Below the pieces are notes generated by a model. The model made no database searches. It saw nothing but the letters and a program-made list of their open reading frames with translations, and was not told the DNA's origin. This document shows, piece after piece, positions 1-64,000 of a stretch of 64,000 bases of DNA (positions are counted from its first letter, which is position 1; each line of letters opens with the position of its first letter). Source of the stretch: Actinomycetota bacterium (GTDB taxonomy: Bacteria; Actinomycetota; Geothermincolia; Geothermincolales; RBG-13-55-18); NCBI GenBank assembly GCA_014360645.1, contig JACIXD010000001.1, positions 124,001 to 188,000 of the forward strand. Direction: 5' to 3'. Both the position numbers and the translations under genes were made by a program.

Positions 1-1
1 C

Positions 2-943
2 AGTCTGCCGGCGGAGATCCTCGCCAACGCCGTCTTCCAGCTCCTGGAAGACATCGACATGGCGGAGATGGGCGGTCTGGTGAACGCCCTCGCCGGCCTG
101 GTGACCGCTCTGCACCGCGGCAACCTGGTGCTGGGGCGCGACGAGCCCCGTTTCAAGGCGGTGCTGGAGCGGGTCAGCCGCGACCTTGTGGACAGCGTGG
201 ACGGAGAGGCCTTCCGCGAGATGCTCGTGGCCCTCAAGGAGGACGGGGCGGTCATCGGACAGGTGCTCTCGGGGTACATCTACGCCACTCCCGACAGCAC
301 AGTGCAGGCGGCGCGGGCCCTCTATCTGGCGGTGGGGGCGGCGCTGCGCGCGGCGGCGGAGCACCTGCGGCGGTTCTCAGAGCTGCCCCCCGAGGCGGTG
401 GCGGCCATGGACGCCTACTTCGAGGAGGCCGTGGACCCGCGGGAGCTGGCCCGGGTGATCAACTACAACGCGGTGCTGCTCAACAAGGCTTTCGACGCCC
501 GGCCTGACCTCCTGGCGGGTTTCGCGGGAAAGCTGCTGGCGGGTCTGGACACCGAGGCGCTGGCGGAGGCGGGGAAGAAGGCGGCCCTGCAGGTGAAGGA
601 GGCGGCGCTGGCAGACCCCGCGGTGCGGGCGGCGCTGGAGCCGGAGGCGGTGGCGGAGAGGATAAACGCCGTCCTGGCGGCCTTCAACGCCTTCGCGTGG
701 AGAAACCCCGGGTTGATGGCGGATAAGGCGGCGCGGGTGCTGGGAGCCATAAACGTGGACGACCTGGTGCTGGCGGCCTCGGAGGTGGCTGCGGCGGGCT
801 TCGCGGCCCTGCGCAGGCACCCCGAGGTGATCGGCAAGGTGGCGAAGCCCCTGCTGACCAAAGCCGCGAAACCGGCGGCAGCCGCAGCCGCGGCCCTGGG
901 TGTCGCCGCCGCTGCCGTCCTCCTCGTCCGCCGCCGCAGATGA
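2..943 (+). CDS. Helical, C-terminally membrane-anchored protein (5' partial)
   Basis: The frame is open from base 2 to the TGA at 941-943, so the gene enters from outside the window and only its last ~313 residues are visible; the internal ATG at 59 need not be the start. The protein is Ala/Leu/Glu/Arg rich and predicted almost wholly helical, with no metal or nucleotide motif that I recognise. It ends in an Ala-rich hydrophobic segment closing with LGVAAAAVLLVRRRR, which looks like a C-terminal membrane anchor with a positive cytoplasmic end. It precedes the dehydratase/reductase-like genes on the same strand, but a repeat and ~110 bp separate them, so co-transcription is uncertain. Function unknown. 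Confidence 0.7.
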   Translation, partial: SLPAEILANAVFQLLEDIDMAEMGGLVNALAGLVTALHRGNLVLGRDEPRFKAVLERVSRDLVDSVDGEAFREMLVALKEDGAVIGQVLSGYIYATPDSTVQAARALYLAVGAALRAAAEHLRRFSELPPEAVAAMDAYFEEAVDPRELARVINYNAVLLNKAFDARPDLLAGFAGKLLAGLDTEALAEAGKKAALQVKEAALADPAVRAALEPEAVAERINAVLAAFNAFAWRNPGLMADKAARVLGAINVDDLVLAASEVAAAGFAALRRHPEVIGKVAKPLLTKAAKPAAAAAAALGVAAAAVLLVRRRR

Positions 944-947
944 TGGG

Positions 948-974
948 ATGGGGTCAGCCCCGGACATGGGACAT
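948..974 (+). repeat. REP-like 27-bp repeat, copy 1
   Basis: A full copy of the dispersed 27-mer that begins ATGGGGTCAGCCCC and ends GGACATGGGACAT. It starts 4 bp after the stop of the preceding gene. The first half can fold as GGGG-TCAG-CCCC and the second half holds GGACAT followed by GGGACAT. The same sequence bounds the transposase element at 7091-8341. Confidence 0.9.
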
Positions 975-1057
975 AACGCCTTAACGGCGGCGGCAATTGG
1001 GCGGGTAGGAGGAAGTATAAGAGGAGTATCCCCGGAAAACGACGATAGGGGGTTGAG

Positions 1058-2170
1058 ATGAGGACCTTGCAGAGCCAGTCGACGGACATCTATACGGATT
1101 ACGTGCGGGACTGGAAGGAAAAGGGAGGGAAGGTGCTGGGGTACGCCTGCGTGGCCACCCCCGTGGAGCTAATCGAGGCGGCGGGAGTCCTGCCCTACCG
1201 CATCAAGGCCTTCGGGCATCCCGACACCGAGCTGGGCGACGCTTATCTGGCGCGCTTCAACTGCCGCTTCTGCCGCTCCTGCCTGCAGCTCGGCCTGGAC
1301 GGGACCTACGATTTCCTGGACGGCCTCATCGAGACCAACGGCTGCGACCACCTGCGCGGCATGTTCGAGAACTGGCAGTACGTGAAGAAGTACGAGTTCT
1401 TCCACTACCTGAAGGTGCCCCACTTCCTGCGCGAGGACTCCCTGGAATACTTCACCGAGGAGATAGGGCTCCTGCGCCAGGCGCTGGAGGAGCGTTTCGG
1501 GGCGCAGGTCACCGACGAGAGGATCCGCAAGGCCATCGACGCCTACGACGAGGTCTTCGCGAGGCTCAAGCGCCTCTACGCCCTGCGGGAGAAGGTGCCC
1601 CCTGCGGTCTCCGGCGCGGAGGTCATGCGCCTCGTCTGCACCGGCTCCTCCATGATGGCGGGGGACTTCTCGGCCCTGCTGGACGAGGTGCTGGCGGAAA
1701 AGGAGAACGCCGCGCCTCTTCCCTACAAGGCCCGCCTGATGATCCTGGGCAGCGCCACCGACGAGGTTGACCTCATCGAGGACATCGAGTCCACAGGCGC
1801 GCTCATCGCCGCCGATGCCCTGTGCTACGGATCGCGCTCCTTCTGGAGGCGGGAGGGGGAGAGCGGAGACCCCGCGCGACTGCTGGCCGAGCGCTACCTC
1901 GCCAACCTGTTCTGCCCGCGCATGTTCACCGAGTACGAAAAGCGGCGCGACTATATCCTGGAGACCGCAAAACGCGCCGGTGTGGACGGCGCCATCGTCA
2001 CCTACAACAAGTTCTGCGACCTGCACGGGGTGGAATCCGTCTCTTTGCGCATGGACCTGGAGAAGGCGGGCGTCCCGGTGCTGGTGCTGGAGAAGGACTA
2101 CGGGTCCAAAGCCGACACCGGCCGCATCAAGACCCGCGTCCAGGCCTTCCTGGAGAGGCTGGGGAAGTAA
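1058..2170 (+). CDS. 2-hydroxyacyl-CoA dehydratase / benzoyl-CoA reductase family subunit (BcrC/BadD/HgdB-like)
   Basis: 370 residues. Family members bind a [4Fe-4S] cluster and, with an ATP-driven activase, perform radical dehydration of 2-hydroxyacyl-CoA or reduction of aromatic acyl-CoA. Visible support: an early Cys31 in GYACVATPVELIEAAG, the cluster FNCRFCRSC (Cys69, 72, 75), a further Cys at 96 in IETNGCDHLRG, and late cysteines in ADALCYGSRSFW and YNKFCDLHG, all typical of this family. Length matches the smaller catalytic subunit. The ATG at 1058 follows AGGGGG with 5 nt spacing. The next gene begins 13 bp downstream, so they are likely co-transcribed. The substrate cannot be assigned from sequence alone. 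Confidence 0.88.
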   Translation: MRTLQSQSTDIYTDYVRDWKEKGGKVLGYACVATPVELIEAAGVLPYRIKAFGHPDTELGDAYLARFNCRFCRSCLQLGLDGTYDFLDGLIETNGCDHLRGMFENWQYVKKYEFFHYLKVPHFLREDSLEYFTEEIGLLRQALEERFGAQVTDERIRKAIDAYDEVFARLKRLYALREKVPPAVSGAEVMRLVCTGSSMMAGDFSALLDEVLAEKENAAPLPYKARLMILGSATDEVDLIEDIESTGALIAADALCYGSRSFWRREGESGDPARLLAERYLANLFCPRMFTEYEKRRDYILETAKRAGVDGAIVTYNKFCDLHGVESVSLRMDLEKAGVPVLVLEKDYGSKADTGRIKTRVQAFLERLGK

Positions 2171-2183
2171 GGGGGTGACGGCG

Positions 2184-3584
2184 ATGGCGCAGGTGGAGAT
2201 CAGGCCGTACGAGGGGCTCATCAACCGCGTCTACGAGATCTTCTCCATCGTGGACAAGCTGCCCGACAAAATGAGCGACCTGGAGGTCGAGGGGATGATG
2301 CACGTCCTCCCCTCGGAGCTCGCCGGGACCATGCGGGCCTTCATGGTGCCGCGCATCCGCGGCGTAAGCCTCAAATTCCTCCGCCTGGTCAAGAGATGGC
2401 TGGACGGGGCGCACGAGGCCAAGCGCACGGGAAAGAAGGTGTTCCTGGTCCCCTTCAACTTCCCGCCCGAGATCGTGCACTGCTTCGAGGGCGCCTGGCC
2501 CATCACCAGCGAGGTGCTCTCCACCCTGGGGGTGGTGGCCCTGGAGGGACAGGGTGAGAGGTACTGGGACTACGCCATGGGGTTGGGGCTCCCCGACTTC
2601 GCCTGCTCGGCGAACATGATCGAGGTGGGCTCGGCGCTCACGGAATCAGACTTCATCCCGGACGCCGTCATCTCCGACTGCTTCGCATCCTGCGACATCA
2701 ACTCCAAGACCCATGAGTTCCTGGCGCGCTACCTGGACATCCCCCTCCTCTTCCTGGAGAAGACGGTGGACAACAGCGAGCGCGGGGTCAGGCAGTACTA
2801 CAAGTACTTTTTCCGCCTCGTCGAGGACATGGAGGATTTCCTGGGCGAGAAGCTCGACGAGGAGCGCATGCGCATGGTGGTGGAGAACGCCAACCGCGCC
2901 TCGGAGCTCTTCTGGGAGCTGTGGGACATGCACAAGTTCTCGCCCTGCCCCGTGCCCAACGTCTTCTCCCTCGTCACCTACGGGGTGCGCTACACCATGT
3001 GGGGTACGGAGGACGCGGTGGAGGTCATGCAGGCCATGGTGGACCTTTCCAAGGAAAGGCTTGCCAGAGGGCTCTATCCCGCCGAGGCGGAGGTGGCGCG
3101 CAGCCTCTGGACCTACACCAGCTACTACTTCGACATGGGAGGACTCTTCAACTGGATGGAGGAGAACGGCATCACCCACCTGGGAGACGGCCTGGACCTC
3201 ATCTTCCCCCAGGCCATCGATCCCACCTCGCGGGAGAGCATGCTCACGGGGATGGCGGAGATAGCGCGCAACATGCCCATGACCCGGCAGATGGGGGCGA
3301 GCTCCATGTCCGTGCAGTGGCTGGACGACATCTCCTGGGCCTCCCGCGAGCTGGATGCCGACTGCTGCATCTACTGCGGGCACCACTCCTGCAAGCAGAC
3401 CTGGAGCGGCGCTTCGGTGGTGCGCGCCGAGCTCATGAAGCGCTCCAGGATACCCACCCTCATCCTGCAGGGCGACTCCTGGATCAAGCGCATGACCCCC
3501 ATCACCGTGCTGCAGGAGACCATAGACGAGTTCGTGAACAACGTGGTGAAGAGACGCGAGGCCCCCGCCCGCGCCATCGGCTGA
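2184..3584 (+). CDS. 2-hydroxyacyl-CoA dehydratase / benzoyl-CoA reductase-like large subunit, paralog 1
   Basis: 466 residues from ATG 2184 (AAGGGGG about 9 nt upstream); longer upstream readings overlap the previous gene in another frame. Likely partner of the 370-residue subunit. It has the family core, with a Cys in PPEIVHCFEGAWPITSE, SCDINSKTHEFLARYL, and a dense C-terminal cysteine motif, DADCCIYCGHHSCKQ (Cys394, 395, 398, 403), a plausible Fe-S ligand set. It is closely similar along its whole length to the protein at 5684-7087 (shared motifs FLVPFNFPPE / ILVPFNFPPE, EGQGERYWD, YCGHHSCKQTWS and the same ending style), which marks a gene duplication. It is longer than textbook HgdA or BcrB (~430 residues). 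Whether the two paralogs act in one complex or two is unknown. Confidence 0.85.
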   Translation: MAQVEIRPYEGLINRVYEIFSIVDKLPDKMSDLEVEGMMHVLPSELAGTMRAFMVPRIRGVSLKFLRLVKRWLDGAHEAKRTGKKVFLVPFNFPPEIVHCFEGAWPITSEVLSTLGVVALEGQGERYWDYAMGLGLPDFACSANMIEVGSALTESDFIPDAVISDCFASCDINSKTHEFLARYLDIPLLFLEKTVDNSERGVRQYYKYFFRLVEDMEDFLGEKLDEERMRMVVENANRASELFWELWDMHKFSPCPVPNVFSLVTYGVRYTMWGTEDAVEVMQAMVDLSKERLARGLYPAEAEVARSLWTYTSYYFDMGGLFNWMEENGITHLGDGLDLIFPQAIDPTSRESMLTGMAEIARNMPMTRQMGASSMSVQWLDDISWASRELDADCCIYCGHHSCKQTWSGASVVRAELMKRSRIPTLILQGDSWIKRMTPITVLQETIDEFVNNVVKRREAPARAIG

Positions 3585-3586
3585 AC

Positions 3587-3613
3587 ATGGGGTCAGCCCC
3601 GGACATGGGACAT
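3587..3613 (+). repeat. REP-like 27-bp repeat, copy 2
   Basis: An exact copy of the 27-mer in the same orientation as copy 1. It begins 2 bp after the TGA of the large subunit gene. Confidence 0.9.
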
Positions 3614-3835
3614 GCGACAGGGTCGGAGGCAGGATCGCCCGGGAGATGAAAACAGAGGCACGAAAAGAGACGCGCGGGCATGGAGGCGAAGACGGGGTCA
3701 GGAGAGCGGCGCTATGCGTCGGCGGGCGCCGGCTAGCGCTAATGCATGGCCGCAGAAGGACCGGGCTCCGACGTGCTCTTATTCTTTACACGGCAGGGAG
3801 GTCAAGGAAAGTGAGGAGATGTTCGGAGGTATGAG

Positions 3836-4627
3836 ATGTACTTCGCGGGAATCGACGTCGGGTCGCTCACCGCGCAGGCGGTAGTGATCAACGCCAAAGG
3901 GATCGTGGCCTACAAGAGCATAGGCGTCAAGCCGCACCCAGTGCAGTCCGCCCGGGCGGTGGTAGACATGCTGGTCAAGGAGGAGGGCATCGACTGGAGC
4001 GAGATCAGGTTCTGCGTCAGTACCGGCTATGGGAGGGAGCAGGTGCAGGCGGAAGGACTCTCCCAGGACAACGTGAGCGAGATAAGCTGCCACGGCATGG
4101 GCGCCTCGTGGCTGGTGCCCGAGGTGCGCACGGTCATCGACATCGGCGGTCAGGACGCCAAGGTCATCCGGGTGGGCAAGGGCGGTGAGCTAGTGGATTT
4201 CGTGATGAACGACAAGTGCGCCGCCGGCACCGGCCGTTTCTTGGAGGTTCAGGCGCGCACCCTGGGGCTCTCCCTGGACGAGCTGGGGACGGTATCCTTC
4301 CAGGCCGAGCGCGCCCTGGAGCTCTCCAGCCGCTGCAGCATCTTCTGCGAGACGGAGGTGCTGCATTACCTCCAGCGCGGCCACACCAAGGCGGACATCG
4401 CGGCGGGCGTCAACCGCGCCATGGCCGAGAGGGTGGCCGCCCTAGTGCGCCGCGTGGGCCTGGAGAAGGAGGTGACCATGAGCGGTGGGGTGGCAAAGAA
4501 CGCCGCGGTGCGCGCGGAGCTGGAGCGCATGCTCAACGTGCGCCTGATCAAGTACGACACCGATTCCCAGATCGTGGGAGCGCTGGGAGCGGCGCTCATG
4601 GCGCGCAAGATGGGAGGTGGGTCATGA
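3836..4627 (+). CDS. Acyl-CoA dehydratase activase, BadF/BadG/HgdC ATPase family (A)
   Basis: 263 residues, in the ASKHA-fold ATPase family that couples ATP hydrolysis to injection of a low-potential electron into the dehydratase or reductase. Visible motifs: phosphate loop GIDVGSLTAQAVV at the N-terminus, IDIGGQDAKVI, MNDKCAAGTGRF with Cys128, SSRCSIFCETE with Cys167 and Cys171, and MSGGVAKN near the C-terminus. Cys128 and Cys167 match the spacing of the two cysteines per monomer that hold the bridging [4Fe-4S] cluster in HgdC (Cys127 and Cys166; known of the family). ATG 3836 follows GGAGGT. The stop overlaps the next start as ATGA, so both activases are translationally coupled. Confidence 0.9.
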   Translation: MYFAGIDVGSLTAQAVVINAKGIVAYKSIGVKPHPVQSARAVVDMLVKEEGIDWSEIRFCVSTGYGREQVQAEGLSQDNVSEISCHGMGASWLVPEVRTVIDIGGQDAKVIRVGKGGELVDFVMNDKCAAGTGRFLEVQARTLGLSLDELGTVSFQAERALELSSRCSIFCETEVLHYLQRGHTKADIAAGVNRAMAERVAALVRRVGLEKEVTMSGGVAKNAAVRAELERMLNVRLIKYDTDSQIVGALGAALMARKMGGGS

Positions 4628-5394
4628 TGTACCTCGGCCTGGACGTGGGGAGCCTCTACACCAAGGCGGTGGTGATGGACGGCGATGCCCTGGTGGCCTC
4701 ACGGGTGATCGAGACCACGGGCAACGTGTCCGACGAGGCCCGGGTGCTGTTGGATGAGGTGCTGAGCGCGGCGGGCGCATCCCGTGCGGACCTGGGAGGG
4801 ATCGGGGTCACGGGACGCGGGGCCGAGCTGGTGGAGATAGGCGACGTCAGGCGCGACGACGTATCCTGTCTTGCCATGGCGGTGAGCCGCCTGGTGCCGG
4901 ACGCCAACCTGGTGCTGGACGTGGGGGGACAGAGCGTCACCTCCATCCTCATCGATGGCGATGGGTGCGTGGTGGACTTCATGCGCAACGACAAGTGCGC
5001 CTCGGGGTCGGGAAAATTCCTCACCGTCATGGCCGCCGCCTTGGGCTACGGCGTGGAGGAGCTCGATGAGGTGGCAGCGCGCTCTCGCAACAGGGTACCG
5101 GTGAGCTCGCAGTGCGGGGTATTCGTGGAGAGCGAGCTCATCACCCACGTCAACGACGGCGTGGACCCCGCGGACATCATGGCAGGGATATGCGAGTCGG
5201 TGGCCAAGATCCTCATCTCCCAGGCGCTGAAGTTCGGGTTCCAGGACGAATACACCGTCACCGGGGGAGTGGCCAAGCTGCGCTCGGTGGTGGGTCCCGC
5301 ACGGGAGAAGATACGCGGCGAGTACCGGGACTTTCCCTGCGACCCTCAGCTGGCCTGCGCCATCGGGGCAGCCTTCCTGGCGGAGGAGGAATGA
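4624..5394 (+). CDS. Acyl-CoA dehydratase activase, BadF/BadG/BcrD-like ATPase (B)
   Basis: 256 residues, second and distinct member of the activase family. It keeps the nucleotide loop GLDVGSLYTKAVV, LDVGGQSVTSI, MRNDKCASGSGKF with Cys125 and SSQCGVFVESE with Cys164, plus VTGGVAKL. Each cluster-binding Cys is conserved, but the extra Cys seen in activase A (FCETE) is Val here. A tandem pair of unlike activases resembles the BcrA/BcrD heterodimer of ATP-dependent benzoyl-CoA reductase more than the HgdC homodimer (inference). Start ATG 4624 overlaps the upstream stop; ATG 4627 is the alternative. Confidence 0.88.
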   Translation: MMYLGLDVGSLYTKAVVMDGDALVASRVIETTGNVSDEARVLLDEVLSAAGASRADLGGIGVTGRGAELVEIGDVRRDDVSCLAMAVSRLVPDANLVLDVGGQSVTSILIDGDGCVVDFMRNDKCASGSGKFLTVMAAALGYGVEELDEVAARSRNRVPVSSQCGVFVESELITHVNDGVDPADIMAGICESVAKILISQALKFGFQDEYTVTGGVAKLRSVVGPAREKIRGEYRDFPCDPQLACAIGAAFLAEEE

Positions 5395-5530
5395 GGTCGG
5401 AGACGTCGGACGCGGCGCGACCCGGTCGAGGGCGTTGGGACGAGACGGACTTGGAGGTTAGCGTTCCGCTCTGATCCGGACTGAAGGGACCGCTGGAAGG
5501 AATAGGAAGAAGGACAGGGAAGCGAGGAGC

Positions 5531-5681
5531 GCGCGGACGCGGGGAGTCGCGGGTAAGGGGACTGAACAGAGGAGAGACGAGCGCTGCCGCCCTCTAGCGG
5601 CGGGGCAACGGTCGGGTGGGGCAGGGATCGCAAGGGAACCTGCGCGGACACGGGAGAGTCGCGAGCAAAGGAGCTTGAGAG
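5531..5681 (+). repeat. Imperfect direct repeat in the leader of the second large subunit
   Basis: Two ~38-bp stretches, about 5531-5568 and 5642-5679, each begin GCGCGGAC, share a GAGTCGCG core and end near a TGA triplet. By eye they agree at about 80 percent. The second contains the ribosome binding site (AAAGGAG) of the gene starting at 5684. The 289 bp between 5395 and 5683 hold no convincing gene. Confidence 0.4.
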
Positions 5682-5683
5682 AC

Positions 5684-7087
5684 ATGGCACAGAAGGAATT
5701 CAGGGATTACGAGGGGCTTGTCAACAGGGTTTCCGGGATCTTTGGGCTGCTGAAGTATTTCCCCGATGAGCTGAGCGACGAGGAGGTGGAGGGCGTCCTC
5801 CACGTCCTGCCGAAGGACATGGCCACCACCATCGGGGCGGTGATGGCGCCGCGCATCCGCAGGGCGAGCCTGGCCTTTCTCAAGGGCATCCAGCAGTGGT
5901 TCGACGGGGCGAGGGCGGCCAAGGCACAGGGCAAGAAGATCATCCTCGTGCCCTTCAACTTCCCGCCCGAGTTCGTGTACTGTTTCGAGAACGCCTATCC
6001 GCTGACCAGCGAGGTCCTCACCGTCTCCGGAGTGGCCTCCCTGGAGGGCCAGGGGGAGAGGTACTGGGACTTCGCCATGGGTCTGGGGCTTCCCGATTAC
6101 CTGTGCTCGTCCAACACCATAGAGCTCGGCTCCGCCCTCACGGGGGCGGATTTCGAGCCCGACGCCATCATCTCCGCGGCCCCGGGGAGCTGCGACGCCA
6201 ATTCCAAGATCCACGAGTTCGTGGCGCGCTATCTGGGGGTGCCCCAGTTCCTGCTGGACAAGCCTGTGGACGACTCGCCGCGCGGGCGCCGCGCCTACCG
6301 CACCTATTTCCGCTCCCTGGTCAGGGATCTGGAGGAGTTCCTGGGCGAGGAGCTCAAGGAGGAGAGGATGCGCGAGGTGCTCAACCGTGCCAACCAGGCC
6401 ACGCGCCTCTACTATGACCTGTGGGAGATGCGCAAGGCGCGGCCCAACCCATGTCCCAACATCTTCACCCTCTACGCCTACGGCATCCGCTATACCCTTT
6501 GGGGGACGGACATCGCGGTGAGGGTGCTGCAGGCGATGCTCGACACGGTGAGGGAAAGGATGGCCGAGGGGATGTACCCGGCCGAGGAAGAGGTGGCGCG
6601 CTGCTTCTGGATCTATACCTTCTACTACTGGGACTGGTACGGTTTCTTCAACCGCATGGAAGAACGGGGCATCACCGTCCTCGGCGACCTGCTGGGGTCC
6701 TTCTTCTTCCAGCCGGTGGACACCTCCACCAGGGAGGCCATGATCGACGGGCTGGCGGACACCTGCTGGGATTACGCCATGACCCGCCAGGTGGGGGCGG
6801 AGTCCATGTCCGCGCAATGGGTGGACGATATCGCCTACTGGACCTCCCAGCTCGACGCCGACGCCTGCATCTACTGCGGCCACCATTCCTGCAAGCAGAC
6901 CTGGAGCGTCTTCTCTCTCGTGCGGGGGGAGATCATGAAGCGCACCAAGCTCCCCACCCTCATGCTGCAGGGCGACGCCTGGATACGCCGCATGACCCCC
7001 ATGAGCGCGCTGGACGAGCAGATCGACGAGTTCGTGGCCACGGTGTTGAAACGAAAGCGCACCACCACCGCCCGCCGCGTCGGCTGA
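5684..7087 (+). CDS. 2-hydroxyacyl-CoA dehydratase / benzoyl-CoA reductase-like large subunit, paralog 2
   Basis: 467 residues from ATG 5684 (GGAG 10 nt upstream); this start gives MAQKEFRDYEG, parallel to MAQVEIRPYEG of paralog 1, and a TTG at 5675 is less likely. The whole protein aligns by eye with the 2184-3584 product, including the C-terminal cysteine motif DADACIYCGHHSCKQ; one of the two adjacent cysteines of paralog 1 is Ala here. SCDANSKIHEFVARYLGVP and EGQGERYWDFAMG are also shared. It lies beyond the activases, so the set reads subunit, large 1, activase A, activase B, large 2. Either the two large subunits pair with one small subunit in different complexes, or one substitutes under other conditions; sequence cannot decide. 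Confidence 0.85.
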   Translation: MAQKEFRDYEGLVNRVSGIFGLLKYFPDELSDEEVEGVLHVLPKDMATTIGAVMAPRIRRASLAFLKGIQQWFDGARAAKAQGKKIILVPFNFPPEFVYCFENAYPLTSEVLTVSGVASLEGQGERYWDFAMGLGLPDYLCSSNTIELGSALTGADFEPDAIISAAPGSCDANSKIHEFVARYLGVPQFLLDKPVDDSPRGRRAYRTYFRSLVRDLEEFLGEELKEERMREVLNRANQATRLYYDLWEMRKARPNPCPNIFTLYAYGIRYTLWGTDIAVRVLQAMLDTVRERMAEGMYPAEEEVARCFWIYTFYYWDWYGFFNRMEERGITVLGDLLGSFFFQPVDTSTREAMIDGLADTCWDYAMTRQVGAESMSAQWVDDIAYWTSQLDADACIYCGHHSCKQTWSVFSLVRGEIMKRTKLPTLMLQGDAWIRRMTPMSALDEQIDEFVATVLKRKRTTTARRVG

Positions 7088-7090
7088 CCA

Positions 7091-7117
7091 ATGGGGTCAG
7101 CCCCGGACATGGGACAT
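7091..7117 (+). repeat. REP-like 27-bp repeat, copy 3 (left end of RAYT element)
   Basis: An exact copy of the 27-mer, starting 3 bp after the stop of the upstream gene. It is the inverted partner of copy 4 at 8315-8341; between them lies the transposase. Confidence 0.92.
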
Positions 7118-7315
7118 TTTCCGGGTCCGGAAATAGGTGAGCTGCCGGCGCAGCCATTGATTATTCTAAGCGATTATGACCTCTGCTCAGAAACACGCTA
7201 AATCTAGGTGTTTTAAGCCCATGATGCAACCTCAAGTTGTGCTGGCGCCATCCCTTCCCGAGCTAACGGACCAATCGTTTTATTCTATGGATTTCGTGAG
7301 CTGCCGACGCATAAG

Positions 7316-7344
7316 TTGACAAACATATAAAAGTCATATATAAT
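7316..7344 (+). promoter_or_regulatory. Consensus sigma-A type promoter of the transposase
   Basis: TTGACA at 7316-7321, a 17-bp spacer and TATAAT at 7339-7344, so both hexamers are perfect. Initiation about 7 bp later would fall at 7351-7352, directly on the ATG chosen for the transposase, so the message would be leaderless. The ATG at 7343 overlaps the -10 box and cannot be transcribed from here. Confidence 0.8.
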
Positions 7345-7351
7345 GCGTTAC

Positions 7352-8335
7352 ATGGCTAGGCCGTTGCGCATACAGTACGAAGGCGCTTTCTACCACGTGA
7401 TCTCCAGAGGGAACGGCGGGAGTTTCCTCTACAGGTCCGATAAGGAGAAAGAGCACTTCATCGAGCTTCTGGGAAAAGGCGCCGAAAGGTATGAGGTAGA
7501 GGTCTACGCATACTGTGTGCTCGGGACCCATTATCATCTCTTGATCCAGACCCTGAAGGCGAATCTCTCCGGGTTCATGCATTACCTCGGCTCCTCATAT
7601 GCGAACTATGCTGCCTACATGGGCTGGAAGGGCCATGTCTTCGCGGGGCGCTATAAATCCATCTGCATCGAGAAAGAGGAATATTTCCTCACCGTGAGCC
7701 GTTACATCCACCTGAATCCCGTCAAGGCAGGGCTGGTCGTCAAGCCGCAGGATTATCGATGGTCGAGCTATCGCCATTACGCCGGAGGAAGCGATGCTCC
7801 GGAATGGCTCAGACAGGACTGGCTAAAGGAGTATTTTGGCGATGAAGATAGGGAGGCCAGACGTCTCTACTGTGAATTCGTGGAGAGCGCGTGCGATGAC
7901 CCGCCCCAATACCCGAAGGAGAAGGTAGTCGCCCAGGCGATACTGGGGAGCGAGAAGTTCGTGGACATGATCAAGGTGATGATCAAGGATAAGATAAAAC
8001 CTAACGAGACCACGGGACTGAAATACCTCGTAAGAGAGCTTTCGCTCCGGGAGCTCTATGATGCCGTGTGCCGGCATTATGGCCTGAGCGACCTTGAAGG
8101 AGAGGATGGACGAAAGCCGTCCGCGTTGCAGAGGGCGAGGAAAGCCTTCATCTATCTTGCCAGAGAATACACGCCAGCGACGAATGGAGAGATCGCGGGC
8201 ATGCTGAGTGATGTCTCGCCGAACGCTGTTTCTCGACGCTATTCGAGGATAAAGGGGTGTCTGGATGAGGGGGGGTCGAGCGAAACGGGGTTCAGGGGAG
8301 AGCTGGTCGAGATAATGTCCCATGTCCGGGGCTGA
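7352..8335 (+). CDS. REP-associated tyrosine transposase (Y1_Tnp) with DnaA-like C-terminal domain
   Basis: 327 residues from ATG 7352, giving the standard family opening MARPLRIQYEGAFYHVISRGN. Y1 HUH-type transposases cut and join single-stranded DNA at hairpin-bearing REP ends. Visible: the metal-binding HxH in GTHYHLLI, the following region YANYAAYMGWKGHVFAGRY where the nucleophilic Tyr is expected, and YIHLNPVKAGLV, a family hallmark. The C-terminal ~80 residues (LRELYDAVCRHYGL ... NAVSRRYSRI) resemble the DnaA C-terminal helix-turn-helix found fused in one RAYT branch. The last codons and the TGA come from the right inverted repeat itself, read as MSHVRG-stop. It appears intact. Confidence 0.92.
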   Translation: MARPLRIQYEGAFYHVISRGNGGSFLYRSDKEKEHFIELLGKGAERYEVEVYAYCVLGTHYHLLIQTLKANLSGFMHYLGSSYANYAAYMGWKGHVFAGRYKSICIEKEEYFLTVSRYIHLNPVKAGLVVKPQDYRWSSYRHYAGGSDAPEWLRQDWLKEYFGDEDREARRLYCEFVESACDDPPQYPKEKVVAQAILGSEKFVDMIKVMIKDKIKPNETTGLKYLVRELSLRELYDAVCRHYGLSDLEGEDGRKPSALQRARKAFIYLAREYTPATNGEIAGMLSDVSPNAVSRRYSRIKGCLDEGGSSETGFRGELVEIMSHVRG

Positions 8336-8341
8336 CCCCAT
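8315..8341 (-). repeat. REP-like 27-bp repeat, copy 4 (right end of RAYT element)
   Basis: An exact inverted copy. It supplies the transposase stop codon and ends 4 bp before a TATAAT box at 8346. Confidence 0.92.
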
Positions 8342-8345
8342 TGGA

Positions 8346-8351
8346 TATAAT
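8346..8351 (+). promoter_or_regulatory. -10 box of the first sensor kinase, probable leaderless start
   Basis: TATAAT followed by 6 nt and then the ATG of the kinase at 8358. At -35 (8323-8328) the sequence is TGTCCG inside the repeat, a poor match, so either the repeat displaced the original -35 or another activator is used. Confidence 0.6.
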
Positions 8352-8357
8352 CGGGGT

Positions 8358-10031
8358 ATGGAGTCGGTGCGGGAGCTGCTGTTAGAGTTGGCGGAGCTTT
8401 TCACCTCCGAGGACAGCCCCATCAAGAAAGCCATCGACCCCCTTGGAGACGGCGCGGTGCTCAAGGTCCACGCCCCGGGGGGCTCCATATGCGTGGAGAA
8501 GGTGGGGGGGCGCTTCGTCTACGGCGAGAGTACGGAGAAAAGGTCCCTCTTCGAGCTCGTCTTCGAGGATCCCCGCGACCTGGAGACCTTCCGCGAGGTG
8601 AAGGACGCGCGCGACTTCGGCGACCGCTTCTTGACCCTGGTGCGCGAGGGCAGGCTCAAGCTCGACATGCTGAGGCCTTTCATCGACCTCTGGTCCCTGG
8701 GGGTGGGATATTTCCTGGAGGAGATCGGCATCCTCTCCCCGCCCCACGATTACCAGGATCTCATCGGGAGCCTTCAGCTCAGGGACATCGCCTTCACCGA
8801 GATCCTGGATGTGAGGTATCTCCAGGAGCTGGTGGACGAGCTGGCGCGCATCACCGGGGTCAGGCTATGGGTGCTGGACATGAACTGCATGCCGGTGGTG
8901 GTAAGCGCCACCGGGGGCGAGCACTGCAAGCTGATCATCGACTCCCTCGAGGGCGTGATGCGCTGCTACCGGTCCGCCATCGGTGCCCTGGCGGAACTCA
9001 AGAAGAGCATGGGACCGAAGGTGCGGATATGCCACGCGGGCTTCGTGTGCTTCGACGCCCCCCTCATCCTGGGCGGGGAGATCGTGGGCATGATCAGCGG
9101 CGACGCCTCGCTCATGGAGACGCCGGACCTGGAGAAGTACCGCCGGCTGGCGGAGGAGCTGAGCGTGGACCCCGAGCCGCTGCTCGCCTCCCTCGAGCAT
9201 GTGAGGAGCGTGAACATCGAGGAGGTGGAGTTCTTGCTCTCGGTGGTCAACGCCATCGCCCAGGTGGTGACGGAGATGAGCTTTAAGCAGTACCTGCTCA
9301 CGCGACAGATGAAGGAGAACGCGGAGCTGACGCGGGAGCTGAGGCGCGCCAATATGGAGCTCAAGGCCCTTTTCCAGTCCATCCTGGAGATACAGGAGCG
9401 GGAGAGGTCGTCGGTGGCGCGGGATCTCCATGACCACACGGGCCAGGATCTCAGCAACGCTCTGGTCAACCTGGAGCTGGCACTGAGCGAGGAGGGGGTG
9501 CCGGAGGGGACGCGGGCGCATATCGAGTCGGCCTCTTCCTCCATATCCCAGGTGCTCAAGCAGGTGCACGACCTCTCGGCGTCTCTCCACCCACCCGTGC
9601 TGGACGACCTGGGGCTTGCCGAAGCCCTGCGCAACCTGGTGCGCAGGATGAACGCCGATTACCCCATCGAGTTCTCCCTGCACACGGAGGGAGAGGAGGG
9701 CGCGCTGTCGGGCGAGGTCAAGATAAACCTCTACCGTATCGCCCAGGAGGCCCTCAACAACGTGGTGAGGCATTCCGGCGCGCGCAGGGCCAGGGTGGAG
9801 CTCAGGCGCGACGAGAAAGGCCTGGAGCTGGTGATCAGCGATGACGGCCGCGGTTTCGCGGACGCGGGGCGCGCGGGGAGAGATAGGCCTTCCTCATGCG
9901 AGGGCGAGAACGCCATCCACCTGGGCCTCGTGAACATGCGCGAGCGGGCGGAGCGCATCGGCGCCACCCTCGAGTTTCCCCCCCGCGAGAGGGGAGTGAC
10001 GGTGGCGGTGCGCATACCGGCGGCGCCATGA
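8358..10031 (+). CDS. PocR-domain sensor histidine kinase (HisKA_3 / NarL type)
   Basis: 557 residues. ATG 8358 is chosen because upstream codons are only translated repeat. No membrane segment, so cytoplasmic. Domains: residues 1-125 unassigned (possibly a lipid-binding SCP2-like fold, low confidence); PocR ligand-sensing domain about 140-304, with conserved cysteines in EHCKLI, MRCYRSA and RICHAGFVCFDAPLILGGEIVG; a coiled linker; HisKA_3 with phospho-acceptor His358 in ARDLHDHTGQDLS; and HATPase from about 456 (AQEALNNVVRHS, DDGRGF, LGLVNMRERAE). HisKA_3 kinases normally phosphorylate LuxR/NarL regulators, and one lies at 12953. PocR domains are known to sense small organic molecules; proximity to the acyl-CoA genes hints at a shared signal. 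Confidence 0.88.
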   Translation: MESVRELLLELAELFTSEDSPIKKAIDPLGDGAVLKVHAPGGSICVEKVGGRFVYGESTEKRSLFELVFEDPRDLETFREVKDARDFGDRFLTLVREGRLKLDMLRPFIDLWSLGVGYFLEEIGILSPPHDYQDLIGSLQLRDIAFTEILDVRYLQELVDELARITGVRLWVLDMNCMPVVVSATGGEHCKLIIDSLEGVMRCYRSAIGALAELKKSMGPKVRICHAGFVCFDAPLILGGEIVGMISGDASLMETPDLEKYRRLAEELSVDPEPLLASLEHVRSVNIEEVEFLLSVVNAIAQVVTEMSFKQYLLTRQMKENAELTRELRRANMELKALFQSILEIQERERSSVARDLHDHTGQDLSNALVNLELALSEEGVPEGTRAHIESASSSISQVLKQVHDLSASLHPPVLDDLGLAEALRNLVRRMNADYPIEFSLHTEGEEGALSGEVKINLYRIAQEALNNVVRHSGARRARVELRRDEKGLELVISDDGRGFADAGRAGRDRPSSCEGENAIHLGLVNMRERAERIGATLEFPPRERGVTVAVRIPAAP

Positions 10032-10416
10032 CGTCCGCGCCGCGTGCGCCTGCCTCCTTCTGTTCCCGGGGCTATGTGGGATGCCCGGGGTGCAGGCGCC
10101 GTCAACCATGCGGGAGGGGGAAGCTGTTATCATTGACACGCCGGAAGGAATGCGGCACCGGAGACGCGTGAGGGTCGCGTTGGGGGCTTGCGGCAATGGC
10201 CCGGGATCCGCACCGCGACTAGTGCCCCGCTCCTCTCGCGGCAGGCTGTGTGGGGAATAATGAAGGTTGTCGTTTCGTGTTACGGACGTTCTGTTATCCG
10301 GCACGGAGGAAGCGGCGACGCGCCTGCGGGCGGCTTCGCAGATAAAGGGAAGATGTCGATCTCGGCCCGGGCAGGCGTGGCATCCGGGCCGGAGATAGTG
10401 GGTCGGAACGGTTGAG
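10032..10416. other. 385-bp gap between the two kinases
   Basis: No credible reading frame. A TTGACA occurs at 10133-10138 but has no matching -10 box at usual spacing. I see no terminator or RNA structure that I would call. Confidence 0.5.
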
Positions 10417-12804
10417 ATGGGATCGGACTGGTCGCGCGACATCCGTGCCGGGGCGCACATCTGCCTTTTCTACGCACAGGAAAAGGAGCGGGACGAGGCG
10501 CTCCTGGAGTTCGCGCGCGCGGGCTTGGAAGCAGGGGCGAAGACCGTCTGTTTGCTCGACAGTAAGGGCCTGTCGAAGGCGGAGAAGGAGCTCCGCGGTC
10601 TCGCGCGGGGTGTGGCGGGCGGGAGCATGGACGCGCTGGTCATATATGCTACGGAGAACGTTTACCGCGGCGGGGAGAAGTTCGAGGCCTATAGGATGGT
10701 CGCCTTTCTCGAGCACGAGGTGGCCGGCGCCCTCGCGGAGGGCTTTTCCTCCCTGTGGGTCGCGGGGGAGATGAGCTTTATCCATGCCGAGGACACCCCC
10801 TTGGAGGAGCTGCTCCGCTACGAGGCGGAGGTGAAAAGACTCTTTGACGGCAAGGCCTGCGCTGGGTTGTGCATGTACGATATGCGACTCTTCGAGCCCC
10901 GCTTCCTCCTCGACGTGCTGGACACCCATCCCCTCCTGCTCATGGACGGGAGGTTGACCAGGAACCATTTCTTCCTGCCCCCCGAGGAGGCTGCGAGCAG
11001 CGATCATCTTTCCCTTGTCCTGGCCCGGAGGGTGCAGGCGGTGCGCGAGGTGGAGAGCATGATCTGTTCGCTGCGCGCCAGGAACGCCCTCCTGGAAGAG
11101 GCGCAGAGGCTAACCGGGTTGGGGGGCTGGGATTGGGACGTTTTGAACCGCCGCATGTACTGGACAGACGAGCTTTACCGTCTGCACGGCATGGAGCCGG
11201 GCGCCCTCGCCCCGGGCTCCGAGGAGCATATCCGGCTCAGCCTGCAGTGCTACGACCCCGATGACCGACCCGTGATCTTGGAGGCCTTCGAGCGCTGTGC
11301 CTCGCAGGGCGTCCCCTATGACCTGGAATTCCCCTTCACCGACCTGCGGGGCCGGCGCAAGTGGATCAGGACCGCGGCGAAGGCCGTACGCTTGGACGGC
11401 AAGGTGGTGCGGGTGGTGGGGAACCTCCTGGACATCACGGAGCAGAAGCACAGGGAGCTGGTGCTGGAGGAGTCGCGGGAGCGGCTGAGGAAGAGGCTGG
11501 ACGCCGTGCTGGAGCCGGAGGGCGAGTTGAAGGACCTGCCGTTGAGGAGCATCGTGGACGCGGAGCAATTGCAACCGCTCCTGGACGAGCTGCGCGCCAT
11601 GACCGGCTTGGCGGTGGGGATCCTCGATCTCGAGGGCAGGGCGGTCATCTCCACCTCGGGGCAGGAGATGTGCATGCGCTTCCACCGCGCCCATCCGGAG
11701 TCCGCAAGGGCCTGCCGGGAGAGCGACCTGGAGATGGCCGCCGGCTTGGAGCCGGGCGCGTTCAAGCTCTACAGGTGCAGGAACAACCTCTGGGACATGG
11801 CCACCCCCATAATGGTAAGAGACGTACATGTAGGAAATATCTTCCTAGGGCAGTTCCTCTTCGACGACGAACCCGTCGACACGGAGCTCTACCGCGAGCA
11901 GGCTTCCCGTTACGGTTTCGACGTGGAGGAGTACCTGGCGGCGCTGGAGCGCGTGCCGAGGGTAAGCCGCGGGGAGGCGGAGAAGACCATGCGCTTCTGC
12001 GCCCGGCTCGCGAACATGATCTCGAACCTCAGCTACCACCGTACAGCACTCGCCAGGGCGCTGCGCGAGGCGGAGGAGCTCGCCGGCGAGTTGAAGGTGC
12101 GAGATGGCCAGCTCAAGGGATTCCTGGAGATCGCCGCGCACGAGCTGCGCCACCCCGCCACCCTGCTCAAGGGGTATGCGGCGCTGTTGAGGAGGAGCTC
12201 GCGGTCGCTGGACCAGGCCTTGGTCGAGGAAGCGGCCTCCGCCGTCGAGAAGGGCAGCGACAGGTTGATGAAACTGGTGGAGCAACTCCTGGACATATCG
12301 CGCATCGAGCAGGGCAGGCTGGTGCTGGAAAGGGAGAAGGTAGCCGTGGGACCGCTGGGACGGGAGGTGATCGAGGAGATGGGCATCCTCTATCCCGGCA
12401 GGAGTTATATCCTGGAGGCGCCTCCGGAGCCCGTCCTTTTAGAGGCGGACCCCGAGCGATTGCGGCGCCTCCTGATCATCCTCCTGGACAACGCCGCCAG
12501 ATATTCCGAGGCCGATACCGATATTGAGCTGAGGATCACCCGCGAGGGGGGCAGCCTGTTGTTTGAGGTGCTGGACCGCGGCAGGGGTATCCCGGAACCC
12601 CTCAGGGAGAAGATATTCGAACGGTTCTTCCAGGTAGAGAAGGACCTCAACCGTTCCTCACAGGGGCTGGGGATCGGGCTCTACATCGCCCGCCATATAG
12701 CGGAGGCCCATGGGGGCGGGCTGTGGCACGAACATCGGGAGGGCGGGGGGTCAGTCTTCAAGGCGAGCTTTCCGCTGGAACGGTGGGAGCAGAGCAGGGG
12801 ATGA
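10417..12804 (+). CDS. MEDS-PAS-PocR hybrid sensor histidine kinase
   Basis: 795 residues, no membrane segment. Domain order: MEDS/DcmR-like sensory domain 1-185 (AGAHICLFYAQEKERDEALL ... AGLCMYDMRLF); PAS about 228-345 (GGWDWDVLNRRMYWTDELYR ... VVGNLLDITEQKH); PocR about 371-535 with cysteines in QEMCMRFH, ARACRESD and LYRCRNNLW; classical HisKA with His575 in AAHELRHPATLLKG; HATPase to the end (LIILLDNAARYS, DRGRGIPEPL, GLGIGLYIARHIAEAHGG). MEDS and PocR domains are often found in kinases of methanogens and methylotrophic bacteria (known). The HisKA type differs from the first kinase, so the two may serve different regulators. ATG 10417 has only a weak ribosome site. Confidence 0.85.
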   Translation: MGSDWSRDIRAGAHICLFYAQEKERDEALLEFARAGLEAGAKTVCLLDSKGLSKAEKELRGLARGVAGGSMDALVIYATENVYRGGEKFEAYRMVAFLEHEVAGALAEGFSSLWVAGEMSFIHAEDTPLEELLRYEAEVKRLFDGKACAGLCMYDMRLFEPRFLLDVLDTHPLLLMDGRLTRNHFFLPPEEAASSDHLSLVLARRVQAVREVESMICSLRARNALLEEAQRLTGLGGWDWDVLNRRMYWTDELYRLHGMEPGALAPGSEEHIRLSLQCYDPDDRPVILEAFERCASQGVPYDLEFPFTDLRGRRKWIRTAAKAVRLDGKVVRVVGNLLDITEQKHRELVLEESRERLRKRLDAVLEPEGELKDLPLRSIVDAEQLQPLLDELRAMTGLAVGILDLEGRAVISTSGQEMCMRFHRAHPESARACRESDLEMAAGLEPGAFKLYRCRNNLWDMATPIMVRDVHVGNIFLGQFLFDDEPVDTELYREQASRYGFDVEEYLAALERVPRVSRGEAEKTMRFCARLANMISNLSYHRTALARALREAEELAGELKVRDGQLKGFLEIAAHELRHPATLLKGYAALLRRSSRSLDQALVEEAASAVEKGSDRLMKLVEQLLDISRIEQGRLVLEREKVAVGPLGREVIEEMGILYPGRSYILEAPPEPVLLEADPERLRRLLIILLDNAARYSEADTDIELRITREGGSLLFEVLDRGRGIPEPLREKIFERFFQVEKDLNRSSQGLGIGLYIARHIAEAHGGGLWHEHREGGGSVFKASFPLERWEQSRG

Positions 12805-12952
12805 GGGATATGATGTCGCGGGGGAGCGAGCGAGACGCCGGAGCGGCCTCAACCCCTGCGTCGCTGTGAGGCGGCCGCGAACGGGTCAGGGCGGAGATTG
12901 TGGCCTCCGCCGGGAGCGCGCCGGCGGCCGGGGTTGACCTGGAGGGGTGAGG

Positions 12953-13621
12953 ATGGAGGACAGGTCGGGGAGGATACGCGTCCTGTTGGTGGACGACCAC
13001 GCCATACTGCGGGAGGGCCTGGCATCCCTCATCGAGAAGCAGGACGACATCACCGTGGTGGGGGAGGCGGAGGACGGCGCGGCCTCACTGCAGAAGGCGG
13101 AGACCCTCCTCCCCGACGTGGTGGTGCTGGACATAAAGCTGGCGGACATGTCGGGCATCGAGGTGTGCCGCCGCCTCAAGGAGAGCTACCCCCTGGTCAA
13201 GGTGATCATGCTCTCCATGTACGAGGACTATGAATACGTCAACCGGGCGCTGCGGGTGGGAGCGGATGGCTACCTGCTGAAGAAGGTGGCCAGCGCCGAG
13301 CTGGTGAACGCCATCCGCAAGGCGCGGCGGGGGGAGAAGGTCTTCAGCCCCCAGGTGCTGGACATGATCGTGTCCTCCTTCAAGGAGGAGAGAGGGGAGG
13401 TTCCGGACAGTTCGCCGCTGCACGCCCTGACCTCCCGGGAGCGCGAGGTGCTGGAGCTCATGAGCGAGGGGATGAGCAACAAGGAGATCGGCGCCCGGCT
13501 GTTCATCTCTCCCAAGACGGTGGAGAAGGCGGTTTCCAACATATTCCATAAACTGGGGGTGAACTCCCGCACCGCGGCGGTCAAGATCTTCCTCAGCGGG
13601 GCGGGGCGTGGTTCCCCGTGA
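12953..13621 (+). CDS. NarL/FixJ-type response regulator
   Basis: 222 residues from ATG 12953 (GGAGG 7 nt upstream; GTG 12947 is possible). Receiver domain 1-125 with acidic pair in LLVDDHAILREG, phospho-acceptor Asp60 in VVVLDIKL, and the conserved Lys in GYLLKK. LuxR-type helix-turn-helix from about 158: LTSREREVLELMSEGMSNKEIG, SPKTVEKAVSNIFHKLGV. Likely partner of the HisKA_3 kinase at 8358. Its 3' end overlaps the convergent glycosyltransferase gene by 29 bp, so the two messages are complementary there. Confidence 0.9.
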   Translation: MEDRSGRIRVLLVDDHAILREGLASLIEKQDDITVVGEAEDGAASLQKAETLLPDVVVLDIKLADMSGIEVCRRLKESYPLVKVIMLSMYEDYEYVNRALRVGADGYLLKKVASAELVNAIRKARRGEKVFSPQVLDMIVSSFKEERGEVPDSSPLHALTSREREVLELMSEGMSNKEIGARLFISPKTVEKAVSNIFHKLGVNSRTAAVKIFLSGAGRGSP

Positions 13622-14753
13622 GGCGGCGGTATTCCTCGAAGAGCCGGGCGCGCATGCGGGCGTGGTCGAAATCCCGCTCTACCTTGCGGCGCGCGCGCCG
13701 CGTGTAGTTCTCCACCGCCCGCGGGGCCTGCAGGTAGAACTCCAGGGCCTCGGCCAGGGCTGCGGGATCCCGGTCCCTCACCAGAATGCCGTCGCGTCCG
13801 TCCTCCACGATCTCCCGCGGCCCCCGCACGTCGCAGGCGATCACCGGCACTCCCGAGGCCATGGCCTCGATGAGGGTGACCCCGAAGCCCTCGCGCGAGG
13901 AGGGGAGGACGTAGATGTCGAAGGCGCGGTAGAAGCGCTCGGGGTCGAAACGATAACCGGTGAAGACGAGGGGCAGGGGCGGCGAGGTCCCTGCGGCGAG
14001 CTCCGCCAGGCGTTCGTGCTCCCGCGGCTCCAGAAAATGGTCTCCCACCAGCACCAACCAGAGGCGGGGATGCGCGGGAAGGAGACGTGCCGCCGCCTCC
14101 ACCAGGGTATCGAGGTTCTTCTCCCGCCGGATCTCCCCTATGTAACCGATGACGGTGGCGTCGGCGGGGATCCCCAGCTCTTCCCTCAACCCGCCGTCGT
14201 CCCCAGGCCGGAAACGCTCCAGGTCCACGCCGTTGTGGATGAGCCTGGCCCGGGTGGGGGCGACGACCTTTTTCGCCGCCGCCAGGGCGAGGTCCTCGGC
14301 GTTGACGAAGATGATGAGGTGGCAGCGCTTTCCGGCGAAGCGCTCCGCCGCGAGCACCAGGTTTTTCCTGAGCCTGCCGGAGCGGTGGGAGAAATAGAAG
14401 CCGTTGCAGGTATGGACCACCGCCCGTACCCCGAGCTTCCAAGCCGCAAGACGTCCCAGCACGCCGTCCTTGGGGTTATGGGTATGCACGAGGTCGAAAC
14501 CGCCCTCCCGTATCAGGGCCTTGAGGCGGCGGTAGGCACCGAGGTCCGCCAGGGGGGTTACGCTGCGGGTGATGGGGATGTCGTGCACGGCAAGCCCCGC
14601 GCCCTCCAGCGTCTCCCTGAAGGAGGTCACCCGGCAGGCGACGTGCACCTCATGTCCCCGCTCCGCCAGCTCCCGGAAAAACGGCAACATGTAGGGAGAG
14701 GCGGCGAAGCGGTCCAGGTTGCAAACCTCGAGCACGCGCAGCTTGTCGGACAT
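13593..14753 (-). CDS. GT4 family glycosyltransferase
   Basis: 386 residues. GT-B fold retaining glycosyltransferase that transfers a sugar from a nucleotide donor, probably in surface polysaccharide or glycolipid synthesis. Visible: N-terminal acceptor domain with HTHNPKDGVLGRLAAW, linker TVIGYIGEIRREKNLDTLVEA, and the C-terminal E-x7-E region SSREGFGVTLIEAMASGVPVIA. No membrane segment. ATG at 14753 sits 6 nt after a TATAAT box, suggesting a leaderless message. Its 3' end overlaps the response regulator tail-to-tail. Confidence 0.88.
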   Translation of the reverse strand: MSDKLRVLEVCNLDRFAASPYMLPFFRELAERGHEVHVACRVTSFRETLEGAGLAVHDIPITRSVTPLADLGAYRRLKALIREGGFDLVHTHNPKDGVLGRLAAWKLGVRAVVHTCNGFYFSHRSGRLRKNLVLAAERFAGKRCHLIIFVNAEDLALAAAKKVVAPTRARLIHNGVDLERFRPGDDGGLREELGIPADATVIGYIGEIRREKNLDTLVEAAARLLPAHPRLWLVLVGDHFLEPREHERLAELAAGTSPPLPLVFTGYRFDPERFYRAFDIYVLPSSREGFGVTLIEAMASGVPVIACDVRGPREIVEDGRDGILVRDRDPAALAEALEFYLQAPRAVENYTRRARRKVERDFDHARMRARLFEEYRRLTGNHAPPR

Positions 14754-14759
14754 GGGTAC

Positions 14760-14765
14760 ATTATA
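14760..14765 (-). promoter_or_regulatory. -10 box TATAAT, 6 nt before the glycosyltransferase ATG
   Basis: On the minus strand the order is TATAAT, GTACCC, ATG. No clear -35 hexamer. Spacing fits transcription starting at or next to the start codon. Confidence 0.55.
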
Positions 14766-14969
14766 TGCTCCCGCGACCGTCTTTGCGGGATGGGACCGAG
14801 GCCGTAGGCCGAAAGGGGGGAAGACGCCCGGCGCTAAGGGCGCTGGGAGACGGCGCGCGCATCGTCCCGCCGCCGCTGACCGGCCTGGAGACGGGCGCGT
14901 CTCCCTCCGGCCGGGCTCGCGAGAGCGAGGATGCGGGCGGGGCGGGGCGACCGCTCTCCGCCTCGCGGG

Positions 14970-15740
14970 TCAGGGAGGGCAGGCAGCGGGAAGGCGTCTT
15001 TTGAAGGAGGAGGCCCTCACCATGCGGCGCACGCGCGCCACCAGCTCGGGGTCGAAACCCTCCGCCGCAAGGTCCTCGTCGTTGCGGCCTAGGTCGAAGA
15101 CGGCGTGGAGGACGCGGTCCGCTTCCTCGTAGGTGATTCCCATCTCCCCCTCGTCGGTCTGACCCTGCCACAGGTCCGCGGTGGGCGGTTTCTCGATGAT
15201 GCGTGCCGGCACGCCGAGGTAGGCGGCGAGCTGCCTCACCTGGGACTTGTAGAGCCCGCCGAGGGGGGTGAAGGCGCAGGCCATGTCCCCCCAAAGGGTG
15301 GTGTAGCCCAGAAGCGCCTCGGTGCGGTTGCCGGTGCCCAGCACCAGGGCGTCAAGGGCCGCCGACTGGTCGTAGAGAACGGCCATGCGCGTGCGCGCCA
15401 TGAAGTTGCCCCGCCTCTTGTTGTCCGCGTCCGGGAAGCGCTCGAAATAGGCGTCCACCATGGGGGTGATGTCGATGGTCCGGTGCTCTATGCCCAGCTC
15501 GCCCGCGACCAGGAGCGCGTCCTCGATGCTCGAGGGGCTGGTGGTCCTGTAGGGAAGGAGAAAGGCGGTGAGCGCCTCCCTGCCCAGGGCACGCACGGCC
15601 AGGTAGGAAGAAGTGGCGGAATCCAGGCCGCCCGAAAGCCCGACCACCAGGCGCGACTTGCCCGCCTCCTCCATCCTCTCCCCCATGAAGGCGACGATCC
15701 TTTCCAGTGTCTCCTCGGGCTCTATCCTGGGAACGTCCAC
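14970..15740 (-). CDS. nadE: NH3-dependent NAD+ synthetase
   Basis: 256 residues. It amidates deamido-NAD using ATP and ammonia, the last step of NAD synthesis. Visible: the PP-loop GLSGGLDSATSSY near residue 35, GTGNRTEALLGYTT, GDMACAFTPLGGLYKSQVRQLA and KPPTADLWQGQTDEGEMG, all family signatures. No N-terminal glutaminase domain, so it takes free ammonia. GTG at 15740 is the start, with GGGAGG about a dozen nt upstream. It is divergent from the nucleotide-sugar dehydrogenase at 16135. Confidence 0.93.
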   Translation of the reverse strand: MDVPRIEPEETLERIVAFMGERMEEAGKSRLVVGLSGGLDSATSSYLAVRALGREALTAFLLPYRTTSPSSIEDALLVAGELGIEHRTIDITPMVDAYFERFPDADNKRRGNFMARTRMAVLYDQSAALDALVLGTGNRTEALLGYTTLWGDMACAFTPLGGLYKSQVRQLAAYLGVPARIIEKPPTADLWQGQTDEGEMGITYEEADRVLHAVFDLGRNDEDLAAEGFDPELVARVRRMVRASSFKRRLPAACPP

Positions 15741-15855
15741 CCGTGACGCACCTCCCGTCTGGCGAGCCGGGCCCGCGATAGGCGGTCCCCGGCCCGCCCT
15801 CGTCTCGCCGCCATGTAGCTCGCTCTGCTCTACCGACCGTTGTCCTGCCGTTCAC

Positions 15856-15884
15856 GGCGGGGTCCTTTTTGCATGGACCCCGCC
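15856..15884. other. Perfect 10-bp hairpin in the nadE-dehydrogenase gap
   Basis: GGCGGGGTCC at 15856-15865 pairs exactly with GGACCCCGCC at 15875-15884 around a 9-nt loop containing five Ts. No T-run follows on either strand within a few bases, so I do not call it an intrinsic terminator. It may shape the leader of either divergent gene. Confidence 0.55.
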
Positions 15885-15892
15885 CATCATTT

Positions 15893-15980
15893 TACCTTCC
15901 CCACGGGGATGCGCGTAAAGGGATACCTTCCCCGCAGGGATGCGCGTATAGGGATACCTTCCCCGCGGGGATGCGCGCAT
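15893..15980. repeat. 31-bp tandem repeat, about 2.8 copies
   Basis: Units start at 15893, 15924 and 15955, each opening TACCTTCCCC and containing GGGATGCGCG; the third is cut short at about 15980. The CCCCGCGGGG in the last unit is itself palindromic. There is no unique spacer between units. The 394-bp gap 15741-16134 otherwise shows no gene. Confidence 0.8.
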
Positions 15981-16134
15981 TGCCCATAAGGGGACGCCGT
16001 TTTTCGTGCCGGGGCTGCGCCCTCTTCCGTGCCCGCTGCTGCAACGCGCCCCGGTAGCCTGACCACGATGCCCGGTTCATGGTAAATTCATGGACGGGCG
16101 CGAGCGGCAAGGAGATTACGGAAAGGGGTGCGTG

Positions 16135-17421
16135 ATGGGTCTCCTGGAGAGGATCAGGGAGCGCGAGGCCCTGGTGGGAGTGATAGGCCTGGGTTACGTG
16201 GGGCTCCCCCTGGCGCTGGAGGCGGCGGACGCGGGCTTCTGCGTGGTGGGCCTGGAAAAAGACGGGAAAAAGAGAGAGCGCATCGCGGCGGGCGAGGCCA
16301 TTTACGAGGGGCTAGACGGCGGAAGGATAAAGCGCCTTGTCGGGGAGGGCAGGCTGCGCGTGAGCGGAGAGGCCGCCGACCTCCTCGACTGCGGGGTCGT
16401 CTGCGTGTGCGTGCCCACCCCCCTGTCCGCCACGAGGGACCCGGACCTCGGATTCGTGAGGGATGCGGCGAGGCAGTGCGAGCAGCTCGTCCGCGAAGGC
16501 GGGCGCCCGAAGCTGGTGGCGGTGGAATCCACCTCCTATCCAGGGACCACGCGCGAGGTGGTAGGGCCCATCATGACGGAGAACGGCCTGGCGCCCTGCG
16601 GCGATTTTCACCTCGCCTATTCGCCGGAGCGCGTCGATCCCGGCAACCGCAGGTGGAACATAGCCAACACCCCCAAACTGGTGGGAGGCATGCGCGACTG
16701 CTGCGCCGAGCTGGCGGAGGCCTTCTACGGGGCCTTCGTGGGCGAGATGGTGCGCGTGAGCTCCCCTGAGGTGGCGGAGATGGCCAAGCTCCTGGAGAAC
16801 ATCTTCCGCGGCGTCAACATCGCGCTGGTGAACGAGCTGTGGATGCTCTGCGACCGCATGGGCATCGACGTCTGGGAGGTCATCGAGGCCGCCGCCACCA
16901 AGCCCTTCGGGTTCATGCCCTTCTGGCCGGGGCCGGGGCTGGGAGGCCACTGCATCCCCGTGGACCCCTTCTACCTGTCCTGGAAGGCGAGGGAATACGA
17001 TTTCCAGACCGAGTTCATCGAGCTGGCGGGAAAGGTCAACGTGAACATGCCCTATTTCGTGGCGGGCTTGGTCACGCGCGAGCTCAACCGCGCGGGCAAG
17101 AGCCTGGCGGGCTCGCGGGTACTGGTGCTGGGGGTTGCCTACAAGCCCGGGGTGGGGGACACGCGCGAGACGCCGGCGGCCAAGCTCATGGAGCTGCTCA
17201 TGCGCGAGGGGGCGGAGGTGTCCTACCACGACCCCTTCGTGCCGGAGTTCGAGGTGGGGGGCGTGAACCTGCACGGCGTCGCTCTGGACGAGGATACCCT
17301 GGGGTCGTTCGATTGCGCGGTGGTGGTGACCGCCCACCAGGACGTGGATTACGGGTTGCTCTCACGCTCCGGAATACCGGTGGTGGATACCAGGAACGCC
17401 CTGCGCGCCGCCGGAAGATAG
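16135..17421 (+). CDS. wbpA: Nucleotide-sugar dehydrogenase (UDP-GlcNAc/ManNAc 6-dehydrogenase type)
   Basis: 428 residues. It oxidises C6 of a UDP-N-acetylhexosamine to the uronate with two NAD+, feeding acidic surface polysaccharide. Visible: Rossmann loop VIGLGYVGLPLALEAADAG, PTPLSATRDPDL, STSYPGTTREVV, YSPERVDPGN, and the active-site GGHCIPVDPFYLSWKA with Cys273; KPFGFMPFWPGPGLGGH is characteristic of the WbpA/TviB branch rather than UDP-glucose dehydrogenase. ATG 16135 follows AAGGGGTG; an upstream in-frame ATG at 16090 lacks a site. It stands alone on its strand. Confidence 0.88.
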   Translation: MGLLERIREREALVGVIGLGYVGLPLALEAADAGFCVVGLEKDGKKRERIAAGEAIYEGLDGGRIKRLVGEGRLRVSGEAADLLDCGVVCVCVPTPLSATRDPDLGFVRDAARQCEQLVREGGRPKLVAVESTSYPGTTREVVGPIMTENGLAPCGDFHLAYSPERVDPGNRRWNIANTPKLVGGMRDCCAELAEAFYGAFVGEMVRVSSPEVAEMAKLLENIFRGVNIALVNELWMLCDRMGIDVWEVIEAAATKPFGFMPFWPGPGLGGHCIPVDPFYLSWKAREYDFQTEFIELAGKVNVNMPYFVAGLVTRELNRAGKSLAGSRVLVLGVAYKPGVGDTRETPAAKLMELLMREGAEVSYHDPFVPEFEVGGVNLHGVALDEDTLGSFDCAVVVTAHQDVDYGLLSRSGIPVVDTRNALRAAGR

Positions 17422-17676
17422 CGTATAAGGACCTGCGTCCAGGCTCCTGGAGGCATAAAAGACAGCCTTCCCCATGCAAGGGGAGCAATCGAACCATGAG
17501 GAAGGCCGTGGCCGAACGTGACGGATATGCCTGAACGGAAACGGTCACAGAGGCATGGGAAGAGGCATGGTGGAGAGAAGGCCGTCATGCGGCGCCATAT
17601 ATCTTAAGACAGGGAGCCCTGGCCGGATGAGAACCATGAGGACAAAGGCGGCTTCTACGAGCGCGCCCGCGGACCT

Positions 17677-18816
17677 TCAGGAGAGGACCAGCCGGAGGGT
17701 GCTGCCCTCGACCTCGTATTCAAGCGAAACCCGACCTCCGCTCCGATGATCCCGGAGCGCCAGCAGCCGCCCCGCCACCACGGGGGCGAGGAAGGCGTTT
17801 TTCACCACCACCTCCCAGGCACCCTCACGCTCGCGCATCTCCTCCAACAGCCCGAGGCCCCTCAGGGCGAGATATTCCCGCAGCGCCCCCTCCTCCCAGG
17901 GCGGGAAAGCGTCCCCGTTGGCGGCCAGCCTCTCCGCCAGCCCGCGCCGCTCGAAAGCGATGAGTATGTCGTCCACGCAGCTTCCCAGCTCGCGGCCCAG
18001 CTCCCTGAGGATGGAGTTCAGGCCGTGCACGCCCATGAAGATCGTCCGCGTGCCGTCGGAGCGGTCGATTATGAGCCCTCTCTCCAGGTCGAAGGACAGC
18101 AGCGCGCCCACGCCGCGGGGCGCCCCGCACCTTCCGCACCGCGCCAGGGACGCCCCCTCGCCCCTGCGCTCGGGGACGAGGTTCTCGGCGAAAAGGCGGC
18201 GGTACGTCTCCTCCTCCCCGTCTTCGCCCTCGGCACGCCTGAAATCGACGAGGTAGGAGGCGTTTTTTTCCAGGATGTCATAGGCGATGCGGCATCCGTC
18301 GGCGATCTGGAGGATGCCGGAGATGATGGCCAGGCAGTTGGAGAGGTCGAAGGGATCCTTGATGTCCACCGTGGCGCCGTCCCCCCTCCGTCGTTCGACT
18401 ATCCTCACCTCCGCGACTCCGATGGCCTTTCCGAAGCCCACCAGCATGCGCTCGGTGAAGGTGTGGAGGGGCGCGCTGAACAGCACCCTCCCGATATGGG
18501 GATGGGACTCGTAGAGCACCCCCAGCACCTTGACGGCGGCGTGCGTGCCCGCGTGATAGACAATGCGGCCGAGGGGGATCCCCAGCTTTCCCTCGAGCTC
18601 CGCCACCAGCAGCGAGGGGTACGCGGCCTCGTAAACGCAGAGGCTCGCCGTGCCGCTGGTGATGTCCACGATACATCCGTCCCGCCAAGCCTGGGTCAGG
18701 CTCAATGCGCGGGGGAGGCCGCATGCCCTGCAGGCGCCCAGCATGGTCATCCCTCCCGGGTCCATGGTCGAAACCGCGTTGCCTAGCAATATATCGGAAA
18801 AAAGGTTACCCACCAT
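17677..18816 (-). CDS. Unknown protein with two CxxCGxPR modules
   Basis: 379 residues, not recognised. Two zinc-knuckle-like sites, CRACGLPRALS near residue 29 and CGRCGAPRGVG near residue 230, each begin a similar stretch: about 15 residues later comes IVDITSGT or IIDRSDGT, then a ~45-residue helical segment. This looks like an internal duplication separated by a mixed alpha/beta region (YHAGTHAAVKVLGVLYES, NCLAIISGILQIADG). No membrane segment. ATG 18816 has no ribosome site, whereas the ATG at 18744 (MLGACRACG) has GGGAGG 6 nt upstream and may be the true start. It lies downstream of otsA on the same strand with a 209-bp gap. Confidence 0.65.
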   Translation of the reverse strand: MVGNLFSDILLGNAVSTMDPGGMTMLGACRACGLPRALSLTQAWRDGCIVDITSGTASLCVYEAAYPSLLVAELEGKLGIPLGRIVYHAGTHAAVKVLGVLYESHPHIGRVLFSAPLHTFTERMLVGFGKAIGVAEVRIVERRRGDGATVDIKDPFDLSNCLAIISGILQIADGCRIAYDILEKNASYLVDFRRAEGEDGEEETYRRLFAENLVPERRGEGASLARCGRCGAPRGVGALLSFDLERGLIIDRSDGTRTIFMGVHGLNSILRELGRELGSCVDDILIAFERRGLAERLAANGDAFPPWEEGALREYLALRGLGLLEEMREREGAWEVVVKNAFLAPVVAGRLLALRDHRSGGRVSLEYEVEGSTLRLVLS

Positions 18817-19025
18817 TAGCTTTTGATGTCGGAAAACCTCCTCACGGCGCGCTTGGCCGGGGGCTGTCGAAGTCGGGGTGGAGAAAGCCGGGCCGTCTGC
18901 CCCGCGGAAAGTTAAGCGCGGGATTCCATGTAAAAGAATCGGAGCACGGAAACAAGGGGAGCATCAAGGCCGAGGACGACCGCCGAGGAGAGGTGGGGAT
19001 ACGCACGGGTCCTCGGCCGCGGGCG

Positions 19026-20618
19026 TCAGTCGAAGCGCTCATAGCGGGGGAGCTCGAGCAGGGGTTCGGAGGAGGCCTTCTCGGCGGCGCGCTGGCGTTC
19101 CACCCTGCGCAGGGCGCGCATCTGCTGCAGGAACCACAGGAAAGAGGTGTTCTGTTTCACCACCTCCCGCGCCGCCCTGGCCATGGCCCTGCGTTTCCGG
19201 TCGCCCAGCTCCAGCCCTCTCCTTATCCCCAGCGCCGTCTCCGCCACGTCCAGGGGATTGACGGGGATGACCGCGCCGCGCAGCTCGTGATAGGCGCCGG
19301 CGCCCACCGAGAGCACGATGACCCCGTCGCGGCGGTTGAGCACCGCTCCCTCCTTGCACACCAGGTTCATGCCGTCGATGACCGGGTTCACCAGCAGCAC
19401 GTCGAACTCCATGAGCGCGGCCAGGGAGCGGGGGTAGTTGTCCTCGATGTCCAGGATGACGGGGTCCCATTCCAGGGTGGAGAACTCCCGGTTGATGGCC
19501 GCCGCCGTCTCCTCGATCTCCCTCCTGAGGTCTCGGTATTCCCGCAGGTTCTCCCGGGAGGGGTAGAGGAGGTTGGCGAAGACCACCCGTTCGTGCCATC
19601 GGGGATGGCCTGCCAGAAAATCCCTGTAGGCGAGCAGGCCACGGAGGATGTTCTTGGAGGGCTCCACCCGGTCCACGCGCACCAGGAGGCGGCGCTCCCC
19701 CGCCAGGGCGCGCAGCCTCTCGCGGTGCGAGGCCACGTCTCTCCTCGCGGCCATCCTCTCCAGGGCCTCGTGGTCGATGGAGATGGGATAGTGGCGCACG
19801 AAGACGTCCCTCTGCCCGTAGCGCACCACGCGGCGCTTGCCGTCCACCGCCGCGCGCACCGCCTCCCCCTCCCGGCAGCACTGCAGGAAGTTGTTCACGT
19901 AGTGATGGGTGTGAAAGCCCAGGACGTCGTTGGCCAGCATGCCCTGCAACAGCTCGCGGCGCATGCCCTGGGGGAGCATGCGGAAATAATCCGGCTGCAC
20001 CCAGGGGCTGTGGGTGAAGTGGTGGATGAGCACCTCGGGCTCCCTGCGGCGCAGGTAATGCGCGCAGAGGTAGAGGTGGTAGTCCTGCAGGAAGACCAGG
20101 GGCTTCTTGTCGCTGGCGCGGATCTCTCTGAGGATCTCCTCGGCGAAGAGGCGATTGACCTTGCGGTAGCCGTTGTTCCAGGCCTCGTGCACCGCCTCGT
20201 CTATGACCGGGCGCCGGATGACGTCGAAGAGGTAGTGCTGCAGGGGCCAGAGGATGGAGTTGCTGATGACGTTGTAGTACTGGTCGTAATCGCGCTTCTC
20301 GGGGACGATGAACTTCACCCAGTACTGGGGCCTGTCCGGGGGCATGGCCATACGTCCGCCGGCGGCGTCGCGCGCCATGACGGCGTCCTCGCGGGTGCGG
20401 GCGGTGGAGATCCACACCGCGTCCGTAGCCGTGAGGGCGGTGGACATGGCGGTGACCACGCCCCCCGCGCCGCGGAAGGCCTTGATGGTGCCGTCCGCGG
20501 CGCGACGGAACTCCACCGGGCCCCGGTTGGAGGCCACGATGACGAACTTGTCCCGGAGGTACTGGCGCACCTGCCGCGGCGTGATGGTCTCCAGGTCCAG
20601 CTCGTCGAACTCCTCCAT
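19026..20618 (-). CDS. otsA: GT20 family trehalose-6-phosphate synthase-like protein
   Basis: 530 residues. GT20 enzymes make trehalose-6-phosphate (or a related phosphorylated glucoside) from a nucleotide-glucose and glucose-6-phosphate. Visible: VIVASNRGPVEF near the N-terminus, the donor loop GAGGVVTAM, FLQDYHLYLCAHYLR, HFTHSPWVQPDYF, FHTHHYVNNFL, VDRVEPSKNILRGLLAY and LLVNPVIDGMNLVCKEG, all GT20 landmarks. A trehalose-phosphatase is encoded at 26778. Product specificity within GT20 cannot be fixed from sequence. ATG 20618 follows GGGGTGA. Upstream, a repeat copy lies next to a possible -10 box (TATACT, 20671-20676 on this strand). Confidence 0.85.
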   Translation of the reverse strand: MEEFDELDLETITPRQVRQYLRDKFVIVASNRGPVEFRRAADGTIKAFRGAGGVVTAMSTALTATDAVWISTARTREDAVMARDAAGGRMAMPPDRPQYWVKFIVPEKRDYDQYYNVISNSILWPLQHYLFDVIRRPVIDEAVHEAWNNGYRKVNRLFAEEILREIRASDKKPLVFLQDYHLYLCAHYLRRREPEVLIHHFTHSPWVQPDYFRMLPQGMRRELLQGMLANDVLGFHTHHYVNNFLQCCREGEAVRAAVDGKRRVVRYGQRDVFVRHYPISIDHEALERMAARRDVASHRERLRALAGERRLLVRVDRVEPSKNILRGLLAYRDFLAGHPRWHERVVFANLLYPSRENLREYRDLRREIEETAAAINREFSTLEWDPVILDIEDNYPRSLAALMEFDVLLVNPVIDGMNLVCKEGAVLNRRDGVIVLSVGAGAYHELRGAVIPVNPLDVAETALGIRRGLELGDRKRRAMARAAREVVKQNTSFLWFLQQMRALRRVERQRAAEKASSEPLLELPRYERFD

Positions 20619-20666
20619 GGCGGCATCACCCCGTCGGTCGTCAGCCGTCGCCGTGAACCCTCGCGC

Positions 20667-21680
20667 CTAAAGTATATACCACCATGGGGTCAGCCCCGGA
20701 CATGGGACATCTCTTGGATCAGCCCCGCATTCCACCCGGCCTCCGCCGCGGAAACCGGACATCATCCAGCCCGGCTCCCGGACACGGGACGGCTCCCGCT
20801 CCGCCGCCGCCCGTCCGCACAGGCATGTGCCGAAGGGCACCAGCGCGCACCGCCGCCGCACCTCCTCGCCGAGGCCCCTTTCCGCCTTCATCTCCAGGAC
20901 GCCCTCCCTGTCATCCGCCAGGAACACCGTTCCCTGCGATTCGAATGACAGCCAGGGGATGGAGAGCACCAGGTCGAGTGACCGCGCGAGGATCTCCTCC
21001 AAACTCGCGCCGCTCAGCGAGAGCTCCAGCAGGGAGTTCATGGTCCGCAGGAGGTCGTTGTTGCAGCGGAGCCGCTCTTCCAGGCGGTAGTGGTAGAGCG
21101 ACTCCGCCACCACGGGCGCAAGCGCCTCCAGACCTTCCAGCTCCCCCTCGCCTCCCCCCCGCCCGTTTTTCTTCGCCAGGTGCATGACCCCGATGGTCTC
21201 GGAGCGGAAGGCGAGGGGCAGGATAGAAAGTGACCGGAAGCCCGCGTTTCGACAGGCGTCCCGGTAGCGTACCGCCCCCTCCCCGCGCCGCGAGTCCAGG
21301 AAGGCCGGGAGGTCGTCTGAGTGGAAAGACCCGCCCCGGGTCATCCCCGGGGCGTCGCACGCGCACATGTCCTCCCGGGCCATGCGGGTACACAGACATT
21401 CGTCATCGTCCACGCGCAGCCACCGCTCCTCTCGCAGAAACCCCTCGGGATAGCCGCGGTGTGCCACGAAGGGGAGGTTGCCGTGCTCGTCCTTCACCCT
21501 GATCCCCAGGGCGTCGTATCCGAAGGTCTCCTACAGGTCCTGTATCACGGCCTCCAGAAAAGGGAGCATGGAGCCGTACCTGGAGGAATAATCCCGGCAA
21601 CGCCCCACGAGCCGGTCGGTTACGGCCGGCCCACCACCGTCCCCTTCCCTTGCTCCACTCCCATCTCGATGAGCCGCCAT
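20667..21680 (-). pseudogene. Decayed GAF-domain protein, TAG at codon 50 and 3' end lost in a repeat
   Basis: From ATG 21680, with a strong AAAGGAGG site, the frame runs MAAHRDGSG ... FLEAVIQDL, then TAG at 21531-21533, then continues in the same frame as ETFGYDALGIRVKDEHG. Both sides read as one GAF domain, so the TAG is an interruption. A second GAF domain starts at about codon 200 (LLRTMNSLLELSLSG ... LVPFGTCLCGRAAAERE) but stops after ~60 residues, where the frame enters the repeat at 20710 and ends at 20667. Intact relatives would carry a longer second GAF and often a kinase or output domain. A GTG restart at 21497 could still yield a fragment. AT-rich bases 21764-21840 upstream include a minus-strand TATAAT (21776-21781). 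Confidence 0.8.
20684..20710 (+). repeat. REP-like 27-bp repeat, copy 5
   Basis: An exact copy. Read on the minus strand it lies just upstream of a TATACT box and the otsA leader, and it also forms the 3' break point of the GAF gene running toward it. Confidence 0.9.
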
Positions 21681-21999
21681 GTACCCCTCCTTTGTGAGCT
21701 CCGGCGTCCCCTGCCCGACGTGGTTGCGTGCCCTGCGGCGATTTCCGACCCTGAAGCGCGAGTGAATATATAGATATTATAACAAAATCTTACAATATCT
21801 ATGTCAGGAAATGGGATAAGTCGGTGGCTTCCGGTTAATTTTTTCCTAAACGATCCATGCGCTGGCACCAGGATAAATGCCGGCTAAGGAATGGGACCCC
21901 CGGTGCGTGGCCGACGCGCGGAAAGGCCGAGGGCCCGCCCGCCGCGCGGGCGATCGGGGCCCCGCCCCATGCGGAGGTCCGTCCCGCGCTGGCGGCCGC

Positions 22000-22515
22000 T
22001 CACCAGCGGTCGGGGCGCACGATCTCCCCCAGGGGCCTGCGGGGCGGAGCGTCGGGGATCACGGCGGGGTACCCCAGCGGCGTGAGGGCCACCACGCGGA
22101 TGTTCTCGGGAACGCCGAGGATGGAGCGTATCTCGTCCTCCTTTATCCAGCCCACCCAGCAGGTGCCCAAGCCCTGGTTCCAGGCCTCCAGCATGAGCTG
22201 CTGCATGCTGATGCCGATGTCCAGCATGTAATAAGGCTGTCCGTTGACGTTGCCCGACCTCTCGGGGTCCGCGCAGGCGACGATGAGCACCGGGGCCCCG
22301 GTCACCGCCTTCTGGATGGGGTTTCCCTCCAGGGTGGCGGCGATGGCCTCCTTCACCTCCGGGTCCCTGACCACGATATAGGTCCAGCACTGCATGTTGG
22401 CCCAGGAAGGAGCGAGGCGTGCGGCCTCCAGCACCGCCTCCAGCTTCTCCTCCTCCACAGGCCGGTCGCCGTAACGGCGGATGCTCCGCCTCTCCCGCAA
22501 GACCTTCATGACCAT
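22000..22515 (-). CDS. Nitroreductase family protein
   Basis: 171 residues. FMN-dependent NAD(P)H oxidoreductase fold acting on nitro compounds, quinones or similar acceptors; the true substrate is unknown. Visible: LRERRSIRRYGDRPVEEEKL (flavin phosphate contact), ARLAPSWANMQCWTYIVV, and MLEAWNQGLGTCWVGW toward the flavin, then ALTPLGYPA. ATG 22515 has AGGAG 8 nt upstream; longer readings run into low-complexity GC. Size is typical of the compact branch. Divergent from treT. Confidence 0.88.
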   Translation of the reverse strand: MVMKVLRERRSIRRYGDRPVEEEKLEAVLEAARLAPSWANMQCWTYIVVRDPEVKEAIAATLEGNPIQKAVTGAPVLIVACADPERSGNVNGQPYYMLDIGISMQQLMLEAWNQGLGTCWVGWIKEDEIRSILGVPENIRVVALTPLGYPAVIPDAPPRRPLGEIVRPDRW

Positions 22516-22899
22516 GGGCTCCACTCCTTTCGGACATCTGCGACCCCGGCCGTCTGTGTGGCCGCGCGCCGTCTTACTGCCTCCAGTAAAAGCCCATCGG
22601 CGCGGCGGGCGCAACCCGGGGGCGCCCGGCAGGCGTCGGGTGCGCCGGGGCGGCCGTGCCCTCGGGCGCGCGTCCCCGGGACCCCCGGGCCGCGCCCGGC
22701 CCGTCCGCGAAACCAGGGGACGGCCCGCCGGGCGCAGGGATGCGGGGCCAGAAGCTCCGGGGCGCCTTGGCGGCACCGGGGAGAAGAGGAGCCCGGAGAC
22801 CGAAAGTCCGGGAATCGGACACTATGCCGTGGCGGTGCGGCATTATAAAATGGCCCTGTATGGGATCGTCGGCGGCAGGGGAGAGGAGGGAACGGCGAG
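22516..22899. other. 384-bp divergent promoter region
   Basis: Very GC-rich in its middle with no credible gene. TATAAA at 22844-22849 is a possible -10 for the treT gene on the plus strand, without a clear -35 hexamer. Confidence 0.4.
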
Positions 22900-24147
22900 A
22901 TGTTGGCCAGGGTGCCGGTGCAGACCCGTAACCTCGAGCAGTACCGCCCCATAGCCGGGGACGAGGTGGTGGACGAGATCCTCGCTCTCGGCAGGGAGCT
23001 CTCCGGGGCCCGCGTGGCCCACATAAACAGCACCGCGCACGGCGGAGGCGTGGCGGAGCTCCTCTATACCCAGGTCCCGCTGATGAGGAGCGCGGGGCTG
23101 GAGGCGGACTGGTTCCTCGTGGAGGGCGACGCGGACTTCTTCACTATCACTAAATATTTCCATAATGCCCTCCAGGGCATGGAGCTCCCCATCACCGGGG
23201 AGATGAAGGCGAAATACCTCTCGGTGTGCGAGGAGAACGCCGCGCGCTTCGACCGCGAGTTCGATTACGTCATCGTCCACGACCCCCAGCCCTGCGCCAT
23301 GATCGCCTCCCTGCAGGACTCGCCTTACCGCAGGGCGAAGTGGATATGGCGCTGCCATATCGACACCACCTACGCCCGGGAAGACGCCTGGGATTTCATC
23401 AAGCCGTATATAGACATGTACGACGGGGCAATCTTCACCATGGACTCCTACATCAAGTCTCCAATCGAGGTGAGCTACCTGGCGTTCATCCCTCCCTCCA
23501 TAGACCCCCTCAGCGCCAAGAACATCATCCCCGAGAAGAGGGTGCAGTCGGACATCGCGCGCCGCTACGGCGTCGACGAGAACCGGCCCATCATGCTGCA
23601 GGTCTCGCGTTTCGACCCCTGGAAGGACCCCCTGGGGTTGGTGGACTGCTACCGCCTGGTCAAGGAGAGACACCGCGAGGTGCAGCTGGTGTACCTGGCG
23701 AGCATGGCCGACGATGACCCCGAGGGCTGGCACTACTACGAGAAGACCTCCGACTACAGCGCCGGCGACCCGGACATCTTCCTCCTCTCCAACCATCAGG
23801 GCATCGGCAACGTGGAGGTGAGCGCCTTCCAGGCCATGGCCGACGTGGTGTTGCAGAAGTCGCTGCGGGAGGGGTTCGGCCTCACGGTGACCGAGGCCAT
23901 GTGGAAGAGGAAGCCGGTGGTGGCGGGGGGAGTGGGGGGCATCCTGCTGCAGGTGGACGACGGGGTGAACGGCTTCCTGGTGGAGAGCACGGAGGAGGCG
24001 GCGGAGAAGGTGAGGCTGCTCCTGGAAAGCCCCGCCACCGCGCAGCGCATGGGCGAGGCCGGCCACGACAAGGTGCGCCGCAACTTCCTTTGCACCCGCC
24101 ACCTGAGGGACTACCTGCGCTTCTTCCGACTTCTGGAACGCGCCTGA
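22900..24147 (+). CDS. treT: Trehalose synthase of the TreT type (GT4)
   Basis: 415 residues. TreT joins a nucleotide-glucose and glucose directly to trehalose, reversibly, without a phosphate intermediate. Visible: AHINSTAHGGGVAELLYT at the start of the acceptor domain, VIVHDPQPCAMI, WRCHIDTTYARED, LQVSRFDPWKDPLGLVDCY and the donor-site REGFGLTVTEAMWKRKPVVAGG; these match the archaeal/bacterial TreT family rather than generic GT4. ATG 22900 has GGAGGG 9 nt upstream. Together with otsA and otsB this gives two possible trehalose routes. Confidence 0.85.
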   Translation: MLARVPVQTRNLEQYRPIAGDEVVDEILALGRELSGARVAHINSTAHGGGVAELLYTQVPLMRSAGLEADWFLVEGDADFFTITKYFHNALQGMELPITGEMKAKYLSVCEENAARFDREFDYVIVHDPQPCAMIASLQDSPYRRAKWIWRCHIDTTYAREDAWDFIKPYIDMYDGAIFTMDSYIKSPIEVSYLAFIPPSIDPLSAKNIIPEKRVQSDIARRYGVDENRPIMLQVSRFDPWKDPLGLVDCYRLVKERHREVQLVYLASMADDDPEGWHYYEKTSDYSAGDPDIFLLSNHQGIGNVEVSAFQAMADVVLQKSLREGFGLTVTEAMWKRKPVVAGGVGGILLQVDDGVNGFLVESTEEAAEKVRLLLESPATAQRMGEAGHDKVRRNFLCTRHLRDYLRFFRLLERA

Positions 24148-24469
24148 AGTCCGGGATCCCTCCCCGGCGGGCCTTCTTTTTACGGCTCTGCGGCGACTCG
24201 CAAGGACACCGGGGACGGAGGTGCCGCCGGAGCCGCCCCGGCGGGCCCTCTTTCTCCGGGCTCGCGGCGCTCCGGGTTTGCGGCGCTTACGGGGGGGAGA
24301 CGCCCGTGCGGAAAAGGGCCGCGCATCATGCTCACCGGTGCCTCGCGGGGCTCCGTGCCTCGTGCTGCGCGGGGCGGTGCCTTCTCGCGCCGGCGGGAGC
24401 CCGGGCGCGGGAGGGCTCAGGCGAACGGAACGGCGCCGGGGAACGGGAGGACGTCGGGAGAGGCTCCGT
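24148..24469. other. 322-bp gap downstream of treT
   Basis: A weak terminator-like element follows treT: CCGGG (24151-24155) can pair with CCCGG (24163-24167), then a T-rich run at 24174-24181. A CCCCGGCGGGCC motif occurs at 24162-24173 and again around 24237-24248. No gene seen. Confidence 0.35.
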
Positions 24470-25201
24470 TCACCAGACCAGCTCCCCGGCGTCCCTGGGG
24501 TTCTCCATCTCGATTATCTCCGCCACCTCGCCGCTGTGGAGGCGGATGGTGCGGTCGGACATCTCGGCGATAGCCGAGTTGTGGGTCACCAGGATGATGG
24601 TCTGTCCGTTCTCGCGGTTGATCCTCTGCATCACCTTGAGCACGTTTATCCCCGTCTCGTAGTCCAGCTCGCCGGTGGGTTCGTCGCAGAGCAGGATGGG
24701 GGGGCTCTTGACGATGGCCCTGGCGATGGCCACGCGCTGCTGCTCCCCTCCCGAGAGCTGGCTGGGGAAGTGGTGGGCGCGCTCCGCCAGGCCCACCATC
24801 TCCAGCGCCTTCATGGACTTGTCCCGGGTGTCCCTTTCCACCAGCTCCAGCGCGAATTCCACGTTCTCCAGCGCCGTCAGGGTGGGGATGAGGTTGAAGA
24901 ACTGGAAGATGAAGCCGATCTGGGTGCGGCGGTAATCGGTAAGGCCGCCGGGGTCGAGGTCGGAGATGTCCTGCCCGTTCACCACCAGCCTGCCCCCGCT
25001 GATGGTATCCATGCCGCCGATGAGGTTGAGGAGGGTGGTCTTGCCCGACCCGCTGGGCCCGAGGATGACGATGAACTCCCCCTCCTTGATGCTCAGGTTG
25101 ACGTTGCGCAGGGCCCTCACCTCGAGCTCGCCCATGGGATAGGTCTTGCATACGTCCTCGAAGACGATGAGGTCTCTTCCGCTGTCACCGCGCTTCACCA
25201 A
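24470..25201 (-). CDS. ABC transporter ATP-binding protein, MacB/LolD/FtsE type
   Basis: 243 residues. Hydrolyses ATP to drive a membrane partner. Visible: Walker [18 protein letters not shown]-loop [20 protein letters not shown] (typical of this branch), signature [15 protein letters not shown], Walker [13 protein letters not shown] and switch His in ILVTHN. Members of this branch normally lie next to a FtsX-like permease, but neither neighbour encodes one, so the partner must be elsewhere. TTG 25201 or GTG 25198 is the start, both downstream of GGGAGG. Confidence 0.87.
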
Positions 25202-25493
25202 GCGCCTCTACCTCCCGCGTGTCGGACCGGCGCTGCCGTGCCCTCACCTGGCATTCGTCCCCACATGATACAACATCGCCGCGTGCCGTGGCATGTCCCG
25301 AGCCGGCGCCCCGGAACCATGTACGGCCAACGCCCGGGTCCATGGAATAAGAGGTCGAACGCCGGTCGTTTGCATCCGGCGTGTCCAGGTATGCCCGGGT
25401 TCCAAGACCAGGGATGACCGCGGACGCTCGCCTGGTGCATAATAGGGCGTGGCAGTCGGCAAGCGGGAAACCGCCGTCCATGGAGGTACGGGC

Positions 25494-26540
25494 ATGATCA
25501 GCACCCCACTGACGGAGATGTTGGGCATCCGCTACCCGGTTATCCAGGCGGGCATGGGCCCGTGGAACACCGACAGGCTGTGCATCGCAGCCGCCAACGC
25601 GGGCGCGCTGGGCATCATCAGCACCGTGGGCATCGGCTACTTCTGGACCAGGCCGGAGGAGGGCACCGCCAGGACCCCCTACGATTTCCTCCGCGCCATC
25701 ATCGCCAGGGTGGCGGAGGAGACGGCGGAGCGCAGAGGGGTTTTCGGTGCCAACATCCCCCTGGCCATGGAGTTCAAGGAGCAGGTCCAGGGGCTGATCA
25801 GGGCGGCTGCCGACGCCCGCGGGGAGGACGCGGACGTGGCCGCGCGCCTCAAGGTGATCATCACCTCGGCGGGCAACCCCACCCCCTGGGGGGAGGCCAT
25901 CAAGGAGAGCGGGGCGCTGTGGTTCTACGTGGCCCCCTCCGTCTATCACGCCCTCAAGGCGCAGAGCGCGGGAGCGGACGTGGTCGTCGCCTCGGGGCGC
26001 GAGGGAGGGGGACACGTCGCCTTCGAGCCCATCCACACCATGGTGCTCCTCCCCGCGGTGGTCAGGGCGGTGGACATCCCCGTGGTGGGGGCGGGGGGCT
26101 TCTGCGACGGCGCGAGCCTGGTGGCGGCCCTGGCGCTGGGGGCCATCGGGGTGCAGATGGGCACGCGTTTCATCGCCACCCGCGAGAGCGACTTCCACGA
26201 CCTGTGGAAGAACAAGGTGGTGCAGAGCAGCGAGATGGATACCCTGGTAGGGATTTCCATATTCGGGCCGGCACGCTATCTGAAGAACGAGGTGGCGGTG
26301 AAGCTGCACGAGCTTCTCAAGGGAGGTTTCGAGCAGGGGTACAACGAGGGCGTGATGCTGGAGACCAGGGGCATCGCCCTCTCCATAGAGGGCGGAGACC
26401 CGGAATGGTCCATCTATTTCGGCGGAGAGGTGGCGGGTCGCATCGACGGCATACCCACCGTGGCCGAGCTGCTGGAGGGCATCGAGGCGGACGCGGAGCG
26501 CATCATCACCTCCCTGCAGGGGATGAGAAGACAGAGATAA
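25494..26540 (+). CDS. Nitronate monooxygenase / FabK-like flavoprotein
   Basis: 348 residues. FMN-binding TIM barrel of the NMO/enoyl-ACP reductase II superfamily. Visible: LTEMLGIRYPVIQAGMG, NAGALGIISTVG, the phosphate-binding region VVASGREGGGH, IPVVGAGGFCDGASLVAALALGAIGVQMGTRF. The SGREGGGH region sits where NMOs carry GxEAGGH, so the substrate may differ from nitronate; a fatty-acid reductase role is possible but no fab genes are nearby. ATG 25494 has GGAGG 9 nt upstream; an in-frame GTG at 25449 is less likely. Confidence 0.8.
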   Translation: MISTPLTEMLGIRYPVIQAGMGPWNTDRLCIAAANAGALGIISTVGIGYFWTRPEEGTARTPYDFLRAIIARVAEETAERRGVFGANIPLAMEFKEQVQGLIRAAADARGEDADVAARLKVIITSAGNPTPWGEAIKESGALWFYVAPSVYHALKAQSAGADVVVASGREGGGHVAFEPIHTMVLLPAVVRAVDIPVVGAGGFCDGASLVAALALGAIGVQMGTRFIATRESDFHDLWKNKVVQSSEMDTLVGISIFGPARYLKNEVAVKLHELLKGGFEQGYNEGVMLETRGIALSIEGGDPEWSIYFGGEVAGRIDGIPTVAELLEGIEADAERIITSLQGMRRQR

Positions 26541-26777
26541 GGTGGCCGGGCTTTCATATTCCCGTTTTCTGGTTCCCGAAAGGGGTCGAGCCTCCGGACC
26601 CCCGGCTTCCTGATCGCGGTCCGCGACATAGGACAGCCGGAGGGTTCAGCGCCTTGAGGCGGTGGGACGGGCCTCCGGACCTCTCCGGTCTCAACAATCT
26701 CTCATGCCGCATGATGGGAATAAGGAGAACCGGCACCTGAGATCGCGTGTGAGCGGGTTCTTGAAATGCGCCCCCCG

Positions 26778-27545
26778 TCAGAGGCGTGCCAGGAGGTCAA
26801 GCAGGCCGTCGGGGCCCTCCACCGTGAGGTCTGCCACCGCCTCCAGCTCCACGGGCGTCTCCGGCGAGAGGACGGCGACGGCTATGCCCTCGAAGCCGCC
26901 CTCCTTCATGAGATAGCGCAACCCCCGGAAACCGCCCACATCGGTGAGGTCATCGCCGGCGTAAAGGGCGCGGCTCAGCTTCCATCCCGAGGCGAGACGG
27001 ATGACCACGGTGCCCTTGTCGATGTCCACCGGGGGCCTAAGCTCCACGCTCATGCGCCCCCGCCTGGCTTTGAGTCCCAGGGTGTCGGCAAGCCCCTCGG
27101 CCAGGCGCAACACCTCGTCCTCCTCGGAGGGCGCCTGCCGGAAATGCACGGTGACGGAGGCCAGCTTGTCCTCCAGCTCTACCCCGGGATGGTCGATGAT
27201 CGCCGCTGCCAGTTCGCGGCGGGCGCGTTCCAGGGTCGGGAGGTACGGGAGCACCAGGGGGTCAAGGCGCGCCTCCTCCTCCATCCATTCCATGCCGTGC
27301 ACTCCCACGTAGTTGATATGCGGCATGCCCACCAGGGATGCGACGTCGGCCGCCCGCCGCCCGGATATCACGCACAAGGGATAGCGCCGGGCCAGGCCGG
27401 GGAGCAGCTCGGCGGCGCGGGGATGCAGCCTGGCCTCCCCCGGCGAGGGCGCGACGTCACTGATGGTGCCGTCGAAGTCGAGAAAGATGCCGGAACGCCG
27501 GGGTTCCCGGCGGAATCTCTCCATCCAGTCCCACTGCGGGCTCAT
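26778..27545 (-). CDS. otsB: Trehalose-6-phosphate phosphatase
   Basis: 255 residues. HAD-superfamily phosphatase releasing trehalose from trehalose-6-phosphate. Visible: catalytic FLDFDGTISDV (nucleophile and acid Asp pair), CVISGRRAADVASLVG, YVGVHGMEW, VTVHFRQAP, DKGTVVIRL and YAGDDLTDVGGF. The family's usual Tyr/Asn-rich GxHG motif is present as GVHGME. ATG 27545 follows GGGAGG. Its GT20 partner is ~6 kb away on the same strand, not in one operon. A minus-strand TATAAT lies at 27646-27651. Confidence 0.88.
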   Translation of the reverse strand: MSPQWDWMERFRREPRRSGIFLDFDGTISDVAPSPGEARLHPRAAELLPGLARRYPLCVISGRRAADVASLVGMPHINYVGVHGMEWMEEEARLDPLVLPYLPTLERARRELAAAIIDHPGVELEDKLASVTVHFRQAPSEEDEVLRLAEGLADTLGLKARRGRMSVELRPPVDIDKGTVVIRLASGWKLSRALYAGDDLTDVGGFRGLRYLMKEGGFEGIAVAVLSPETPVELEAVADLTVEGPDGLLDLLARL

Positions 27546-27645
27546 CTGTCCTCCCGGTGTCTCCGCGGCCCCTACCCGGGGGCCTCTCCTCCGCGCCGCC
27601 GGGCGCCCTTACGGCGCCGCCGGCGCCTTATGAGATACGCAAACG

Positions 27646-27651
27646 ATTATA
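27646..27651 (-). promoter_or_regulatory. Candidate -10 box upstream of otsB
   Basis: TATAAT on the minus strand, about 100 nt before the otsB start, in a short AT-rich patch of an otherwise GC-rich gap. No good -35 at 16-18 bp; TTGCAT lies at 20 bp. Confidence 0.35.
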
Positions 27652-27796
27652 TCTCGAAACCTCCGGGCGGGATGCAACCATGGATTATCGCCGAACCTGG
27701 CCGGTGCGCCTCGCCGGGGCCCGTTCATGCCGCGCGGATCACCGCACACCGGGCACCGAGCGCGGGCTGCGTGGGAAGGAATCTTCGACCTCATCC

Positions 27797-28600
27797 TCAG
27801 GCGCGGCCGGCGCGCGAGAAGCGCGACCTCAAGCCCCGGCGCGGCGCCCTCCCCGCCACCTTCAGCAGGGGCTCTCCCGCCAGCGCGCGGCCGGGGTTGT
27901 CCTCCAGAAGGACGCGCGCCGCCTCCTCGCCCAGGCGGGCGGCGATGATGCGCGCCGCCTCCGAGAGGTCGGGGCCGCGGCCCGATGGAGCGTGGGCGTC
28001 CGAGGCCACTAGCCCCGCCAGGCCCTCGTCCAGGAGCGCGAAGGCGCAGCGCGCTGCCGCCCTCCCGTAGATGCCCTCCAGGCTGCCGGCGTTGACCTGC
28101 AGCACGATGCCGCGGTCCGCCATCTCCCTCACCAGGCCGAGGCGCGTGGAGAGGTGACGGTTGCGTTCGGGATGTGCCAGGATGGGGGTGAAGCCGTGCA
28201 GCTGCACCTGGAAGAGGATCTCGGCGGTGGCGGTGGGCATATCTATGGGAGGGAGGTCGGTGAGGATGAAACCCGCCTCCCCCGGACCGCCCAGGCGCAG
28301 TTCCCCCAGGTCGCCCTCCCCGGCGGCGCGGAAAAGGCCGGCGTTGACGCGCACCTCCACCCCCGGCAGCAGCTCGAGGTGTACGCCCTCGCTCATCAAC
28401 AACCCGCGGCAGCTCTCCACCGCCGGCGCCACTCGCGCCGCCGCCGCCGGGTCGGTATCGAGGTCGCAATGCGGGGTGGCGGCCATGCGCGCCGTGCCGC
28501 CCGCGACGGCGGCCCGGGCCATGGCCAGGAAGTCGTCATCGCCGCGTGCTCCGTCGTCAAATCCTGGTAATATATGGGAATGTATGTCGGTGAAGGGCAA
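27797..28600 (-). CDS. CpsB/YwqE-like PHP-domain protein tyrosine phosphatase
   Basis: 267 residues. PHP-fold metal-dependent phosphatase; relatives dephosphorylate the bacterial tyrosine kinase that controls capsule or exopolysaccharide length. Visible: metal motif DIHSHILPGFDDGA at the N-terminus, AATPHCD, ILAHPERNRHL and VASDAHAPSGRGP, all characteristic. The TTG start at 28600 has GGAGG 6 nt upstream, inside the end of the epimerase gene, whose stop is 3 bp away, so the two are translationally coupled. No cognate kinase is in this window. Confidence 0.85.
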   Translation of the reverse strand: MPFTDIHSHILPGFDDGARGDDDFLAMARAAVAGGTARMAATPHCDLDTDPAAAARVAPAVESCRGLLMSEGVHLELLPGVEVRVNAGLFRAAGEGDLGELRLGGPGEAGFILTDLPPIDMPTATAEILFQVQLHGFTPILAHPERNRHLSTRLGLVREMADRGIVLQVNAGSLEGIYGRAAARCAFALLDEGLAGLVASDAHAPSGRGPDLSEAARIIAARLGEEAARVLLEDNPGRALAGEPLLKVAGRAPRRGLRSRFSRAGRA

Positions 28601-28603
28601 GGG

Positions 28604-29554
28604 CTACCTCCGCAGGTTCTGCCGGTACCACTCCACGGTGCGCTCCAGGCCCTCGCGCAGGGGGGTGGAGGGTTTCCACCCCAGGATGCGGGCGGCCTTG
28701 GAGGCGTCCAGGGCGATATGGTCCAGCTCACCCTCGCGCGCCTCGGCATACGCGGGAGACAGATCGCAGTCCAGGATGGAGGCGAGCTCCCGGTAGAGCG
28801 CGTTCACGGAGGTCTCCACGCCGGTCCCGATGTTCAGGAACTCGCCGTCCCCGGAGGTGAGGGCGGCGCGGTAGGCGTCGATGACGTCTCCCACGTAGAC
28901 GAAATCGCGCGTCTGCTCGCCGTCCCCGTAGATGACGCACCCCTCGCCGGAGAGGATGCGCCCGATGAAGATGGCCACCACGCCCGCCTCCCCGAAGGCG
29001 TTCTGGCGCGGGCCGTAGACGTTGGCCAGGGCCAGGGTACAGCAGGAGATGCCGCGGGTGCGCTCGTAGTAGCGGATGTATTCCTCGGCCACGTTCTTGC
29101 TCACCCCGTAGGGGGAGTCGGGGCGCCTGGGAGCGTCCTCGGATACGGGGATGGCCTCCGGTTCGCCGTAGACGCAGCCCCCGGAACTGGTGTTGATGAA
29201 GCGCTTGACGCCGTTCTCCACCGCCAGTTGGATGACGTTCAGGGTGCCGAGGACGTTCACCTCCGCGTCCAGCACGGGGTCCTTCACCGAGACCCGTACG
29301 TCGGGCTGGGCCGCCAGATGGATCACGGCGTCCTGCTCTTTCCCCCTGAAGGCCGCCACCAGGGCGTCGTCCCTTATGTCCACGTGCAGGAAATTGAAGC
29401 GGTTCTCCTTCGCCGCCTCCTTGACGTTGTAGAGGTTCTCGAACCTCCCGGTGGAGAGGTTGTCCACCACCGTCACCGCGTGGCCTTCCTGCAGCAGGGT
29501 ATCGACGAGGTTGGAACCGATGAATCCCGCTCCTCCCGTGACCACTATCCGCAC
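28604..29554 (-). CDS. galE: NAD-dependent sugar epimerase (UDP-glucose 4-epimerase type)
   Basis: 316 residues, extended SDR fold. Interconverts UDP-hexoses at C4; Glc versus GlcNAc preference cannot be told. Visible: VTGGAGFIGSNLVDTLL, VDNLSTG, HLAAQPDVRVSVKDP, SSGGCVYGEPE with catalytic Ser region, and the YGVSK catalytic Tyr/Lys, then LANVYGPRQ and RDFVYVGDV. GTG at 29554 is the start, preceded by GAAAGGTG. First gene of a two-gene unit with the PHP phosphatase, pointing to surface polysaccharide. Confidence 0.87.
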   Translation of the reverse strand: MRIVVTGGAGFIGSNLVDTLLQEGHAVTVVDNLSTGRFENLYNVKEAAKENRFNFLHVDIRDDALVAAFRGKEQDAVIHLAAQPDVRVSVKDPVLDAEVNVLGTLNVIQLAVENGVKRFINTSSGGCVYGEPEAIPVSEDAPRRPDSPYGVSKNVAEEYIRYYERTRGISCCTLALANVYGPRQNAFGEAGVVAIFIGRILSGEGCVIYGDGEQTRDFVYVGDVIDAYRAALTSGDGEFLNIGTGVETSVNALYRELASILDCDLSPAYAEAREGELDHIALDASKAARILGWKPSTPLREGLERTVEWYRQNLRR

Positions 29555-29850
29555 CTGCGCACCTTCCTTTCTTCCGCGAGCCCGGGGTTCCCTGCCCGCT
29601 CCTCGCGGGTACGGCCTCCGGCGCCCGTCCGGGCGGCATCAGTAAAAGACTACCATACGGAGCGATCCCCCGGTCCAGTATTCCACGCTCCGGACGCGTG
29701 CACCTCTTCCCGGGTCTCCTTCCCCTGTGGCACGGGCGGCAAAGGGACGGTATGCGCAAGGCGCTCCACGACGCGGGCAGCGGCACGTCGACGAGATGGG
29801 CGGAAAAAGGATATGGACACGCGACGTAAGCCGGGCAGCCGGTACCGCGT

Positions 29851-30759
29851 TCAGTAATTCGCGCTCCCCGTTTCCCGCGGCACCTCCTCCCCGTTGCGTG
29901 ACTCCCACTTGAAGGAGCCGGTGATGGAGAAGAACTGAGGCCGCACGGCCTTGTATTCGCCGTAGGGCGCCTGGGCCTGGAAGAGGAAGAGGCTGTCTCC
30001 GGCCACGATGTAGAAGAGCAGGAAGCGGGCCTCCTCGCCCATGATATTGGCGTCGAACTCGGTGTAGAAGGCGGGCAGTCCCGATACCCTGCTGGCGGTG
30101 AAAAGGTCATGCCCCGGGGTCTCGCCGCTCCCGGTCGTACTCTCCCCCCGCGCCGCGTCCCCGGGAGCGGTGCCGTACCCGCCTCCCTCGGGGGTGGAGG
30201 GTCCCCAGGAAGGAGTGGAGCCCGCGTTGCCGGGGTTGCCCCCCAGGGCGCGTATGCGCTTCAGGGCGTCGTCCACCAGGAAATCCTTGATGCTCTCCAA
30301 CCCGCCGATGGAGACCAGGGGATCCAGCTGGTAGGCGCGTAGGGACAGGCTCTTCCTGCTGGTGAGGGAGATGGTGAGGGATGTCAGCTCGTCTTCCTCC
30401 ATGACCTCTCTCTCCAGTATCCAGTTGTTGGGATAGGAGATGCTGTACCCCAGCTCGGGGTCGCTGTAGGAAAGGGTGTTGTCCACCGCTTCCGTCTCCT
30501 CCGACCTCTCTCCCCCGCTTCCCCAGGCCATGCGGTAGACAAGGTAGCCGCCCCCGGCGAGGACGGCCAGGGATAGCGCCACTACCAGCACCAGCAGGAG
30601 ATAGAACCCTATGCTGCGCCGGCGGGGGAGGACGATGTCGTGCTCGGCATCCTCCCCCAGGAAGCTCTCCACCAGGCTTTCCTGGGAGAGGGCCGCGCCG
30701 CAGATGCCGCAGTATCTCGCTCTCTCGGGCTGGTAGCTGCCGCATTCCGGACAGATCAA
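29851..30759 (-). CDS. Zinc-ribbon, single-pass membrane protein
   Basis: 302 residues. N-terminal zinc ribbon CPECG ... CGICG (residues 3-22), a hydrophobic segment near residues 50-75 (IGFYLLLVLVVALSLAVLAG), then an extracytoplasmic domain starting YSDPELGYSISYPNNWILE, a pattern seen in PsbP-like and related lipid/ligand-binding domains, interrupted by a Gly/Pro/Ser-rich stretch and ending with ASRVSGLPAFYTEFDANI ... FLFQAQAPYGEY. Role unknown. Start TTG 30759 with GAGGTG. It sits between the L,D-transpeptidase and epimerase genes on one strand. Confidence 0.75.
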   Translation of the reverse strand: MICPECGSYQPERARYCGICGAALSQESLVESFLGEDAEHDIVLPRRRSIGFYLLLVLVVALSLAVLAGGGYLVYRMAWGSGGERSEETEAVDNTLSYSDPELGYSISYPNNWILEREVMEEDELTSLTISLTSRKSLSLRAYQLDPLVSIGGLESIKDFLVDDALKRIRALGGNPGNAGSTPSWGPSTPEGGGYGTAPGDAARGESTTGSGETPGHDLFTASRVSGLPAFYTEFDANIMGEEARFLLFYIVAGDSLFLFQAQAPYGEYKAVRPQFFSITGSFKWESRNGEEVPRETGSANY

Positions 30760-30802
30760 GACATCACCTCGCCTGCTCCTCAGGCCCGCCGTTCCTACCT
30801 GG

Positions 30803-30808
30803 ATTATA
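30803..30808 (-). promoter_or_regulatory. Candidate -10 box for the zinc-ribbon membrane protein
   Basis: TATAAT on the minus strand, giving a predicted leader of about 37 nt before the TTG start. No clear -35. Confidence 0.4.
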
Positions 30809-30855
30809 GACGATGCATGGGCTGCCGCGGTTGCCCGCGGTCCGCGGGGACGCCG

Positions 30856-32967
30856 TTAGCGCGGGTAGCTGAAGTACATGGCGCGCTCCACCACCGCCGG
30901 ACCGCCGGTGTCCACGCGAATGGAGAACTCGCCGTTCGACAGACCCGGGACCAGGTTGACCTTGAGGGTGGCGCGGCTGTGGGGCCCGATCATCATGGGC
31001 TGGCCCACGGTGGTGCCGTCGGGGCGGCAGAAGGTCACCACTACCGGGAGCTCGTTCTCGTTGGGGTTCATCACCAGCAGGTAGGCGTCGAAGAACTGCG
31101 AGGTGTAGCCCTCGGCGAAGAGATGCAGGATGCCGGGGTCGGTGCAGCCCACCTGCGCGTGGCCGCCTGGACATTCCGCGTACCCGAAGTACATGGCGCG
31201 CTCCGCCACCACCGGGAGGTCGGAGTCCAGTCTTACCGAGACGTCGGTATCTCCCATCTCCGGGACGGCGTCGACGATGATGGTGATCCTGCTGCGGGCG
31301 GAGGCGAGGAAGCCATGGCTGGACACGCTGCCGTCGGGCTTCATGAAATCCAGCGTTACCGTCGCGTCTTCCCGGTTGGGGTTGAACACCAGGATGTACT
31401 CGTCGAAACCTCCCCCGGTGTAGCCCTCGGCGAAAAACCATTCCGTGGCCGGCTCGTTGGTGCCCGAGGTCACCGTCCCCCCGTCGATGCCGTTGTACCC
31501 GAAGTACATGGCGCGCTCCACCACCACCGGCCCTCTGGCGCGCACGTGCACCGAGACGTCGGTGTCCGACATGCCGGGGAAGTCGTCCACGCGCAGGGTG
31601 AGGCGGGTGTGGGGGCCGATGTTGAAGGTGTGGGTCTGGGAACTGCCGTCGGGAAGCGCCATGTCCACGTCGAAGGCCGTGGCGGCGTCCCCGGGGTTGA
31701 GTACCAGGATGTACTCGTCGAAACCTCCCCCGGTGTATCCCTCGGCGAAAAACCACTCCCTGGACGGCTCATTCACTCCCAGGGACACGTGTCCCCCCGT
31801 CTTGCCGTGGTAGTCGAAGTACATGGCGCGCTCCGCGACCACCGGCCTTTCGGCGCGCACGTGCACCGAGACGTCGGTGTCCGACATGCCGGGGAAGTCG
31901 TCCACGTTGAGGGTGAGGCGGGTGTGGGGGCCGATAGTGAAGGTGTGGGTCTGGGAACTGCCGTCCGGCAGCATCATGCGGAAATCGAAGGCCGTGGCGG
32001 CGTCCCCGGGATTGAACACCAGGATGTATTCGTTGAAACCTCCCCCTGTGTATCCCTCGGCGAAATACCAGTCGGTATGGGGGGCGGCGGTGCCCATGGA
32101 GACATGTCCTCCCTGTATGGGCGCGGGAGGGGCCTGGAACGGTCCCGGGATGATGGAGACCGGCGTCCCTACCGGCGCCCACTCGTACGGTATGTGAGCC
32201 TGGGTGGGATCCAGCCTCACGCAGCCGTTGGAGACCGGGTGACCCAGGCTGGAGTAATCGGCCTGGACCCCGTAGTAGGTGGGCCATGCGTGGATGGCAT
32301 AGTCCTCGTAGAACCCCATCCAGTAGTAGCAGACACAACCTGGGTACTTGGGCACGGGGTGTTCCCTGTCCTTATAGAGGATCTTGAAATCGCCCGTGGG
32401 CGTCGGGGTGCTGCTCTTGCCGGTGGAGACCCGGAAATCGTACACCGGGCGGCCGTTCTCCAGGCAGTACATCTTCTGCTCGGCGAGGGAGATGACGATG
32501 CTCTTCCGAGGCGTGACCGCGGCGGTGAAGACCTGCGCTTCCGGGGTTGCGGAGAGCTCGGGCGTGGGGGCGCTCTCGCGCCCTCTCTCATCGACGGAGG
32601 TTATCACGTAATAATAGGTGACGCCGTCCCGGAGTCCGGTGTCGACGTACCCCAGGTAGTTGATGAAGACGTCCGTCGATCTCTGGCCGACGAGCTGGTA
32701 AGGCCCCCCCGGGGTTTCCGAGCGGTACACGCGGTACGCCGCGATACCGGGGCTGGGGCTTTCGGACCAACCCAGGTCTATGGTGCCGCCCGGATCGTCC
32801 GGGCGGTCCCAGGCCCTGGGATCGGAGGGCGGCAGGGGACCTCCCACCGCGGAGGCGCCGACGGCGCTCGCGGAAAAGAGCATCAGGAATATTAACAGGG
32901 CTGCTGCCGGCAGGCGGAGCGCCTTATGCCTGCCTGCCGCGTGCAAAGCGGGTCTCTTTGATGGCAT
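30856..32967 (-). CDS. Secreted L,D-transpeptidase with FN3 domain and four ~105-residue surface repeats
   Basis: 703 residues from ATG 32967 (AAGGA upstream). Signal peptide (LPAAALLIFLMLFSASAVG), fibronectin-III-like domain about 55-150, YkuD domain about 155-275 with HAWPTYYG and the catalytic HPVSNGCVRL (Cys249), then four tandem units to the C-terminus. Each unit opens GGHVS-like, has W(F/Y)FAEGYTGGGFDEYILV near its start and ends PVVAERAMYF. YkuD enzymes make 3-3 cross-links in peptidoglycan or attach proteins to it (known). The repeats probably bind the envelope or another surface partner (inference). The same repeats follow the SpoIID domain at 55064-57538. Confidence 0.9.
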   Translation of the reverse strand: MPSKRPALHAAGRHKALRLPAAALLIFLMLFSASAVGASAVGGPLPPSDPRAWDRPDDPGGTIDLGWSESPSPGIAAYRVYRSETPGGPYQLVGQRSTDVFINYLGYVDTGLRDGVTYYYVITSVDERGRESAPTPELSATPEAQVFTAAVTPRKSIVISLAEQKMYCLENGRPVYDFRVSTGKSSTPTPTGDFKILYKDREHPVPKYPGCVCYYWMGFYEDYAIHAWPTYYGVQADYSSLGHPVSNGCVRLDPTQAHIPYEWAPVGTPVSIIPGPFQAPPAPIQGGHVSMGTAAPHTDWYFAEGYTGGGFNEYILVFNPGDAATAFDFRMMLPDGSSQTHTFTIGPHTRLTLNVDDFPGMSDTDVSVHVRAERPVVAERAMYFDYHGKTGGHVSLGVNEPSREWFFAEGYTGGGFDEYILVLNPGDAATAFDVDMALPDGSSQTHTFNIGPHTRLTLRVDDFPGMSDTDVSVHVRARGPVVVERAMYFGYNGIDGGTVTSGTNEPATEWFFAEGYTGGGFDEYILVFNPNREDATVTLDFMKPDGSVSSHGFLASARSRITIIVDAVPEMGDTDVSVRLDSDLPVVAERAMYFGYAECPGGHAQVGCTDPGILHLFAEGYTSQFFDAYLLVMNPNENELPVVVTFCRPDGTTVGQPMMIGPHSRATLKVNLVPGLSNGEFSIRVDTGGPAVVERAMYFSYPR
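30859..32112 (-). repeat. Four tandem ~315-bp units encoding the FAEGYTGG repeats
   Basis: Period 315 bp (105 codons). The first two units are nearly identical in DNA: the stretches beginning at 31501 and 31816 agree at roughly nine bases in ten over ~250 bp, including silent positions, which points to recent duplication or gene conversion. The other two are more diverged. Confidence 0.85.
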
Positions 32968-33443
32968 GCGATCCTTCGTCTTCCCATCCAGGGCAAAGCG
33001 CGCTGCCCGCGCAGAGCTTTCCTTCCCGAGCCCGGGAGCGTGATGCCTCCCGATACAGTGGTAATTATGGGGTCGGCCCCGGGATTTAGCAAGGGCGCTC
33101 ATCATGCTCATCGGGGTTGCTGGCCGGGACCCCCCTCGGGTCCGCCGCCGGACCGTGGGGCGAGATCACGAACCTCGTATCGCGCAGTATGGCCACGCCG
33201 CCGGGGTATGTCGGGGCATGTTAAGAAGGCGGTCGTCGCTGCCGATTTAGATACTGTCGCATGCGTATACGTACAGGCAGGGAAAAAGGGTTTCATGCCA
33301 GGTCGGGGCCCGCCCCCCCTGAAGCGGGGTCTGTTCCCGGCGGCACGGACGCCGGTAGGGACGAAGTCGGTGGGTTTTGAGGTCCCGTTTTCCGGTGAGC
33401 GGGAGCCGGCGGCGACAAAAAGGTCGGGATACGAGGTGATGAT
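32968..33443. other. 476-bp divergent gap with a degenerate repeat copy
   Basis: At 33067-33084 the sequence ATGGGGTCGGCCCCGGGAT matches the start of the 27-bp repeat with one internal change and then departs, so it is a decayed or partial copy. No gene is convincing in the rest. Confidence 0.5.
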
Positions 33444-33776
33444 TTGGCGCGCGTAGGGAATTTCATCGTCCGCGACGCGGACATCGACAGAATAAAGCTG
33501 GAACTTATCACCTTCTTCAAGGACAACCCCGGCACCGTGGACTGCGCCGAGAAGATCGGCCAGCGCCTCGGCCGCAACCGCGAGGAGGTGGAGAAGGCGC
33601 TGGAGGAACTCGCCGAGCACGGGATCTGCTACCGTATATCCTCCCGGCCGGTGCCCATCTACATGTATTACGCCTCGGCCCAGATCCTGAGGCGCATCGC
33701 CGAGCTGGCCCCCGACCTCGACTACACCGCCCAACTGGAGCTGGTGAACACTCTCCTGGCGCGCCGCAAGCCCTAG
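33444..33776 (+). CDS. Small winged-helix-like protein
   Basis: 110 residues from a TTG at 33444 preceded by GAGGTG. Residues 20-70 read as a winged helix: LELITFFKDNPGTVDCAEKI, GQRLGRNREEVEKALEELAEHG, ICYRISSRPVPIYMYY (the wing). This resembles the N-terminal half of MarR/ArsR-like regulators, but the protein is too short for more. The tail YTAQLELVNTLLARRKP is helical. It precedes the 206-bp repeat-bounded element and rsmI. Likely a DNA-binding protein; target unknown. Confidence 0.65.
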   Translation: MARVGNFIVRDADIDRIKLELITFFKDNPGTVDCAEKIGQRLGRNREEVEKALEELAEHGICYRISSRPVPIYMYYASAQILRRIAELAPDLDYTAQLELVNTLLARRKP

Positions 33777-33785
33777 AACAGGGAA

Positions 33786-33991
33786 ATGGGGTCAGCCCCG
33801 GACATGGGACAAACCATAACCCCAAAAGACGAACCGCTCTTCCCTCAGGAGGCGCGACGGATCCCGTTCATGATGGAAAGGCGTCTGGAAGCGAGGAAAC
33901 AGGTTCGTGAAACCGCAGGTGTTGGCCGGCGGAGCGCGGAAGGCGTTGCGGACGGATTGAAGAATATGTCCCATGTCCGGGGCTGACCCCA
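33786..33991. mobile_element. 206-bp non-autonomous REP-bounded element (MITE/REPIN-like)
   Basis: Copy 6 of the repeat (33786-33811, plus orientation, last base changed) and copy 7 (33966-33991, minus orientation, 26 of 27 bases) bound 154 bp of non-coding DNA. Ends are the same as those of the RAYT element, so that transposase could act on them. The interior does not resemble the transposase gene by eye. A short reading frame crosses it but is mostly translated repeat. Confidence 0.75.
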
Positions 33992-33996
33992 GGGCT

Positions 33997-34002
33997 TATA
34001 AT
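33997..34002 (+). promoter_or_regulatory. -10 box of rsmI, probable leaderless start
   Basis: TATAAT, then 6 nt, then ATG 34009. It lies exactly 5 bp after the GACCCCA end of repeat copy 7, the same spacing as at 8346. Confidence 0.6.
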
Positions 34003-34008
34003 CCAGGT

Positions 34009-34842
34009 ATGGGTGAGGGGACGCTCTACCTGGTGGGCACGCCCATCGGCAATATGGAAGACATTACCATACGGGCTCTACGCATCCTGCGGGAGGCCGA
34101 CCTCATCGCCGCTGAGGACACGCGGCGGGCGCGTAAACTTCTGGCGCGCCACGATATCCGCACCCCGGTCACCTCCTACCACGGGCACAACGAGCGCGAG
34201 AAGGCGGAGTGGGTGGCGGGCGAAGTCGCCGCCGGAAAAAAAGTGGCGGTAATCAGCGACGCCGGCATGCCGGGCATCTCGGACCCCGGCTTCCGCGTAG
34301 TGGAGGAGTGCGCCCGGCGGGGACTCAAGGTGGAGGTGGTGCCGGGACCCAGCTCACTCACGTCGGCGCTGGCGCTGTCGGGCTTTCCCCTCGCGAGGTT
34401 CCACTTCCTTGGGTTCCTGCCGCGCAAGCGGAGCGAGCGGCGAACATTCCTCTCCTCCCTTCTGCGCGATGGAGACGCGCTGGTGTTCTACGAGGCCCCC
34501 CACCGCATGCTCGAGACCATGGGCGACCTTGCCGAGCTGGCGCCGGAGCGTCAGGTGGTGGTGGCCCGTGAGCTGACCAAGATCAATGAGGAGGTGCTGA
34601 GGGGGAAGGCGCCGGAGGTGCTGGCCACGCTGGAGGATGGTGGCAGGCGCGGCGAGTTCGTGATCGTGGTGGCACCAGGCAGAGAGGGAGAGGCGCCCCC
34701 CCTGCCGCAGCTCGCCGGCGAGGTGGCGGAGCTGGTCGCCGGAGGGATGGCTCCCCGCGAGGCGGTGCGCGCGGTGGCGTCCAGGCACGGCGTCTCACAG
34801 CGCGGGGTATATGCAGCCTGGCTGGAAGGCAAAGACGGATAG
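34009..34842 (+). CDS. rsmI: 16S rRNA (cytidine-1402-2'-O)-methyltransferase
   Basis: 277 residues. Methylates the 2'-O of C1402 in the decoding centre. Visible: LYLVGTPIGNMEDITIRAL, AEDTRRARKLLARH, SYHGHNEREK, VISDAGMPGISDPG, VVPGPSSLTSALALSG, FLGFLPRKRSERR and FYEAPHRML, the standard RsmI series, plus a C-terminal helical domain (GMAPREAVRAVASRHGVSQRGVY). ATG 34009 is chosen over the upstream frame, which is translated repeat. No ribosome site, consistent with a leaderless message. Confidence 0.94.
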   Translation: MGEGTLYLVGTPIGNMEDITIRALRILREADLIAAEDTRRARKLLARHDIRTPVTSYHGHNEREKAEWVAGEVAAGKKVAVISDAGMPGISDPGFRVVEECARRGLKVEVVPGPSSLTSALALSGFPLARFHFLGFLPRKRSERRTFLSSLLRDGDALVFYEAPHRMLETMGDLAELAPERQVVVARELTKINEEVLRGKAPEVLATLEDGGRRGEFVIVVAPGREGEAPPLPQLAGEVAELVAGGMAPREAVRAVASRHGVSQRGVYAAWLEGKDG

Positions 34843-35019
34843 CGGGTCGCCCCGATCATGTCCGGCATTCCATCCCCTTCGGGGCGGCGTGGGTCGGGCG
34901 GATCGATATCTCGGAGGAGACGGAACTCCAAAGATACTCTCCACGCCCAAGGTCATCATCGTCTTCACGTACTTGTGACGGCGACTGTCCTGTAAATATC
35001 GAGGCGAAGTGGGCTCGGA

Positions 35020-35757
35020 ATGCGCGGCGGCTTCTTATGCATGGCGATCGTGGTTTTGATCTCCCTGGCTCTCTCCAGCGGGACGGCATGCGCCGACGGC
35101 GGGTTCATGGGCAAGGAGGGACGCGACATCGCGGAGCCGGAGCAGATAGCGGCCATATTCTTCCACCAGGGGATGGAGGAGCTCTTCCTCTCCGTGAGTT
35201 ACCGTGGCGCGGTGGATGAGTTCGCCTGGCTGGTGCCGAGGCCTGAGCCGCCGGAGATCGAGGGGTCGGACGTGGTCCTCTTCCTGGCACTGAGCGCTTT
35301 CTCGCCGTCGGTGACGGATCGTGGTGTGAACAGGCTTTCAGGCTGGGAATCGGAAGGCGAGAACAAGGGCGTGGAGGTCATCGAGGAGCGCAGCGTGGGC
35401 GCCCTCGACCTCACGGTGGTGCGCGCGGATGACGCTGAAGACCTCGGGTCATGGCTCTAGGAAAGGGGCTTTACACATGACGAGGAGGCCGGGGAGGTCC
35501 TGGAGGAATATGTCCGGCGCGGATGGTTTATCGCGGCCATGCGCTTGAGTCCCTCCAGGGCGGAGGAAGAGGGGGAGTGGCAGGAATACGAGCTCTCCGA
35601 AGGGATGATCGACCCCCTCCGCTTCACCTTTGAAGCCCCCGAGCCGGTATATCCGCTGCGTATATCCTCGCTCAACCCTGGCATGACCGAAGTACTCCTC
35701 TACGTTACCGTCGTCGCGCTGGCCGGTTCGGCCGACCTCATCCCCCTGGGGGCATGA
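35020..35757 (+). pseudogene. DUF2330-like secreted protein interrupted by TAG
   Basis: From ATG 35020 the product has a signal peptide (AIVVLISLALSSGTACADGG) and a DUF2330-like body: AEPEQIAAIFFHQGMEELFLSVSYRG, DEFAWLVPRPEPPEIEG. TAG at 35458-35460 follows DLGSWL; the same frame then resumes ERGFTHDEEAGEVLEEYVRRGWFIAAMRL ... PVYPLRISSLNPGMTEVLLYV, as expected of the family. After EVLLYV the match is lost and a TGA comes at 35755-35757, so the tail is also damaged. A 146-residue fragment may still be made. Family function is unknown. Confidence 0.75.
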
Positions 35758-35785
35758 GCGAAGACCGGCAGCGGGAAAGACGCGG

Positions 35786-36637
35786 ATGGAAAAACCGCCG
35801 TGCTCTGTGGGGCATGAGACGCCCTGGCCCTGGGAAGAGAACATCCTGGTCGAGCAAGCGGGGTGGTCGAAGATGGTGCACCGGGATGGGTCGGTGGAGG
35901 TGACCGGCGTCTCGAGCAGGGTTTCTTCCCTGCTCGAACCGTGGGCGGACCCCTGCTCGCTCATGACTTTGAGGGCCATGAGCTGGAATGGCGGAAAGGC
36001 GTGTTGGAAGGAGATGGGGAGTTGGAGTGGGGTATCACGCAACGGCGGGAAGACGACTGGCAGACGTGCTACCTGAAGGTCACGGATCTCGAGAGCGGTA
36101 TGGTGCGCCGGGCGGAGATCGGCATGAAGACGGCGCACACCGTGCGTCTGTCATCCCGGAGTGACAGGCTATGGGTGGCGATGAACCCCGAAGTTCCCGT
36201 GAACGCGACGGAGGTGCAGGAGTACGACTTTCCCGCCCTGACTCTTCTGCGCTTCGTGATCCATGACCGGTGCCTGATGACCGAGCAGGGAGAGATGGTG
36301 CTCTCTGAAGAGGGGGAGCCCCTCCTCGCGGGGGTATTCCAGGGCGGAGCGGATGACGTGGATGTTAGTGACAGGCTTTCTCTCGCTGCTGGAGGAGAGC
36401 GCCGATTTCCGTGGCGAGGGCCTGAGCATGGCGGGCGCCAGGGAAGATATGGGAGTACCCGGTTCCGGAAAGGCTTTCGACGTTTGGTTCTGCGACGCCA
36501 TGGACGGAAGCCCTTTTCTGCTGTTGGGAGGATATGATCACGGGCGCGACGGAGAGACGGGTGCGATCCTGGTCGTGGACGGGCGCGACGGCGCCCTGTA
36601 CGAGGTCTGCGAGGGGATCCCCGTGGGCTGGCGTTGA
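35786..36637 (+). pseudogene. Frameshifted unknown gene
   Basis: Protein-like sequence switches frame: WPWEENILVEQAGWSKMVHRDGSVEV near 35820-35900 in one frame; HDFEGHELEWRKGVLEGDGELEW through EEGEPLLAGVFQG (35965-36345) in the next; then LEESADFRGEGLSMAG ... FDVWFCDAMDGSPFLLLGGYDHGRD to the stop at 36637 in the first frame again. Acidic, Trp-rich composition continues across the joins. At least two indels are needed to restore one protein. Unrecognised; it follows the DUF2330 remnant and ends 8 bp before a repeat copy. Confidence 0.55.
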
Positions 36638-36645
36638 CGGCTCGG

Positions 36646-36672
36646 ATGTCCCATGTCCGGGGCTGACCCCAT
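36646..36672 (-). repeat. REP-like 27-bp repeat, copy 8
   Basis: An exact inverted copy between the decayed gene and tatD. Its last base forms the third base of the tatD TAA on the minus strand. Confidence 0.9.
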
Positions 36673-37409
36673 TAAAAAGGGTCGGGCAGCATCAGTTCCT
36701 CCAGGGGGATGCCCTTGAGTTCGGCCACCTTGGCGGCGACGAGCACCACCCGCTCGGGGGAGTTGGGGGTGCCGCGGTAGGGGTGGGGGGAGAGGAAGGG
36801 ACAGTCGGTCTCCACCAGCAGGCGGTCGAGGGGAATCTGGCGAACGATATCCCGCAGGCGCCCGGCGTTTTGGAAGGTCACCGGCCCCGCCACGGAGATA
36901 AACCCGCCCATGTACATGACCTCGCGCGCCATGGCGAGGTCGCCCGAGAAACAGTGCATGACCAGCCTGCCGTCGAAGGGGGCGTACTCCTCCAGTATGC
37001 GCAGGGTGTCGGAATGGGCCTCGCGGTCATGCACCACCACCGGCAGGTCCAGCTCCCGGGCCAGCTCGACCAGGGAGCGGAAGGCGCGTTCCTGGTCGGG
37101 GCGGGGGGAGAGGTTGCGGTAGAAGTCGAGGCCGGTCTCGCCGATGCCCACCACCCGCTGGTCTCCGGCCAGGCGTCGCAGCTCCCTCAGGGCGGCGGCG
37201 TCCAGGTCCTTCGCGTCGTGGGGGTGCATGCCCACCACCGCCCTTACCTCCGGGAAGGTGCGGGCCAGCTCAACGGCGCGGCGGCTCGACTCCAGGTTGA
37301 TGCCGACGGTGACCACCCCGGTCACCCCGGCGTTGCGCGCCCGCTCCAGGACCGCGCCGACGTCCTCCTCCAGGAGGTCGAGGTGGGCGTGGGTGTCCAC
37401 AAGCCGCAT
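36672..37409 (-). CDS. tatD: TatD family metal-dependent hydrolase, 3' end apparently trimmed
   Basis: 245 residues from ATG 37409 (GGGGGA upstream). TIM-barrel nuclease or hydrolase of the TatD family. Visible metal ligands: DTHAHLD, GIGETGLDFYR, VVVHDRE, MHCFSGD and VETDCPFLSP, then RGTPNSPERVVLVAAKVAELKGIPLEEL. Intact relatives continue for about a dozen residues (a TTENARRLF-like tail), but here the protein ends MLPDPF with a TAA completed by the adjoining repeat. The catalytic barrel is intact, so it may work. Downstream of metG on the same strand with 57 bp between. Confidence 0.88.
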   Translation of the reverse strand: MRLVDTHAHLDLLEEDVGAVLERARNAGVTGVVTVGINLESSRRAVELARTFPEVRAVVGMHPHDAKDLDAAALRELRRLAGDQRVVGIGETGLDFYRNLSPRPDQERAFRSLVELARELDLPVVVHDREAHSDTLRILEEYAPFDGRLVMHCFSGDLAMAREVMYMGGFISVAGPVTFQNAGRLRDIVRQIPLDRLLVETDCPFLSPHPYRGTPNSPERVVLVAAKVAELKGIPLEELMLPDPF

Positions 37410-37466
37410 GCGCTGTCCCCCCATCGATGGCGTTTCCAGGCAGCCCCCGGCGGCGACCATGCCTGC

Positions 37467-39011
37467 CTAGCGGCCCGTTTCCATGCGGGGGAAGAGGGGG
37501 TCGCCCTTGGAGACCTTCTGGCCGGGCGGAAAGAGCCCCCACGCCCCGGCGGCCGGGAGGTGGTGCAGGTGGATGGAGTCCGTGAATCCCAGGCGGCGCC
37601 AGATGCCCTCTCCCGTCCAGGGCATGAAGGGCAGGACGAGGAGGGCGGTGAGGCGCACCGCCTCCACCTGGTTGTAGAGCACGGTGTCGAGGCGTCCCGC
37701 TCTGGCGGGGTCCTTGGCCAGGTCCCAGGCGGCGGTCTCGTCCACGTAGCGGTTGACGGCTCCCAGGTAGTTCCAGACGGCCTGCAGCGCCTCGTTGAAG
37801 GCCAGGGCGTCCATGGCCGCGTCCAACTCCTCGAAGACGCGGGACGCGGCCTCCCTGAGGGCGGCGTCCGCCGCTTCTTCCTCCCCGCCGGCCTCCGGGA
37901 CCGCCCCTCCGCGATAGCGCTCCACCATGGCCAGCACGCGGCTGACCATGTTGCCGAGGGCGTTGGCGAGGTCGGCGTTGTAGCGCCCGGTCATGTTCTC
38001 GCGGGAGAAATTGCCGTCGTATCCGAAGGAGAACTCCCGCAGGAAATAGTAGCGGTAGGCGTCGGTACCGTATGCGTCGATGAGCTCGTGGGGGCTGATG
38101 ACGTTCCCCTTCGACTTGGACATCTTCTCTCCCTCCACCGTGAGCCATCCGTGGGCGAAGACCTGGCGGGGCAGGGGCAGATCCGCGGCCATGAGCATGG
38201 CGGGCCAGATGATGGCGTGGAAGCGCAGGATCTCCTTGCCGATGAGATGGACGTCGGCGGGCCAGGTGCTGCGGAAGCGCTCCTCGTCGATGCCGTAGTC
38301 GATGGCGCTGATGTAGTTGAGGAGGGCGTCGAACCACACGTACATCACCTGGCTCTCGTCGAAGGGGAGCGGGATGCCCCAGGTGATGGTCTTGCGGCTG
38401 ATGCTCTGGTCGGTGAGGCCTTGCCGGATGAAGCTCACCACCTCATTGCGCCGCATCTCCGGCTGCACGAACTCGGGGTGGGCCTCGATGTGTCGCAGGA
38501 GGCGGTCGGCGTAGGCGGAGAGGCGGAAGAAGTAGTTCTCCTCCTGCACCATCTCCACCTCCCGCCCGCACTGGGGGCATCTCCCCTCCACCAGCTGGGA
38601 GGGCAGCCAGAAGGACTCGTCGGGCACGCAGTACCATCCCTCGTAGGTGTCGAGGTAGATGTCGCCCCGTTCATAGAGCTTCTGGATGAAGCGGCGCGCC
38701 ACCTCCGCGTGGCGGGGCGAGGTGGTGCGGATGAAGAAATCGTTGCTGATGTTGAGCCGCTCCCACACCTCGGTGAAGTGCACCACCATGCGGTCGGCCC
38801 ATTCCTGGGGGGTCACGCCGTTGCGCTCGGCGGCGCGCGCCACGTGCTGGCCGTGCTCGTCGGTGCCGGTGAGGAAGAAGACCTCCTCGCCCTTGAGTCG
38901 GTGGTAGCGCGCGAGCACGTCGGCGACCACCGTGGTGTAGGCGGTGCCGATGTGGGGGTGGTCGTTGACGTAATAGATGGGTGTGGTCACGTAGTATGCC
39001 TTCTTGTACAT
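37467..39011 (-). CDS. metG: Methionyl-tRNA synthetase
   Basis: 514 residues from ATG 39011 with GGAAGG upstream; longer readings have no site and would overlap the divergent promoter. Charges tRNA-Met. Visible: class I HIGH-equivalent in YYVNDHPHIGTAYTTVVADV, GTDEHGQHVARAA, zinc-knob region CVPDESFWLPSQLVEGRCPQCG, WFDALLNYISAI, and GEKMSKSKGNVISP (KMSKS). There is no C-terminal tRNA-binding (EMAP-like) domain, so it is the short form. Divergent from the AbrB-like gene and followed by tatD. Confidence 0.95.
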   Translation of the reverse strand: MYKKAYYVTTPIYYVNDHPHIGTAYTTVVADVLARYHRLKGEEVFFLTGTDEHGQHVARAAERNGVTPQEWADRMVVHFTEVWERLNISNDFFIRTTSPRHAEVARRFIQKLYERGDIYLDTYEGWYCVPDESFWLPSQLVEGRCPQCGREVEMVQEENYFFRLSAYADRLLRHIEAHPEFVQPEMRRNEVVSFIRQGLTDQSISRKTITWGIPLPFDESQVMYVWFDALLNYISAIDYGIDEERFRSTWPADVHLIGKEILRFHAIIWPAMLMAADLPLPRQVFAHGWLTVEGEKMSKSKGNVISPHELIDAYGTDAYRYYFLREFSFGYDGNFSRENMTGRYNADLANALGNMVSRVLAMVERYRGGAVPEAGGEEEAADAALREAASRVFEELDAAMDALAFNEALQAVWNYLGAVNRYVDETAAWDLAKDPARAGRLDTVLYNQVEAVRLTALLVLPFMPWTGEGIWRRLGFTDSIHLHHLPAAGAWGLFPPGQKVSKGDPLFPRMETGR

Positions 39012-39046
39012 TTTTTCCTTCCCATGTAAAATATTACAAGAAAATA

Positions 39047-39076
39047 TTGACACCCCTTCCGGGATGCACATATAAT
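39047..39076 (+). promoter_or_regulatory. Consensus promoter of the AbrB-like gene
   Basis: TTGACA at 39047-39052, an 18-bp spacer and TATAAT at 39071-39076. Predicted leader ~87 nt. The surrounding AT-rich divergent region, 39012-39090, must also hold the metG promoter. Confidence 0.75.
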
Positions 39077-39170
39077 TATATCCCTGGTGATACCCGACGT
39101 TGTCAAGGAGAACGGACGGCGCCCGGGCTCGAGAGCACCGGGCAGGTGAGAGAGAAAGGGTGGGCGAGAC

Positions 39171-39413
39171 ATGAAGGCGACCGGAATCGTCAGGAAGATC
39201 GACGAGTTGGGAAGGATCGTGATCCCCATGGAGCTGCGGCGCACGCTGGACATCAAGGAGCGCGATCCCATCGAGATATTCGTCGACGGCGAGAAGATCG
39301 TGCTGATGAAATATCAGCCGGGGTGCAGCTTCTGCGGCAATACCGATAAGGTGCGCACCTTCAAGGGCAACCGCATCTGCCAGAAGTGCATCAACGAGCT
39401 CAAGCGCAAGTAA
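39171..39413 (+). CDS. AbrB/SpoVT-type regulator with C-terminal zinc ribbon
   Basis: 80 residues. The N-terminal swapped-hairpin DNA-binding domain is nearly textbook: MKATGIVRKIDELGRIVIPM, then ELRRTLDIKERDPIEIFVD. In place of the usual AbrB C-terminal domain there is Cys52-x2-Cys55 and Cys70-x2-Cys73 (CSFCG ... CQKC), a small zinc ribbon. AbrB-type proteins are transition-state DNA-binding regulators. Gene order next to metG matches abrB-metS in Bacillus. It has its own strong promoter and a terminator. Confidence 0.9.
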   Translation: MKATGIVRKIDELGRIVIPMELRRTLDIKERDPIEIFVDGEKIVLMKYQPGCSFCGNTDKVRTFKGNRICQKCINELKRK

Positions 39414-39436
39414 GAGCCGTACCCGCAGGATATCGA

Positions 39437-39460
39437 GGGCGTGCCGCATGGCACGCCCTT
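39437..39460 (+). terminator. Hairpin terminator after the AbrB-like gene
   Basis: GGGCGTGCC (39437-39445), loop GCAT, GGCACGCCC (39450-39458), a perfect 9-bp stem. The T-tract is short (TTCTGC), so efficiency may be modest. Confidence 0.6.
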
Positions 39461-39833
39461 CTGCATGCCCGGTCTCTCGCGTCGGCTTGCATCGCGGGAG
39501 AACCTGTCTCGAGCCGGTTCGGGTACGGGGACGCGCGATCGAGCATCCCATATCGCCCCCCTCGGCGATTGGACCGGCGGACGCGCGGTCCCGGGGCAGG
39601 GACGAGAGCGTGCGTGGTTGGCTACTTGGACATGCGGTCGAGCCTTCCATACCACATCCCTCTCGGCGCCCGGGGGGCAGGCCTGCGACCCCGGGTCTTT
39701 GCGGGAGCAGGCCTTCAACGCGCTAGCGGGCTGCGGTCTCCTCTCACTGTCTGCTCCCCCGGGGTCCTGACGAGGTCTTGCCCCGGACCTCGCGCCCCCT
39801 AATGCCAGTGTTTTCCAACCTCGCCGCGCTTGG
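39461..39833. other. 373-bp gap between the AbrB-like gene and rsmA
   Basis: Non-coding as far as I can see. Two loosely similar stretches (about 39527-39566 and 39627-39668), each with a TCGAGC...TCCCAT/TTCCAT core and ending CTCGGCG, suggest an old duplication. Convergent ends of the flanking genes. Confidence 0.3.
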
Positions 39834-40685
39834 TCACGGAGCGCGAAGGGCGCCGAAGAGGGCAAAGAGCTCCTCGCAGCTGAGCTCCTCGGCGCGGGAG
39901 GAGGGCGGGAGGCCGGCGGCATGCAGGGCTTTCTCCACCTCGGCCCGGGTGCAGTACGGCGAGCGCCCGCTTCCCAGGGTGTTTACCAGCATCTTCCTCC
40001 TGCTGGAAAAACAGGCGTTGAGGAAGAGGAAGAAGGAATCCGCCTCGGGCCCTGCCGGGGCAGTACTCTTGCGCTCGATGCTCAACACCGCGGAGTCCAC
40101 GCGAGGGGGCGGGAGAAATACCGTGGGGGGCACGGAAAAAGCCCGCCGCGCCTCCGCCAGGTAGCGTATCTTCACCGATACTCCGCCGTAGGCGGGGTGT
40201 TTCGGTCCCGCGGTGTAGCGATCGGCCAGCTCGCGCTGCACCATGACCACCAGGTGCTCCGCCTGGGATATCTCGCGCAGCAGGCGCATCAGCAGCGGGG
40301 TCGCCACGTTATAGGGGAGGTTGGAGACCACCTTCACCCTTTCCCCGGGATGGAAGAAGGAGGCGAGGTCCATGCGCATGGCATCCCCCAAGACCAGCTC
40401 CAGGTTTCGCGGCGCGCCCAGGGTCTCCTCCAGCACCGCTGCCAGCCGCCGGTCGGCCTCCACCGCCACCACGCGCCTGGCGCGGCGGCAGAGCTCCTCG
40501 GTGAGGGTGCCGATGCCCGGTCCGATCTCCAGCACCGTCTCCTCGCCGCTGAGGCACGCGACCTCCAGGATGCGCGCGAGCACGTTCCCGTCCACCAGGA
40601 AATGCTGTCCCAGGGAACGCGCCAGACGGATGCCGTGCCTTCCCAGGACCTCTGCCACCACGCTTGGTCTTGCCAGCTCACCCAT
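39834..40685 (-). CDS. rsmA: 16S rRNA dimethyladenosine transferase (KsgA)
   Basis: 283 residues from ATG 40685. Dimethylates A1518 and A1519 of 16S rRNA with SAM. Visible: SLGQHFLVDGNVLARI, VLEIGPGIGTLTEEL (SAM loop), VVAVEADRRL, GDAMRMDL, VVSNLPYNVATPLL (catalytic NLPY), MVQRELADRYTAGP and the C-terminal FFLFLNACFSSRRKMLVNTL. The chosen ATG lies 6 nt after CATAAT, suggesting a leaderless start; an upstream in-frame start would add 17 unlikely residues. Confidence 0.94.
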   Translation of the reverse strand: MGELARPSVVAEVLGRHGIRLARSLGQHFLVDGNVLARILEVACLSGEETVLEIGPGIGTLTEELCRRARRVVAVEADRRLAAVLEETLGAPRNLELVLGDAMRMDLASFFHPGERVKVVSNLPYNVATPLLMRLLREISQAEHLVVMVQRELADRYTAGPKHPAYGGVSVKIRYLAEARRAFSVPPTVFLPPPRVDSAVLSIERKSTAPAGPEADSFFLFLNACFSSRRKMLVNTLGSGRSPYCTRAEVEKALHAAGLPPSSRAEELSCEELFALFGALRAP

Positions 40686-40691
40686 ATCCTT

Positions 40692-40697
40692 ATTATG
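40692..40697 (-). promoter_or_regulatory. -10 box CATAAT, 6 nt before the rsmA ATG
   Basis: On the minus strand: CATAAT, AAGGAT, ATG. The same geometry as at rsmI, the kinase and the glycosyltransferase gene. AAGGA is too close to the ATG to act as a usual ribosome site. Confidence 0.45.
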
Positions 40698-41189
40698 CCC
40701 CATGCCGGGCGGCAGGACCGCTGCGCCTCCCGGCATCCGCGATATATATGCGCATCTTCATGCGTATCCTCTTGCTCACAGCTCCATGCCGGGCGGCGGG
40801 GACGCTGCGCTTGAGGTCATGGGTGCCGCCCGGGCCCGATCTTCACCCCAGAGGGAAAAGGGGGTGCCGGCCCGCTCGCGCCCGGCACGGCGGCGGCCCA
40901 TCCCGCTCGTGCGAGGGCGTCCGGGTGCGGCGCCGCCCCGGGAAGTCAGCTGTTGCGCCCCCAACTCGGCACCGCGAGTCCGTTCTTGACGCCCGTGGGC
41001 GACAGTGAACGCCACCGTGGTTTGTCGTATCATGGCGGCAGGGTATCCATCCGGTGCCGGAAGACGGGAAGAGGGGCGCGGCGCTCCAGATTTCCGGAGA
41101 GAGCACGGTTCCCTTCCGCCCGCACAGGGGTGGCCGTTGGCAGGAGATGGTAAGAAGGACGCGGCGCTCGAGCCGCGGGGAGGGCCGGG
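40698..41189. other. 492-bp divergent gap between rsmA and ispE
   Basis: Contains a 26-bp direct repeat opening CATGCCGGGCGGC at 40701-40726 and 40785-40810 (23 of 26 equal), with an AT-richer stretch between. No gene is convincing. Confidence 0.45.
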
Positions 41190-42074
41190 ATGCGCGATAT
41201 GGTGACCTTGGAGGCGCCGGCGAAGATCAACCTCTACCTGGAGGTGGGGGCGAGGCGGGAGGACGGATACCACGGCGTGCGCACGGTGATGCAGGCCGTG
41301 GACCTCTGCGACAGGGTGGAGGTGGAGGTCGTGGGAGGCAGGGGGACCGTGGCGCTGGAGGTTAAGGGGGAGGCGCCGGCGGGCGAGGACAACCTCTGTC
41401 ACCGCGCGGCCCGGGCGTTCCTGGAAGCGGCGGGGGTGCGCTGGGACGTGAGGATGAGGCTAGAGAAACGCATCCCGCTTGCGGCCGGCCTGGGAGGGGG
41501 GAGCTCGGACGCCGCGGCGGTGCTGCGCGGGCTCAACTTCCTCGCGGGAGAGGCCCTGGCGGGGGAGGAGCTGCTGCGCCTTGCCGCCTCCCTGGGAACG
41601 GACGTGCCCTTCTTTCTCGTGGGCGGGACCGCTCTGGGCGAGGGGAGGGGAGAGCGCGTCACCCCCCTCGTGCAGGCGCCGCCCCTGCCGCTGGTGCTCG
41701 CGAACCCCGGCGTGCCGCTGCCCACCCCCGAGGTCTACCGACGTTTCGACGAGGTGGGGGGAGGGGAGCCTCCCCGGGGCGGGGTGGAGGCCATGGGGGA
41801 GGCGCTGCGCGGCGGAGAGGTGCGTCGCGTGGCCTCCCTGCTCTTCAACTCCCTGCAGCCGGCCGCCTGCGCGCTGATGCCGCAGGTGGGAGCGCTGCTC
41901 GAACACGCCCTGTGGGCGGGAGCGGAGGGAGCCCTGGTGAGCGGCAGCGGCCCCACGGTGTTCGCGCTCGCCGGGGACGAGGGGAGGGCGGCGGAGATGG
42001 AGGCGGAATTGAGGAGGCACGCCCCGGTGGTGGTGCGTACCCGCTTCCGCGCCGCCGGCATCAGCCTGGCATGA
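41190..42074 (+). CDS. ispE: 4-diphosphocytidyl-2-C-methyl-D-erythritol kinase
   Basis: 294 residues. GHMP kinase of the MEP isoprenoid route. Visible: APAKINLYLEVGARREDGYH, VMQAVDLCDRV, the ATP loop IPLAAGLGGGSSDAAAVLRG, GTDVPFFLVGGTALGEGRG and SGSGPTVFALAG near the C-terminus. ATG 41190 is preceded by GGAGGG. It heads the forward run toward spoVG and glmU as in Bacillus. Confidence 0.94.
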   Translation: MRDMVTLEAPAKINLYLEVGARREDGYHGVRTVMQAVDLCDRVEVEVVGGRGTVALEVKGEAPAGEDNLCHRAARAFLEAAGVRWDVRMRLEKRIPLAAGLGGGSSDAAAVLRGLNFLAGEALAGEELLRLAASLGTDVPFFLVGGTALGEGRGERVTPLVQAPPLPLVLANPGVPLPTPEVYRRFDEVGGGEPPRGGVEAMGEALRGGEVRRVASLLFNSLQPAACALMPQVGALLEHALWAGAEGALVSGSGPTVFALAGDEGRAAEMEAELRRHAPVVVRTRFRAAGISLA

Positions 42075-42166
42075 GCCCCGTGCGGCTGTTTCCCGAGGCC
42101 TCCGGGGGAAGGCGCCCGCGGGCATCTCGCTCTGCTCTCGCCGCACCTCCATGGCCCAGAACGTCC

Positions 42167-42195
42167 TTGAAAACAAGACGTAGGGGGCATAATAT
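42167..42195 (+). promoter_or_regulatory. Candidate spoVG promoter
   Basis: TTGAAA at 42167-42172, 17-bp spacer, TAATAT at 42190-42195, in an AT-rich patch between ispE and spoVG. Confidence 0.45.
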
Positions 42196-42248
42196 GTTTA
42201 TGAGTTTCTTGTCGGTAGAGCGTGGACTCTCTAAGGGGGACAAAAGCC

Positions 42249-42530
42249 GTGGAGATAACAAGGGTGACCGTACGCGAGATCGATATGAACATGGTGAAGG
42301 GCATCGCGAGCATCATCCTCGACGACTGCTTCGTGGTGCATGACCTACGCGTGGTGGACGGCGACCGTGGTTATTTCGTGGCCATGCCCTCCCGCAAGCT
42401 CCCCAACGGGGACTTCAAGGATATAGCGCACCCGTTGAACTCCGAGACGCGCGAGAAGATCCAAGAGGCGGTGCTGCGCGAGTTCTTCAAGATGCGTAAA
42501 GAGCAGGGCGAGCGCCCACAGGGGGAATAG
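42249..42530 (+). CDS. spoVG: SpoVG family RNA/DNA-binding protein
   Basis: 93 residues from GTG 42249 (AAGGGGG 9 nt upstream), giving VEITRVTVREIDMN, the normal family opening. SpoVG proteins bind nucleic acids and regulate sporulation, division or virulence genes depending on the species. Visible: ASIILDDCFVVHDLRVVDG, YFVAMPSRKLPNGDFKDIAHP, LNSETREKIQEAVL, the full conserved core. A start at 42222 would add nine residues with no support. Presence does not imply sporulation, since many non-sporulating bacteria have it. Confidence 0.93.
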   Translation: MEITRVTVREIDMNMVKGIASIILDDCFVVHDLRVVDGDRGYFVAMPSRKLPNGDFKDIAHPLNSETREKIQEAVLREFFKMRKEQGERPQGE

Positions 42531-42708
42531 GACCGGCCGGAAGGGACATTTCGGGAGCCCCGCATTTCCAGGAGCATTCAATCCCAGGTGCTTTCACGGT
42601 ATCGCAGAAGCATTGCCCACGCATACCCGTCGTCCAGCCGGGTTTTCGAGCGCTCGTTTCCAGGATGCCCATACGGTATTACAATAGGGCCGGGAAACGG
42701 TCCTGCTC

Positions 42709-42782
42709 TGGGGCGTGGCCAAGCGGTAAGGCAGCGGCCTTTGGAGCCGCGATCGTAGGTTCGAATCCTACCGCCCCAGCCA
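42709..42782 (+). tRNA. tRNA-Gln (anticodon TTG)
   Basis: 74 nt including an encoded CCA. Acceptor TGGGGCG pairs with CGCCCCA; D-arm GCC-AAGCGGTAA-GGC; anticodon stem GCGGC/GCCGC with loop CTTTGGA, so anticodon TTG; T-arm GTAGG-TTCGAAT-CCTAC; discriminator G. All four stems are complete. Confidence 0.97.
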
Positions 42783-42791
42783 GGATGGTCC

Positions 42792-42819
42792 ACGAGGGCT
42801 TCCGGCCCTCGTCTTTTTT
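42792..42819 (+). terminator. Intrinsic terminator after tRNA-Gln
   Basis: CGAGGGC (42793-42799), 5-nt loop, GCCCTCG (42805-42811), extended by an A-T pair, followed by TCTTTTTT (42812-42819). Confidence 0.85.
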
Positions 42820-43236
42820 GGTGGCCCGTCGCGCATTTATCCTATGACGCCAGCGCGGCGCAGGCGGTGGTGTTGTTCCCGGCCCTCCGTAGGGGTTATC
42901 CCGCATGCGCATGAAAAAGGGTCGGCGGAGTAGCGGAAGCCGGGCAGGACGCGGCGAACGGGGGAGGGAGGCGACGGGCGGGGCGCCGGGGGAGCGAGCC
43001 GAGACCGGCCCGCGGACGAACGGGGCACTACGCGGAAAAGCCTTCGATCAGTCTCCCGCCGGAGCTCCGGGCGCCGGAGCCCGCAGGGGTCACGGTCTGC
43101 ATGGAGCGGGGGGGTGGGGACGGTGGGTTGGGGCGCATGTGTCCGCGCTGCGGCACATGCGGCGGGGAGCCGGACGGGGTTTCATGCGGGGAGCGGCGTC
43201 CGTTACAATAAAGCCGGCGACGGAAAAGGAGGCCCT
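42820..43236. other. 417-bp gap before glmU
   Basis: GC-rich, no credible gene. TACAAT at 43204-43209 with TTCATG 17 bp upstream is a weak promoter candidate for glmU. Confidence 0.4.
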
Positions 43237-44634
43237 TTGAGACGACTGGCCCTGGTCCTCGCAGCCGGCGAGGGAACGCGCATGCGATCCGCGACACCCA
43301 AGGTCCTGCACCGTGTGTGCGGGCGCTCCATGCTCTCCTGGGTGCTCGACACCCTGGAGGACCTTCAGGGCTCCGGCCACGTGGACGGCGTGGCGGTGGT
43401 CATCGGCAACGGTGCCGACCGGGTGCGTGAGGAAGTGGGGGAGCGGGGCATCTGCGTGGTGCAGGAGGAGAGGCTGGGCACCGGGCATGCGGTGATGGTG
43501 GCGGCGCCGGTCGTGGACGCCCATGACGCCGACGAGGTGCTGGTGCTCACCGCCGATTCGCCGCTCCTGACCGCCCGCACCTTGCGCGGGCTCTGCGAGG
43601 TCCAAGGGGAGGTGGGGGCCGCGGTGACCATGCTGGGAGCGGTCCTGGAAGACCCCACGGGCTACGGCCGGATCCTCCGTGACGCCGCGGGCGCCGTGAC
43701 GGGGATCGTAGAGGAGAGCGAGGCCGACCCCGGGCAGAAGAGCATAAAGGAGGTCAACACCTCCACCTACGTCTTCCGCTGGTCCGACCTGCGCGAGGTG
43801 CTGCCGCGCCTCGGTAACGACAACACCAAGGGCGAGTTCTTCCTCACCGACGCCGTGGAACTGCTGATCGGGGAGGGCGGGAAGGCGGCGGTGTACGTGA
43901 CCCCGGACGCGCGGGAAGCGCTGGGCGTCAACTCCCGCGCGCATCTGGCGGAGGCCCAAGCGGTGATGCGCGAACGCATCAACCGCCACTGGATGGAGGA
44001 AGGGGTTACCATGGAAGACCCTTCCACGGTGTACATCGACGCGGAGGTCACCATCGGCGCGGACACCCTGCTCCGTCCCATGGTCATCCTGGAGGGGAAG
44101 ACGTCGGTGGGGAGCGGGTGCCGGCTGGGGCCTAACGTGCGCATCGCGGACTCGCGCCTGGGGGACGGGGTGACGGTGGAGCAGGCCACGGTGCGGGAAT
44201 GCGAGCTGGAGGAGGGGGTGAGCGTGGGCCCCTTCGCCAGCCTGCGTCCCGGGAGCGTGTTCCGCGCCGGCTCGAAGGCGGGCACCTTCGTGGAGACCAA
44301 GAAGACGGAGGTGGGGCGCGGGAGCAAGATACCCCACCTGAGCTACATGGGCGACGCCCGCATCGGCGAGGACGTCAACGTGGGAGCGGGCAGCATCACC
44401 TGCAATTACGACGGCCGGGAGAAGCACCCCACGGTCATCGAGGACGGGGCGTTCATCGGGTCGGACACCATGTTCATAGCCCCCGTGCGCATCGGCAGGG
44501 GGGCGGTCACGGGAGCGGGATCGGCCATCACCGTGGACGTCCCCGACGGGGCCCTGGGGGTGGAACGCAGCCGCCAGAGGAACATAGAGGGCTACAGGCG
44601 CAAGGCGAAGGAAAAGGAGGAGGGCGGACCTTGA
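43237..44634 (+). CDS. glmU: Bifunctional UDP-GlcNAc pyrophosphorylase / GlcN-1-P acetyltransferase
   Basis: 465 residues from TTG 43237 with AAAAGGAGG just upstream. Makes UDP-GlcNAc for peptidoglycan and polysaccharide. Visible: pyrophosphorylase loop LVLAAGEGTRMRSATPKVLH, QEERLGTGHAVMVA, YGRILRD, EVNTSTYVF, then the left-handed beta-helix acetyltransferase with hexapeptides and KTEVGRGSKIPHLSYMGDA, VNVGAGSITCNYDG, HPTVIEDGAFIGSDT. Its TGA overlaps the TTG of prs (TTGA). Confidence 0.95.
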   Translation: MRRLALVLAAGEGTRMRSATPKVLHRVCGRSMLSWVLDTLEDLQGSGHVDGVAVVIGNGADRVREEVGERGICVVQEERLGTGHAVMVAAPVVDAHDADEVLVLTADSPLLTARTLRGLCEVQGEVGAAVTMLGAVLEDPTGYGRILRDAAGAVTGIVEESEADPGQKSIKEVNTSTYVFRWSDLREVLPRLGNDNTKGEFFLTDAVELLIGEGGKAAVYVTPDAREALGVNSRAHLAEAQAVMRERINRHWMEEGVTMEDPSTVYIDAEVTIGADTLLRPMVILEGKTSVGSGCRLGPNVRIADSRLGDGVTVEQATVRECELEEGVSVGPFASLRPGSVFRAGSKAGTFVETKKTEVGRGSKIPHLSYMGDARIGEDVNVGAGSITCNYDGREKHPTVIEDGAFIGSDTMFIAPVRIGRGAVTGAGSAITVDVPDGALGVERSRQRNIEGYRRKAKEKEEGGP

Positions 44635-45596
44635 AGGAGGTAACGCGCAAGAGGTTGATGATCTTCAGCGGGAGGAGCTATCCCGAGCTGGGGAGGCAGA
44701 TCGCCGGCCACCTGGGCACCGGCCTCGGGAAGGTGGAGCTGAAGACCTTCAGCAACGGCGAGCTGTACGTGCGTTACGAGGAGAGCGTGCGCGGATCCGA
44801 CGCCTTCGTCATCCAGACCTGCAGCGAGCCCATCAACGACCACATCATGGAGCTGCTGCTGATGATCGACGCCCTGGAGAGGGCCTCCGCCAAGCGCATC
44901 TCCGCCGTCATCCCCTATTACGGCTACTCGCGCCAGGACAAGAAGACGCTCGCCAGGGAGCCCATCAGCGCCAGGCTGGTGTGCGACCTGCTGGCGGCGG
45001 CGGGCGCGGACCGCATCCTCACCATGGACCTGCACGCCGGCCAGATCCAGGGTTTCTTCTCCGGGCCCGTGGACCACCTCACCGCGGTGCCCCTGCTGGC
45101 CTCCTATATCTCGCGGCAGAACTTCCAGGACCTGGTAATCGTATCGCCGGACGCCGGAAGGGTGAAGATGGCCAACAAGTACACCGACCACCTCGGGGTG
45201 CCCATGGCCATCCTGCACAAGCGCCGCCCCGGGCACAACCGGGCGGAGGTGCTGCACGTCATCGGCGAGGTCGAGGGCAAGACGGCGGTGCTGGTGGACG
45301 ACATGATCGACACCGCGGGGACCATGGCGGCCTCCGCGCAGGCGCTGATCGACGCCGGGGCGGCGGAGGTCTATGCCTGCGCCACCCACGGCATCTTCTC
45401 CGGCCCCGCCCGCGAGCGTCTGGACGCCAGCCCGCTCAAGAAGGTGGTGGTCACCAACACCCTCCCCATACCCGAGGAGCGCCTGAGCGAGAAGGTGGAG
45501 ATCCTCTCCATCGCCTCCATCTTCGCCAACACCATCGCCAGCGTCTTCAAGGACGAGTCGGTGAGCGAGCTCTTCGGCGGCGACAACATGCCCTGA
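44631..45596 (+). CDS. prs: Ribose-phosphate pyrophosphokinase
   Basis: 321 residues. Makes PRPP from ribose-5-phosphate and ATP. Visible: MIFSGRSYPELGRQIA, KTFSNGELYVRYEESVRG, YYGYSRQDKKTLAREPIS, the divalent-metal signature ILTMDLHAGQIQGFF, SPDAGRVKMAN and PRPP loop VLVDDMIDTAGTMA. TTG 44631 overlaps the glmU stop and has GGAGG 10 nt upstream; a perfect AAGGAGGT at 44634-44641 is oddly placed inside this reading and could instead serve the TTG/ATG at 44655-44658. The glmU-prs pair is conserved widely. Confidence 0.94.
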   Translation: MKEVTRKRLMIFSGRSYPELGRQIAGHLGTGLGKVELKTFSNGELYVRYEESVRGSDAFVIQTCSEPINDHIMELLLMIDALERASAKRISAVIPYYGYSRQDKKTLAREPISARLVCDLLAAAGADRILTMDLHAGQIQGFFSGPVDHLTAVPLLASYISRQNFQDLVIVSPDAGRVKMANKYTDHLGVPMAILHKRRPGHNRAEVLHVIGEVEGKTAVLVDDMIDTAGTMAASAQALIDAGAAEVYACATHGIFSGPARERLDASPLKKVVVTNTLPIPEERLSEKVEILSIASIFANTIASVFKDESVSELFGGDNMP

Positions 45597-45742
45597 GGAA
45601 GGGGAGCACCAACTCATATCATGGCGGCGCAGGGTTACCCCGGCCGCCCGGGGGAAAAGATGCCGTGAGACCGTGGAACGGCGCGCCGCTCCGTCAGGGG
45701 GTCTTCCCGCCTCGGTTCCCGCCCCGCGCCCGGCTCGCGGGG

Positions 45743-46315
45743 TCAAGCGGTTAACTCGCGGTAAAGGGACTCCGCCTCCTCCTCCAGGGCCTCCAATTGC
45801 GAGAATTGTTCCTGGATGCGCGCGGCCACGGCGTCCATGGCCTGGAGGATGGGCATGAGCGCCCGCGGGTCTTCGAGGTAGGGGAGACCATCGAGGGCGG
45901 AAGAGCACAGGCCTAGGTACTCCGTGTATGCGCTGATGATGAGCTCGTTGAGCTCCACGAGTTCGAGGACCTTCTCGGCGTAGGGTTCATACTTGCGGCT
46001 CCGCTCCGCCTGGAGCGCCTCACACTTCTCGCCCACGGTACGAAAGGCGGCGAAGGAGGCGGATACCAGATCGCGGGCGTCCGAGATGGCCGCCCGGCCC
46101 TTCTTTCCCAGCTCCTGCCAGTCCCCCTCGCGCAGCAACTTTTCCATCCGGGAGGGGAATTCCTGCAGCCCCGCCAGCACCGCCCGGGCGCTGATATAGC
46201 TGGAACGCGCCTCCTGCGCGTAACGCGCGGCCCTGGAGCCGCATCCCGCCGCTGCGACCGTGGCGCCGAGGGCGAGCAGGAAGGCGACGAGGACGGCGGC
46301 GCGCGGCGCTCTCAC
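45743..46315 (-). CDS. Small lipoprotein with helical body (second of pair)
   Basis: 190 residues from GTG 46315, which overlaps the TGA of the upstream gene (GTGA) and has AGGAG upstream. Signal and lipobox: VLVAFLLALGATVAAAGCGS, with Cys as lipid site. The mature part is helical and Glu/Leu-rich (ARSSYISARAVLAGLQEFPS ... QEQFSQLEALEEEAESLYRE), probably coiled coil. Not recognised. Coupled to a second lipoprotein of similar style at 46312-47010, so the two probably work together at the outer face of the membrane. Confidence 0.75.
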   Translation of the reverse strand: MRAPRAAVLVAFLLALGATVAAAGCGSRAARYAQEARSSYISARAVLAGLQEFPSRMEKLLREGDWQELGKKGRAAISDARDLVSASFAAFRTVGEKCEALQAERSRKYEPYAEKVLELVELNELIISAYTEYLGLCSSALDGLPYLEDPRALMPILQAMDAVAARIQEQFSQLEALEEEAESLYRELTA

Positions 46316-47010
46316 AGGCCGTGCTCCTCTCGGTACCGGTCGGCCGCTTCCGCGGCGCTCGAGGCCTCGCGCAGCAGCGAGCCTATCTCGGAGGCCAGGC
46401 GGTCGATCTCGCCCGTGTACCAGGAGAGCTGCCCGGCGTTCTCCGCCGCGGGAAGCACGTCGAGCATGTCCCACACCGCGGCCAGGAGCTCGCGGTTTTT
46501 CTCCAGGGCCCGGGAGGTGGGTTCCAGGGCATCGAGCGCCATCCCCGCGTAGGTGGCGTAGTCGCCCGCCTTGTCCATGTCCTCTACCTCGCGCAGCAGC
46601 GAGGCGGCGCGCGAGATGCGCGCCTCCAACTCGTCCACGTCCAGCATGGCCATCTCCGCCAGCGACTTCCCCTCCGCGATGGTGTCTTCCACGTCGGAGA
46701 AGCGCGTTCCCAGCTCGTTGAAGCGCGCGTCCAGGTCGAGAAGGTCCTCGAGGAGGGGCTTGGAGGAGGCGATGAGGCGCTCCGCCTCGCGCACCTTCGC
46801 CTCCGCGGCAGACCTTCCGCCGCACCCCGCGGCCGGAACGGCGAGGCATGCGAGGAGCGCCGCGGCGGCGAACAGGAGGGGCAGCCGCCTCCCGGCGGCA
46901 CGCGGGCGCGGCCGTATCGCGCGCCCTCCAGGGCGGCGGGCGCTCCGATACAAGGGCCCCGCCTCCCGGGACGGCGCCGGCGCTTCTGCTCTCGCGTCCC
47001 TTACATCCAT
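46312..47010 (-). CDS. Small lipoprotein with helical body (first of pair)
   Basis: 232 residues from ATG 47010. A long Arg/Pro-rich N-terminus precedes the signal core LPLLFAAAALLACLAVPAAGC, whose last Cys is a lipobox; the ~55-residue lead is unusual and the true start might be later, but no closer in-frame ATG/GTG/TTG is seen. The mature part is helical (AEAKVREAERLIASSKPLLE, ISRAASLLREVEDMDKAG, IDRLASEIGSLLREASSAAE). Paralogous in style to the gene it overlaps. Function unknown. Confidence 0.7.
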   Translation of the reverse strand: MDVRDARAEAPAPSREAGPLYRSARRPGGRAIRPRPRAAGRRLPLLFAAAALLACLAVPAAGCGGRSAAEAKVREAERLIASSKPLLEDLLDLDARFNELGTRFSDVEDTIAEGKSLAEMAMLDVDELEARISRAASLLREVEDMDKAGDYATYAGMALDALEPTSRALEKNRELLAAVWDMLDVLPAAENAGQLSWYTGEIDRLASEIGSLLREASSAAEAADRYREEHGL

Positions 47011-47371
47011 CTCCGTGCTATCTTCTCCTCGAGGCGCCGTCTGTCCTCCCGGCAAAGGGGGGAGCGAGCGCCGGCGCGCTCAGGTCGCGCCTGCGACGCC
47101 GCGTCGTCCGGGCTTGGCAGAGCGCGGAGACCTATGCGCGGCTCCCACCGCTCCCGCCCACTTCTTTACGCCGCGCACCTTAAGACCCGGGCCGGGTATC
47201 CCCGGAAGGGCTCATATCGTCCGCGGGGCGTGAAGAGCCGGCGGCACTGCACCGCCATTTCTGTTCCGGCCGCTTCTTGCATCCCGCTCTTTCTGCTGTA
47301 AACGGACTGGAAAGGGGCGGTACGGATCCCCCCGCGAGGCGGGGGGCGGACGGCCGTGCCCGAGCATCCCG
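47011..47371. other. 361-bp gap upstream of the lipoprotein pair
   Basis: Lies between the 3' end of pth and the start of the lipoprotein genes, all on the minus strand. I see no gene and no strong promoter or terminator. Confidence 0.4.
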
Positions 47372-47926
47372 TCAGTTGAAGAGGTTCATGGCGGTGTCGA
47401 GTCCGTCCATGACCACGCTCTCGGCAGCGGCGGCGGCCCTGGAACACCAGCCGAGGAACTCCTCCAGCTCCGCCCCGTGCATCTCCTCCAGGACATACCG
47501 CGCCGGATCCATGCCCTCGGGAGGCCTTCCCACGCCTACGCGGACGCGGGGGAAGGCGGTGGTGCCCAGGGCCTCGATCACCGACTGCACCCCAAGGTGT
47601 CCACCCGAGGAGCCACCCGCCCTGATGCGGATGGTGCCGGGCTTCAGGTCCATGTCGTCGTGGATGACGAGGATGTTCCGTGGCTCGACCCCCAGCTTGC
47701 GGCGCAGGCGTTTCGCGGCCTTTCCGCTGAGATTCATGTAGGTGAGGGGGCGGGCGAGACAGACGTCCTCGGTGTAGAAGGTCGCTTCCGCGAGATCGTA
47801 GGTCTTGCGGGGACGCAGGACGACACCGTGCCTGCGCGCCAGCTCCTCCACCGCCCAGAAGCCCGCGTTATGCCTGGTCCTGCGGTAGCTCTCGCCCGGG
47901 TTACCCAGGCCTAGGATCAGGTACAT
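47372..47926 (-). CDS. pth: Peptidyl-tRNA hydrolase
   Basis: 184 residues. Releases peptides from prematurely dropped peptidyl-tRNA. Visible: LILGLGNPGESYRRTRHNAGF with the catalytic His, LARPLTYMNLSGKA, LVIHDDMDLKPGTIRIRAGGSSGGHLGVQS, and RVRVGVGRPPEGMD. ATG 47926 follows GGAGGGGG. Downstream of rplY with a strong hairpin in between, the usual rplY-pth pairing. Confidence 0.95.
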   Translation of the reverse strand: MYLILGLGNPGESYRRTRHNAGFWAVEELARRHGVVLRPRKTYDLAEATFYTEDVCLARPLTYMNLSGKAAKRLRRKLGVEPRNILVIHDDMDLKPGTIRIRAGGSSGGHLGVQSVIEALGTTAFPRVRVGVGRPPEGMDPARYVLEEMHGAELEEFLGWCSRAAAAAESVVMDGLDTAMNLFN

Positions 47927-47942
47927 GCCCCCTCCCGCACGA

Positions 47943-47969
47943 AGACGGGGGCGGAGCTCCCGCCCCCGT
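47943..47969 (-). other. Perfect 11-bp hairpin between rplY and pth
   Basis: GACGGGGGCGG (47943-47953), 5-nt loop, CCGCCCCCGTC (47959-47969). No T-run follows in the direction of transcription, so it may attenuate or stabilise rather than terminate. Confidence 0.55.
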
Positions 47970-48001
47970 CGTGAATATGCGCATCGTTCCCGCGCCGCTG
48001 G

Positions 48002-48715
48002 TTATTCCTCTTCCTCTGTCTCGCCCGCCCCGGCCTCCGAGGCCTCTTCCTCGCCGCCCGCGGCGGCCTCTTCCAGGGCTTCCTCGCCGCCCGCGGCCTC
48101 CGCCTCTTCCGCCGGCACCTCGAAGAGCTCCTGCACCACGCGCGCCGCCTCTCGCACGCGCTTGGGAGTGACGGCGGCCACGATCTCCTCCGGAGAGTTC
48201 ACGTACTCCACGCCCGGGAGGCGGGGCAGGTCGCTCACGCGCAGGTTCTGCTTGAGGTTGAGGTGGGAGACGTCAACCACGACCTCCTCCGGCAGGTCTT
48301 TGGGATAACACTCCACGGTGACCTCGTAGAGGTAGTGCTGGAGGATGCCCCCGGCCTTCACCCCCACCGGCTCGCCCTCGAAGCGAAGGGACACCACGGC
48401 GTGCAGCTTCTCGTCGCTGCGGATGCGCTGGAAATCCACGTGCAGGATCTGGTCCTTGAGGGGGTGGCGCTGCAGCTCCTTGACCACCACGGTGTGCTCG
48501 CCTTCCTCGTCTCCTTCCAGCCTCATGCTCAACAGGCCGTGCAGCCCCTTCTCGCGGCGCATGAGGGCCCGGAAGGACCTCTCGTCCACGGAGACGGAGA
48601 GAGGCTCAAAGGCGTGGCCGTAGACCACGGCCGGGATGCGCCCGCGGCGCCTCATCTTCTTGACCGCCTCCTTGCCCTTTTCCGTCCTGGGGGCAGCAAC
48701 GATATCGACTTCCAT
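48002..48715 (-). CDS. rplY: 50S ribosomal protein L25 (CTC/TL5 long form)
   Basis: 237 residues from ATG 48715 (GAGGTG upstream). Binds 5S rRNA. Visible: MEVDIVAAPRTEKGKEAVKK, RRRGRIPAVVYGHAFEPLSV, LKDQILHVDFQRIRSDEKLH and PVGVKAGGILQHYLYEVTVE, then the C-terminal CTC domain and an acidic tail rich in Glu/Ala/Gly. The acidic extension is common in high-GC relatives. Confidence 0.94.
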   Translation of the reverse strand: MEVDIVAAPRTEKGKEAVKKMRRRGRIPAVVYGHAFEPLSVSVDERSFRALMRREKGLHGLLSMRLEGDEEGEHTVVVKELQRHPLKDQILHVDFQRIRSDEKLHAVVSLRFEGEPVGVKAGGILQHYLYEVTVECYPKDLPEEVVVDVSHLNLKQNLRVSDLPRLPGVEYVNSPEEIVAAVTPKRVREAARVVQELFEVPAEEAEAAGGEEALEEAAAGGEEEASEAGAGETEEEE

Positions 48716-48776
48716 CTCTCGACACCTCTTGTTCCGTTTTCTCGCCCGCTCCCGCTCGGGCCCAACCAGACAACTA

Positions 48777-48805
48777 ATTATAGGGAAAGGCACTGCCGTA
48801 GGCAA
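48777..48805 (-). promoter_or_regulatory. Promoter of rplY-pth
   Basis: On the minus strand TTGCCT (48800-48805), a 17-bp spacer, TATAAT (48777-48782). Leader about 55 nt. Confidence 0.6.
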
Positions 48806-49276
48806 CAGCAGCATTGACTTTGTGATCTAAATTTCAAAAGTAGACAGTTTAAGCTTTAAAACTGGACACTAAGATATTCCAGCAGGTGATTCACTCCGCT
48901 ATCGGTCGGGGGACGGATGCAGTAAGATGCGGCAGGTCGATAGGACATTGCCGTCAGTGGTCCATTCTGCCATCAGCCGGCTCCCTCGCTTACCAGAACG
49001 GATGTAACTATGTGACGCCGCGATTCCCGGATCTTATATCCGAAATTCGCCCCCTTCCTTTGTCGGTCTTGTCCGGTCTGTCGGGGTGAGAGGGCGACCT
49101 CGATGTTCGTCAACCTTGAAAAAGACTACCGAGAGGATATGCCATCCGCATGACGTGGTCCGGTGAACGTGATCCGGCACCTCGGTAGAATAGGTTGCAG
49201 GCCTGGGTGCTGTGCGCCGAGGTTGTTCAGGCATGCCCCGATGCCGGGGCATGAGACCGGAATGAGAGGCATGGTG
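48806..49276. other. 471-bp gap with an AT-rich imperfect palindrome
   Basis: At 48839-48870 the arms AGT-N3-CAGTTT and AAACTG-N3-ACT flank a central AAGCTT. The outer arm, read inward as AGTGTCCAGTTTT, resembles ends of some insertion sequences, but no transposase remains. The rest is non-coding as far as I can see and must hold the mfd promoter. Confidence 0.45.
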
Positions 49277-52200
49277 ATGCAGGAAGAGGAGATCCTGCGC
49301 TGGATAGGCTCACAGGTAGCGGCGGAGCTGGGCGACCTTTGGGAGAGGCTGCCGCGCGGCGTGGGGCACCTGGCGGTGAGGGCCGAGGAGGAGACACACC
49401 CGTTCCTGATCGCCCGCCTCCGCGAGGCGGTGGAGGGCACGTTGCTGGTGGCGTTGCCGGGAAGGGAGGCAGCTGAGGAGCTGGCCGCCTCCCTGTCGCG
49501 CCTCCTGGGAGAGGGCGCGGTGATGCCGCTGCCCTACCGCGAGCTGGCCATCGCCGGGGAAAGGGGGGAGGACCCCGAGGCGGTGTCGCTGCGCTTCCGT
49601 GCCCTGCGGGCCATGGCGCGGGGAGAACGCGTTGCGGTGGTATGCGATGCGCGGGCCCTGGCGCAGGCGTTCCCAGCCGCCGCGGCGGCGTTGGAGCCGC
49701 TGCGCCTGCGGGTGGACGCGGAGACCGACCTCCAGGAGGCTGCGCGGCGCCTGGCGGAGATGGGCTACAGGAGGGAATATCTCGTGGAGGGGGCGGGGCA
49801 GTTCGCGGTGCGCGGGGGCATCCTGGATGTCTTCGACCCTGGCCTCCCGCGACCGGTGAGGGCGGAGTTCTTCGGTGACCGCGTGGAGAGATTACGCTTC
49901 TTCAACCCCGCCGACCAGCGCTCCCGCGCCGCCCTGGCGGAGGTGGAGGTCTTCCCCGTGGCGGCGGGGCACGAGGCCGGAGAGGGGGCGCCGCCGCTGC
50001 GGCTGCTGGGAGAGGGGGGAGCGGCGGTGGTCTCGCAGCCGCTGGCGGTGCGCGAGAAGCTGCTCGCGTACGGTTCCCCGCCCTCTTTTTCCATGGAGGC
50101 GGAGAAAAAGGGGTTCCTCCTGGTGGAGCTCGACCCCCTGGCGGCCCACGCCGCGGGATCCGTCTCCGCCCGCGGGGTCCCCGAGTACCGGGGGCGAGTG
50201 GCGGATTTTCTTTCCGACCTGGGGACGGAGCTGGGATCGGGATGGAGGGCGGCGTTCCTCCTCGCTACCCGGGGCAGGCTGGAGCGCATGCGGGAGCTGC
50301 TGGTGGAGGAGGGCATACCGGTGCTCACGGAAGGCGAACCCGGGCCGGGGACGGTGCGCCTCGCCGCGCGGGACTGGCCGCGCGGCTTCCGGCTCGAGCG
50401 CGCCCGCCTGGCGGTGTACACGGAGGCGGACGTCTTCGGGGGCCTGCGGGTGCGTCCCTCGGTGCCGGCGGCGGGGGGCGGCCGCGCGGTAGAGGGGTGG
50501 TGGGACCTGGAGGAGGGGGACTACGTGGTGCACGTGAACCACGGCATCGCGGTCTACGGGGGCCTGGTGAAGCGCGAGGTCGACGGAGCGGTGCGCGAGT
50601 ACCTCCTGCTGCGCTACGCGGGCGGGGACTCCCTGTACGTGCCCACCGACCGCATCGACCTCGTACACCGCTACGTGGGGGCCGAGAGGCCGGAGATACA
50701 CCGCCTCTCCAGTCACCACTGGAGGCGCGTCACCCGCAGGGCACGCTCCGCGGTCAAGGAGATGGCCTTCGACCTGCTCAAGCTGTACGCGGACCGTATG
50801 GCGGGCGAGGGCCATGCCTTCTCGCCCGACGACCCCTGGCAGCGGGAGCTGGAGAGCTCCTTCCCCTACGCGGAGACTCCCGACCAGGAGAAGGCCATAG
50901 AGGAGGTGAAGAGGGACATGGAGAGGCCTGTGCCCATGGACCGCCTGGTCTACGGTGACGTGGGTTACGGTAAGACGGAGGTGGCGGTGCGCGCCGCCTT
51001 CAAGGCGGTGATGGACGGCAAACAGGTGGCGGTGCTGGTGCCCACCACCGTGCTGGCCCAGCAGCACGAGAGGACCTTTCGAGAGCGCTTCGCGCCCTTT
51101 CCCGTGCGCGTGGAGACCCTCACCCGCTTCCGCGCCCCTGGGGAGCAGAGGGAGATCCTGGAAAGAGTGGCCTCGGGGGAGGTGGACGTGGTCATCGGCA
51201 CCCACCGCCTGCTGCAGGAGGACGTAAGCATGGCGGACCTGGGACTGGTGATCGTGGACGAGGAACACCGCTTCGGGGTGGCGCAGAAGGAGCGCCTCAA
51301 GGCCCTGCGGCGCAGCGTGGACGTGCTCACCCTCACCGCCACCCCCATCCCCCGCACCCTGCAGATGTCCCTTTCAGGCATCCGGGACCTCAGCGTCATC
51401 GACACCCCCATCGCCGAGCGGCACGCGGTGATCACCTCCGTAGGGCCCTACGACGACGACCTGGTGCGGGAGGCCGTCCGCGCCGAGCTCGAGCGTTCCG
51501 GGCAGGTCTTCTACGTCCACAACCGCGTGCGCACCATTGAGCGTGCGGCGCGGCATGTGCGCGAGCTGGTCCCCGAGGCGCGGGTGCTGGTGGGCCACGG
51601 CCAGATGAAGGAGAGGAAGCTGGAGGCGGTGATGGACGATTTCATCGCCGGGCGCGCCGACGTGCTGGTGTGCACCACCATCGTGGAGTCGGGCTTGGAC
51701 CTCCCCAACGTCAACACCCTCATCGTGGACGGGGCGGAGAACCTGGGGCTATCCCAACTCTACCACCTGAGGGGGAGGGTGGGGCGCGGCAGCCGCCAGG
51801 CCTACGCCTTCTTCCTCTTCCGCGAGGGAAGAGCCATGAGCGAGGGGGCCCTGCAGCGCCTCAAGGTGATACGGGACTTCTCCGAGCTGGGATCCGGCCT
51901 CAGGGTGGCCATGAAAGACCTCGAGATCAGGGGGGCCGGCAACCTGTTGGGTCCTGAGCAGCACGGGCATGTGGAGGCGGTGGGGTTCGAGCTCTACTGC
52001 CGCATGCTCGCAGACGCCGTGGACGAGCTGCGCGGAGCGGTGCGCGCCCGCCCCTCCGAGGTCACCATCGACCTGCCCCTGCGCGCCTTCGTGGCCGCGG
52101 AATACGTCTCGCGCACCTCGCGCCGGGTGGAGATCTACCACCGCCTGGGGGAGGCGGGGTCGCAGGCGGAGGTCGATTCCCTGGCCGGGGAGGTGCGCGA

Positions 52201-52603
52201 CCGCTACGGTCCGCCGCCCCCGGAGGTGGAGAACCTCTTCGGGGTGGCGCTACTGCGCCTGGCATGCATGGCCGCGGGTGTGCGCGAGGTGGCGCGCGAG
52301 CGGGACAACATACTGCTGCGGCTGGGACCGGAGGCGGCTTCGCGGGCGGGTGAGCTGGTCGCGCTGGCCGCGGGGCCCGGGAAAGCGGGCAGGAGCGGAG
52401 CGGGAAGGGGCGAAGAGAAAGAGGCGGCGGCTCCAGATCCCCGCGCCTGGAAGGAGGCGCGCTACCGCCGCAACCTGCAGGAGCTGGTCCTCTACTTCGA
52501 AAGGGGGTCCTGGCCGGCGCGCGGCCGGTCCTACCTGGAAGAGATGACCGACCTTCTGGAGGCCTTTGCCGCGAGGGGTTCCCGTGCCGGTTCGCGGGGA
52601 TGA
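49277..52603 (+). CDS. mfd: Transcription-repair coupling factor
   Basis: About 1108 residues from ATG 49277 (AGAGG 7 nt upstream; ATG 49262 possible). Removes stalled RNA polymerase at lesions and recruits UvrA. Visible: UvrB-like N-terminal module (EYLVEGAGQFAVRGGILDVF), the RNA polymerase-interacting region (WDLEEGDYVVHVNHGIAVYGG), translocase Walker A YGDVGYGKTEVAVRAA, DEEH box IVDEEHRFGVAQKE, TATPIPRTLQMSLSGIRD, then VVESG-like TIVESGLDLPNVNTLIVDGA and QLYHLRGRVGRG, and the C-terminal domain. A low-complexity Gly/Glu stretch (GKAGRSGAGRGEEKEAAA) lies inside the C-terminal domain. Full length. Confidence 0.95.
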   Translation: MQEEEILRWIGSQVAAELGDLWERLPRGVGHLAVRAEEETHPFLIARLREAVEGTLLVALPGREAAEELAASLSRLLGEGAVMPLPYRELAIAGERGEDPEAVSLRFRALRAMARGERVAVVCDARALAQAFPAAAAALEPLRLRVDAETDLQEAARRLAEMGYRREYLVEGAGQFAVRGGILDVFDPGLPRPVRAEFFGDRVERLRFFNPADQRSRAALAEVEVFPVAAGHEAGEGAPPLRLLGEGGAAVVSQPLAVREKLLAYGSPPSFSMEAEKKGFLLVELDPLAAHAAGSVSARGVPEYRGRVADFLSDLGTELGSGWRAAFLLATRGRLERMRELLVEEGIPVLTEGEPGPGTVRLAARDWPRGFRLERARLAVYTEADVFGGLRVRPSVPAAGGGRAVEGWWDLEEGDYVVHVNHGIAVYGGLVKREVDGAVREYLLLRYAGGDSLYVPTDRIDLVHRYVGAERPEIHRLSSHHWRRVTRRARSAVKEMAFDLLKLYADRMAGEGHAFSPDDPWQRELESSFPYAETPDQEKAIEEVKRDMERPVPMDRLVYGDVGYGKTEVAVRAAFKAVMDGKQVAVLVPTTVLAQQHERTFRERFAPFPVRVETLTRFRAPGEQREILERVASGEVDVVIGTHRLLQEDVSMADLGLVIVDEEHRFGVAQKERLKALRRSVDVLTLTATPIPRTLQMSLSGIRDLSVIDTPIAERHAVITSVGPYDDDLVREAVRAELERSGQVFYVHNRVRTIERAARHVRELVPEARVLVGHGQMKERKLEAVMDDFIAGRADVLVCTTIVESGLDLPNVNTLIVDGAENLGLSQLYHLRGRVGRGSRQAYAFFLFREGRAMSEGALQRLKVIRDFSELGSGLRVAMKDLEIRGAGNLLGPEQHGHVEAVGFELYCRMLADAVDELRGAVRARPSEVTIDLPLRAFVAAEYVSRTSRRVEIYHRLGEAGSQAEVDSLAGEVRDRYGPPPPEVENLFGVALLRLACMAAGVREVARERDNILLRLGPEAASRAGELVALAAGPGKAGRSGAGRGEEKEAAAPDPRAWKEARYRRNLQELVLYFERGSWPARGRSYLEEMTDLLEAFAARGSRAGSRG

Positions 52604-52633
52604 GGCGGTTTCCCTCATCCCGGACCGCGCCCT

Positions 52634-53065
52634 TCAGGAAAAAGACCAGTAACCCTCGCCCTTTCTAAGCTCGCCTTTCTCGAGGCGCAGCCTGAAAAGG
52701 CGGCGCCTGGCGTCAAAGGTGCCGTCGTCAACCACCGCCGTGCCCTCGTGCAGGATGTCCCACATCAGGGCGCCCTCCGCGCGGGCGAACTCCTCGGGGG
52801 TCAGGGCAACGGGCTCCAGGGCCACGCGGCCGGGCCAGGCTTCCAGCAGCAGGACGGCGCGGTCGGGTATGGAAAGGGCGCCGAAGTCGGGCGAGATGAC
52901 CAGGAGGTCGTAATCGCTCTCCTCAAGGGCCTCACCCCTCGCCCGCGATCCGAAGACCACCACGGAGGCCACGCGCACCTTCTCGCGCAGGGAAGCCAGG
53001 AAGCCTTCCAGCAGCGCGCCGTCTATATGTGCTCCCGCACGAAACCCACTATCCTGTCCCGGCAT
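52634..53065 (-). CDS. MNT-type nucleotidyltransferase domain protein
   Basis: 143 residues from ATG 53065, which overlaps the HEPN gene by 43 bp; GGGAG 8 nt upstream. Polymerase-beta fold with VVVFGSRARGEALEESDYDLLVI (GSxARG and two Asp). In such pairs the MNT protein can modify or neutralise the HEPN ribonuclease (known for MntA-HepT systems). The C-terminal 50 residues (LRLEKGELRKGEGYWSFS) extend beyond the minimal domain. The start is uncertain. Confidence 0.8.
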   Translation of the reverse strand: MPGQDSGFRAGAHIDGALLEGFLASLREKVRVASVVVFGSRARGEALEESDYDLLVISPDFGALSIPDRAVLLLEAWPGRVALEPVALTPEEFARAEGALMWDILHEGTAVVDDGTFDARRRLFRLRLEKGELRKGEGYWSFS

Positions 53066-53406
53066 TCCTGGAGCTCCCCTATTATCTCCTCGTTGTAGAG
53101 GTCGGCGGGCGGCCCTCCCACGCCGTTGGGATAGCGCGAGATGATGTAATGCCCGTCCAGCTTTCTGCATGCCACGGAGATGGAGGCGGTATCGATCCCC
53201 GCTTCCCCCAGCATCCTCGCCATGTGCACGCAGGAATGGGTGCGCGACTCCCGGCCCAGTTTGAGGAGCAGGGCTTTCAGGGCTTTCTCAGCCGATTGCT
53301 GGAGGTGGAACGCGGAGCCTTCGAACAGGCCCTCCTCAGCCAGGGACGCGGCCATGCGCCCGTCCCTTTCCGAGGCCTCCAGCCACCAGCCTATCTCGCG
53401 TCTCAT
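53023..53406 (-). CDS. HEPN-domain protein
   Basis: 127 residues from ATG 53406. Visible HEPN core: IGWWLEASERDGRMAASLAEEG, AFHLQQSAEKALKALLLKLG and HSCVHMARMLGEAG, then DLYNEEIIGELQECRDRIV. The strict R-x4-6-H ribonuclease motif of HepT toxins is not clear (RTHSCVH is the nearest), so toxic activity is uncertain. It lies directly upstream of and overlaps the MNT gene, forming a two-gene unit inserted between mfd and mazG. Confidence 0.8.
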   Translation of the reverse strand: MRREIGWWLEASERDGRMAASLAEEGLFEGSAFHLQQSAEKALKALLLKLGRESRTHSCVHMARMLGEAGIDTASISVACRKLDGHYIISRYPNGVGGPPADLYNEEIIGELQECRDRIVGFVREHI

Positions 53407-53549
53407 GTCCTCACCCCCCGGCTCAATTATAGATGCGGCGGCGGGCGGTGACAAAGAACGGCGGCCATCGGCTTTCCGGTGCCGCCTTGCGCAGGGACGG
53501 CTGCTGTTAGAATAGTGAAAACCGGCGGAAACGCGAGCTCGGGAGAAGG

Positions 53550-55016
53550 ATGGAGAGAGAGAGTAAGGCGGTGGTCAACGTCCTGGGGCTGGGACCGGGC
53601 CCACTGGGCCTTGTCACCCTGGAGACGGCGGAGATGCTGCAGGCCGCGGAGGAGGTGCTGGTACGCACCTCGCGCCATCCCTGCGTGGAGGAGCTGGCGG
53701 CCCGCGGCGTGCGCATGCGCTTCCTGGACCGCCACTACGAGTCGGGCCGGGAGATGGAAGAGGTTTACGGGTCGGTGGCCCGGGAGGTGGCGGAGGCGGC
53801 GCGCGCGCGGGGAGAGGCGTATTACGCAGTGCCCGGGTTCGCCCTGATGGCCGAGAGAACGGTGCAGCTCCTCCTCGCCGAGGAGGACCTGGAGGTGCGG
53901 GTCCACGGCGCGGTGAGCTTTCTCGAACCGGTGCTGGCGGCCCTAGGCCTGGACGCCGTGGAGGGCCTGCTGCTCCTGGACGGCGACCGCCTGCTAGCGG
54001 AGGGGCACCGCCTCCTCGACCCGCGCATCCCCACCCTCATCGCCCAGGTGGACAGCCGCCTCAAGGCCTCAGACGTCAAGCTGGAGCTCCTGGAGGTCTA
54101 TCCCGCCTCGCATCCGGTAACGGTGGTGGGGGCGGCGGGCATGGAGGAGCCGAGGCTGGTGCGGGCGGCCCTTGAGGAGCTGGACAGGGCGGAGCGCTTC
54201 GACCACCTCACCACCCTCTACCTCCCGCCCCTGGAGGAGGGGGAGATATTCGATTTCCAGCGCCTTCTTGACGTCGTGGCGCGCCTGAGGGGTCCGGGAG
54301 GGTGCCCCTGGGACCGCAGACAGACCCACGCCTCCCTGGCGCGCCACATGGTGGAGGAGGCGCACGAGGCGGTGGAGGCCATCAGGGAGGGCGACATGGA
54401 CCACCTCGCCGAGGAGTTGGGGGACCTCCTCCTGCAGGTGGCCCTGCACTGCCAGCTGGGGGCGGAGGAGGACGCCTTCGACATCCGGGACACCCTGCGG
54501 CTGATCATCGCCAAGCTCCTGCGCCGCCACCCCCACGTCTTCGGGGAGGTGAAGCTGGACACCGCGGAGGAGGTCATCGCGCGCTGGGAGCGCATCAAGG
54601 CGGAGGAGCGCGGGGAGCCCTCGGTGCTGGACGGGGTGGCGGAGGGACTGCCCGCCCTCATCTATGCCTTCAAGCTGCAGAGCCGCGCCGCGCGCGTGGG
54701 CTTCGACTGGGGCAGAGCCGAGGAGGTGTTGCCCAAGCTGGAGGAGGAGCTGCGGGAGGTCCAGGAGGTGCTGCGCCGCGGCGAGGGAGACCTGGAGGGG
54801 GAGCTGGGGGACATGCTCTTCACCCTGGTGAACGTGTGCCGGCATTACCGCGTGGACCCCGAGGTGGCGCTGCGGAGGTCGGCGGCCAAGTTCTCGCGCC
54901 GCTTCCGGGAGGTAGAGGAGAGGCTGCGGGCCCAGGGGAGGCGCGTGGAGGACGCGGACCTGGAGGAACTGGATTCCCTGTGGGAGGCGTCCAAGGAGGA
55001 GCCCGGGGAGGCGTGA
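53550..55016 (+). CDS. mazG: Tetrapyrrole methylase-like / MazG fusion (YabN type)
   Basis: 488 residues. Residues 1-225 match the SAM-dependent tetrapyrrole methylase fold (VNVLGLGPGPLGLVTLETAE, AYYAVPGFALMAERTVQLLL); residues 240-480 are two MazG nucleotide pyrophosphohydrolase repeats (LRGPGGCPWDRRQTHASLA, MVEEAHEAVEAI, LAEELGDLLLQVALH, then LEGELGDMLFTLVN). MazG removes pyrophosphate from aberrant NTPs; the role of the methylase part is unclear in the family. ATG 53550 follows GGGAGAAGG. Position after mfd parallels yabN of Bacillus. Confidence 0.93.
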   Translation: MERESKAVVNVLGLGPGPLGLVTLETAEMLQAAEEVLVRTSRHPCVEELAARGVRMRFLDRHYESGREMEEVYGSVAREVAEAARARGEAYYAVPGFALMAERTVQLLLAEEDLEVRVHGAVSFLEPVLAALGLDAVEGLLLLDGDRLLAEGHRLLDPRIPTLIAQVDSRLKASDVKLELLEVYPASHPVTVVGAAGMEEPRLVRAALEELDRAERFDHLTTLYLPPLEEGEIFDFQRLLDVVARLRGPGGCPWDRRQTHASLARHMVEEAHEAVEAIREGDMDHLAEELGDLLLQVALHCQLGAEEDAFDIRDTLRLIIAKLLRRHPHVFGEVKLDTAEEVIARWERIKAEERGEPSVLDGVAEGLPALIYAFKLQSRAARVGFDWGRAEEVLPKLEEELREVQEVLRRGEGDLEGELGDMLFTLVNVCRHYRVDPEVALRRSAAKFSRRFREVEERLRAQGRRVEDADLEELDSLWEASKEEPGEA

Positions 55017-55063
55017 GGCCGCGCCGGTCCCCGGGAAGGCGGCGCGATGAAAGGAGAAGTCCT

Positions 55064-57538
55064 GTGAGAAAGACGATAGCGGCGGTCTTCGCCTCCATGC
55101 TGGCTGCCGCCGCCTTCACCTTCGCGGCACCGGGGGCGTCCGCCCTGCAGGAGACCTACACCTTCGAGGGCTCGGGATGGGGGCACGGGGTGGGCATGTG
55201 CCAGTACGGGGCGCGGGGAATGGCCGCGGCCGGTTACGACTACCGGGGCATCCTCACCTATTATTACCGTGGAACTCAGGTGCAGAGATGGGAGTGCCCT
55301 TCCTCCATAAGGGTGGGGCTCCTGGAGGGGCAGTCGGCCGTCCAGCTGGCCGCCGAGTCAGGATCCTTCACCTTCTTTACCTCGGACGGGGACGTCCCGG
55401 GCGGCATCATGACCCCGGGAGGAACCTGGACGGTGGGCGCCGACGAGCAGGGCCGCTTCTACATCTTGCGCCCGGACGGCACCCGCGTGAACGACTCGGG
55501 TTACGGCGGGATGTACAGGCCGCTTTACGTGCGGGGCTCCGGGGACGGAGACGTGCTGCGCCTGCCCCAGAACGGCAACCGCGGCGTGAGCCATCTGTCG
55601 GCTTACACGCCCCTGGAGCTCAACCTCTACGGCGCCTCCCATCCCTATGCCCTGCGCGCCGTCCTCATAAGCTGGTTCGAGACCTACCTCAAGGGTATAG
55701 CGGAGGTCCCGGGGAGCTGGCCCCGGGAGGCGGTGAAGGCGCAGGCGGTGGCGGCGCGCTCCTATGCGGTGCGCAGCATGGGCAAGCACGCCTCCTCCAA
55801 CTTCGATATCTGCGACGAGACGCACTGCCAGTATTACAAGGGCTCGGATCAGGAGAAGGACGCGGGCTGGGTGCAGGCGGTGGAGGACACCGCGGGGCAG
55901 GTCCTCGCCTACGGAGGCCAGGTCGCCCAGTGTTTCTATTCCGCCTCCTGCGGGGGGCACACCGACAACAACGAGGACGTGTGGAGAGGGTCCCCCGTGC
56001 CCTACCTGCGCGGGGTTCCCTGTCCCTGGTGCGAGGACCCGGGGAACAACCCCTTCGCGCGCTGGACGGTGAACTATACCAGGCGGGAGATGGAAAGCCG
56101 CCTCAACTCGCGCTCCAGCACCTACGTGGGCACGCTCTACTCCATGGACCTCTCCGACCGCACCCCCAGCGGGCGGGTGCGTTACGCGGTTTTCACCGGC
56201 TCCGCCGGCACGGCGCGCGTCACCGGGGAGCAGCTGCGTTCCTATTTCAGCCTGCGCTCCGCCATGGTCAACCGCCAGCGGGACAACTTCGACGAGTACA
56301 TCCTTCTGGCCAACCCCGGCGAGGTTGCGGCGCCGGTCTCGGTGGCCATGCGCACCCCCGCGGGAGAATCGAAGGAGGCCGCGGTGGAGGTCCCGGCGCG
56401 CTCCCGGCGCACCCTGCATGTGGACGACTATTTCTACGGCGAGGAGGTGTCGGCGACGGTGCAGAGCGACAGGCCGGTGGTGGCGGAGCGCGCCATGTAC
56501 TTCGATTACCGGGGAATCTACGACGGAGGGTCTTGCGAACACGGGGCCGTGTCTCCGGCGACGGAATGGTATCTGGCGGAGGGATACACCGCCGGGGGTT
56601 TCGATACCTGGGTCCTGGCGTATAACCCCGGGGAGGAGAGCGCCCATCTGGTGGTGGACCTGCTGCGCGAGGACGGCCGTAACGGAAGGGTGGAGATGGA
56701 GGTGGGCGCCGGCGCCCGCGCGACCCTTTACGTGGACGGGGTGGAGGGCTTCTCCTCCTGTTCCCTCTCCGCCGCGGTGAGTTCGGACGTCCCCGTGGTG
56801 GCGGAGAGGGCGATGTATTTCGAGAGCGAGGGTAGGAGGGGTGGTCACGTCGCCCTGGGGGCCCCGCAGCTGTCGCGGGAATGGCTCTTCGCCGAGGGGT
56901 ACACCGGCGGGTCCTTCGATACCTGGGTGCTGGTGGGAAACCCCGGCGAAGATACGGCGAGGGTGAGGTTTGACCTCTATGTCCCGGGAGGGGGCGGGAG
57001 AACGGTGGAGGCGGAGGTGAAGCCGCGCTCCCGCTACACCCTGCACGTGGACGACCACCTTCCCGACGCCGAGGTTGCGGTGCGGGTGGAGAGCGACAGG
57101 CCGGTGGTGGCGGAGCGCGCCATGTACTTCGACTACTACGGGAAGCAGGGGGGCTCATGCGCCCCGGGCACGCCGCAGGCTTCCAGTATCTGGTACCTCG
57201 CCGAGGGCTACACCGGCGGCGACTTCGACCAGTACATCCTGGTGGGGAACCCGGGCGTCGAGACGGCGCGGGTGAGCTTCGCCTTCATGACCCCGGCCGG
57301 TTCCGCACAAGCGGTCCTTTTCGACCTGCCTCCCGGGAGCCGCTTCACCCTCCACGTGGACGAGCTCTTCCCCTCGGAAGAGGTCTCCGCGGTGGTGGAG
57401 GAGACGCAGGGCCGGGGGATAGTGGTGGAGCGGGCCATGTATTTCGACTACTTCGGGCGGCGGGGCGGCCACGCGGCCATGGGGGTGACGCAGCCCTCCA
57501 CCACCTGGTATTTCGCCGAGGGGTACACCGGCGGCTGA
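55064..57538 (+). CDS. Secreted SpoIID/LytB-domain protein with FAEGYTGG surface repeats
   Basis: 824 residues from GTG 55064 (AAGGAG 7 nt upstream). Signal peptide (IAAVFASMLAAAAFTFAAPG). Next comes the motif GSGWGHGVGMCQYGARGMAAAG, which lies C-terminal in classic SpoIID but N-terminal here; then the SpoIID core with GIAEVPGSWPREAVKAQAVA (conserved Glu214) and YSASCGGHTDNNEDVW. SpoIID enzymes are lytic transglycosylases on denuded glycan strands (known). From about residue 407 come one partial and three full ~105-residue repeats (NFDEYILLANPG ... PVVAERAMYFDY) and a stub of a further one, ending WYFAEGYTGG-stop. Envelope remodelling is likely; sporulation is not implied. Confidence 0.9.
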   Translation: MRKTIAAVFASMLAAAAFTFAAPGASALQETYTFEGSGWGHGVGMCQYGARGMAAAGYDYRGILTYYYRGTQVQRWECPSSIRVGLLEGQSAVQLAAESGSFTFFTSDGDVPGGIMTPGGTWTVGADEQGRFYILRPDGTRVNDSGYGGMYRPLYVRGSGDGDVLRLPQNGNRGVSHLSAYTPLELNLYGASHPYALRAVLISWFETYLKGIAEVPGSWPREAVKAQAVAARSYAVRSMGKHASSNFDICDETHCQYYKGSDQEKDAGWVQAVEDTAGQVLAYGGQVAQCFYSASCGGHTDNNEDVWRGSPVPYLRGVPCPWCEDPGNNPFARWTVNYTRREMESRLNSRSSTYVGTLYSMDLSDRTPSGRVRYAVFTGSAGTARVTGEQLRSYFSLRSAMVNRQRDNFDEYILLANPGEVAAPVSVAMRTPAGESKEAAVEVPARSRRTLHVDDYFYGEEVSATVQSDRPVVAERAMYFDYRGIYDGGSCEHGAVSPATEWYLAEGYTAGGFDTWVLAYNPGEESAHLVVDLLREDGRNGRVEMEVGAGARATLYVDGVEGFSSCSLSAAVSSDVPVVAERAMYFESEGRRGGHVALGAPQLSREWLFAEGYTGGSFDTWVLVGNPGEDTARVRFDLYVPGGGGRTVEAEVKPRSRYTLHVDDHLPDAEVAVRVESDRPVVAERAMYFDYYGKQGGSCAPGTPQASSIWYLAEGYTGGDFDQYILVGNPGVETARVSFAFMTPAGSAQAVLFDLPPGSRFTLHVDELFPSEEVSAVVEETQGRGIVVERAMYFDYFGRRGGHAAMGVTQPSTTWYFAEGYTGG
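56285..57535 (+). repeat. Tandem surface-repeat region of the SpoIID protein
   Basis: Period ~315 bp. The landmarks AEGYT, NPGE/NPGV and VVAERAMYF (VVERAMYF in the last full unit) recur. The units are more diverged from each other in DNA than those of the L,D-transpeptidase. The final unit stops after ~24 residues. Confidence 0.85.
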
Positions 57539-57685
57539 GCGGCGGATCCGAGGGGTCACCCTCGCCGCCCGCGGTCCCGAGGCGGAGCTCGGAGGGATGT
57601 GACGTCCGCGGGGGATGGAAAAGACCCTGAAGCGACCATGGCCTCATTTGCTTTTTAAGGGGGCGGTGGATTAACTTCTTTAGTT

Positions 57686-58504
57686 ATGAAAGAGTACCTG
57701 AGGCGCCTCTTCGAGTACCGCGAGCTGCTGTTCAACCTCACCCGCAAGGAGGTGAAGGTCAAGTACAAGAACTCGTTCCTCGGTTTCGTGTGGTCGCTGG
57801 TCACGCCGCTGATGATGCTGGTGGTCTTCTACGTGGCCTTCGGGATCATCTTCAAACTCCGGGCCATGAACATGCGCTACTACGCCTTTTTCCTCATGGC
57901 GGGGATCCTGCCCTGGAACTACCTGTCCATCGCCCTCATGCAGGGGGTGGGCTCGGTGGTCATGAACGGCGACCTGGTGAAGAAGGTCTACTTCCCCCGG
58001 GAGGTGCTGCCCCTTTCCTACCTGGGGTCGGCCTCCTTCCATTTCCTGCTCCAGGAGCTCATGCTCATCGTCTTCCTGCTCACCTTCCGGGTGCCGCTGA
58101 CGCCCTGGATCCTGGCCTTTCCCCTGCTGGTGATGCTGCAGATGACCTTCATCGCCGGGCTGTCGCTGCTGCTCTCGGCGCTGAACGTCTTCTTCCGCGA
58201 CGTGCAGCATTTCACCGAGATCCTGCTCACGGCGTGGTTCTGGATGACCCCGGTGGTCTATCCCGTCTCCTATATCCGCGACAACCTGCCGGCCTGGGCG
58301 GTGCGGCTGTACCTGCTCAATCCCATGGCCCACATGGTGATGCTCTGGCAGCGCATCGTCTATAATTCGCCGGTGAACGGGCCCTCGGCGTACGGGCTCT
58401 CCGTCGAGGGCATACTGGGGACGGTGGGGGTGTCCGTGCTCCTGCTGGTCCTCGGGTACTACGCCTTCTGCCGGCTCGAGGGAAGATTCGCGGAGTTCAT
58501 CTGA
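57686..58504 (+). CDS. wzm: ABC-2 type polysaccharide/polyol-phosphate export permease
   Basis: 272 residues with about six membrane segments (LVTPLMMLVVFYVAFGIIF, LMLIVFLLTFRVPLTPWILA, VSVLLLVLGYYAF among them). Wzm/TagG family: forms the channel that exports finished polysaccharide on a lipid carrier. Family features: NLTRKEVKVKYKNSFLGFVW at the start, LPWNYLSIALMQGVGSVVMNG and NVFFRDVQHF. Starts ATG 57686 after an AT-rich stretch. Its TGA overlaps the wzt ATG (TGATG). Confidence 0.92.
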   Translation: MKEYLRRLFEYRELLFNLTRKEVKVKYKNSFLGFVWSLVTPLMMLVVFYVAFGIIFKLRAMNMRYYAFFLMAGILPWNYLSIALMQGVGSVVMNGDLVKKVYFPREVLPLSYLGSASFHFLLQELMLIVFLLTFRVPLTPWILAFPLLVMLQMTFIAGLSLLLSALNVFFRDVQHFTEILLTAWFWMTPVVYPVSYIRDNLPAWAVRLYLLNPMAHMVMLWQRIVYNSPVNGPSAYGLSVEGILGTVGVSVLLLVLGYYAFCRLEGRFAEFI

Positions 58505-59721
58505 TGGCGGCTAGGGAGATAGGGACGCGGGCCACCTCGGAGGTCCCCGCCATAAGGGTGGAGGGGGTGAGCAAGAGCTTCCGCCTCTACCATGACGTAA
58601 ACTACACCCTCAAGGAAAGGATCATCAACTGGCGCAAGCGCGGCTACGACCTCTTCTGGGCGCTCCGTAACGTGGACCTCACGGTCTATAAAGGGGAGAC
58701 CCTGGGGATCATCGGCCCCAACGGGTCCGGGAAGTCCACCCTCCTGCGCCTCATGACCCGCATAATGAAGCCCAACCAGGGGCGCATCCAGACCTACGGG
58801 ACCATCGCCGCCCTGCTGGAGCTGGGGGCGGGCTTCCATCCCGACCTCACGGGGCGGGAGAACATCTACCTCAACGCCTCCATTCTGGGGTTCAGGAGGC
58901 GGGACCTGGAGGGGCTCATCGACGGCATCATCGCCTTTTCCGAACTGGGGCCGTTCATCGACAACCAGGTCAAGAACTACTCCTCGGGGATGTACGTGCG
59001 CCTTGGCTTCTCCATCGCCATCAACCTCAACCCCGATATCCTGCTCATCGACGAGGTGCTGGCGGTGGGGGACGAGTCCTTCCAGACCAAGTGCCTCAAC
59101 CGCATAGCGCGCATGCAGCAGGAGGGCAAGACCATCGTGCTGGTGACCCACGAGGCGAACATCGCCGCCTCCATCTGCGACCGCGTGCTCTGGCTGGAGC
59201 AGGGGAGAGAGAGGATGCTCGGAGATCCCCGCGAGGTGACCGAGCGCTACCACGAGGCCATGCGCATGCGCCCGGAGGGGAGCGAGTTCGGCACCCGGGA
59301 CATCGTCATCGAGAAGGTGGAGATCCTGGACCGCCACGGCACGGAAGCGGTGGAGTTCGAGACCGGCGAGCCCCTCACCCTGCGCCTCCATTACCGCGCG
59401 CTGCGCCCCGTGGAAGACCCCGTCTTCGGCTTCGGTTTTTACGACCAGATGGGCTTCATGGTCTACGGCACCAACACGCGCCTGCGCGGCATGACCATCC
59501 CCAGGGTGGCGGGTAAGGGGAGGATGGACTTCTCCATCGCCTCCCTATACATGCTGGACGGGAGATATTACGTCTCCGTGGCGGCTCATACCCGCGACGG
59601 CCTGGTGAACTACCACTGGCTGGACAAGCTCTTCTACTTCGACGTGCACTCGCCCGGCATGGAGGAGGGCTACCTGGCCATGGAGTGCGAGATCGACATG
59701 GTCGAAGAGGAGCTCTCGTAG
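58504..59721 (+). CDS. wzt: ABC-type polysaccharide export ATPase with Wzt-type C-terminal domain
   Basis: 405 residues. ATPase domain 1-250: Walker A GPNGSGKSTLLRL (71-79), LTGRENIYLNASILGF, signature YSSGMYVRLGFSIA, Walker B LLIDEVLAVGDESF, switch His in LVTHEAN. Residues 270-405 form a beta-rich C-terminal domain (VEILDRHGTEAVEFETGEPL ... DGRYYVSVAAHTRDGLV) like the Wzt domain that recognises the end-modified polymer. A terminal modification enzyme is therefore expected, and a methyltransferase-like protein is encoded next. Confidence 0.93.
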   Translation: MAAREIGTRATSEVPAIRVEGVSKSFRLYHDVNYTLKERIINWRKRGYDLFWALRNVDLTVYKGETLGIIGPNGSGKSTLLRLMTRIMKPNQGRIQTYGTIAALLELGAGFHPDLTGRENIYLNASILGFRRRDLEGLIDGIIAFSELGPFIDNQVKNYSSGMYVRLGFSIAINLNPDILLIDEVLAVGDESFQTKCLNRIARMQQEGKTIVLVTHEANIAASICDRVLWLEQGRERMLGDPREVTERYHEAMRMRPEGSEFGTRDIVIEKVEILDRHGTEAVEFETGEPLTLRLHYRALRPVEDPVFGFGFYDQMGFMVYGTNTRLRGMTIPRVAGKGRMDFSIASLYMLDGRYYVSVAAHTRDGLVNYHWLDKLFYFDVHSPGMEEGYLAMECEIDMVEEELS

Positions 59722-59999
59722 CCACGGTCCCCGCGTACCCGGGTCACTCGTCGGTGCCGGGAGGGTGAGGCGCGGCGCGGGCCGGTGACACGGCAGCCGC
59801 CCGCGAAGGCCTTCACGGGCGCGGGGTGCGGCAGGGATAGCGGGAGCCTCGGGCGAAAAAATCTTTGAAAAACCGTGGTCGGGCCAACGCCCGGCGCGCA
59901 AGGAGGGCGGCGAGGACCGCGGCGGCTTAACGCGGTCCCGGCCTTGAAGGGGCGGAAGGAAGGCCGCGGCGGCGCGGCCGCGAGAGATGGAGCGGCGGG

Positions 60000-61115
60000 A
60001 TGAGCGAGAAAGAGGATATGACCGGAGGGACGGCGCGGAGAGCGGCGGATAATCTCTCCCTGGACCTGGAGACGGTCGATGTCGGGGAGATCATGCGCGC
60101 CATCGAGGAGCGGGTGGAGAGGCGCCGTGCCGACGGCGTGTACCGTGACCTGCCCCTGCTGGAGTTGGAGGACATGCGCACGGGGGGAGGGGAGGACGAG
60201 ATCAGCCTCGACCCCCTGCACGAGCTCATCTTCCTGGTGCAGCTGGCGAGGCAGTACGCCGAGGTCACCAGCCATTATCCCATAGGGTCGCGCCGTTCCG
60301 TGGTGGGCCCGCTCATCGCGCTAGCCAAGAAGGCCATGCGCCGTTTCATGACCCCCTACATGGACGCCCTCTTCGCCAAGCAGCGCGAGTTCAACGCCCA
60401 GTGTCTGCGCTCCATGGAGGTCTTCCTGGAGATGATCAAGCGCGAGCGCGAGCGCTCCTACCACGGGGGCTTGGACCGCTACACCGCCTGGGTAGAGCTG
60501 GGTTTCGCGGAGGACGACGAGGATCTGCTGCGGGAGGCGGCGCGACGTTTTCCCGAGGGAGAGCCCGTGGTGCACCTCGCGAGCGGCACGGGGAGCTTTT
60601 TGGCCGCGGCCCGCTCCGAGGGCCGGGAGGCGGTGGGGGTGGAGGAAGACGAGCGGCTGGTCTGGCTGTCGCAGGAGCAGGACCTCAGGGTGATCTCCGC
60701 CCGCCCCGCGGACTTCCTCGACTCCCGGCCTCCGGAGTCGCTGCGGGCGGTTTTCCTGCGGGAGCTGGGGGAAAGAGACGACGCGCGCGAGCTGGTATGG
60801 ATGGTCAACGCCCTCGCCGACCGCGTGGAGAGGGAGGGCAGGGTGGTGGTGCTCAACCACCATCCCCGCTCCGTGCTGGGGGTGGAGGAGGCCTTCCGGG
60901 ACCCCACCCTGCTGCGGCTGGTGCACCCGGAGACCATGCGGGGCCTCTTCCTCCACGCCGGATTCCGCGAGGTGGAGGTGGCGGAGGCGGGCGAGTACAC
61001 GCGGCAGGAGATGGCGGAATGGGGCAAAAGGCTTGGCGGAGCCTTCCCGGAGGGCGAGGCCATGGCGGAGATGCTCTTCGGCCCGCGGCGCTATCTCCTG
61101 GAGGCGAGGAGGTAG
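60000..61115 (+). CDS. Methyltransferase-like protein with helical N-terminal region
   Basis: 371 residues. N-terminal ~170 residues are helical, with SHYPIGSRRSVVGPLIALAK and FAKQREFNAQCLRSMEVF; from about 195 a degenerate class I SAM-binding fold: PVVHLASGTGSFLAAARSEG, AVGVEEDERLVWLSQEQDL, then LRAVFLRELGERDDARELV and a late GLFLHAGFREVEV strand. Such proteins often cap or regulate polysaccharide length in Wzm/Wzt systems (inference). The SAM loop ASGTGSF is shorter in glycines than usual, so activity is uncertain. The FNxxxxxxM helix resembles part of the protein at 63504. Confidence 0.7.
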   Translation: MSEKEDMTGGTARRAADNLSLDLETVDVGEIMRAIEERVERRRADGVYRDLPLLELEDMRTGGGEDEISLDPLHELIFLVQLARQYAEVTSHYPIGSRRSVVGPLIALAKKAMRRFMTPYMDALFAKQREFNAQCLRSMEVFLEMIKRERERSYHGGLDRYTAWVELGFAEDDEDLLREAARRFPEGEPVVHLASGTGSFLAAARSEGREAVGVEEDERLVWLSQEQDLRVISARPADFLDSRPPESLRAVFLRELGERDDARELVWMVNALADRVEREGRVVVLNHHPRSVLGVEEAFRDPTLLRLVHPETMRGLFLHAGFREVEVAEAGEYTRQEMAEWGKRLGGAFPEGEAMAEMLFGPRRYLLEARR

Positions 61116-61119
61116 GGCC

Positions 61120-62307
61120 TTGGGCGCGGAGAAGGTGGCCTTCGTCCCCGTGCGCTACGGTCCCCGGGTGGTGGGGGGCGCGGAGGCCCTCACCCGCGCC
61201 CTGGTGGAGGAGCTGGATTCCAGGGGGTGGCCGGTGGAGGTCATCACCACCTGCGCCCTGGACCCCTACAGCTGGACCAACCACTTCCCGCCGGGGACGG
61301 AGACGGTGCATGGCATCACCGTGCGCCGCTTCCCCACCGAGAGCCGCAAGTACACGCGCAAGGTGTTCCGCACCGAGACGCGCATGCTGCAGGGGAAGAG
61401 GGTCTCGCGGCGCCGGCAGGAGTTCTGGATACGCAGCGTGGTCACCAGCGAGGCCATGTGCCGCTGGCTGGGGGAGCACCGCGACGAGTACCGCGCCTTC
61501 GTCTTCGCCCCCTACCTCTTCGGCACCACCTACCTGGGGGTACTGGAGGTGCCGGAGAAGTCCTACATCATCCCCTGCCTGCACGACGAGCCCTATGCCT
61601 ACCAGTACATCTACCGCAAGCTCATGCGCTCCGCGCGGGGGCTGATGTTCAACAGCGTGCCGGAGATGGAGCTGGCGCGCCGCATCTTCGGCGAGGACCT
61701 GCCGGGCCGGGTGGTGGGGATGGGGTTCAGCCCCTATGGCGCGGACGGGGAGCGCTTCCGCTACAAGTACTCCATCGAGGGCGACTTCATCCTCTACACC
61801 GGAAGGAGGGAGATCGCCAAGAACACCCCCCTGCTGCTGCGCTATTTCTGCAACTTCCTGGAGAACACGGGCCGGGAGGTGAGCCTGGCGCTCACGGGAG
61901 CGGGGCAGGTGGAGATCCCCTTCTCCTTCCGCAACCGGGTCATCGACGTGGGGTTCGTGGACCAGCGGGACCTGCGGGACGCCTACGCCGCCGCCACCCT
62001 CATCTGCCATCCCTCCACCAAGGAAAGTTTTTCCATCATGATCCTGGAGGCCTGGCTGGCCGGACTTCCCTGCCTGGTGCACGGGGACTGCGCGGTCACC
62101 CGTCACCACGTGGAGAGCAGCGGGGGAGGGCTGTGGTTCACCGACTACCCCACCTTCCACGAGGCGTTGGAGTTCCTCCTCGACCACCCGGCGGCACGGG
62201 CGAGGATGGGGGAGAGGGGGCGGGACTACGTGCTCGCCAACTATTCCTGGGACGAGGTGGTGCGCAACTTCGAGACCGTCCTGGAGGAAGGGGAGGCGAG
62301 GGGTTGA
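61120..62307 (+). CDS. GT4 family glycosyltransferase
   Basis: 395 residues from TTG 61120, 4 bp after the previous stop, with GGAGG 7 nt upstream. Visible: VRYGPRVVGGAEALTRALVE at the N-terminus, CLHDEPYAYQYIYRKLM, FILYTGRREIAKNTPLLLRY and the donor region TKESFSIMILEAWLAGLPCLV. Coupled to the methyltransferase-like gene in the export cluster; probably builds the exported chain. Sugar specificity unknown. Confidence 0.87.
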   Translation: MGAEKVAFVPVRYGPRVVGGAEALTRALVEELDSRGWPVEVITTCALDPYSWTNHFPPGTETVHGITVRRFPTESRKYTRKVFRTETRMLQGKRVSRRRQEFWIRSVVTSEAMCRWLGEHRDEYRAFVFAPYLFGTTYLGVLEVPEKSYIIPCLHDEPYAYQYIYRKLMRSARGLMFNSVPEMELARRIFGEDLPGRVVGMGFSPYGADGERFRYKYSIEGDFILYTGRREIAKNTPLLLRYFCNFLENTGREVSLALTGAGQVEIPFSFRNRVIDVGFVDQRDLRDAYAAATLICHPSTKESFSIMILEAWLAGLPCLVHGDCAVTRHHVESSGGGLWFTDYPTFHEALEFLLDHPAARARMGERGRDYVLANYSWDEVVRNFETVLEEGEARG

Positions 62308-62344
62308 GGGCGCGGCGCGCGGTCCCGGAGCGAGGAGGGGAACG

Positions 62345-63427
62345 GTGAGGGTGCACCAGATAGTGCCGCGCCTGGACGCGGGGGACGCCGTCTCCGACGA
62401 GGCGCTGGCCATCCACAGGCTGGTGACGGCATGGGGGTTCGAATCGCGCATCTACGCCAACGGTATGGACGAGTTCGGCAAGCGCCATGCCTCCTACGAC
62501 CACGCCTACCAGGAGTTCATGCGCGAGAAGGACGACCTCCTCATCTACCACTACTCCATCTACTGCGGAAACTACCGCTATTACCTGGAGAGCGAGTCCC
62601 GGAAGGTGCTCATCTACCACAACATCACCCCCCCGGAGTTCTTCGAGCGCTTCTATCCCGAGGCGGCGAACCTCTGCCGGCTGGGAAGGGAGCTGCTGCC
62701 CCGCCTGGCGGTATGCGAACTCGCCCTGGGGGATTCGGATTTCAACCGGCGGGAGCTGGTGGCGGTGGGGTTCCCGGAGGAGAGGACGGGGGTGCTGCCC
62801 ATAAACCCTCCCCTGCACAAACTGGACGGGGTGGAGGAGGACGCCGGGCTGGGACGCTCACTGTCCGACGGCAGGACCAACCTCCTCTTCGTGGGGAGGG
62901 TGGTGCCCAACAAGCGCGTGGAGGACATCGTCAAGCTCTTCTATTGCTATCACCGGGGGGTGAACGCACATTCCCGCCTGGTGGTGGCGGGGTCCATCCT
63001 CAGCACCTACCACTCCGCCCTCCTCTCCCTGGCGCGGCGCATGGGCATCGCCGACCGCGTGTTCTTCCTGGGCAAGGTGAGCGACGGGGCCCTCAAGGCC
63101 TGCTACCGCCGCTCCCATTACTATGTCTCCATGAGCGAGCACGAGGGCTTCTGCGTGCCCCTGCTGGAGGCCTTCCACTTCCGGCTTCCGGTGCTGGCCT
63201 ACGCCGCGGGAGCGGTGCCGGAGACCATGGGCGGGGCGGGCATCCTGGTGCACGACAAGGACTACCCCCTGCTGGCCGAGCTCCTGGACCGCCTGGGAAG
63301 GGACGAGGTGATGCGGGGCCGGGTGCTGGCGGCCCAGGAGGCGAGGCTGGAGGAGTTCGGGGAGGACCGCTTCGCGCGGTCGCTGCGCGAGGCCCTGGAG
63401 AGGTTGGAGGTCCGCGCACCGGCGTAA
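62345..63427 (+). CDS. GT4 family glycosyltransferase
   Basis: 360 residues from GTG 62345 with GGAGGGG upstream. Visible: HQIVPRLDAGDAVSDEALAI, LLIYHYSIYCGNYRYYLES, YHNITPPEFFE, LLFVGRVVPNKRVEDIVKLF and SEHEGFCVPLLEAFHFRLPVLA with AAGAVPETMGGAG, as in GT4 enzymes of O-antigen and capsule clusters. 37 bp after the previous gene, so the same operon. Confidence 0.88.
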   Translation: MRVHQIVPRLDAGDAVSDEALAIHRLVTAWGFESRIYANGMDEFGKRHASYDHAYQEFMREKDDLLIYHYSIYCGNYRYYLESESRKVLIYHNITPPEFFERFYPEAANLCRLGRELLPRLAVCELALGDSDFNRRELVAVGFPEERTGVLPINPPLHKLDGVEEDAGLGRSLSDGRTNLLFVGRVVPNKRVEDIVKLFYCYHRGVNAHSRLVVAGSILSTYHSALLSLARRMGIADRVFFLGKVSDGALKACYRRSHYYVSMSEHEGFCVPLLEAFHFRLPVLAYAAGAVPETMGGAGILVHDKDYPLLAELLDRLGRDEVMRGRVLAAQEARLEEFGEDRFARSLREALERLEVRAPA

Positions 63428-63503
63428 CGGCATAATGCGGCATACGGGAAAAGCCGTGGTCGATGCGGCGAGGGCGAGGGCCTGACCCCGCGAGGAGGGG
63501 AAG

Positions 63504-64000
63504 ATGATAGAGGTCAACGGCAAGGAGCTGGACGAGCACGGGCTGCGGGCGCGCGCGGAGGCGAGGCGCCGGGCGGGCCTTTACGACCGGCGCCTGCTGG
63601 CCATGCTGGAGAGGGACATCGTGGAGGAGATCGAGGAGCACGCCTTTTCCATGATCCAGGTGGTCTTCGACCTGCAGCGGGCGCTGGAGGACCGGGGCGC
63701 CAGGCTGGAGCCGCCGGCCGACCTCGGCGCCGGCGAGCGGGGCAGAGGAAGAGCGGCCTCCTTCGCGCGCCGGCTGCAGACGCGCTTCATCCGCACCGTG
63801 AACGAGGGCTACGTGCAGCAGCAGGAGAAGTTCAACACCTTCTTCACCAAGGCTGTGGACATCTCCTACCGCCAGCTCTGCGGCGCCGGGAGCGGCCTGG
63901 AGATGGGGGAGGCGGCGGAGCGCCGGGAGACCTGGATCTCGCGCCGTCCGGAGTGGGGAGAGGAGGTGTGGCGGGAGGTCCTGGAGGCGGAAAGCGGCAG
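63504..64000 (+). CDS. Helical protein of the polysaccharide cluster (3' partial)
   Basis: 165 codons are visible from ATG 63504 (GAGGAGGGG upstream), open to the window edge. Helical and charged: RRAGLYDRRLLAMLERDIVE, HAFSMIQVVFDLQRALEDRG, then TRFIRTVNEGYVQQQEKFNT and FFTKAVDISYRQLC. The QxxFN helix recalls the N-terminal region of the 60000-61115 protein (FAKQREFN), so the missing C-terminus may hold a methyltransferase or glycosyl domain. Function not assignable from this part. Confidence 0.75.
   Translation, partial: MIEVNGKELDEHGLRARAEARRRAGLYDRRLLAMLERDIVEEIEEHAFSMIQVVFDLQRALEDRGARLEPPADLGAGERGRGRAASFARRLQTRFIRTVNEGYVQQQEKFNTFFTKAVDISYRQLCGAGSGLEMGEAAERRETWISRRPEWGEEVWREVLEAESG

Follow-up and report, generated by a model that had tools for sequence, protein, structure and literature searches.

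Reactions of class I benzoyl-CoA reductases and of the dehydratases of the same superfamily rank among those with the lowest potentials in biology and, to our knowledge, only few substrates of these enzymes have been described. In BzdNOPQ from Aromatoleum (PDB 8s02), the genes follow the order small subunit, large subunit, activase, activase, and the two activases are unlike. MbdONPQ (3-methylbenzoyl-CoA reductase; PDB 9g87, 9gai) is likewise a four-component class I system. (R)-2-hydroxyisocaproyl-CoA dehydratase, HadBC (PDB 3o3m), is served by a single homodimeric activase, HadI, while DCCP, considered here together with its reductase (PDB 6eno, 7yyl), is a homodimer with one double cubane per monomer. 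BzdN and DCCP both carry an [8Fe-9S] double cubane; in BzdNO it resides in the N-type subunit and a [4Fe-4S]-OH2 cluster in the O-type subunit (PMC11971306). Net two-electron reductases combine a double cubane with a [4Fe-4S] cluster that binds water, while the second subunit of dehydratases keeps only a reduced cluster (PMC11971306).

The window (the whole stretch of 64,000 nucleotides that was analysed) carries a locus which is probably an ATP-dependent two-electron reductase of the BCR/HAD superfamily, class I-like in build and forming its own clade. Its core consists of five genes on the forward strand. The first one (1058-2170) encodes a BzdN/DCCP-like small subunit of 370 aa, the predicted carrier of an [8Fe-9S] double cubane, and is followed by a large catalytic subunit, large1 (466 aa; best start 2184, end 3584). 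Two activases come next, act1 (3836-4627, 263 aa) and act2 (256 aa; best start 4624, end 5394), the start of the latter overlapping the stop of the former. A second large catalytic subunit, large2 (467 aa), lies at 5684-7087, with an upstream TTG at 5675 as alternative start. The small subunit, large1 and large2 scored 284, 146 and 158 bits, respectively, against Pfam model HGD-D (PF06050), all exceeding its cut-off of 28.4 bits; the two activases displayed 200 and 165 bits against BcrAD_BadFG (Pfam), and act1 and act2 reached 243 and 195 bits against TIGR00241. Large1 and large2 were 59.5 % identical, act1 and act2 33 %. The position of the five genes, their sizes and the presence of two large paralogs, as given by the sequence-only reading, were thus borne out by open reading frames and Pfam matches. 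Comparison with two close relatives yielded dN/dS values of 0.03-0.17 across all five genes, synonymous changes far outnumbering replacement changes. All five are genuine, undamaged genes that evolve under purifying selection, and the low dN/dS indicates that both large copies are maintained by selection; that the large duplicate might be a decaying copy was set aside in view of values of 0.06-0.13.

The window belongs to contig C1 of a 3.38 Mb genome (34 contigs), and the nearest named relatives of large2, with 88-89 % identity, were found in an Actinomycetota MAG and in Candidatus Solincola daggyaiensis. At least 13 HGD-D matches above the Pfam cut-off were present in the host genome. Contig C5 harbored a second copy of the system, of which the small subunit was 60 % and the large subunits 43-46 % identical to the window copy, and which comprised its own pair of acyl-CoA dehydrogenases (Acad), helical proteins, a ferredoxin-like protein and one activase of 327 aa. 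A separate HadBC-like pair was also present.

As expected of class I reductases, both activases retain their two cluster cysteines, C128/C167 in act1 and C125/C164 in act2; these positions had been named correctly beforehand and were invariant in 21 and 20 sequences, respectively. The suggestion that two unlike activases are themselves novel was set aside, this being the normal class I arrangement with genes ordered as in bzdNOPQ. Nor was the supposed excess length of the large subunits substantial: at 466-467 aa, compared with 447 for BzdO and 445 for MbdO, they exceed BzdO by only some 20 residues.

FastTree trees included BzdO/BzdN, MbdO/MbdN, HadB/HadC, DCCP and further HGD-D pairs encoded in the genomes that carry the system; they lack BcrB/BcrC and HgdAB sequences, and curated BcrB/BcrC and HadB/HadC models provided a second test. 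Large subunits formed a separate clade with a support of 1.0 together with four sister pairs and 0.97 alone, and small subunits did so with supports of 0.99 and 1.0, respectively. HadBC, and likewise the HadBC-like pairs found in those genomes, branched apart from the system, as did BzdNO, MbdON and DCCP, and neither large paralog fell within the characterised BzdO, MbdO, HadB or DCCP clades. The separate clade anticipated for a possibly unassigned class was therefore recovered. Profile scores were equally distant. The small subunit displayed 180 bits against BzdN and 137 against BcrC, and the large subunits fewer than 25 against BzdO, the cut-offs being 421-454 bits. HadB returned 39-41 bits for the large subunits (cut-off 750), HadC 143 bits for the small one (cut-off 700) and DCCP 185 bits for the latter (cut-off 350). 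The best equivalog of act1 was bzdQ, with 190 bits against a cut-off of 380. Class I equivalogs TIGR03190, TIGR03191, TIGR02260, TIGR02263, TIGR03192, TIGR02259 and TIGR02261 remained far under cut-off or unmatched. With all curated equivalog cut-offs missed widely, an acyl-CoA-type substrate outside known assignments, as had been proposed, is still the best reading.

Eight cysteines of the small subunit (31, 69, 72, 75, 96, 256, 286 and 320) were invariant in 25 sequences, and at six of these positions (31, 69, 96, 256, 286 and 320) DCCP and BzdN both have cysteine as well. In MbdN, by contrast, several of these cysteines are missing, and in HadC two of the six double-cubane positions, 31 and 256, are occupied by Pro and Ala, respectively. 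The small subunit is accordingly only predicted to carry the double cubane, ligand positions alone being no proof of a cluster. Among 43 large subunits, C141, C170 and C403 of large2 were invariant and occupied the columns of the BzdO ligands C95, C128 and C380; large1 displayed its predicted aqua-[4Fe-4S] ligands at the same columns, and HadB has the same three cluster cysteines. The C-terminal CIYCGHHSC motif singled out earlier was indeed present; of its cysteines, however, only the last one (C403 of large2) was invariant among the 43 sequences. The idea that the unconserved CIYC cysteines bind a cluster was set aside. The catalytic glutamate of BzdO (Glu65 column) was conserved, corresponding to E113 in large2. 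The catalytic His131 of BzdO, located beside the cluster-bound water, is replaced by Asn173 in large2, and the Trp46 column of BzdO by Pro, so that proton donor and pocket differ from those of BzdO.

These substitutions bear on the view that the locus encodes a benzoyl-CoA reductase of class I which has merely diverged in sequence and still uses benzoyl-CoA, or one of its simple derivatives, as substrate. We regard this view as distinctly improbable. It would agree with the shared type of gene order, with the closest PDB sequence match of the small subunit, namely BzdN (8s02_B, E 2e-54), and with the common cluster ligand positions; AcadB, encoded upstream, also displayed its best NCBIfam match, far under cut-off, to cyclohexane-1-carbonyl-CoA dehydrogenase. 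Against it stand the separate clade, the low BzdN, BcrC and BzdO scores and the loss of Trp46 and His131. In addition, the host genome (98 % complete) displayed neither a dienoyl-CoA hydratase (83 of 292 bits) nor a 6-oxo-ene-acyl-CoA hydrolase (78 of 464 bits) above curated cut-offs, another difference from BzdNOPQ. Because of the pocket changes, the separate clade and the missing ring-pathway hydratase and hydrolase, simple benzoyl-CoA is disfavoured and unlikely as substrate.

A redox-neutral 2-hydroxyacyl-CoA dehydratase of the HAD type, using ATP for activation only, was considered as well. The AF2 model of large2 (pLDDT 88, pTM 0.89) matched HadB best over residues 56-462 (Z 36), followed by BzdO (Z 34), MbdO and DCCP (both Z 31), unrelated rows reaching Z ~6. 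The N-terminal 55 residues were modelled as an extra helical segment outside most of those structural alignments, including the ones with BzdO and HadB, and would represent an extension that BzdNOPQ lacks. Furthermore, an FPPE segment near the N-terminus of the large subunits resembles FPQE of HadB, and the HadBC-like pair of the host genome indicates that the family is in use there. A dehydratase nevertheless appears unlikely: the small subunit displays Cys31 and Cys256, which are absent in HadC, two distinct activases conserved across loci replace the single one of HadBC/HadI, and both the HadB/HadC scores and the tree place the system elsewhere. As far as residues can tell, the ligand layout, with a predicted double cubane and aqua-[4Fe-4S] cluster, favours ATP-driven net reduction of an acyl-CoA by two electrons over dehydration.

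In such a reductase, reduced ferredoxin would charge a [4Fe-4S] cluster common to an act1/act2 heterodimer, and ATP hydrolysis would drive single electrons into the [8Fe-9S] double cubane of the small subunit, which could store two of them. Both electrons would then pass to the aqua-[4Fe-4S] cluster of the large subunit, where the acyl-CoA thioester would be reduced. This acyl-CoA would probably be bulky or cyclic and handled by the co-encoded AcadAB pair. Large1 and large2 presumably take turns as partner of the single small subunit, which would result in two isoenzymes with different substrate pockets.

The wider operon is the more unusual part of the system. It extends upstream beyond the window on the same strand, with acadA and acadB, encoding acyl-CoA dehydrogenases, followed by a gene for a helical protein of 554 aa (helix554). 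The C-terminal part of the latter occupies positions 1-943 of the window (forward strand), the whole gene lying at 8280-9944 of locus L010. Helix554 had no Pfam match and is found at the same position in most related operons. An all-alpha AF2 model of its orthologue in locus L018, of low confidence (pLDDT 70, pTM 0.44), retrieved no fold relatives from the PDB (best E 8.5). The order acadA, acadB, short helical protein, helix554, small subunit, large subunit(s), act1, act2 was likewise seen in Actinomycetota and Syntrophomonadaceae as well as in MAGs of other Bacillota, the Actinomycetota carriers being of the Solincola/Geothermincola type. The carriers are anaerobes about which little has been published. 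Deltaproteobacterial MAGs displayed the order small, large, act1, act2, p240, cooC, without Acad genes (p240 is described below). An Rfam search of window positions 1-14000 revealed no element.

The number of large subunits varied among operons. One was found in loci L027, L033, L037-L039, L041 and L053, two in tandem in L032 and L034-L036, and two with the activases between them, the arrangement also present in the window, in L018-L022 and L025. In L095 (8835-13095), a tandem array of three large subunits follows one small subunit. Duplication of the large subunit is thus a lineage variation, relatives carrying one, two or three; this variable number, together with the linked AcadAB, helical proteins and p240/CooC, differs from BzdNOPQ. 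Two further arrangements were encountered. In Candidatus Solincola sediminis (L022, 4108-6627), the small subunit and large1 were each distributed over two frames, which could be due to assembly error or decay, while large2 was intact. At L023 and L024, orphan large subunits (71 % identical to large2) were found, the adjacent genes that were examined including neither a small subunit nor an activase.

AcadA lacks the usual FAD-contact motif, which AcadB retains, and in AcadB of the window type the usual catalytic Glu is exchanged for Met, the contig C5 copy having Glu. Coupling to acyl-CoA oxidation is therefore uncertain. This residue pattern may be reminiscent of acyl-CoA dehydrogenases that are encoded by two genes and act on bulky CoA esters. 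Thiolase genes were found near the copies in L045 and L047, and SDR/MaoC and acyl-CoA ligase genes near p240. Sister-clade small/large pairs of Deltaproteobacteria (L091, L092 and L094) adjoin GMC-type flavin oxidoreductases, L091 also displaying a geranylgeranyl-reductase-like protein. The helical proteins and the thiolase, SDR/MaoC, ligase and GMC neighbours are hints of hydrophobic substrates, to be taken as leads only.

Should the Acad genes be unrelated passengers, the system could be a DCCP-like reductase of a non-CoA or small-molecule substrate. This seems very improbable. All six DCCP cysteine positions are kept, in the small subunit here, the Deltaproteobacterial copies do without Acad genes and sister lineages adjoin GMC-type enzymes instead. 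The distinct large subunit, on the other hand, displays just three of the double-cubane cysteine positions and an open site of the BzdO/HadB type, unlike the homodimeric DCCP, and the Acad pair adjoins the core genes in most Actinomycetota and Syntrophomonadaceae loci.

In 13 related loci, act2 is directly followed by p240 and a CooC-like ATPase; in the host genome this pair lies on contig C3, beside a second act2-like gene. P240 matched Pfam CdhC (acetyl-CoA synthase beta) with 31-45 bits. Aligned to the acetyl-CoA synthase of the host, it covered the middle part and stopped before the C-G-C nickel site, thus resembling CODH/ACS without its nickel-site domain and fourth ligand. A C-x2-C-x5-C pattern was kept where acetyl-CoA synthase has its first A-cluster-site cysteines, the CxxC coinciding with the first ligands. 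No CODH gene was recognised beside p240/CooC in the loci examined. The ATPase displayed a GKGGVGKT Walker motif and a CxC motif, both invariant in 15 sequences; GKGGVGKT and CxC (nickel/zinc) are motifs of CooC (PMC6006190). The pair may act in maturation or in CoA handling. A farther-reaching reading, which is rather doubtful, would see in the locus a new class of ATP-dependent radical reductase that depends, for assembly or function, on a dedicated metal-insertion ATPase of the CooC type and on a truncated acetyl-CoA-synthase protein. Its substrate would be a bulky hydrophobic acyl-CoA, e.g. a terpenoid- or steroid-like one, carried by the helical proteins.

The large subunit (E <= 1e-60) was detected in 22 of 296 Actinomycetota genomes, all from the class to which the window belongs, and in none of 271 others; it was present in 22 of the 25 sampled genomes of that class. 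Helix554 occurred in exactly the same 22 of 296 genomes. Stand-alone p240 (>280 bits) was found in 21 of these 22 and nowhere else among the 296, weaker matches elsewhere being mostly located in frames of ~735 aa, as expected for true acetyl-CoA synthases. The three class members without the large subunit also lacked helix554 and p240. Agreement of the three patterns is inflated by shared ancestry within one class, a weakness that does not affect the finding of this gene cluster in Bacillota and Deltaproteobacteria as well.

Repeat CATGTCCGGGGCTGACCCCAT was located at window positions 951-967, 3590-3606, 7094-7110, 8322-8338, 20687-20703, 33789-33805, 33973-33989 and 36653-36669, several copies lying between genes of the reductase operon. 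Its core was thus present in eight copies in the window, as opposed to 0.05 expected by chance, and the 21-mer in 82 copies in the genome with at most one mismatch, a control pattern yielding 0. The repeat looks like a REP element. An IS200-like (Y1) transposase at 7343-8335 is flanked by a copy on each side and is therefore probably a REP-associated transposase. Similar-looking transposase genes were observed beside related loci L033 (7529-8491) and L091 (6665-7348). Downstream of the operon (8322-13621), two PocR-domain sensor histidine kinases, one of them also with a MEDS domain, and a LuxR-type response regulator were encoded, which may regulate the operon. Histidine kinase and response regulator genes also follow the operon in several relatives.

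Among open-licence papers, searched for Geothermincolia as well, no description was found of the operon module, of CooC with dehydratases or reductases, or of a p240/CooC pair with a reductase of this family. The locus represents a conserved clade of ATP-dependent reductases, class I-like and with unusual operon partners, that has apparently not been described. Its occurrence across three phylum-level groups, and in 22 of the 25 sampled genomes of the class, suggests that an undescribed reduction is of central importance to those organisms. The association of the system with a maturase of the CooC type and a fragment of acetyl-CoA synthase could show how the unusual clusters of the superfamily are built.
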